In this document: piece by piece, positions 1 to 64,000 of the stretch
Numbering within the stretch: the stretch's first letter is position 1
How the letters are laid out: each line of letters starts with the position of its first letter
Assembly (NCBI RefSeq): GCF_016097555.1
Contig: NC_054707.1
Location: 49,127,711-49,191,710 of the forward strand
Direction: 5' to 3'
DNA: 64,000 nucleotides
Source: Gigantopelta aegis
Taxonomy: Eukaryota > Mollusca > Gastropoda > Neomphalida > Peltospiridae
Made by a program: the position numbers and the translations under genes
Notes under the pieces: generated by a model
Database searches by the model: none
Told to the model about the DNA's origin: nothing
The model's input: the letters and a program-made list of their open reading frames with translations, nothing else

Positions 1-185
1 ATTATGGTAGGCCATTATCACAGATTATTCCCGTTGACCCTTCATTATTATGTTTTACATACCGTTTCCTTTTATTGTAATTATTTTGTTGAATTGTTAT
101 TATTTTGTCGTTGTTGTTGCTGCTGTTTTATTGTTGTTGTTGTTGTTTTTTATATCTTTTTTTCAGACTAGTTTTCTGGTTGATA

Positions 186-1751
186 ATGCTGCTGGCATAT
201 CTGGTTGCTAAGAAACGGATCTTGGTACTTGTTTGCCTATGGTTAGCATGTCTGAGTGTGTGCTTACGTCTCTTTCGAAGTCAACGCGTTTTACTGTCCA
301 TGTCCCAACTACCTGGCGTGCCAGTCAAACCGAATCCAGTCCAGGTATTTTATCATATAGTATTAATGGTGACCTTCAAGCCAATATCAACTCAAGGGGG
401 CGGGACGTAGCCCAGTGGTAAATCACCCGCTTGATGCGCGGTCAGTCTGGGCTCGATCCCCGTAGGTGGGCCCATTGGGCTATTTCTCATTCCAGACAGT
501 GCACTGTTTAACTAGAACACATTGATTTATGAATCATCGGCTATTGGATGTCAAACATTTGGTAATTTTGACAGTCTTAGAGAGGAAACCCGCTAAATTT
601 TTCCATTAGTAGAAAGGGATTTGTTTAATGCACCATCCCACAGACAGGCTAGCACATACCTCGGCCTTTCATATACCAGTCGTGGTGCACTGGAACGAGA
701 AAGATCCTAGACTGACCGCACATCAAACGTGCGCTTTACCACTGTGTGCGTGCGTGCATGTGCGTGCGCGTGTGTGCCCACGAAAGCGTACTTGAGCTTT
801 AATTGGCTATAGACACTAATAGGATGTCATCTCATTAATTAGCATCTAGTGCAGATACATTATACCAGCACTGACTTTGACCTTTGAAACTGATGCGACT
901 GTTTCACTTTAACATTAGGTTCTCCTTCTAACAGTTAATCTCAGTGCTCGAGAGGAATAATTTTACTTGCGCGGTTCAATAACCATTTGTTATGTCAAAC
1001 TTTTTAAATGTAATTCCAGGATGAACTTATCGATGCAGTGCTCACATTTCCATTGCTGACCGATCCTCACTGGAACAGCCACGGTTACCGCCACTTGACG
1101 TACCAACAGAGGGAAGCCCGTATGGATGAGTACATTGAGAGTCTGGCGAACACACTGGCACACCCTCGAATCGGCTCAGTCCACTGTCTGTACGACCAGG
1201 AAGCGCTGGTGGGATACGTCCGCAGGACGATCTCCAGCAACAAGCTGAAGTTCCACTATCACAACGAGACGCACCTTGCCCTGTCTCTGTTCCGATTCGC
1301 CTTTCAGTCCCTACACGGTCATCTGGTGATGGTCCTCCAGGCAGACACGTACCCTGCTCACGGCTTTCAGTACGTCGTGGGAGCCACCATGCGGAAGAAG
1401 AACCTGTTCTATGCCCTGACGAGACACGGCAAAATGGAAGCCACTTGCGACATGCACGGCGACTTCTGTGATGATCGAGAGTATGTTGGGTCACATGACG
1501 CCTACATCTTCGTCCCGACGGGAGAGTTGTCGGCGAGACATGGCGATGTTCTCAACAAGAAGACGATGTCGTGGGGTGTAGATCTGGTGATTGCCTGGGT
1601 GTTCGACGATATGGGTTATCGGGTGCTCAACCCGTGCAAAGTGATTTTCCTTTACCACCTGCATTGCACGTGGGTACGGGACGTCGGGAGAGTGAGAGTC
1701 AACACGTTCAATACCACGGGCTGGTTTCCACCTACCACGAGCTTATCGTGA
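186..1751 (+). CDS. Type II membrane glycosyltransferase-like protein, 2 exons, 296 aa
   Basis: Two coding exons, 186-344 and 1020-1751, join in phase 0 (CAG|gtattt donor, ttccag|GAT acceptor) to give 296 residues ending at TGA. The N-terminus, MLLAYLVAKKR followed by a hydrophobic stretch of about 19 residues (about 12-30), is a typical signal anchor, so the protein is probably Golgi or ER resident. The second exon carries a GT-A-like pattern: VMVLQADTYP (a DxD-like acidic motif), FYALTRHG, then YVGSHDAYIFVP and a C-terminal NPCKVIFLYHLHC. I associate this arrangement with small eukaryotic glycosyltransferase-like proteins of unknown substrate. AATAAA-rich sequence follows the stop at 1780-1803. 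The exon 2 reading is very solid. The exon 1 assignment rests on splice signals, phase and the membrane anchor. Upstream non-coding exons may lie to the left. The exact enzyme is not identifiable by eye. Confidence 0.72.
397..507 (+). repeat. tRNA-derived SINE, head type A (truncated)
   Basis: Box A-like TAGCCCAGTGGT at about 410 and box B-like GCTCGATCCCC at about 452 mark a pol III promoter derived from a tRNA. They are followed by the shared body GGTGGGCCCATTGGGC. The copy is cut off at about 507, where an opposite-strand SINE begins. It lies in the single intron of the glycosyltransferase-like gene. Confidence 0.8.
508..738 (-). repeat. tRNA-derived SINE, type A, antisense copy
   Basis: Read on the minus strand from 738 this is the same SINE family as at 397-507. 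It has the GTGCGCTTTACCAC head complement, the GGTGCACTGG body complement and the tail ATCGGCTATTGGATGTCAAACATT at its left end. It forms a tail-inward inverted pair with the preceding copy. A GT/GC-alternating simple repeat follows at 742-776. Confidence 0.75.
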
Positions 1752-2369
1752 TCATTTAATAATCAAAGAAAACGTAGTCTAATAAATAAATAAATAAATA
1801 AATAAAAAAAAAAAAAAAAACGAACGATTTTGTTGTTTGTTTGTTTTTTAATATTTAGGACATTATTTAGGGCATTTCTGCGTGCCTGACTGGCCATGGA
1901 TTTTGGCACTACAAATATGTTGTGTGTTGTAGGTCTTAGGTTATAGTTATTTGAACTTAACGTCTATATGTAGTAATCACCTATATAGGCCCTAATTAAT
2001 ATATGTTGGTGTCAGATTGTTCAAACCGCGGGGCTTTATTTCTAAACTTTTACTTGACGCCCATAGTTTTGAATTTTGGAGTCATTTTACAAAAAAGAAA
2101 AGAAAGAGAAATGTCAATTTCATTTAGCCAAGTTAGAATTTAAAAACAGTAATACTATACATATACACTTGTATTTATTCACATTAACTAGTTTGCATTA
2201 TAAAATGTTATGGGATAGAGAAGGGGTGTCAAGTGTTACCTATAGCTTTAAAAATATATCTTTACATAATAATTAGAAAAAGAATGATTTACATTCATGT
2301 TGGGAATGTTTTACTCCAAAATTGGGAATGAAATGACATATAGCTTTATGAGAATGGTGGGGAATGGTG

Positions 2370-2731
2370 TCGAAAGAAAGAAAGAAATGTTTTATTTAAC
2401 GACGCACTCAACACATTTTATTTACGGTTATATGGCGTCAGACATATGGTCAAGGACCACACAGAGTTTGAGAGGAAACCTGCTGTCGCCACTACATGGG
2501 CTACTCTTTCCGATTAGCAGCGAGGGATCTTTTATTTGCGCTTCCCACAGACAGGATAGCACAAACCATGGCCTTTGTTGAACCAGTTATGGATCACTGG
2601 TCGGTGCAAGTGGTTTACACCTACCCATTGAGCCTTGGAGTCGGTATCTGGATTAAAAATCCCATGCCTCGACAGGGATCCGAACCCAGTACCTACCAGC
2701 TTGAAAACCACGACGCCACCGAGGCCGGTAA
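2370..2731 (-). repeat. SINE, head type B, full-length-like, minus strand
   Basis: On the minus strand it starts at the complement of CGCCACCGAGGCCGGTA (2731). It has a box B-like GGATCCGAACCCAGTACC complement near 2680 and ends in a tail with CCATATAACCGTAAATAAAA and a TTTCTTTCTTTC run (complement at 2370-2390). The same family recurs at 29961-30350 and 41690-41940. Confidence 0.8.
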
Positions 2732-2810
2732 GGAATGGTGTCGATTATTGGAGTCTAGAAACACAGGTGATAAAAACCTGGACGAAACCCTCTTTTGGTT
2801 TAGACGTGGG

Positions 2811-3067
2811 GCTGGACGTAGCTCAGTGGTAAAGCGCTCGCTTGTGGCATGGTCGGTCTAGGATCGACCCCCGTCGGTGGGTCCATTGGGTTATTTCTCG
2901 TTCCAGCCAGTGATTCACTACTGGCATATCAAAGGCCGTGGTATCCATGCTGTCAATCGGATGGTGCATACAAAAGATCCCTTGCTACTATTGGAAAAAT
3001 GTAGCGGGTTTCCTCTCTTAGACTATATGTCAGAATTGTCAAATGACTGACATCCAATAAATCAATG
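2811..3067 (+). repeat. SINE, head type A with tail A
   Basis: Box A-like GTAGCTCAGTGGTAAAGCGC and box B-like AGGATCGACCCCC are visible at the start. The shared body follows, and the tail reads GACTATATGTCAGAATT then TGACATCCAATAAATCAATG. The usual final GTGGTGTCGTTAAACAAAAC is missing because another element starts at about 3070. Confidence 0.8.
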
Positions 3068-3069
3068 TA

Positions 3070-3293
3070 CTACAGAATCTATAGTTAGTCCCATCCTCCT
3101 ATAAAAATGTGTTTTGGAAATAATTTCAGTTTGGTTTGGCGTAAGAAGAAAAGTAAAAGGGTTTTGGATTAATAACAAACTTTTGTTTACTATTTTTATG
3201 TGCCATTTGGAAAACATTCGGGCCAGAAACAAATAGCTTGTATTAAATTCCATAGTAAAAAAAAAGGCATTCCCTGTGGGAAGGGCTATTTAT
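3070..3293. mobile_element. Short inverted-repeat DNA element (MITE), TATAGTCAGTCCC family
   Basis: The ends are CTATAGTTAGTCCCATCC on the left and GGAAGGGCTATTTATAG on the right, which are roughly complementary. The about 200-bp AT-rich interior has no coding potential. Related copies are at 18552-18766 and 40530-40742, with partial copies at 19803-19905 and about 47745. Confidence 0.6.
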
Positions 3294-3339
3294 AGATCAA
3301 TTGGTAGAGCGCTCGCCTGAGTTTGTCGGATCGAACCTT

Positions 3340-3620
3340 CTCAATTTTCATTTCAACTTATTTTCGTGCTTATATCCAATTAAGGTTCAAGCACGCTGTC
3401 CTGGGCACACACCTCAGCTATCTGGGCTGTCTGTCCAGGATAGTTCGTTAGTTGTTAGTTGGTTAGTGGTTAGTGAGTGAGAAGAGGATGTAGTGGCCTT
3501 ACACCTACCCATTGAGCCCTTAAGAACTCGCTCTGGGTTGGAGCAGGTACCGGGCTGCGAACCCTGTACCTGCCAGCCTGTAGTCCGATGGCTTAACCAC
3601 TACGCCACCGAGGCCGGTAC
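3340..3620 (-). repeat. SINE, head type C, minus strand
   Basis: The minus-strand head lies at the complement of ACGCCACCGAGGCCGGTAC (3620), with a box B-like CTGCGAACCCTGTACCTGCC complement. The tail carries CCAATTAAGGTTCAAGCACG and CTGGGCACACACCTCAGC. The same family is at 12755-12993, 32205-32580 and 58490-58890. Confidence 0.7.
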
Positions 3621-4319
3621 CTTCTCAGTGGACCAATTCTTTGACTATTTTTTTTTTTTTTTAAATTCACGCCCAAATCACTGAATCAGTTCACGACTAT
3701 GATATACGTGTTTTCCTTTCTGTGGAGAAAATGCATGTAAGAAAAAAAATGTAGCGAGTTTCCTCTCAGACTATATGCTAGAATTAGTCAATGATTAATA
3801 AATCAAAGTGCTCTTGTGGTTTCGTTAAACTAAAAAAAAAAAATTCCGCTTTTGCTTTTTTGCAAACGTTTGCCAAAAAAAACCCACCGCTGGCTGAAAG
3901 AAGGTTACTAGGTCAACCGGAAGTATATGTTTCTATTTTCGCTTTATTTTGTCTGCGGATATTTCACAACAGGCAGACACTGCTACTGCTAGGCAATGAA
4001 TGAATGATGAAAAGCGTTGTAAATGTTGAGTGTGTGCTATATAACAGCTTTTAGTATATACATAACGTACTTTTTACTAACACTGTCAACATTGAGCGTA
4101 TATGACCATTTAAACCATTTATGATAATCGTATTTAGTCCTATTTAGCCTATTATATTACCGTATAATACGGCGCGTATTATATGGAGTATACCCAGTCA
4201 TTATATACATTCCTGCGGTCAACGAATTCACGAGAAGTTACTAAGGTGGTATAGATCAAGGTACAGTATTCGGTTATAAACTGTTTTATAATGATTATCA
4301 AAGGCGAATAAAGAGCTAC

Positions 4320-4480
4320 TAGCATAGCCAGGGTTTTATATGGGGGGGGGGGGCAACCCACAATGGGGTGGGGGGGGGGGGATTATTAGACTAAGTCATG
4401 ATACGAGGTACATACAAAATATATTGTGTAATGCAAAAAACGGGGTATTGCCCCCAAGACCCAAACCCCTGGCTACAACA
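4320..4480. repeat. Fold-back repeat with poly-G runs
   Basis: TAGCCAGGGTTTTATATGGG at 4325 is answered by AAACCCCTGGCTACA at about 4465, giving a short palindromic element. Inside it are two runs of 12-14 G at 4341-4352 and 4369-4380. Similar G- or C-rich fold-backs lie at 6377-6580, 6832-7010 and 9303-9485. Confidence 0.55.
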
Positions 4481-4547
4481 ATGTTGACAGGTTCCAATGT
4501 TTGGGGTGGGGCTCAAGAATGCATTCGAGCTAAGCTCCATATATATG

Positions 4548-4549
4548 GT

Positions 4550-4615
<66 letters not shown>

Positions 4616-4692
4616 GGGTGGGGTGGGGGGGGGGGGTTGGGGGGTGGGGGGGGGTGTGTGGGGGTTGGGGGGGGGGGGGGGGGGGGGGGGGT
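4548..4692. repeat. Long poly-G / G-rich tract
   Basis: An uninterrupted G run covers about 4550-4614, followed by G with scattered T up to 4692. It is non-coding: the long glycine reading frames across it are artefacts. It could form G-quadruplexes and is also a likely place for length errors in the assembly. Confidence 0.9.
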
Positions 4693-4696
4693 GGTG

Positions 4697-5024
4697 TTCG
4701 TGTTAACAATTTCTGGTTTATAAAGCCTTTTTAAGTATTACCATTGCATATTAATTAACTTTTCCATGCTTCGAATATTCAATAAGTTTCTGTACATCCT
4801 TGGCTTACTGTTTGTGATAATGCAAAAAGGATGTTACCTCCTTAGACAGGGAACATTTTGTTCGTGTTAACAATTTCTGGTTTATAAAGCCTTTTTAAGT
4901 ATTACCATTGCATATTAATTAACTTTTCCATGCTTCGAATATTCAATAAGTTTCTGTACATCCTTGGCTTACTGTTTGTGATAATGCAAAAAGGATGTTA
5001 CCTCCTTAGACAGGGAACATTTTG
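4697..5024. repeat. Perfect 164-bp direct duplication
   Basis: The block starting TTCGTGTTAACAATTTCTGG at 4697 is repeated at 4861 with no difference that I can see, ending GACAGGGAACATTTTG at about 5023. It abuts the poly-G tract. Confidence 0.85.
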
Positions 5025-5529
5025 TTTCTAAAATTTTGATTAGCGATATTTCTAGTGAAATGAAAATTTATTAGCAACTACTAAATGTTTTAAAATTGTT
5101 TAGAGATCTCTGAAACTTGTGTATTGAACATTAACACGATACTGAACGAAATGTTCCCTGTTCTAATTTTTTCATATATATATATAGCGTAAGCCTTAAA
5201 ATGTTGGAGGTTACTTGACTGATTGTCATTGATGGACTTATAGTATTCCCCATCCCAACTTGTGCCCACACTTGGTACATTCAGTTCTATGGTATGTGTA
5301 TGATTATGAAAGATCTTTTGCTGCCTTTTAGAAGGAGTGGCAGCAGATTTCCTCTTTCTTTCTGTACCAAGTGTCTGAAGAACCATGTTCCACACCAAAT
5401 AGTCATATGTAGTGTAAAATGTGCCTTTGCGGTGTCATTAAACAAATATTCATTTCCATTCATTTCTAAAGAAAACCAAATGTCTGTTTTTTGGATCCTG
5501 ACCCTATCTAGAATTAAAAGGCTGACCAG

Positions 5530-5950
5530 TAATATGAAGGTTAATATTTAGTGATATGAAGGTTATAATTTAGTGATATGAACATTATAATTTAGTGATA
5601 TGAAGGTTAATATTTAGTAATATGAAGGTTATAATTTAGTGATATGAAGGTTATAATTTAGTAGTATGAAGGTTATAATTTAGTAGTATGATGATTAATA
5701 TTTAGTAATATGAAGGTTAATATTTAGTAATATGAAGGTTAATATTTAGTAATATGAAGGTTAATATTTAGTAATGTGAAGGTTAATATTTAGTAATGTG
5801 AAGGTTAATATTTAGTAATGTGAAGGTTAATATTTAGTAATATGAAGGTTAATATTTAGTAATATGAAGATTAATATTTAGTAATGTGAAGGTTAATATT
5901 TAGTAGTATGAATGTTATAATTTAGTAATATAAAGGTTAATATTTAGTAA
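5530..5950. repeat. 22-bp minisatellite, about 19 copies
   Basis: The unit is close to TTAATATTTAGTAATATGAAGG, with variants (ATAATTTAGTGATATGAAGG and others). No coding potential. It lies 290 bp upstream of the ATG exon of the VWA gene. Confidence 0.85.
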
Positions 5951-6218
5951 AATACTAATAATAATAATTATGCTAACTAAATGTTTTGGATTGGTTTGTG
6001 GAAACATACAATTGTTTTTAGATCTCTGCGTTTATTATTAAAGTGATATGTGAAGGAATTTGAAACCCATATTTTGCCATGTCTTCACTTCCGTTTTATT
6101 GCAGATTGTTTCACCATGTTGAATTTGCAACATATTTTAGTTATACCCAAACATATAGATAGATTACTGTGGATTTTTTTAAATCTGAAATAACTGTTCA
6201 TTTGATTTTCTTTTGCAG

Positions 6219-6241
6219 TCACTTTGTGAACCTAGTTAAAG
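6219..6241 (+). other. 5' UTR segment at the start of the VWA gene ATG exon
   Basis: TTGATTTTCTTTTGCAG at 6202-6218 is a good polypyrimidine tract and 3' splice site. It is followed by 23 bases with an in-frame stop-free run into ATG at 6242. This implies at least one upstream non-coding exon, which I could not locate. Confidence 0.6.
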
Positions 6242-31294
<25,053 letters not shown>

Positions 31295-32204
31295 GAGCCA
31301 GGCATGAAAAATATACTGACACAACCTTCGACAGACTGGACAGTATAACAGCCAGGCATGAAAAATATACTGACACAACCTTCGACAGACTGGACAATTT
31401 AATAGCCAGGCATGAAAAATATACTGACACAACCTTCGACAGACTGGACAGTATAACAGCCAGGCATGAAAAATATACTGACACAACCTTCGACAGACTG
31501 GACAGTATAACAGCCAGGCATGAAAAATATACTGACACAACCTTCGACAGACTGGACAGTATAACAGCCAGGCATGAAAAATATACTGACACAACCTTCG
31601 ACAGACTGGACAATTTAAGAGCCAGGCATGAAAAATATACTGACACAACCTTCGACAGACTGGACAGTATAACAGCCAGGCATAAAAATATACTGACACA
31701 ACCTTGAACAGACTGGACAGTATAACAGCCAGGCATGAAAAATATACTGACACAACCGTGGACAAACTGGACAGTATAACAGCCTGGCATGGAAAATATA
31801 CTGACACAACCTTGGACAAACTGAACTGTCAAAAATCCAGGCATGGAAAATATTCTGACACAACCTTGGATAGACTGAACAGTATAACAGCCAGGCATGA
31901 AAAATATACTGACACAACCTTGGACAAACTGGACTGTCAAACAGCCAGGCATGAAAAATATACTGACAAAACCTTGGATAGACTGAACAGTATAACAGCC
32001 AGGCATGAAAAATATACTGACACAACCTTGGATAGACTGAACAGTATAACAGCCAGGCATGAAAAATATACTGACACAACCTTGGATAGACTGACAGTAT
32101 AACAGCCAGGCATGAAAAATATACTGACACAACCTTAGGCAAACTGAACAGTATAACAGCCAGGCATGGACCAAGGGCTTAGGCTATTTTTAGGGGTTAT
32201 TTTT

Positions 32205-32580
32205 TGTTTGTCTTATATCTAGTTACGGTTAAGGCATGCTCTCCTGGCACACACTTCAGCTGTCTGGGTTGTTTGTCCAGGATAGTGGGTTATGGTTAGT
32301 TACTAGTGCAGGGCTAAATCTGCATGAGTAGAAAATGTCAAACTTGAAAAATTGCAAAAAACCCAGTTATTTTCTAACAAAATGTCAATTGTTACATGAA
32401 ATTATTTTGTCAAATTAAAATAAAATTTGCCAATTGCTTTTAAAATTAGCATTGGCAAATTTGGTAAGTGTCATAGCATAGTGAGAAAGACATTTGTGGC
32501 CTTACACCTTCCCATTGTGCCTCTAGAAACTAACTCAGAAACCAGTACCAGAATGCGAACCCAGTACCTACTGGCCTTAA
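32205..32580 (-). repeat. SINE, type C, diverged
   Basis: TCCTGGCACACACTTCAGCT, TGGCCTTACACCTTCCCATT and ATGCGAACCCAGTACCTACT match the type C family on the minus strand. The middle holds unrelated sequence. Confidence 0.5.
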
Positions 32581-34579
32581 AGGAATACTTAAGCAAGGCT
32601 TTTGGACTGGCAGGCGCATATTTAACAATATCTAATGCACGTGTGTAACTACCTTATAACTCTACAATCATGAATATTTATAACACTCAGATTAATAGTT
32701 TCTGGCATGAGTCCCTTTTGTAGATGTTTTTTCTGACAGAAGTCTCAAGAAAATCAGTCCTGGAACTTGCGTCAGAAAAACCAAAGCTTGCTTCAAGGAT
32801 TGATTTTCTTGCGACATGTGTCAGAAAAAACCATCTACAAACGGACAATCAATCCTTGGACTTGTGTCAGAAAAACCAAAGCTTGCTTCAAGGATTGAAT
32901 TATACGATATTACAGTAAACAGTATTATTGGTTAACATGTTAAATACATGTATTTGTTAACGGCGAACTGAAAAATTATCATTGTAATGGTATGTAACAT
33001 CAAACAGGGTTATTGTTGTATTAGAGCTGCAATCTTTACCTACCCTGTGGTAGGCAGCCATTCCTTGCTATACAGTTATCTCTGATGACAGAAAGCAATC
33101 ATAACCATCCAAATGTCTTCCTATCTCTTGAACGACAGAGTACTTGGGCTAGGTAATTATGTTTTCAAAGGAGTGAAATCCCACACAATTAAAAAAATGT
33201 TTTGTAAATCACAAAACGTTGATCCATATAACTCATTAGTTTGAAGTTACTTGTTATATGTAGTACTAACTGAAAAGACAGTGCAAGTGGTATAGTATAA
33301 CAGCAACACGAGGTGGTGATCAGGCATGAGGGCTGTTAACTGAAAAATGTCATGGTTAACCTGTCGATTTGTTTACACAGTACTTGTCAGTTGAGAGCAC
33401 TCCCTAATATTACTAGTCGCACAACCCTCTGATTCACAGAATATATTCTGACAGAAATATATTCTGACAGAGTCTTGAATTGCATGGACTAATTAATGGT
33501 GGTGTGTAACCTTACGTTGCTAGGAATCTACATTATTTTCTTTACGGGTATTCATTAATTTATTAGCATTTAGGTGATAGCTCAGGTTGTATGTATTCTA
33601 GTTTCATTAATTACAGTATGCACCTTTTTTTTTATTAGTGCCGTTTCAGAATTGATGATGGGGATGTGTATTTGATTAGTTTTTTTACTCATCAATTGCT
33701 CACAATATGTTATTTCAATCAAGTATGCATAAGGGGTGGATATGAAAGACTCACCATAATGTGATCTTTTCTGAAAGTGAAACATCTCCTATTAGATTGT
33801 AAACCAAGGTTACGTCTGTCACATCGAAATGGTGTTGCCTTGCTGTGATTTGAGCAGAGAAATGTAACTGTTATTTCAGAACTCCTGTGATACTTACTGT
33901 TCATATACATGTACAATATTATATTTAATTTATATTTTTTTCCATTTAACTTTTATTAAATATTCTTTTACAGGTAACTTTCTTGTATCATTGTTTTTAA
34001 TATTTTATATTTTAGTAATTGTATTTATTTTAATATGTTATAGCAATAAAAATTGTTTTAGAAATAGTTTTGGATCATGAATGAAAATTGTTCTGGGGCG
34101 ACATTCACGTTATTAAAAAAATGGGGGGGGGGCATATAGTGTTTTTCAACTCTATCCAATATTTTGATATTGGTTATAGTACGATCTGCATTTTCCTATC
34201 CCAACCATTTCTCCTAGACCGACATTTCAAATACCATGGTATGTGCTACCCTGGGGTAAAATGCATACAAGACCTTTTGCCTTGGTCCCCAAACCCACCC
34301 TGACTTAGACCCTAGACATTGTTTAAATGATGGTCATTCTGTCAGTATACTCGATGGACCTAGTTTTCACCTTTGTCACCTTTTTTGTGGGGTCTACCCA
34401 ACAGCTCCCTATTGTATGGCGTTGCATGGAAATTTATTAAAATATTGACACACTTCCCCACCTGTGTGTATACTTGGTGTATGGGTCCTTAAAAACTTTT
34501 TTTTTTTTAATCTTATGGATAATAAAAGGCAAATGGAAATACATCCCAAAGTAAAATGGAATATGTGGACCATTTCATA

Positions 34580-35134
34580 AGCTGCATTCACACTTCCACC
34601 TTAAACTACTTTAACTAAACCAGTTTAAAATCTAGGTGTCAATGCAATCTTTTCACTGTATACCGGTATAGCTAAACCACTTTGGCATGTGGTTTAGTTA
34701 AACTGGTATATCTAAAACAGTTTAAAATCTAGGTGTCAACGCAATCTTTTCACTGTATACCGGTATAGCTAAACCACTTCGGCATGTGGTTTAGTTAAAC
34801 TGGTATATCTAAACCAGTTTAAAATCTAGGTGTCAACGCAATCTTTTCACTGTATACCGGTATAGCTAAACCACTTCGGCATGTGGTTTAGTTAAACTGG
34901 TATAACTAAAACAGTTTAAATAGAAGTGCACACTGTTTTAGTTAATCTAGTATTAGGCAGAAGTGGCAGTGATGTCAGTCTGAAAAATCACAGCCTTTGA
35001 TGTGTTTGTGCAAGTGCAGATAACTACACTTCTGCCATATACTGGCTCAGCTATTATACTTGTGAACGCTCGTCATTTCCAACCAAAAGTGTTTTAGCTA
35101 AACCAGTATAATTTGTTTAAGTGTGAACACAGCT
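34580..35134. mobile_element. Inverted-repeat DNA element with an internal tandem palindrome array
   Basis: The left end AGCTGCATTCACACTT and right end AAGTGTGAACACAGCT are complementary, flanked by ATA on both sides. Inside, a unit of about 120 bp with ACCGGTATAGCTAAACCAC and GTGGTTTAGTTAAACTGG is repeated three times. Each unit is itself a palindrome. No transposase. Confidence 0.65.
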
Positions 35135-38100
35135 ATAGTGACAAACCAACTGTCTGCAAAAATAAATAAAAATTAAAACTTGGTAACTTTCAACCATATT
35201 TAATTTTTCTCATATGGCCCATCTGAAATATTTACAAATATAAACACAGTAAATTCATCATTGTGCATATACACAGATACTATAGTACCACCCAATGATA
35301 CTGACAAGTGGAAACGGAAAAACAAACACCTATTTTATCTAAGAAGATATGAACAAAACCACACACGGCGTCACTACAACCAGTAAGCATAAAACAAAAA
35401 CGGGCTGAGTAATGAGATTGCACGATCACATGAAATAAAACCTGTATACTGCATAAATTACATAACTTATACCATCAAATATTAAGTACGTACCTTCACA
35501 CATATTCACAATGTGAAGAAAGAAAAAGAAAAAAACCCACTGATCAAATTCACCAATGATTTTTTATACAAATACCTAACATTTGTTTAGTAAATATATT
35601 GTTACATAATTGTTAGTTTCGTTTGAAATAAGGTCATATATAACCAAGAATATAGCCTACTAACTTTATAATATGAAAAATACAACACTCAACGTGCACT
35701 TTAAATAAGGCAGTATAGAAATGGACTAAAACAAACGTGTATGGATAACCATAACAATAAACACTTTTTGAGCTTTGAAAAAAAACTAATCATAAAACTT
35801 TGCAGCTTGTTTATTCGCTACAAAGTGATTATCAACCATTAATTAACTCTCTAATTAAGAGCTCTAAAAACAATTAGATCATAAAATGACTTTAGTCCTT
35901 ATCAAACCCCTTTCATAATACTTTAAATTGCATGAAAATGTTAACTGCATAGTTGTAGCTTTAAATAGTAGTTTATGAGTTATTAAAAATGGTGGAGGGA
36001 ATAAGTATACAGAATACATGTATAGTATGCACATGTAAATAAATATACTCATATTCTAATTTGAACTGATAAACTATGTTATTAAAAATATATTGGAAAA
36101 ACAGGTTTTCTTGGTTTAAAATTTTGTTCCCGTTTTTAAACCAACTTGCAAAACTGTCCCAGCTCAAAAGATTTTTTTAGTTATAACTCACATAAGATGA
36201 AATGCATATATTATACAAGATGTCACCCATACACTTTTAGTTTTTCTATATGATAAAACTGGAAAGTTTAAACATGTACTAAAATCCAATAGTTGTAACA
36301 CAAAACTAAACTCTGACAATCTACAGAATGTATCTCTCACCCGTATAATAAATATCGGTCAGTTTCAATTAAATACATGCCTCGGCAACCCATCTTGAAG
36401 TTAACCTTATAGTTTCAGTAATTTAAGTTACACAACCAAAAGCTTTTCCAAATTAGGGAGTCGAAGACAAAAACTTGTTGTTATGACAATCATCATTAGT
36501 AAATGATACATCCTCAGGATCTTTAAAAAGACGACTAGTATTTTATTCTCATCTTTCAAATCATAAAAAGATCCCACCCACAAATACTGATCACATTACT
36601 AATGCAATTTTTATTACTAAAACTGAAACCAAAACCACAAATATATCCAGTCTTACTGGGTGTAATACAAATGTAATAAAAAGAAGATATTTTATTTAAA
36701 GATGTGTAGCATTTGCACCTGCTACACCTCTCAACATATTTCAACCACTAGTATATTAAAGTGAATTTACATATATAAGTTATTAACTATCTACCTTTCA
36801 GTACATTCTCACCACTGAGACCATATAAATATACACAGTATAAAAACATATACACCATCACTCATTACTGGTACATGGGAAAGTAGTACTGTGGCGCATT
36901 CTATGTCTTCAAACAATAAAAGAACTAAATGAGCATTTGCACAATGAACGTACACAATCCATGAAATCTCTTCAGCTTTGCTGCCTCTATCACAAACATT
37001 TCTGATTATCCAACCATACACAGGGTTCCTACTTTCTTCTGAAAAAAAAAACAAGTCCCTAATTTTTCCCTATTCACCTTCAGTTTTTACAGAATTTAGA
37101 AAGTTGTACATTTGTTCTTTCTTTTATTATTTGCTTTAACAGATTCTCCAATAAAGTGTTATAGTTAATTTATGTAAATAGATTAAGAAATGTAATCAGA
37201 CCTTGCCATCTAATGGTATCAATATGGTAGTATCTTGTTACAGCTCCCCATAATCTAAGTTGGCAGAGCAATTAATCACTCTCCTCAATTCTTTTTATGG
37301 TAAGGTCTGATTAATGTGATCCTTATTCCAATCATAAATTAAAAACAAAATGTTGGACATTGGGTAAATTCAGAAGAAAATTTTCTCTTCCCCCCACCCC
37401 GACTATTCTCATCTTCCCAGACTGGAATATTACTTCCATAATTCTAGATCTTCTCAAGAAAGTTGGAACCCTGTAATAAACTAAATCATTTTATCAAACA
37501 CCAATACCATGAGAAAAGATGAACAATATCTTTGGTATTAATTTTCAATTGATTCCAAACCATAAAACATTGCTTTGTATTTTGATAAACACGGTCGTGT
37601 GAGCTAGCACTCTTTAAGTCTTATAAACTGTATATTTTTAACTGGCTCCATTTTATGATAAACTGGTATGTTATCAACTAATTAGTTCTTTTTTGTCTTC
37701 TTTTTTTTTTTATAGCAAGTTTTGACCATGTACGTCCTTACAAGAGCCAATTAAAAATAAAACATCTGGAACCTTTTGAACCTGATTCCAAAAAACAACC
37801 AGTTTATGAAGGCATCGTTATTCTCAACAAGTTTATAATGTTTTCGTTGATAGAAAGTACTTTATGAACTTGGCAACTGGTTCGGCACTACTGTTGCAGT
37901 GTTAACTGTCTTGTTCCTTGACAAGCTATTACAGTTCCACACCATTGTTTATGATGAAAAATGTGGCCATGTCTCCCCACTGCTGGAAATACTCCGATGA
38001 TGACCCACACCAATTGTATGTGTTGCAGTAAGACTGCAATGGGAATAAAGTAGTTATGAAAATTGCATCCTCAAATAAGCCTACATGACAGTGAGATCGT

Positions 38101-38240
38101 TTGGCACGACACAAAGTTCACAAAGTCAACTTGCAGTTGTGGGGGTGCACACACTGAAGACGGTGAACACAGGCAGTTGAAAGAAACTGATCTCCGAGAG
38201 ACCGTCCACGAGATCCAGTCCACTCTCCAGCTCCTCCCTC

Positions 38241-41200
38241 TCAGTCGTCTTTCATCTTGGACTTGTCTCCGTCGTACTACAACACAGACAGAGAAACAAA
38301 TAGTGAAAGTTAAAATTTGTTTTGTTTAACAACACCACTAGAGCACATTTATTTATTAATCATCGGCTATTGGATGTCAGACATGGTAATTTTGACAATT
38401 TGACAATTTAGAGAGGAAACCTGCTACATTTTTCCATTAGTAGCAAGGGATCGTTTATTTGCACGGTCCCACAGACAGGATAACACATACCACAGCATTT
38501 GATATACCAGTCGTGGTGCACTGGCTGGAATGAGAAATAGCTCAGAAGGCCCCCTGATGGGGACTGATCCAAACCAACTGTGCATCAAGCTAGTGCTTTA
38601 CTAAGAACTGGGTAACGTCCCACCCCCAAATAGTGAATCACAAATATATCTAAATAAACACATGGATGTCATCAGAAACTTTTAAAAAGGATTTGTTCAA
38701 GGTCACGAACTAGTAAATTTTATGCTTGAATTTCTGTTTTCAAAGGAAAAAAAGAAAACAAATTGCCAAAAGGGGAGATCATTTAAACTGCCAAGCACCG
38801 TCTGGTGTTGTGTCTGGAACAGCAGGTCCACGGTTTATCCAAACAAGTTTAATGACAAACCATGGTGGGAATTGTGAACATATTTAAAGAAATAAAAACA
38901 AACAATAAAAGTGCTTGTTCATTTATAAATTAAAAGACAGTTTGAGCTCAGTTAAGACAAAATACAGTAATTTCCAAAACAGGAGCAAGTGCTTTAACTC
39001 TTTGGGGCCGAATCCCCGACCCACGTCGTGATGTTAATTTGCGCGAAATGTCGAGTCCCGCCTGTACGCGTGGTTTACAAGCAGTAGCTATTATCGAATG
39101 CCGACTGGAAGCGTGGCCGATTGTACATGTAAAACGAGACGTCATTGGCTAATATAATTAGAAGTTTTCATTATCAGCTTGTAGAAGATTAATCCAGTGA
39201 CCAATAAAAAGTAGTCTTACAACTGGGTTTGTTCATGCACCTCGTGGCTTTGTTCGGCTTTGAATTTTTTTTTAACAAAATGGACGACGACATATTTCTC
39301 AATTCTGATGATGATAGTATTTTGGAATTTGAAGGTTTCACGAACGATGACACACTCGATTTAAATAACAGTAATTCGGATGTAGACTTAAGTAGCGATA
39401 GTGACGACATACCATTGTCACATTTTCGAAATAGACGGAATATCGGTAGGACTCTTACACTGGCCCTTTGTGCTGGGTAAAAAACGGACATGTAAACAAT
39501 GCAGTACACAAGGCATTCGACGTGAGCCAGCCACAGGCTGTGAACAGTGCAATGTGAACCTGTGTGTTGGATGTTTCAAGCAATACCACAAAGCCAGATT
39601 TCCAGCATTGTTTCAGTGAAAAACTCCAAAATCAATCAGAACTTCCTGACAATTACCAGTAACGTTTATTAAAACTTTTGTTTATTTCTGTTATTTATAG
39701 ACAATTAAACTACTTTTTTACAATTACATCATATAAAATAATATATGTTCTTCGTTAATTGCACATAATTAAATAGCTGACAAAATTTGATGCAGATTTG
39801 TTTATTGATTAAGTTAAAGAGTTATTTTTGCTGCAGTGCATGAAATCTGTGTTTATGCTTTAGGGCACCAGCAGGTAAACACTGCCTAGAGCTGGAATTC
39901 AAAATGGCCACGAGGCCTCAAAGAGTTAACAGAACCAATAAACAGCTATGTGCCCACGCTTTATTTGAGCTAGGAAGCTATTTAATGGCTCATCAATTAG
40001 AGAAAAATTCTGATTACAAACACCTACCGTTGCCAGCTGTCTGCCAATGTTTCCCATGGTAACACCTCCGGAGAAGAAAATACAAGGAAGCCATGATCGC
40101 ACAAACAGGAAGTCTGGTTCTGTATACCTTTTAGCAAAAAATAATAATCATATAATACAAGACTTCTACAAGTAATAAATACTGTAACATTTCAAACATT
40201 TCAACATTTTTAAAAATTATCAATGACTTAAATTTAAAAAAAATATTTTCTGCTTATGGAAGTAGAAACAGAAAAAATTATAAAAGTCACAATTGTATTT
40301 TATATATTTTCTTTCTTTAGCAGTTTTGGGTTTGTGTAAATAAAAAAAAAAGTGATTAACGTTCTCAACTGTTTGCCAAATTGTTTTATTATAGTAATGT
40401 TCCATATATATGCTAATGGTATTTTCAATTCTGCCCGAGCATTCAACAGAGATGAAAATGACTGGAGAATAAATGTAGAAGACTATGCAGAGTCAAGATT
40501 ATTAAACAGTTTTGAGTACTGGTAACTATAGTCTGCTCAACAGGGAACAACCTTTTTTCATACTATGGAATTTACTTCAAGTTATTTATTTCTGAGCCGG
40601 TTGTTTTGTAACTTGCACACAAAACAATAGTATTGTTTTGTTATTTCTAAAACACTTTTACTTTTCTTCTTACATCAAACCAATCTGAAATTATTTAAAA
40701 AAAAACACTTTTGTAGAAGGATTGGACTGACTGCAGTAAAGAAAACCTGAATTTCAGACAAACGTAAAACTAAAATATTTTCCCCCCTTTTTCCTCTCTT
40801 TTAGGAATGAGACCAACAAAGTATGGGCATATTTCTGTAACAAAAGTATTAATATAAAACAAAGAACAAACCTATAAACCCCATTGTAAACTAGAAGTTG
40901 TGTGACAAATGTTGCCAAAACTGCGATTCCTACACCGAGGCCGAATCCACTGCGAGATCTGTCGAAGAGCCACCACAGACCAATGGACATTGCCGCTAAT
41001 GAGAGCGACAGCTGCATGTTATTAGCAAAGTCTATTTTGGCACTGGCGTGGTTGATTCCCACGAACACCGCAACACACCGCATCACTCCCGACCACTCCC
41101 TCTTGTAGTAATGAGCCTCACCCAGCGTACGATCAAGATACGGGTAGAGCAAGCCAATAATTGCTGAAAACAAGAATCAATATATATTTTAATACACATT

Positions 41201-44200
41201 TTACACGTCTAATTAGTCACTGCCAAGAGCAAAAATCAAGGTGAACTAAAGATCACTCTTCTTAAATAATTGCTAGGAGAGCAATCACATGAAGCTTCCA
41301 ATGAAATTAATTATAAATTAAATTGCATGGTGATCAAGTTCGCAGTTTTCCTAAAATGTTGCTGGGAAGTGGGAGTGATAACTTGTCTTGGCGAAGACTT
41401 ATTACACATTTCATTTTGAGTTTCACAGGGCTCAAAGTAAGTGTAGTTGCCATAGCCGCAATGTGAATTGCTGTAATTCAGGGGCTTTACTGACGAGTTT
41501 TTTGTCATTAGATAAAAATTACTGTTGTCTGTGGAAGGTATTGTTTTTTCTCTTCCTGATTTTGGTAAATTTCCATTACGATTTTAACATGCATTGTTTT
41601 CATATTTTTTCTAAAGTTTCCAAATAGTGGAAGTCTAAATTCAATCAAACTGAAATTTTTATGTATATGGATTTATTAATTTTTTTCAACAGGCAGCAAG
41701 GGATCTTTTATTTGCGCTTCCCACAGGCAGGATAGCACAAACCATGGCCTTTGTTGAACCAGTTATGGATCACTGGTCGGTGCAAGTGGTTTACACCTAC
41801 CCATTGAGCCTTGCGGAGCACTCACTCAGGGTTTGGAGTCGGTATCTCGATTAAAAATCCCATGCCTCGACTGGGATCCGAACCCAGTACCTACCAGCCT
41901 GTAGACCGATGGCCTGCCACGACGCCACCGAGGCCGGTATATATGGATTTAGGGTCTGTTCAACAACTTAACAATTATGTAAGACTTTGGTGGAAGTATT
42001 ATGGAATGCATTATTTAAAACTTATTTTTGTCAATATGTGCAAGCTTTAAGCATGAATTAAACATTCGTTCTTGCAATTTTCAAAGGAATACATACATAT
42101 AATTAGAGAGGAAACCCACTTCACCACTCAATGGGCTACTCTCTGTGATTAGCACCAAGCGATTTTTCTTATAAACATTATTCCACAGACTAAGGGAATC
42201 TATCACTGTTGTATAGATAAAGCAATCACTGTATCTATAATCTCACAACAGTGATCGATTCTTTTACTTGCCCACTTAATTACAACAAAACATTACTAAA
42301 CTAAGTTTAAGGTTTGTACAACACTAACAACTGCCAGTAGTAGGGGAGTATAGTAGGTGGTTACAGGTGCCTCGTAACATGTCAGTAACTATAAAACCCA
42401 CAGCTTTAGCTGATGGGAAATCACAGGCTAGTTGCATGGATAGCAACAAGAGACAAGGATCTGGGATGTGGAGGTGGACAGCAAAGGAAGTTGAACGATA
42501 GGAGTTGCCATACAAACTTATTTAATGATATGCGCAAAAATATCTTGTCCAAATTACCGTATTGTTCCTATTTGTAGCTCCCCCTCTAATATAAGCGCCC
42601 CCTATGATCACGAGAAATGTATCATGAAACGGTACCTGTAAAATAGTAAAACTGGCTTACCTGACTGCCGACTTGCAATGATTATAATCGGTAAACAAAT
42701 AAAATCCAAACAGGTGAAGCACTACGACACTAGTATGGGCGAACAGTATGTCACACATGTCGTTTATCAAATGTATGTCGCTGTTATCTCCACGCAGAAT
42801 GAACGCACGACACTCCGTTAACGCTGTTCAAAACCGGAAGTACAAACATACCGGTAGGTATTTACACCGACACCGTAACACCGTTTAAAAAACGGGTAAA
42901 TGATAACTAACTAAACTGCAAACTGGAGTCAAATATCAACAATTTAACTTTAACTAAACTTAAAACTGGAGTCAAATGACAATAATTTGTGTATACAGTG
43001 ACAATCGAAACGTGTCAGTTACAAACTACCGGTCAGAGCTATCGTAGTCTGTGCTGTCTGACTGATGATCCTCGTCGTCTGTGGAATCTCTGTGGAATAC
43101 ACTCCGTAGGCCCTATATGCCTACGTGCACAGTACCATGTATTTCGATAAATCAGCCGACGATGTACGGTACGCTACATCATTTCAACAAGAAAACGTCA
43201 CTGGTAGAGTGACTCGGCAGAAAAGCTTTTGAAGTCTCAGCAAGCCAGACGCATTGACAGTTTGATACGAGGATTTTTCACACGTATTACGAAACGTGTT
43301 CTAGTACTCTAATTAGCGCGCCCCGTTTGTGTTTTGCATCGCGCCCGGGCGCTACAAATAGGAACAATACGGTATGTGACAACATAAAAATGTAATGACT
43401 ATAAATAAAAAGTTGAAAATATTAATTTGCTAAAATATCTTTAAAATATTGATTAAATGCAGAATATAGCAAATTGACAAATAAATAATTTAACAAAATT
43501 CTGAGAAAAAAAGATGAGTTATGGTGTGAATTGTCATAATTATAGGATATTAAGCGAGCTTCCATTTTGTATGATGTTTAAATGTTCCAAGTAAACTGAT
43601 TTTCAATTATTACGAGCTTTAGTGAGTGACAATGAAAATTATTTCATGAGGGACATAAACATGATACGAAAGGGTAGCAAGTTTAATATCTTATTTATTA
43701 CCCATAATGGATTTCATTTATATCACTCAACTCGTTTGGTTCATGTTCCTGTAAGGTTATAGTGCACCAATTGACGAGTCGGTTCATGACGTCGAAGTGT
43801 TACATCCCACTTGGCATTCTAGTAGGATGTATCACTTTGATATGTACCACTTTGAGATATTTTTAACCATACAGGAAATAAAACATTTTATGATGTCGGG
43901 CATATTTAAAAATCATGCAGTCCCATGCAAAAGCTGGCTATTCTGTCCCGTGGGCAAGAAACAATAGTACATACCACAACCTTCGTTATGTACCAACTGT
44001 AGAGCACTGCCTGGAAGGCGTTATAGCCCAGTGGTCCCACCGACTAGACTGACTTCACATCAGGCAAGCACTTCACCACAGGGCTTTGTCCCACCCATAC
44101 TTAGAAAATGTATGGCATGGACACTCATGAAAATGTTAATAATTACAAACAGCTCCTTATGCACAAAAATTGAACTGAACTGCTTATTTTAAAACAAAAT

Positions 44201-44441
44201 CTACCAATATGCTGCTGAAATTAAATCATGTACATTACATGGAACCGAGTAAAAACTAACCTGCTGCAGTGCCACAGCTTGGAGCCACCCACCAGGCTGA
44301 CGAGAAGAGACTGGCCAGCACCTCTGGAGGGAACACTGTAACCTGGCGTTGTACTTGTAGAAGGTTTAAAACCAGGGCGAAGAAAACACCCACAGTGAAC
44401 AGCACAGCTCCTCGCATCACTAAACTCGAAGAGGAGGCCAT
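38241..44441 (-). CDS. INSIG: Insulin-induced gene protein (INSIG), 4 coding exons, 202 aa
   Basis: Minus-strand exons 44441-44261, 41163-40872, 40127-40028 and 38276-38241 (609 nt, all junctions in frame). INSIG is a multi-span ER membrane protein that, with sterol, holds SCAP/SREBP in the ER and targets HMG-CoA reductase for degradation. Family hallmarks are [20 protein letters not shown]-like [19 protein letters not shown] and [19 protein letters not shown], then [13 protein letters not shown]. Asp128 in FDRSRSG matches the Asp that vertebrate work finds essential for SCAP binding. The start [15 protein letters not shown] is short, closer to INSIG2 (225 aa in human) than to INSIG1. The C-terminus KMKDD is a KxKxx ER-retrieval motif. 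Introns hold SINEs, a piggyBac derivative and MITEs. Identification is firm; the 1 versus 2 paralogue name does not apply with confidence. Confidence 0.96.
38310..38627 (-). repeat. SINE, type A, full-length-like, minus strand
   Basis: The left end TTTTGTTTAACAACACCACT is the complement of tail A. The right end has GATGGGGACTGATCCAAACC and AACTGGGTAACGTCCCACCC. Located in INSIG intron 3. Confidence 0.8.
38994..39929 (+). mobile_element. Internally deleted piggyBac-type transposon with TTAA target duplication
   Basis: TTAA CTCTTTGGGGCC at 38994 and GGCCTCAAAGAG TTAA ending at 39929 are inverted terminal repeats flanked by the TTAA duplication typical of piggyBac. The 936-bp element keeps only the two ends of a transposase gene. 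It lies in INSIG intron 3 with its coding strand opposite to INSIG. Confidence 0.85.
39280..39619 (+). pseudogene. piggyBac transposase remnant: acidic N-terminus joined to Cys-rich C-terminus
   Basis: The reading [20 protein letters not shown] is the acidic N-terminal region common in piggyBac transposases, continuing to [11 protein letters not shown] at about 39450. From about 39475 a different frame gives [33 protein letters not shown] and a stop at 39619. That is the zinc-binding C-terminal domain. The DDD catalytic core (normally about 350 residues or more) is absent, and the two parts are in different frames. It cannot be a working transposase. Confidence 0.82.
40530..40742. mobile_element. 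MITE, TATAGTCAGTCCC family
   Basis: The interior CTTTTTTCATACTATGGAAT and ACATCAAACCAATCTGAAAT matches the copies at 3070 and 18552. The ends CTATAGTCTGCTCAACAGGG and GGATTGGACTGACTGCAG are worn. Located in INSIG intron 2, just downstream of its exon 2 donor on the minus strand. Confidence 0.6.
41690..41940 (-). repeat. SINE, type B, truncated tail, minus strand
   Basis: Matches the minus-strand copy at 2370-2731 from GCAAGGGATCTTTTATTTGC to CGACGCCACCGAGGCCGGTA. It lacks the distal tail. Located in INSIG intron 1. Confidence 0.8.
42557..43372. mobile_element. DNA transposon derivative with CCGTATTGTTCC inverted repeats, TA target
   Basis: CCGTATTGTTCCTATTTGTA at the left and TACAAATAGGAACAATACGG at the right are perfect complements over at least 20 bp, each flanked by TA. 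The 816-bp interior has no long frame. On the minus strand at about 43020-43090 a short stretch reads [20 protein letters not shown] then stop. That resembles the acidic C-terminal tail of pogo-like transposases (inference). Located in INSIG intron 1. Confidence 0.75.
43880..44096 (-). repeat. Diverged SINE, type A, minus strand
   Basis: GTACATACCACAACCTTCGT, TGTAGAGCACTGCCTGGAA and CACATCAGGCAAGCACTTCA match the minus-strand SINE body and head at low identity. Located in INSIG intron 1. Confidence 0.55.
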
Positions 44442-44587
44442 CTTCAGATTTCTTTTTTATAAAAAATAAATAAATAACAATGATAAATGAAGACAATGAT
44501 GAAAAAAATTAATTTCAGATCTATAGTACTTAGTACATCTTTGTATAAATTTATTAGTTTTAAAATACTAGCTCACTAAGCTACAAG

Positions 44588-46068
44588 CTGTGTTCTCGCA
44601 GCTCCATTTAAGTGGGGTGGCCCGCCCTGCTAATATTACATTTTACCACCCTTCTTTCACGTTCTCCGTCCTTTATTTTTCTGCGCCCCTCTTTATTTTC
44701 CAGCACCATACTTTATTTTACAGCACCTATCTCCGCAATTTCCAAATGCACACTTTTTTCTCACACATAAAAACCCCACACAACGATCAGTCTACACACT
44801 GGACACCAAAGGAAACAAGCTGTGTTGTGTACGAAAGAGCAATCGACGAAACATTTACGACAGTTACCTAGTGTTTTCCCTAGCTTGTTTTAGCATGGTG
44901 CAGCATGCACCATGCCTCAATAGTCTAGTACCATCTTGCCTTAATCAGCACCATGCTGCTCTGAGATTAAACAAGCCTTTTTCACTAATTAATTCTAAAA
45001 CTGCCTTTATGAAACACCCAAAAAGGTATTATTAATTAATAAAACATGCCTTTTATATCTTTTGCCATTCATTTATTAAAGCAAGCACATAAATTACATT
45101 AATGTTTATTTCAATTATTTTTTGTGTATTTTTAATGAAAAACAAATGCCCCAAAAGTGTTTGGTCTACCATGCCTTGCCAAATTTCTAGGGAAATCACT
45201 AACTACCGTAACGTAATTTAACAGTATTTTTAACAGCCTCTATTTTGTCCCACACCTGTATCCATTTGTATATTTAATACACACAATAAAAGTTATATTT
45301 TATTTGAGCAATGAAAACATTTTTATTTTTTATGGATTCGGCAATCTCAGAATTAAAACACCCCACTTATTTGGCGCCAAATTTGTCACATGATCAGGAC
45401 AGTCATTTTGTCTTTTGTTTCCACTAACTATCGTCTGATATTTTGTCCTCAATTGCAGATATAACTGGTTGATAATTGGTTGTAACTGATGATTTTTACC
45501 TTCTGTCATTGTTTATTCAGCAGTTCTTTATAAAATATTGTAAACTTTTCATTTTGGGGGGATATCACCGCTTATAAAAACAAAGGAAGTGGTAGTGTTT
45601 ATCATTAAAATCATTTATCTTGGGTGCCAATATATGCACTGCATATATATATTTATAATATCGAAATTACTTTTTATCAGCTGGTGATATTTTATCACAG
45701 CGATCGATTCATTCGATGAAGATGGAAATAACAAAAAATGTATCCGACATTAGGGGATCACTTTACAAACGTCGTATATCTTAAATTTTTTATTAAAATA
45801 ATAATATTAAAACTTTGATCGGTTCAGCAAAACCGGAATTGCCCATGAATGTCAGACCGATAACATCTTCAGTTCAATTAAAAGACGAGTCTGCTTGTAT
45901 TGCGCATAAACCTATTTGCACTTTTTTTGTAGGCAAAATAAGGAGTATGTCTTTCCATAAAGTCTACCAACACACAACAATATGGTAACCAAGCTCCCCA
46001 TACCTTTTTTTTTTGAAGGGTGTGGTGCAGCGCAGCCGCCCTCAAATTTTCACCCAGCAAGAACACTG
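44588..46068 (-). mobile_element. Non-autonomous DNA transposon-like repeat, second copy of the 22923-23929 family
   Basis: On the minus strand it starts CAGTGTTCTTGCTGGGTGAA at 46068. The far end at 44588 (CTGTGTTCTCGCAGCTCC, then TTTAAGTGGGGTGGC) looks like a worn inverted copy of it. Interior matches to 22923-23929 run over most of the length, interrupted by a nested insert at 44869-45201. No transposase is seen. It lies in the 5' UTR intron of INSIG. Boundaries are approximate. Confidence 0.55.
44869..45201. mobile_element. Nested MITE, TAGTGTTTTCCCTAG ends
   Basis: TAGTGTTTTCCCTAG at the left and CTAGGGAAATCACTA at the right are inverted repeats. Comparison with the copy at 22923 shows that the surrounding repeat is continuous without this block. 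The ends resemble hAT-type TIRs (inference). Confidence 0.65.
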
Positions 46069-46149
46069 AACAAGGTTAAGCATATGTGACTAGCCCAATG
46101 GCAATGCATGTTAAATATAATGCAAGTTGAAGTGCAAGAATTTTTTCTG

Positions 46150-46640
46150 TCAACTACCCCCAATTACTCGCCATTCGAGAGCTAGATGGACATTTGGACG
46201 GTTATGATTGCTTTCTCAGCCAGAGATATCTCTATAACGAAAACACAGAATGGCTGCCTACCACACAGTAGGCAAAGATTCAGCTCTAATGTACAAGAAC
46301 AATCTTAGGTTTTACGCTAAATACCTTTACATTGATGAAGAAACCCGTCAGCACATATCTATTTGACCAGAACATTATTGAAATGGGGTGCTGTCGGATT
46401 TCTTCCTATAGTGTGTATTAGTGGTTACTATGTGAAACATTTTTATCAGCAAACTAAAAAATTATCAATGTAAAGGTATTTAGCATCAAACCTTGGATTA
46501 TTGTTATATTAGAGCAGGAATCTTTGTCTATAATGCAGTCATTTTCGCTATGGACTCGTAGAGATCATAACTGTCCAAATGTCCTAGCTCTTGAATGGCA
46601 GAGTACCTGGCTATCTGTCAACTGCATAGGGCAACACTTT
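46150..46640. repeat. Fold-back repeat, GTAGGCAAAGATTC family
   Basis: The left arm (46150-46330: GAGCTAGATGGACATTTGG, TAGGCAAAGATTCAGCTCTA) is the complement of the right arm (46480-46630: AGAGCAGGAATCTTTGTCTA, AACTGTCCAAATGTCCTAGC). Single-arm relatives are at 32930-33170 and 47830-48200. No coding potential. Confidence 0.65.
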
Positions 46641-47164
46641 TGCTCATTAAAATTAAAAATAGATGTTTTACATTTAGGTTGTTTATTTTTAACTGAATTG
46701 ATCAGAATACATTCAATTAGACGTATAGTAGTGACAAAATGAAGAAAGTTCCTAATACATGCACTGTACTCCAGTTTATTGTTAACACTAACATAATTTA
46801 CGGCAATAGCCTACTGAATAGTTTTGCCCGTACAAAATTGAAAATGGGAAAGATACTTTTGGTTTATGGAACTAATACTATTCATTAAAACATGAGATGA
46901 GTAACCGTTTTGCTGTGTAGAAAACTGCATGTATTCAATTATAATAACTTTAGTAACTTATTTTCAATTTACTACATGGTTTCACCTACAGTAAGAGAAA
47001 TATTATACCTAATGACGACTTGAAATATTTTGGCTGGTTATCAACATCAGCTGATGTCAGTAACTAAAAAGATAAGCCTAAAATCATAAAACAATTGATA
47101 CTTTCTTAGCCTACAGTCTAAATATATCAACAGTGATGAGAGACTGAAAATACTAAACACTCAC

Positions 47165-47230
47165 CTGTAGCTACGGGGAATGATCTGAAAGTGGAAGACA
47201 ATATATTTACAATATTCAATCTGTCGATAT
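47165..47230 (-). other. Probable 5' non-coding exon of INSIG
   Basis: On the minus strand the sequence CCCCGTAGCTACAG|gtgagtg has a strong donor at 47165/47164 pointing toward the INSIG ATG exon. It sits about 2.7 kb upstream of the ATG and faces CCDC93. The right (TSS) end is a guess. Only a transcript could confirm it. Confidence 0.4.
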
Positions 47231-47529
47231 ACAAACAGCCGAGTATAATCGCACCATCTTACTCGGCTGACAGCTTTTAGCCAATCAACGTTTCACATCT
47301 AATCACGTGTATGCTCCCGCGTCAGTTCCATGAATGGGTCAGATGAGGTGCATATAGGTCATGTTCATAAAAATACACATCCGGGTTAACTTGTCAACCA
47401 ATGAACGTTTATGTATAACTCGCGCCATGTGTAAATTATGTCGGTCATCACAGGTCACAAATTCTACAAATACACATCCGGGTTAAAGCGCAGTAGTTTC
47501 CGTGAAGTCACATGATAATATGTATCAAA
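47230..47529. promoter_or_regulatory. Divergent promoter region between INSIG and CCDC93
   Basis: About 300 bp separate the likely first exons of two genes read in opposite directions. A 19-bp motif, AAATACACATCCGGGTTAA, occurs twice in the same orientation (47371-47389 and 47468-47486). CCAATCA/CCAATGA boxes are at 47281 and 47398, and an E-box CACGTG is at about 47303. No TATA box is obvious. I saw no convincing sterol regulatory element. Confidence 0.55.
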
Positions 47530-50500
47530 ATGGCCTCTTCCAGTATTTTTGCTGGTCGACCTCGAGCTCCATCAGCGAGATTTCCAACTCAAATCGATGC
47601 TGATGGCAGAGAAGTTGAGGTATAATATCATAAGAGAAATGTAACTGCACATTCTTCTCATCTTGAGGAGCATTGTTACCTGACTGCTAGCATATTTGAT
47701 AAAAGTATAAATGAAAAGGAGATCCACCCACCTCCACTCAAGTCAAACTGCTTTTATGGACAATTTCAGTTTGGCTTGATGTAAAAATAAAATAAAAATA
47801 GTTTTTGAAAGAACAAGAATGTATTTGCAATTTAATTTTTTTTAAATATAAATTTAAAAGCCAAAAACATTGACACACTACATAAAGAAACCTGTCAGCA
47901 ACTGCATATTTAACCAGAATGTATTAAGTTTTTTTCCTGTTGTGTTTGTTAGTGATTAATATGTGAAAATGTTTTTATAAAGGAACTTGAAAATGATCAA
48001 TGAAAAGGTATTTAATGTCAAAAATAGGATTTGTGTTGTAGTAGAGCGTTAATCTTTGATTATCATTTGGTAGGCAGAGATTTTGCAGAATTTAAATAGA
48101 ATGGTCTCTGGACGGTAATTAATGAGTGTTATAACTGTCCAAATGTCCATCTAGCTCTCTTATTGTCAGAGTACTCAGGCTACTGGTATGGCAGCTGTAT
48201 AGTGGCTAGGGGCACATCATCAATGTGCACATATGCAAATATTACCTCTTCTAGAATAATGGTGGGTGCACTTGGGCAGTTGACGTGTTCGCCAAAAGTG
48301 CCATATTCAATTTGCTGAAGATGTGCTATGCAATTCATTAGTGTTAGGATTAGAATACATCTGAAGCCATCCAAATAGTGAATATGGCAAATTGATCTTC
48401 TTACTTGTTTGACATAGTACTTTTTGTAGACAGCCGTTTAAATATTAGTCCCCTACCAGTCCATCTGTCTCTCCATTCTACATATTGTTTTCCAGATGTT
48501 TTTTTAACAATGCCTTAAGATATTGAGCTGACATTTTGTATATGAGTCTATCATGTACTGTTGCAGATCAAGTTTTACCTTCATGGTGATTTACCAATGT
48601 TTGACAGAGTTATGGCCCTTGAACTTAGGAGATACGAAAATTAGTTTTCCAGACCTTTTGTTTGTAGTATGTCTGAAGATATTGAGCAGAAACTTTGTGT
48701 ATAGCTTTATCACATTATGTTACAGATCAAGTTTAACTTTCATGACAATTTATCCATTTTTGAGAGAATTATAGTCCTTGAACATATATTTCTTTCCAAA
48801 AGCAGTCCTTTACCGTGAACAAAATAAAGGCAAGCTTCAAGATCACTGACCTGAAATGGTGCTAGGCAACCAATTACATGGAATTTTAAATAAAATTAAT
48901 AAACATTTTATTGCAAGGCGATCAGTTTATCGCTTTTCAGGTGAGTGTGAAAACTGAAAAGAGCCGTTTTAATGACTCAAATTACATATTATTATTATTT
49001 TATTTTTTTATCTTTCATCTTCCAGTGCCTGTGGTTTTGTTTGTATATGCAGTCTGTTTCTGGTCATCCTAATGTTTGTAGTAGCCCAGTCAGGAGTTTA
49101 CATCCCTAAAATTTTTGTACATACAAATTACAAGACAGTTAGGAAATGTAATTAAGTTTTAAATTGTAATATGTACTTTTAGTGATTAGCAAGGCTCTGC
49201 TAAGCCCGAAACACACAACAAATGGGTCTGGCATGTAATGCCAATACATCCTGCACATCATGCAGTGTTTGATAACAAATATATGAAGTTATCTGATGCG
49301 AAGACGAATGCCATTCAAACATTTTGTCTTCACATTAAGCAGTTTTTATCAGTTTCCAACATTGATTTTGGAAACGCCTTCATATTTTATTTTGCCACCT
49401 TGGTGTATCAAACCACCGAAAATTGTATTCAATCTTGTGCATCTAAAGAAAGATCGCACAGATGCAGTTATTTATAAACATTTCATGGAAATTCAAGAGA
49501 GGTACCATGAATACATCCCTGTTTACACAGACGGATCACGGGATGGGAATTCTGTGGCTTGTGCTACAGTTTTTCCATCAGACAATATAATTACCACGAG
49601 ATTGCCCGATTCAGCATCAATCTTTACTGCTGAAATGTGGGCAATCATTAAAGCCCTGGAACAGATTAAGAATGCATGTGCATCCAAATATATAATTTTT
49701 ATTGACTCACTTTCGTGTCTCCAAGCTTAACAGTATATGAAATTGGAGCATCCATTGTTTGGGATGGTGATACAAAAGGGTATGCAGTCAAAACGGCCCC
49801 ATGATGAAACGGCCCTGAACATGTAAGTCAAAACGGCCAAAGAAAAAAGTTAAAAGGGCCAAAGAAAATGGTCAAAACGGCCAAAGAAAAAAGTCAAAAC
49901 GGCCAAAAGAAATGGTCAAACGGCCAATAGGTACTATCACGTTAAATTAATTCCCATTAGTAATAATTAGTAATCAATATAGCCTATATCACAGGCAGTT
50001 CAAAAATATGTATCAAAACAACGGAATCACTGGTAACAATTTATTAGCCTACACAACGCAATTTACCGGACAAGTTCCATGTGGCGCTACTCGTCGGGGT
50101 GTCGTGCGTGCCCGCCCTGTAATTCATTATTTTAATAATTCAATCACAGAAAGGGAAGGGGGGGGGGGGGGGGTAGTGGACCATCTAGGCTTTCCGGGTG
50201 AGTGCGTATCATCTGAACGAGTTCCTAGTGGCGTTGCTCACCCGGGGGCCACAACGGGCCTGTCCCCCAATTTACTAATATAATTAAGACCACCAATTGA
50301 CCTTGTATTTGAAAAGACCGATAGACCGATCTTTGATACGGTCGGCAGGTAACCGCAATTAGCCTTTTAACTTCTACAGTGAGTGTATCGAGTTTGTATA
50401 AAATCTGCTTTACAAACATTTCATGATACCATTCGTGTTTTTATTAGGTAATCGGTTAGGTATTCGGAGTGTTTTAAGGCTCCGGCGGTTTTGTTAATTG

Positions 50501-53500
50501 TCAAATCAACAGGAGTAACTTTTCCTCTGCCCTGGGTAAAAAAAAAAAAAAAAAAAAAAATCACTGTGAGTTAATCTTGAAAGAGAGCTCTTCCTTAAAT
50601 ATCAATAAAATACTGGTTTAATGCAACCATAGTTTGTAATAAATAGTTTTCATCGTAAATGTATTTGTTAGCGTTCCCTCTCATTTTTGGGTTTTGGGCT
50701 TTGAGGTAGGGTTGGGGTGGGATGCCCTTTGCTTGGTGCAATCTCTTGTATAATGGCTTGGGCGATGTGTTTGAAATGGTTATAATAATAACTATTCATG
50801 TTTCTCCAAAACTTACCTGTACTTAAAATCTACATATTAACACAGATGTACTAGTACACTAACCACATATGTAGATTTTAAACTCTTTGTTTATTCAAAC
50901 ATAAATAAGACGCAGATAATATCCGTGTAGTGAGACCGTACTATAAAAACTGTCTTTGCACAGTTATCTTTCTCGACACTTGTGTAGATGAAATACATTT
51001 TTAAAGTATTATATCTAAGGCCGTCTTGACTTGATATCTGTATTGTATTATATTTTTCCCACAGCTCTTTACACTGGTCTCACATAATTGTGTAAATAAT
51101 ATTTTCATATACCAGTACTTACCTTTCTAACACCCAATAGCCGATATGTATTTTTGTGCTGGGGTGTCCTTAAACATTCATTCATTCATTCATTCATTCA
51201 TTCATTCATTCATTCATTCATTCATTCATTCATTCATTCATGTATTGCACCAGTCAAAAAAGAAACACTGAATTAAATATGACAAAATACTGAAGCTGAG
51301 TCTAGCTGGCGTTTGCAGTATTACTATGCCTTATTTGAAAATATCTTAACAGAAGCAACTAGTAAACTTAAGACCGTCTTTTAATTTGTTGATGTTGTAT
51401 TTTGTTGTAGGTTGAGACTCGTGAAGATGAAGAACAGAATGTTAAACTTCAGCAAACTATTGAACTTCTGCTTGCAGCTGGCTACTTCAGAGCACGAATC
51501 AAGGGGCTTTCTCCATTTGACAAGGTAACCATCTTCTCACTTTGTCAAAGTGGCCTTATTCTCAGTTTGACACAGTGACCTTATTCGCCATTTTTGAAGG
51601 TGACCTTGTTCTCCATTTGACATGGTAACCTTATTCTCAGTTTGACACAGTGACCTTATTCGCCATTTTTGAAGGGGATCTTGTTCTCCATTTGACATGG
51701 TAACCTTATTCTCAGTTTGACACAGTGACCTTATTCACCATTTTTCATCTGGCCTTGTTCTCCATTGGACATGGTAACCTTGTTCTCCATTTACCAGGGT
51801 GACCTTTTTCTCCATTTGTCATGGTAGCCTTATTCTCAGTTTGACAAGGTAACCTTATTTTCCATCCTGTATTTCATAAATTAAATTATCTACTAACACA
51901 CAGGATTACCAGCATTAGCATTTTGATAGCTAAAATACCCGCTTTTTACTGCTAAAGTAAGTCATATAAAATAATAGGAATTGTTATTCCACACCACCAC
52001 CGCCACCCGCCTGCTACCGTTTTGATCGGGCTGCTGGTGCTCCCTTGCACCTGCCAGTGCAGGCGGTCCCTCCTCTCCCCTCCCCCCACCTTTCCTGTCA
52101 TGGACGGAGGAGCCGGCTCTTGTGCCCACGACAGGCGTGCACTACAACAGCTTGTTCTGAATGTGCACGTAAAACCCTATGACATGATATGACATTCCAC
52201 ACTGTCATTTGTGCTTTTCATTATCGTGTACAGTGTTACATGTTATTTGTTACTGTTCTAACAAATTATTTGTTAACTTATACAAGACAAAGCAGACTGT
52301 TAAATTAGTACCTTATATAAACTTTTAAAATTTCAGCTATTAAATGGAAGTAATAAGAAATGATTGTAATATCACATGACCATGACATGGTGTGGCATGA
52401 AATAACTGTAATTAAAAATAGGTCTCGTTATCATTCTGTTGATGTTTCTAATGTCAGTCAAGTAAAAATTTAAATATTTCTAATTATAAAACATAAAAGC
52501 ATGAAAGAGTCTTCATTTTATATGAACATGTATACCAGTTTGTGGTCAGTATTATATGACAGAATTATTTTTTATCCAGGTTGTTGGAGGTATGACGTGG
52601 TGTATCACAACTTGTAATTTTGACTTGGATGTTGATCTGCTGTTCCAGGAGAACTCAACTATTGGTCAGAAGATGTAAGAGGTTTTTCCTTTTTTTTTTA
52701 CAATAAGTGGTACAGCTGCTGAACATTTGTATAAAATTGATGTAATAATTCACATTATTTTCTTGGACTTATTCATGTAGTTGATGCATTTAAAAATGAC
52801 AGTAAAAGAAAGTCTTCATTATAATTACCAACATATATATAGATAAATAATACATTTGGTAGCTATGCTGGAATAAAATATTTGTAAATTAGTTTCAAGG
52901 TTTCCACCAGAGTATAGAGGGTAAAATTATGTACCTGAAAATATTGAAAATTAATATACTCAAAGACAAAATTTATTGTGACATGGATTGTTTGGAGTAA
53001 TAAATTTGTGAATGGATTTATGGATGTAAACCAGAGAACATGTGAATGAAACAGCTCGAAGAAATGCAACCAAGCAGTTGTTGCAGCGATTGCATGCTTT
53101 GTGCAAGGAAACATGGAATATTCAGGAGAAATCCTGTCCAGTGTTCACCATAAAAGGCCAGACATTCAGTCGCAAATCATTGCCACTCTGTGCAGCCTTC
53201 AGAAGTCCAGAAGTCAGAAAAACACCATTAGTGAACTGTTTGATGCAATTTTGTCATGCCACGCCTTAGTGAAAATGACAGATGGCGAGTTATAGGGATG
53301 CTTGAATCTGGGACCTCGCAGCGTGACGTCGCACATCTGTTCAACGTCCACAGAAACACCACATGGCACTTATGACAATGATATTAACAAAACAACCAGG
53401 TCAGGGACCGTCCCTGTAGCGGCCGACCACCCGTGACAACCCCTTGCCAAGATACATGGATCCGAACCACACATCTGTGAAACAGGCTCCAGCCAGCAAC

Positions 53501-55029
53501 CCTCACAGCCTGTACCATCCCTTTCTTCAGCGTTTAGTGGCCTCAATGAGACGACGGTGCCAGGCCTGTATCAATGCTCAGGGTGGACACATACTGACTG
53601 TGTAAACGTCACTCCGGACCCCCTCTAGTGATGTGGCTTATTTGCATATGGCAGGTGCGCCCTTTTCATGGACTATTGCTCATTTCCATACCTTCGGACA
53701 TTTCTCTTTCCATGTTACAACGTCTCATACACGGCAGTAAAACTTATCATCAATTATCTTTGTCTTTTGTGTGTCACAATAACTTTTGCCTTTGAGTATA
53801 GATATATAATTTTTACAATGTATAGATAGATGATAGTAAGAGAACTGCTGTTTAAAGTTTGTCAAGACACATAAAATGAAGTGTCCAATTTGAAAACATT
53901 TCAAGCCCATAACCACCTATATGTATACTAGTAAGTGCACTTAAGGACAGTTTTGTTTTTATTACTTACCCTCAAATTATTTTCTATTATTTATCTAAAA
54001 AGACACATTAATTTAAAAATGTTTGTAATTATAATGCTGGTACTCATCATCAGACTTTTGTATTTGTGGGACCCAAGTGCAGTTACAATGTTGTTATATA
54101 TTTTGCAGATCGTTGACTGAAAAGATTGTCGCCGTCCTTCCCAAGATGAAATGTCCGCACCGTATTGAGCCTCACCAGATCCAGGGCTTGGACTTCATCC
54201 ACATATACCCTGTTGTGCAGGTACAGCCTCACAGAGCCTGGAAAATACCAAATCTTTGGCATCCGATAGTCGATGTGCTCTAGTGGTGTCATTAAACAAA
54301 ACAAACTTTTAACTTTCATAGATCCTGGAAACAGGAGAGGTGGAAAGGAAATGTTTTATTTAACGATGCACGAAACATATTTTATTTTACGGTTATATGG
54401 CGTCAGTGGGAGGGGTGGATGTATGGTATGGTTATGTGGTAGTAAATACAGTGAAACCAGACATCAATGGGACCAAGTAAAATGTCTACTTTTGATGGGT
54501 ATTCAGTTTACAGAGGTTCTGTTCTGTTCTGTATTACAAAGGGACCGTGAAAAAGGTCTAGTTTTAATGGGTATTCAGTTTACAGAGGTTCTGTGCTGTA
54601 TTACAAAGAGAACTTGAAAAAGGTCTAGTTTTAATGGGTATTCAGTTTACAGAGGTTCTTTGCTGTATTACAAAGAGACCTTGAAAAAGGTCTGGTTTTA
54701 ATGGGTATTCAGTTTACAGAGGTTCTGTTCTATGCTGTATTACAAAGGGACTGTGAAAAATGTCTGGTTTTGATGGAATTCCAGTTTATAGAGGGTCCAG
54801 TTTTGAGTGTTTCACTGTAAATTGCACGAAATCATAAAGTAATCATTATGTCGGATATTGTTTAAAACTAAAATTTAAAGTAAATCCTATGGTTTATGTT
54901 TTAAAAACAGATTATTTTTCTTTTTGACAGTGGTTGGTGAAAAGAGCAATTGAGACTCGAGAAGAAATGGGGGATTATATTCGATCATTTGCAGTTTCCC
55001 AGTTCAGCAAAAATCATGCTACACCAGAG
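47530..55029 (+). CDS. CCDC93: CCDC93, N-terminal part: first 5 coding exons (gene continues past the window)
   Basis: Exons 47530-47619, 51411-51524, 52580-52674, 54109-54220 and 54931-55029 give 170 residues in frame. CCDC93 is a subunit of the CCC complex (with CCDC22 and COMMD proteins), which works with Retriever and WASH to recycle cargo from endosomes. The match to human CCDC93 is very strong: [57 protein letters not shown], then [29 protein letters not shown] and [19 protein letters not shown]. This is the N-terminal NN-CH-like domain; the coiled-coil part lies to the right of the window. The start [20 protein letters not shown] is lineage specific. Intron 5 is at least 8.9 kb. Introns carry two Tc1 elements, SINEs and minisatellites. 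Confidence 0.95.
48440..48785. repeat. Dispersed repeat, two tandem copies of about 165 bp
   Basis: AAGATATTGAGCTGACATTT / AAGATATTGAGCAGAAACTT and CAGATCAAGTTTTACCTTCA / CAGATCAAGTTTAACTTTCA mark two diverged copies. Each ends near GAGTTATGGCCCTTGAAC or its variant. Confidence 0.6.
49200..49755 (+). mobile_element. LINE fragment: RNase H domain of a non-LTR retrotransposon
   Basis: In the frame through 49730 the protein has [14 protein letters not shown], then [19 protein letters not shown] (the first RNase H Asp in YTDGS), [15 protein letters not shown] (the Glu) and [13 protein letters not shown] (the second Asp). This is the usual C-terminal RNase H of jockey/I-like LINEs. An upstream part at 49200-49400 is in another frame, so it is broken. 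The reverse transcriptase is missing. Confidence 0.75.
49785..49935. repeat. AAACGGCC(AAAGAAAA) short tandem repeat
   Basis: About seven imperfect units of GTCAAAACGGCCAAAGAAAA of 20-25 bp. Confidence 0.75.
51178..51242. repeat. (ATTC)n microsatellite
   Basis: About 16 perfect CATT units. Confidence 0.95.
51506..51865. repeat. About 25-bp minisatellite copying the CCDC93 exon 2 donor
   Basis: Exon 2 ends TTTCTCCATTTGACAAG|gtaacc at 51524. The next 340 bp repeat this border about 13 times (TTCTCCATTTGACATGGTAACC, TCAGTTTGACACAGTGACC, and TTTGACAAGGTAACC near 51845). Several copies keep a GGTAACC donor core. Confidence 0.85.
51985..52190 (+). repeat. GC-rich insert, probable retroelement 3' tail
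   Basis: A 200-bp GC-rich island (CTGCCAGTGCAGGCGGTCCC, GGACGGAGGAGCCGGC) in AT-rich intron DNA ends with a TATGACATGATATGACAT short repeat. This resembles the 3' end of a LINE or SINE (inference). Confidence 0.45.
52957..53798 (+). mobile_element. Internally deleted Tc1-type transposon
   Basis: TACTCAAAGACAAAATTTAT at the left and the complement of ATAACTTTTGCCTTTGAGTA at the right form 28-bp inverted repeats with two mismatches, both flanked by TA. It holds only the two ends of a transposase. Located in CCDC93 intron 3. Confidence 0.85.
53256..53605 (+). pseudogene. Tc1 transposase remnant
   Basis: [19 protein letters not shown], then [15 protein letters not shown], is the N-terminal HTH of a Tc1 transposase; a stop follows soon after. 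A further piece reads [15 protein letters not shown]. At about 53546 the sequence jumps to the C-terminus [16 protein letters not shown]. The catalytic DDE core is deleted. Compare the intact copy at 55456-56463. Confidence 0.8.
54251..54308 (+). repeat. SINE tail A fragment
   Basis: GGCATCCGATAGTCGATGTG followed by CTCTAGTGGTGTCATTAAAC. The head is missing. It starts 31 bp after CCDC93 exon 4. Confidence 0.7.
54341..54412 (-). repeat. SINE tail B fragment, minus strand
   Basis: GAAAGGAAATGTTTTATTTA, then CGATGCACGAAACATATTTT and GGTTATATGGCGTCAG, is the complement of tail B. Confidence 0.65.
54448..54823. mobile_element. MITE of the CAGTGAAACC family with an internal tandem array
   Basis: Left end ATACAGTGAAACCAGACATC, right end GAGTGTTTCACTGTAA. 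Between them a unit of about 65 bp (TTAATGGGTATTCAGTTTAC, AGAGGTTCTGTGCTGTATTA) is repeated four times. Located in CCDC93 intron 4. Confidence 0.7.
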
Positions 55030-55280
55030 GTGAGTGTTAAAACCCATTTGTATGACTATTACATGTAGCTTAGGACCAGGTTTCCCCAAGTCTAGAGCAT
55101 CAGATGGTACTTAACAATTATACAAATGTAGCTGCCACAAGGAGAAATATTTTCAGAAATGTTTGGCATCTCAATGAGGTGATTTTGTGAGAAATAAATT
55201 TACATTGATATCACCAGGCAAGAATATAATATTTGCCTAATATGTTCATGCATCAGCTATACCATAGTCTGCAATGAACA

Positions 55281-56782
55281 TATACTCTTCAAAAGAAGAA
55301 ACGCAAAACCACATTGTCGTAACATTTGGAGAATTGATTTAATTATTGAATGGTGAGTCCGATAATTACCAAATGTTGCAGGATTGTTCACAATTCACTC
55401 TAGTCCATTGTGAGTAAGTGATAGGACACACCACCAAGGTCAAGGTCATCTGGAGTCAATACCGGGTGTGGCCTCCGCGTGTGTTGACAACTGCCTGGCA
55501 CCGCCTGCCCATTGAAGCAACCAGAGTACGGATGACGTCCCGGGGGATGGTGGCCCACTCGGCCTGCAAGGCTGCTGCCAGCTCGGGCAGGGTCTGGGGC
55601 TGTGGTTGTCGCTGTCGGAGGCGTCGGTCCAACTCGTCCCATAGATGCTCAATTGGGTTCAAATCCGGTGATATCGATGGCCAAGGAAGGACATTAATGT
55701 TGTTGTTCTGTAGGAAAGCCGTTGTGAGACGTGCTGTGTGAGGCCTGGCGTTGTCATGTTGGAACACTGCGTTGGCGTTGGCCATAACTGGAACGATGTG
55801 TGGCCGGAGGATCTGGTCAATGTAGCCCTGTGCATTCAGGTTGCCCTGCACGTGGACCAGGTCAGTTCTGCCAGTGTGTGAGATGGCTGCCCACACCATG
55901 ACACTACCCCCGCCGAATCTGTCCACTTCCTGCACACAGTTTGCCGCATAACGTTCACCACGACGCCTATATACGCGACATCTTCCATCATGACGTCGGA
56001 GCAGAAATCGGGACTCGTCACTGAACCACACCTGTCTCCATCGCAGTTGAGGCCATTGTCGATGAATCTGGCACCACTGCAGTCGGAGTCGACGGTGTTG
56101 TGGTGTTAAGATGACACCTCGAACTGGACATCTGGCACGAATTCCTACCTCACGTAGGCGGTTCCGTACGGTCTGGTCGGATATCCTGCGCAAACCTGGT
56201 ATTGCTGCGGCTGTGGAGGTGGCAGTAGTCAATCGTTCCCGAAGGTGGCGTACCCGGATGTAGCGGTCCTGCCCGGGGGTAGTGACCCGTGGTCGACCGG
56301 ATCTAGGGAGGTCACGTGTTGATCCATGTTGCTGATAACGGTCCCACAGTCTGGAGATGGTGCTTGGGGACACATGGAATGCCCTGGCAACGGCCGTTCT
56401 GGATTCGCCTGCGTCTAGTCGGCCGATGGCATTGTTTCTCTGCGGTTCACTGAGACGTGGCATGTCCTGGATTGTCAACTGTCGGCCAGATACAGAGGCC
56501 AGGCAAGCGAACACCCTGCACTTTTATACTGTCGGTGTTCATGTTGCACGTGCAGACAACGCACGTGCAGTGGTGACATGGTTTGCACGTGGCTGCGTTT
56601 TTGCGAATATTCACATTTTGGTACTTTATTGTACAGTAGCTGCGTTTTATCGAATGTAACCGTGGGAATATGTTTGGGACATGCAATGACCTTATATTCA
56701 CAAAGCATGAACCGGTAGGAAACATAAAATCGGAGTTATAACCCATTTGTACCCTTTTGCGTTTCTTTTTTTGAAGAGTATA
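55281..56782 (-). mobile_element. Tc1-type transposon, intact-looking
   Basis: TACTCTTCAAAAGAAGAAAC at 55283 and the complement of TTTCTTTTTTTGAAGAGTA ending at 56780 are inverted repeats; TA is duplicated on both sides. It is 1.5 kb long with a single uninterrupted transposase frame on the minus strand. The GC content is far above that of the surrounding intron. Located in CCDC93 intron 5, antisense to the gene. Confidence 0.9.
55456..56463 (-). CDS. Tc1 transposase, 335 aa
   Basis: I chose the start MPRLSEPQRNNAIGRL because the related copy at 53256 begins the same way; an ATG 17 codons upstream (56514) also exists. Paired helix-turn-helix DNA-binding region in residues 1-110 (TAVARAFHVSPSTISRLWDR), with the GRPRVTTPGQD linker. 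The DDE catalytic triad is complete: WFSDESRF, FQHDNARPHTA and SPDLNPIEHLWDELDRR, with 34 residues between the second D and E (DD34E, Tc1 type). It ends NTRGGHTRY. The length is normal for Tc1 transposases (about 340), which cut and paste DNA at TA sites. Confidence 0.93.
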   Translation of the reverse strand: MPRLSEPQRNNAIGRLDAGESRTAVARAFHVSPSTISRLWDRYQQHGSTRDLPRSGRPRVTTPGQDRYIRVRHLRERLTTATSTAAAIPGLRRISDQTVRNRLREVGIRARCPVRGVILTPQHRRLRLQWCQIHRQWPQLRWRQVWFSDESRFLLRRHDGRCRVYRRRGERYAANCVQEVDRFGGGSVMVWAAISHTGRTDLVHVQGNLNAQGYIDQILRPHIVPVMANANAVFQHDNARPHTARLTTAFLQNNNINVLPWPSISPDLNPIEHLWDELDRRLRQRQPQPQTLPELAAALQAEWATIPRDVIRTLVASMGRRCQAVVNTRGGHTRY

Positions 56783-57071
56783 CATCACCAATGCACAGCT
56801 ATTGTTCACAATATAAATATATGATATCATGCTAAATAGTTTGTCATCGATGGTTAACGTATGTTACTGACTGTCAGTAAGCCACCTTCTATTGATTTGA
56901 ATAAATTCTTGTGGGGAACTAAATTTGCAATTAAATTATGATTTGTGTATTTTTATTTGAATTGTTTTTAGAACAGTATGTCCTTGTACAGTTTTTGAGG
57001 TGTAAACGTTACAGAATTTAAACATACTAATAATAGTGCAGAAAACTTTATGCTGTAATGCAGAGTTGTGT

Positions 57072-57117
57072 CTCACCCCCCCCCCCCCCCACCCCACCCC
57101 ACCCCACCCCACCCCCA
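57072..57117. repeat. Poly-C / CCCCA tract
   Basis: A C run at 57077-57090 followed by CCCCA repeats. Located in CCDC93 intron 5. Confidence 0.9.
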
Positions 57118-57179
57118 GCCTGTGCAGGGATCTCAAGGTTATAGGATTGATTGTTCATAATTTATCCAATAGCTTATTT

Positions 57180-58210
57180 CCTATTCCAACTATTGCTCAT
57201 TGACTGGTGTATTGGAGGTCATGGTATGTGCTGTCCTGCTTGTGGGAAAGTGTATACAACATTCTCTTGTTACTGCAGTGTACATGTCAGGGCTCAAATT
57301 AGCAGCCTGTAAAAAGTGAAAATCAGTCCATGTTTTTAGATTTAGCAGGTGAAATAGATATTCACCTGTTAAAACCAAAAGGTCATTTTCAAGAGGCAGA
57401 TTTATGTACGATTATCTCAGCAGCAATTTATCTCAAGATCCCATTACATTTTAATTCCATAATACTCTAAAATACATCTCGGAGATCCTAGTTTTTCCAA
57501 CACAATCTCAAACCTCATGCTGTCATATTTCCAGCAGGCCATATGTTTTTTTCGCAGGACATATTTCTCATGACCTGCTATTTTAAAAACAATAGCAGGT
57601 CATATTTTACTTCCTGTTGAAATCAAGCCATGAGGTGGTGACAATGGATTTTGTTTTTCTAACTCTAGATCTGTTATTTTCACTTAATAGTAATACTGCC
57701 ATGCTGTGTACGGTATAAAAGATCCCTTGCTGCTGATCAGAAAGAATAGCCCATTGCATGGTGGCAGTGAGTCTCATTATCTGTGTGGTCCTCAACCATA
57801 CATTGACAGCATATAACCGTAAAGAAAATGTGGTCACGGCATCAAATAAATCAGTCCTCGGCTATCTTGGCTGGACAGTGGTTGGTTGTTAGTGGATAGT
57901 GAGGGAGACGTTGTGTAATGGCCTTACACCTCAGTAAATTGTTAGCCTTTACAACTTCTTTTGAGTAGCAGGATCGAACCACCTCGGCGGATCCATTCAG
58001 TTGATTGTGTTTTTTCCCATTCTAACTAGTGCACCATGACTGGACAAAGACCGTGGCATGTGCTTTCCTGTCTTTGAGGAAGTACACATAAAAGATCTCT
58101 TGCTGCGTTAGGAAAAATGTAGCAGGTTTCCTTTGATGACTACAAGTCATAATTACCAAATGTTTGACATTAATTAATCAATGTGCTCTAGTGGTGTCAT
58201 TAAACAAAAC
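57180..58210 (+). repeat. Mosaic of SINE fragments
   Basis: Pieces in order: a type A body (57200-57290), a body and tail B (57690-57860: AAAAGATCCCTTGCTGCTGA, ATATAACCGTAAAGAAAATG), a type C piece (about 57860-57970) and a type A body with tail A (57975-58210: TGTGCTCTAGTGGTGTCATT). Each is diverged. 57290-57680 has no clear feature. Confidence 0.6.
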
Positions 58211-58308
58211 AAACAGTTTTCTTTTTTTTTCTTTTGGGTGAGAGGCAATACCCAGATGCAGACCCAGTACATTCTTGCCTTACGGTCAGTTAGTGGCTAG
58301 ATCCACCA

Positions 58309-58467
58309 TGCCACTATGACTGGTCTTAACCACCATGCCACTATGACTGGTCTTAACCACCATGCCACTATGACTGGTCTTAACCACCATGCCACTATGA
58401 CTGGTCTTAACCACCATGCCACTATGACTGGTCTTAACCACCATGCCACTATGACTGGTCTTAACCA
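58309..58467. repeat. 27-bp minisatellite, 6 copies
   Basis: The unit CATGCCACTATGACTGGTCT plus TAACCAC is repeated perfectly. It resembles the SINE C head (GATGGCTTAACCAC) from which it may have expanded. Confidence 0.95.
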
Positions 58468-58489
58468 CTGTTCTGTTTGTTTATTTCTA

Positions 58490-58890
58490 CCTAGTTTTGA
58501 GCTTATATACAGTTAAAGTTCTGGGCACACACCTCATCTATCTGGGCTCTCGGTCCAGGACAGTGGTTAGTTGTTAGTGAGAGAGAAGTCGGTGTAGTGT
58601 CTTTACACCTACCATTGAGTTGTTAAACTCACTCTGGGTGGGAGCCCTTATCCGGATATGAACCCTGTATCTAGCAGCCTAAGTCTGATGCAGGTGTATG
58701 TACTTGGATGCCTTTAGGGGTTGAAACCCCCGTGTTTAAGCAAACAATTTCTCTCTTTTTTGTTTTAAATATATTTTCCAGTGGAGCATGACACATCCCT
58801 TCACTGTGAAGTTTTTAGACCCCTCCTCCCACTAAAACTCCTCCACATGTGCCTGCTAATAGCTTATCCACTACACAACCGAGGCTGGTA
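58490..58890 (-). repeat. SINE, type C, with an insert, minus strand
   Basis: CTGGGCACACACCTCATCTA, GTGTCTTTACACCTACC and ATATGAACCCTGTATCTAGC match the family. The head complement CTACACAACCGAGGCTGGTA is separated by about 160 bp of other sequence. Confidence 0.6.
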
Positions 58891-58899
58891 CGATCATCA

Positions 58900-60630
58900 T
58901 TTCAAGGCGACTGTGTCTGGTGTATTATAATCATATCTACATGTGTAGTACTTGTTGAACCGTGATGGTGTATAAATGTTGTTTATCACATGTTGACACG
59001 TGGAATGCTACACATTGTAACACTCAACGCACTCAAACATGTACTTTGTATATTGTTATGGTGTCTGCTGTTTTATTTTGACCAGTTACGCTTATCTGTA
59101 TCAATGAAGAGGTCTACATTTCATTGAGTTACAATACAATGTACACCAAAATATAGATCACCAGACATCATGTGATAACAGTGTATTAATAATAATAATA
59201 AAGTAGTAGTGTGTAGTATCGGAGTTTATGCGACACAATACTATAGTTTTAACTTGAACCCTACTGTGCCAAAACCACTGTAAATTGCCTGTTAAATATA
59301 CAAATTTATCATATCACATTTTCAGTGCAATAAAAGTACATGTATGTGATATTTTTAAGATCACATACTTTAAGAATTTTATAACTTTGCAAATTAGATG
59401 TAAATTAATCGAGGTCACGGCACTAGGTTTATTGACATTTAAGCAAACGTACTTGTGTGACACTCCATAACTGACATATGCATTCATAGTCATTGAATAA
59501 AAACATTTCAATGGCGATTTGACACTGAAAGCTTTCCAGCATTCAGAAAACAAAAAAAACGTCAATACCATATATTAAGAATAAAAATAATGTATTATGC
59601 TCTCCAGAGGCTCACATAATACAACTTTTTATTCCTAATATATGATATTGACGATACCGAAAAACACTCTGGTAATAACCTCTCTATATCTCATAAATAA
59701 GATACAAACATGCTTATTTATATATTTATTGTTATTAAATACATGCAGTTGGTATTAAAACAACAGTTAATATTTATCCAAAACATAATTATTTTTGTTT
59801 GTTTACCATTATATTTATAATGAACGTTTTTGTTTTCATCTGTTTTGTGAGTGACAGCTACTAATCATTGTTGAAAGTTGATTAGCAACTACATTTAATT
59901 TTATGTTTATATCTTTGAGTCTAAAACTAAAACTTGTATAAGCAGATCACTACGCAATACTGGTAACAATGTTCCTTGATTTAATATTTAAAATATCTTC
60001 TTCAAAATGTCTTTACAGAATTACCATTTGTTGAATTTTATTTAAAAAAGAAAGTTATAGTGATAATCATGTACCGGTATATTTTGTTGTAAAGTTTATG
60101 AAGGTAACAAAACAAGCTTTAAATACCAAGTCAGTTATTGCACTGTGCTATATAAACTGTGACAAAATGTTATATTTATATTCTATTTATGATATATACA
60201 AGTACATGTACCTTTTATGTTTTTAAATGAAAAAAATAAAATAATTAATACTACTACAATAAACATTTTGCTTTCAATCTTTTATAAGATTTTCTTATAT
60301 CAACTTTCAAAAATGTTCTATAACCGGATCATAAAACAGCTTTGTTTGATGTTTAAATACATAATCCTTGTTTTATTTGATGTTTCATTTTAAATATTAA
60401 GTTATTAACAGACACAAAACCTGGATAGCACAAATAATTTGAACAATAGAATGGACTGCTGGTTGGAACTAGAAGAAAATCTCTTACAAGCCAACATCAT
60501 TCTAAAATAAGTGTACTGTGTTACCACATGCTTTTATTGACAATTATCAAAGAATTTAGAAAATGTTTAAAGAAAAATGCTTGACAGTTTGACCTTGGTA
60601 TAAGTACTTTCATTGTACGACTCATTGCAC
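58900..60630. other. AT-rich intron DNA without recognised features
   Basis: Part of CCDC93 intron 5. I checked for the next CCDC93 exon (expected to begin near a DDDFIKRKEKA-like motif) and did not find it here or further right. Confidence 0.5.
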
Positions 60631-60635
60631 CTCAG

Positions 60636-60957
60636 GGGGGGCGGGACGTAGCCCAGTGGTAAAGCGTTCGCTCGATGCACGGTCTGTGTGGGATCGATCC
60701 CCGTCGGTGGGCCCATTGGGCTATTTCTCGCTCCAGCCAGTGCACCACGACTGGTACATCAAAGGCCGTGGTATGTGCTATCCTGTCTGGGATGGTGCTT
60801 ATAAAAGATCCCTTGCTGCTAATCGAAAAGAGTAGCCCATGAAGTGGCGACAGCGGGTTTCCTCTCAATATCCGTGTGGTCCTTAACCATATGTCCGACG
60901 CCATATAACCGTAAATAAAATGTGTTGAGTGCATCGTTAAATAAAACATTTCCTTCA
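60636..60957 (+). repeat. SINE, head A with tail B, best preserved copy
   Basis: GGGGCGGGACGTAGCCCAGT (box A) and GGGATCGATCCCCGTCGG (box B), then CAGCCAGTGCACCACGACTG, ATAAAAGATCCCTTGCTGCT, CGACAGCGGGTTTCCTCTCA and the end GTTAAATAAAACATTTCCTT. Nearly every part matches the consensus of the other copies, so this is probably the youngest copy. A (CA)n stretch follows at 60972-61017. Confidence 0.9.
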
Positions 60958-61101
60958 TTGCACCTGGAACATACACACACACACACACATATGCACACAT
61001 ACACACAAACACACACTGAGTCATTAAAGCTCATTCTGGGTGGGAGCTGGTACCTGGATAGAACCCAATACCTACCAGCCTTAAGCGTGCATGATGGCTT
61101 T

Positions 61102-61215
61102 AGAGAATACTCAACGAGCTACGAGGCAATGCTGTTTATCTTGCATGAGTGAATTGGTGTTGTCCTTCCCGAGTGCAAGATAAACGGTATTGCTGAATAG
61201 CGAGTTGGGTGTTCT
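61102..61215. mobile_element. Hairpin repeat
   Basis: The left arm AGAATACTCAACGAGCTACG ... GCTGTTTATCTTGCA is answered by TGCAAGATAAACGGTATTGC ... GCGAGTTGGGTGTTCTATT. The loop is about 25 bp. It is similar in style to 11708-11845. Confidence 0.65.
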
Positions 61216-61676
61216 ATTTATTACTCATTTTCAATATTCATCATTTTATGGAACATTTTCGAACGATACTGTTGTTGAAAATAAGTTTGCAAGTTGAGAA
61301 CAGGAGGCAGTGTTGCATCATAGCTGTGACCTATGTATTACTGATGACGTAAGTTAGTTGTTGACATGACTGCCACCATGGAAACTATTCTTATACACAA
61401 TTAACCACCTATAGTGAAGCACTGTTTATGACATCAAAACGTATCTAGGGGCAGAAATGTTTTTTTCTTTCCACACTTCTCTCTGCCCATATGGGTAATA
61501 ATATCACTACACCATCATGACCAGAAATGTGTTTTGAACATACTTTGCCATTAAAATAGTTTGAGCAATATTTCTGTAACATACAGTTCCTTACTTTAAA
61601 GGGGCAGATCCTAGTTTCAACCCGTGAAAATGGATGCTATGTTTAGTTAATATACAAGCCTACAACACATTTGGAA

Positions 61677-63029
61677 TAAGATATAACAGAGACAAGCTAA
61701 AGTCTATGATGTTTTAAGATATAACAGAGAAGCTAAAGTCTGTGATGTTCTAAGATATAACAGAGAGAAGCTGAAGTCTGTGATGTTTTAAGATATAACA
61801 GAGAAGCTAAAGTCTGTGATGTCTTATGATATAACAGAGACAAGCTAAAGTCTGTGATGTTTTAAGATATAACAGAGAAGCTAAAGTCTGTGATGTTCTA
61901 AGATATAACAGAGAGAAGCTAAAGTCTGTGATGTTTTAAGATATAACAGAGAAGCTAAAGTCTGTGATGTTCTAAGATATAACAGAAAGAAGCTAAAGTC
62001 TATGATGTTTTAAGATATAACAGAGAAGCTAAAGTCTATGATGTTCTAAGATATAACAGAGAGAAGCTAAAGGCTGTGATGTTCTAAGATATAACAGAGA
62101 GAAGCTGAAGTCTGTGATGTTTTAAGATATAACAGAGAGAAGCTAAAGTCTGTGATGTTCTAAGATATAACAGAGAGAAGTTAAAGTCTGTGATGTTTTA
62201 AGATATAACAGAGAAGCTAAAGTCTGATGTTTTAAGATATAACAGAGAGAAGCTAAAGTCTGTGATGTTCTAAGATATAACAGAGAGAAGCTGAAGGCTG
62301 TGATGTTCTAAGATATAACAGAGAGAAGCTAAAGGCTGTGATGTTCTAAGATATAACAGAGAGAAGCTGAAGTCTGTGATGTTTTAAGATATAACAGAGA
62401 GAAGCTGAAGGCTGTGATGTTCTAAGATATAACAGAGAGAAGCTGAAGGCTGTGATGTTCTAAGATATAACAGAGAGAAGCTAAAGGCTGTGATGTTCTA
62501 AGATATAACAGAGAGAAGCTAAAGTCTGTGATGTTTTAAGATATAACAGAGAGAAGCTAAAGGCTGTGATGTTCTAAGATATAACAGAGAGAAGCTAAAG
62601 GCTGTGATGTTCTAAGATATAACAGAGAGAAGCTGAAGTCTGTGATGTTTTAAGATATAACAGAGAGAAGCTGAAGGCTGTGATGTTCTAAGATATAACA
62701 GAGAGAAGCTGAAGGCTGTGATGTTCTAAGATATAACAGAGAGAAGCTAAAGGCTGTGATGTTCTAAGATATAACAGAGAGAAGCTAAAGTCTGTGATGT
62801 TTTAAGATATAACAGAGAGAAGCTAAAGGCTGTGATGTTTTAAGATATAACAGAGAAACTAAAGTCTGTGATGTTTTAAGATGTAACAGAGAGAAGCTAA
62901 AGTCTGTGATGTTTTAAGATGTAGCAGAGAGAAGCTAAAGTCTGTGATGTTTTAAGATATAGCAGAGAGAAGCTAAAGTCTGTGATGTTTTAAGATATAG
63001 CAGAGAGAAGATAAAGTCTGTGATGTTTT
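61677..63029. repeat. 38-bp minisatellite, about 36 copies
   Basis: The unit AGATATAACAGAGAGAAGCT plus AAAGTCTGTGATGTTTTA. Two main variants (AAGTCTGTGATGTTTTA and AAGGCTGTGATGTTCTA) alternate in blocks, and some early units lack GAGA. No coding potential. Located in CCDC93 intron 5. Confidence 0.93.
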
Positions 63030-63044
63030 ACCGAAGGGATTTGG

Positions 63045-63200
63045 CTCTTGTATGGCACATGCTATCAAGTGCCATACCTCTGTATACCTCCTACATTCAG
63101 AGTTGGAACCATACATTGTGGTCAAGATCAGTTTCTCTCTGTAGACAAAGCACCTGAAAGTGATCATGTCATGACTGCATATTCTCACAACGCTTTTCAT
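63045..63200. repeat. Dispersed repeat shared with 21560-21850
   Basis: CTTGTATGGCACATGCTATC, CAGAGTTGGAACCATACATT and CTCTGTAGACAAAGCACCTG match the copy in the VWA gene intron 13. Confidence 0.5.
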
Positions 63201-63221
63201 TTCTTTTTTAATCAGTCCAGT

Positions 63222-63391
63222 GTAGATACTGTTAAACCTCTCAAAACCGGAATTTCCCCAAACCAGACATTTTTCACGGTCCTTTTTTAAAAATGAGTAC
63301 AGAATTTAACCTCTCTAAACCGGATACCTCTAAAAACCAGACATTTTATTTGGTCTCGAGGGTATCCGGTTTAGAGGGGTTTCTCTGTACA
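63222..63391. mobile_element. MITE of the CAGTGAAACC family, best preserved
   Basis: GATACTGTTAAACCTCTCAA on the left and GGTTTAGAGGGGTTTCTCTG on the right are inverted repeats of about 25 bp (AAACC(T/C)CTC(A/T)AAACCGGA type). The interior repeats CTAAACCGG twice. TA flanks both ends. Confidence 0.7.
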
Positions 63392-63686
63392 TGAAGTTGA
63401 AAGTGCTAACAGAAGATTCATTTTATCATCTGTGTTATGGATTCTGGTACTTAAAATTTTATATTGTATTTTTGTATTCCTCATTAGTAGAGTTAACTCA
63501 TATTTCTTGAAGAGGAGAGGCCTTCCTTTTAAAGGCGAAAACACCTTTAATACATTTTAACTTACATTGTATACATTGTGTATTTTATGGATATGGAGCT
63601 CTTTTTTTTTTAAATACAAGTAAACAGGCATTGGAAGATGCCAGCAACCGGAAGACCAATCATATTTTTCTTTCACCTTTCAATTG

Positions 63687-63712
63687 GGGAGGGGGGGGGG
63701 GGGGGGGGGGGG
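63687..63712. repeat. Poly-G tract
   Basis: A run of 22 G. As with the other G runs, the length may not be reliable. 63400-63680 and 63713-64000 hold nothing that I recognise. Confidence 0.9.
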
Positions 63713-64000
63713 TAGTGCATAATATTAAAAGTTGGGGTGGTCAGTTCACCTCTGGCAGCCCGCTTACAAAATAAATGTATCATACACTTTATACACAAAC
63801 ATGATACAAGAGCTGTGACTGGCACTTGTAGTGTGTATCAGTAAGAAATCAGCTGACAACAACACTCATTGACTGACTTGTGTGTGTGTTGTGATAAGAG
63901 GAATCTGGTGACTAGACATGGTCTGATGTTAATTGCTGCAAGCTGTGTCGCAGCTCCCTTGTCATATATGTGCTTATACTGTACAATCAGTCGGTTGTGT

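Follow-up and report, generated by a model that had tools for sequence, protein, structure and literature searches.

A head-to-head INSIG-CCDC93 gene pair that probably shares one short promoter

In the stretch of DNA analysed here (the window, 64 kb at 49.13-49.19 Mb of the 84.9-Mb contig C9, with zero N and nothing noticed that would point to a misjoin), a gene of the INSIG family and a CCDC93 gene stand head to head, which raises the question of what has held them together. The original prediction proposed a shared promoter, kept by selection from mollusc-like animals to humans and co-regulating cholesterol synthesis and uptake. As to a mollusc-like source, five matches to molluscan haemocyanin domains occur in the genome, all of them on contigs C2783 and C5121, which their numbers and coordinates suggest to be small and unplaced. 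The reading that we favour, with moderate confidence, is more restricted: an old divergent pair, with a compact shared promoter of the housekeeping type in this animal, whose bond was loosened in the line leading to humans.

The identity of both genes is established directly. The joined INSIG exons match human INSIG2 (E-value 1.4e-102) and carry a full-length INSIG domain (Pfam PF07281, E-value 4.8e-49, profile positions 1-211 of 211), which places the gene in this family; a search of the genome for the family gave two matches, both of them exons of this gene. CCDC93 exons 2-5 match human CCDC93 on the plus strand (E-value 7.6e-76), and the CCDC93 exons cover the entire CCDC93_N domain (PF21673, E-value 5.7e-41, profile positions 1-110 of 110); membership follows from this N-terminal domain together with downstream coiled-coil exons, which were located by tblastn with the homologue on contig C1134 as the query. 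These further exons lie beyond the window, at 75212-103529 in window-extended coordinates, and carry the gene about 39.5 kb past the window end, so that the window holds a complete INSIG and the 5' part of CCDC93. In the 20 kb past the most distal CCDC93 exon located, inspection by eye of ORFs of at least 75 aa revealed no host gene. The genome search with CCDC93_N gave four matches, two at this locus and two on C1134, and tblastn searches of the latter contig with INSIG gave chance-level hits only (E-value 3.1 or worse). C1134, 55 kb long, looks foreign. In viral and prokaryote collections none of the 5 and 52 pattern matches, respectively, was confirmed as a relative of CCDC93.

The exon maps are collected in Table 1. 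The last INSIG exon comprises 11 codons and the stop, and its support consists of splice signals and frame. Its end at 38241, the final base of the predicted stop codon, agrees with the lower bound originally given for the locus, whereas the upper bound, 55029, is only the end of CCDC93 exon 5. CCDC93 exon 1 lies outside the stretch aligned to human CCDC93, and the exon-1 peptide of the C1134 homologue gave no tblastn match to it.

Table 1. Coordinates of the genes, the putative promoter and its tandem units (window positions)
Feature	Position	Strand	Basis or content
INSIG coding exon 1, start codon	44261..44441	-	homology, splice signals and frame
INSIG coding exon 2	40872..41163	-	homology, splice signals and frame
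INSIG coding exon 3	40028..40127	-	homology, splice signals and frame
INSIG coding exon 4, C-terminal tail and stop	38241..38276	-	predicted from acceptor, frame and length
INSIG noncoding exon 1 (putative)	47165..47230	-	predicted from donor CAG/GTGAGT; start at 47230 is a guess taken from the original prediction
Putative shared bidirectional promoter	47165..47529	.	between INSIG first-exon donor and CCDC93 start codon
Tandem unit A, 116 bp	47274..47389	+	NF-Y box 47279, CACGTG 47304, minus-strand CCGGATGT at 47377
Tandem unit B, 97 bp, diverged copy of A	47390..47486	+	NF-Y box 47396, minus-strand CCGGATGT at 47474
CCDC93 coding exon 1, start codon 47530	47530..47619	+	predicted from frame and donor
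CCDC93 coding exon 2	51411..51524	+	homology
CCDC93 coding exon 3	52580..52674	+	homology, splice signals and frame
CCDC93 coding exon 4	54109..54220	+	homology, splice signals and frame
CCDC93 coding exon 5	54931..55029	+	homology

Order and strands, too, are a matter of observation: INSIG is read from the minus and CCDC93 from the plus strand, and the two are divergent, 5'-to-5' neighbours, as had been proposed. None of the 10 ORFs (52-133 aa) between them gave a match in a Pfam scan, and thus no recognised gene separates them. The common region was put at about 0.3 kb, which holds if a noncoding first exon of INSIG is accepted, although the two start codons are 3089 bp apart. For a bidirectional pair the start sites are expected to lie less than 1 kb from each other. 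Such an exon is suggested by a perfect splice donor on the INSIG strand, from which an intron would begin at 47164, and because of this donor the gap between the genes would be reduced to at most 365 bp (47165-47529, hereafter the patch). The noncoding exon would itself occupy the low-coordinate end of this interval. The start sites suggested for both genes are likewise predictions from the sequence.

The patch has a single match in a search of the 1.149-Gb genome, by which a known repeat is ruled out. The CpG observed/expected ratio between the two genes is 1.18-1.25; the value for 47231-47530, 1.18, is equalled or exceeded by 47 of 1274 bins, while overlapping or adjoining bins have 0.26-0.77 (46401-47300) and 0-0.37 (47601-48300). 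The region is therefore CpG-rich, as expected of a bidirectional pair, though it is one of 11 CpG clusters in the window, and the bin 45601-45900 inside the INSIG intron reaches 1.60, above the patch. As to motif content, for which 10 patterns were tried, the patch contains two NF-Y boxes; as many are seen in 4 of 1000 dinucleotide shuffles and 22 of 1273 window bins. Of the two factors expected at a bidirectional pair, NF-Y or GABPA, it is thus NF-Y that is represented; strict GABPA, E2F and SP1 sites number zero each. For the CACGTG E-box, 123 of 1000 shuffles do as well, and the ETS-like sites carry a GGAT core, a motif picked after viewing the sequence, whose wider form CCGGAW is reached in 29 of 1000. 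TATAWA does not occur in the patch, against a shuffle mean of 1.07, a weak indication of a TATA-less promoter.

An old tandem duplication of about 100 bp (units A and B) makes up much of the patch. None of 500 base-composition shuffles gave a similarity as high, and 3 of 500 did so when a 19-base core was masked; the window is repeat-rich, 293 of 2552 bins being at least as self-similar. Tandem Repeats Finder (TRF) returned no rows over 47000-47700, and a Fisher test on conserved blocks of the two units was given no weight, the blocks having been picked after alignment. The 19-base core was also considered as a genome-wide promoter element and rejected: exact copies exist at these two places only, and with up to two mismatches it has 12 genome matches versus 13 for the reversed control.

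We suggest that INSIG and CCDC93 probably share one short promoter here. Both genes would be transcribed in opposite directions from a single CpG-bearing patch of at most 365 bp, presumably in open chromatin and of a housekeeping type, with NF-Y boxes, an E-box and ETS-like sites; INSIG would be read through its noncoding first exon, and the pair would be retained since breakage would harm one of the two promoters. The main competing explanation, unlikely yet far from negligible, is that INSIG starts near 44.45 kb from a promoter of its own, that CCDC93 alone uses the patch at 47.2-47.5 kb, and that adjacency is simply inherited. The noncoding exon is a prediction, and perfect 9-base donors (MAG/GTRAGT) occur elsewhere too, five in 64 kb on both strands (three on the minus and two on the plus), which leaves room for separate promoters. 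Against them stand the position and strand of the donor, which are right for an INSIG noncoding exon, and the acceptor-like tract directly upstream of the INSIG ATG, which stops 10 bases before it; the CpG ratio, moreover, is 0.64-0.79 over 44401-45000 versus 1.19 at 47201-47600.

For comparison there is the human locus on 2q14, where we take INSIG2 and CCDC93 to be divergent, in the same orientation as here. The other half of the original statement, that they are neighbours, is supported by the literature: SNP-to-gene distances (PMC3314660) put the edges of CCDC93 and INSIG2 near 118,488 and 118,562 kb, respectively, which leaves a gap of about 74 kb, and the two are given as the other protein-coding genes of the EN1 TAD (PMC8072367). 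Over such a distance a 0.3-kb shared promoter cannot hold the pair together, and as the reason for the human linkage it has to be rejected, contrary to what had been proposed. Under the shared-promoter reading the bond would have been loosened to this distance in the human line after genome duplication. Such loosening fits the pattern of promoter disentanglement in vertebrates described in PMC6292497, where 25% of neighbouring genes in amphioxus and 12.83% of those in mouse lie in bidirectional promoters, and most of a set of 372 putatively ancestral bidirectional promoters were lost in vertebrates. INSIG and CCDC93 are likely an old neighbour pair, a common ancestry proposed from two species, this animal and human.

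It could be argued that INSIG and CCDC93 are bystanders, kept together inside an ancient engrailed regulatory block like the human EN1 TAD, of which both are members; EN2 presumably lies near INSIG1 as well. In this genome the pair persists on C9 without engrailed, all three engrailed matches (3 of 3 with homeodomains) lying together on C11 at 10.67-10.78 Mb, and the bystander explanation is therefore rejected here and very unlikely overall, although it could still account for the retention of the pair in vertebrates. Linkage to DDX18, another outer neighbour in human, was not found either: in a CTE_SPB4 search of this genome's contigs, none of the five DDX18-type matches is on C9 (one is on the unplaced contig C782), and no extended microsynteny from the pair to DDX18 was seen. 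Of 14 control genomes searched for this family, one had a match below the cut-off. With engrailed on C11 and no DDX18-type match on C9, a tie specific to the pair is favoured over the bystander explanation.

Selection for cholesterol co-regulation, with INSIG (sterol synthesis) and CCDC93 (recycling of lipoprotein receptors) coupled by a shared promoter all the way from mollusc-like animals to humans, we consider highly improbable. The divergent region is indeed compact here, and human genetics has linked discussion of both genes to LDL cholesterol (PMC6995538), but the same source has the human lipid role of CCDC93 run via LDLR, and the human genes are separated by the distance given above (PMC3314660). 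None of three SRE patterns (TCACNCCAC, ATCACCCYAC and TCAYNCCAY) occurs within 47165-47529, although fewer than 0.1 would be expected there by chance and an element may lie elsewhere; among the matches listed for CCDC93/INSIG2 literature on bidirectional promoters or synteny there is no such co-regulation claim. This part of the original prediction thus finds no support. Chance convergence, with adjacency arising independently in the two lineages, is extremely improbable even with only two lineages in the comparison, since under random order of an assumed 20,000-30,000 genes we estimate adjacency at about 1 in 10,000 to 15,000 and a head-to-head arrangement at about 1 in 40,000 to 60,000, and, if both genes come from a single ancestral linkage group of some 1000 members, adjacency at about 1 in 500.

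A bolder version of the shared promoter, which we regard as quite unlikely, is that a bilaterian-wide, pair-specific bidirectional promoter outlived the outer linkage and couples sterol sensing in the ER with receptor recycling in endosomes, that it consists here of two tandem cassettes of about 100 bp (an NF-Y box and a TAMAAATACACATCCGGGTTAA block), one perhaps for either gene, and that it was lost in vertebrates after genome duplication. As it stands, the locus adds one further likely ancestral bidirectional pair. If the pair is ancient across phyla, it offers a clean natural test of why neighbours persist for hundreds of millions of years, with the contrast of a bond without adjoining engrailed here and a bond stretched to about 74 kb in human, and would open a way to learn if animals have ever regulated sterol sensing together with endosomal recycling.

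Among known systems, the human INSIG2-CCDC93 locus resembles the present one in that the genes are neighbours, presumably in like orientation; it differs in a gap of about 74 kb and one TAD with EN1, whereas here the predicted gap is at most 365 bp and the contig is without engrailed. Human bidirectional promoters, in which NFY is enriched 5.3-fold and GABPA 7.1-fold (PMC3121118), are matched by the two NF-Y boxes, although strict GABPA, E2F and SP1 sites are absent here and the ETS-like sites are GGAT-cored. A further parallel is provided by the ancestral metazoan bidirectional promoters (PMC6292497): with start sites here that are predicted, the locus shares with them the 5'-to-5' arrangement, a short predicted gap, a CpG-bearing patch and human genes that lie far apart, and such loosened ancestral pairs are a kind already described.

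The divergent arrangement of INSIG and CCDC93 in the window (C9:49127711-49191710, with 0 N bases, on an 84.9-Mb contig of the 1.149-Gb, 5216-contig assembly) is real. The joined exons of INSIG on the minus strand match human INSIG2 (E 1.4e-102) and cover the Pfam INSIG profile over its full length, and the plus-strand gene matches both human CCDC93 (E 7.6e-76) and the Pfam profile CCDC93_N. No recognised gene lies between them among ten ORFs of 52-133 aa, which gave no Pfam matches. The CCDC93 start codon is at 47530; the gene end at 55029 in the original prediction is merely that of coding exon 5, which is followed by an intron of ~20 kb and by further exons, located with a homologue from contig C1134 as the query, up to 103529 (window numbering carried on past the window end).

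Coding exons of INSIG in the window
Exon	Position	Strand	Remark
1	44441-44261	minus	
2	41163-40872	minus	
3	40127-40028	minus	
4	38276-38241	minus	inferred from acceptor, frame and length

The large CCDC93 intron contains an open 355-aa frame of a Tc1/mariner-type transposase (55459-56523, minus strand; DDE_3, E 2.7e-17), and a second, similar 354-aa frame was recognised by eye at 93354-94415 in the extended numbering. Elsewhere, a series of exon-like plus-strand frames at ~8600-33000 represents one or more long genes; one frame is VWA-like by eye, and the scanned pieces have no Pfam matches. A tandem repeat at 31200-32200 is open on both strands and encodes peptide repeats (18 letters in one example). 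Molluscan haemocyanin beta-sandwich domains (5 matches in the assembly) are confined to contigs C2783 and C5121 and could be either the host's or a contaminant's.

The start codons of the two genes are 3089 bp apart, so that the predicted common region of 0.3 kb requires a noncoding first exon of INSIG. Such an exon is suggested by a perfect minus-strand splice donor (CAG|GTGAGT; the 64 kb contain 3 on the minus and 2 on the plus strand), from which a putative intron begins at 47164, by an acceptor-like tract stopping 10 bases ahead of the INSIG ATG, and by the contrast in CpG o/e between 47231-47530 (1.18, equalled or exceeded in 47 of 1274 bins) and 44401-45000 (0.64-0.79). CpG clusters elsewhere count against it: the window has 11, including this one, and bin 45601-45900, within the putative intron, reaches 1.60. 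A shared promoter at 47165-47529 is probable, though unproven.

The stretch 47165-47530 has one match in the whole genome. The shared region contains two NF-Y boxes (as many in 4 of 1000 shuffles and 22 of 1273 bins), a single CACGTG (matched by 123 of 1000 shuffles), two copies of CCGGATGT and a YY1-like site located at the start codon of CCDC93; it has no TATA (chance expectation ~1) and no strict GABPA, E2F or SP1 site. It also carries an old tandem duplication, whose abutting units (47274-47389 and 47390-47486) share 74 identities in 95 ungapped columns, with 23 gap columns. The alignment score was reached in 0 of 500 shuffles, and in 3 of 500 after masking of the 19-base core of a 22-base block, which together with the stretch around the NF-Y box is best conserved; the exact core has no copy elsewhere in the genome. 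As the window is rich in tandem repeats (293 of 2552 bins are at least as self-similar), the duplication by itself is no proof of function.

A second CCDC93, one exon of which has a frame break, is encoded on the 55-kb contig C1134 (L010, L013-L017). Its introns are short (45-270 bp, six measured) and GC is 0.30-0.35 by stretch (0.32 in the 9 kb around the gene). Upstream, in the same direction, lies a tyrosine phosphatase, whose Ig- and FN3-like frames were recognised by eye, and downstream a DUF2368 gene. C1134 looks foreign, and we would guess at a sponge-like guest, but its CCDC93 may instead be a paralogue. INSIG gave only chance-level tblastn matches on C1134 (E 3.1 or worse), and the family search of the whole assembly found it on C9 only; provided that C1134 belongs to another animal, the pair is not universal.

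Human INSIG2 and CCDC93 we take to be divergent as well. That they are neighbours agrees with two sources (PMC3314660, PMC8072367). By our calculation, five SNPs tabulated between them, two with distances to CCDC93 and three to INSIG2, place the CCDC93 edge at ~118,488 kb and the INSIG2 edge at ~118,562 kb (PMC3314660). This gap of ~74 kb contradicts a shared promoter as the tie kept to human. In human the pair constitutes the other protein-coding genes of the EN1 TAD, according to PMC8072367, which raised the possibility that it is a bystander inside an engrailed regulatory block. This fails here: the three engrailed matches, with homeodomains read in each, lie at C11:10.67-10.78 Mb, and the pair is on C9. 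The three engrailed-class genes form a local expansion on one strand over ~105 kb (C11:10674021-10778892, L003-L005). DDX18, named with the pair in one human region (PMC2869348), was not seen beside it, with none of five CTE_SPB4 matches on C9; this is weaker than the engrailed result, because any of the five may be DDX18 and one lies on the unplaced C782. Two species are too few to tell old outer bonds from those gained in vertebrates. The INSIG-CCDC93 linkage itself is likely old. Among the papers listed in literature searches, which covered the larger result sets in part, none was recognisable by title or abstract start as treating its synteny or bidirectional promoter.

Co-regulation of cholesterol synthesis and uptake, as originally proposed, is a guess: three patterns found no SRE in the shared region, human has no shared promoter, and what backing there is comes from human disease literature that treats CCDC93 and INSIG2 in the context of LDL cholesterol (PMC6995538).

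In human bidirectional promoters NFY and GABPA are enriched, according to PMC3121118; the shared region has NF-Y in common with them and differs in missing strict GABPA. According to PMC6292497, bidirectional promoters in amphioxus hold 25% of neighbouring protein-coding genes, against 12.83% in mouse and 7.84% in zebrafish; of 372 such promoters considered putatively ancestral, vertebrates have lost the majority. INSIG-CCDC93 fits that class, being tight in Gigantopelta aegis and loose in human.
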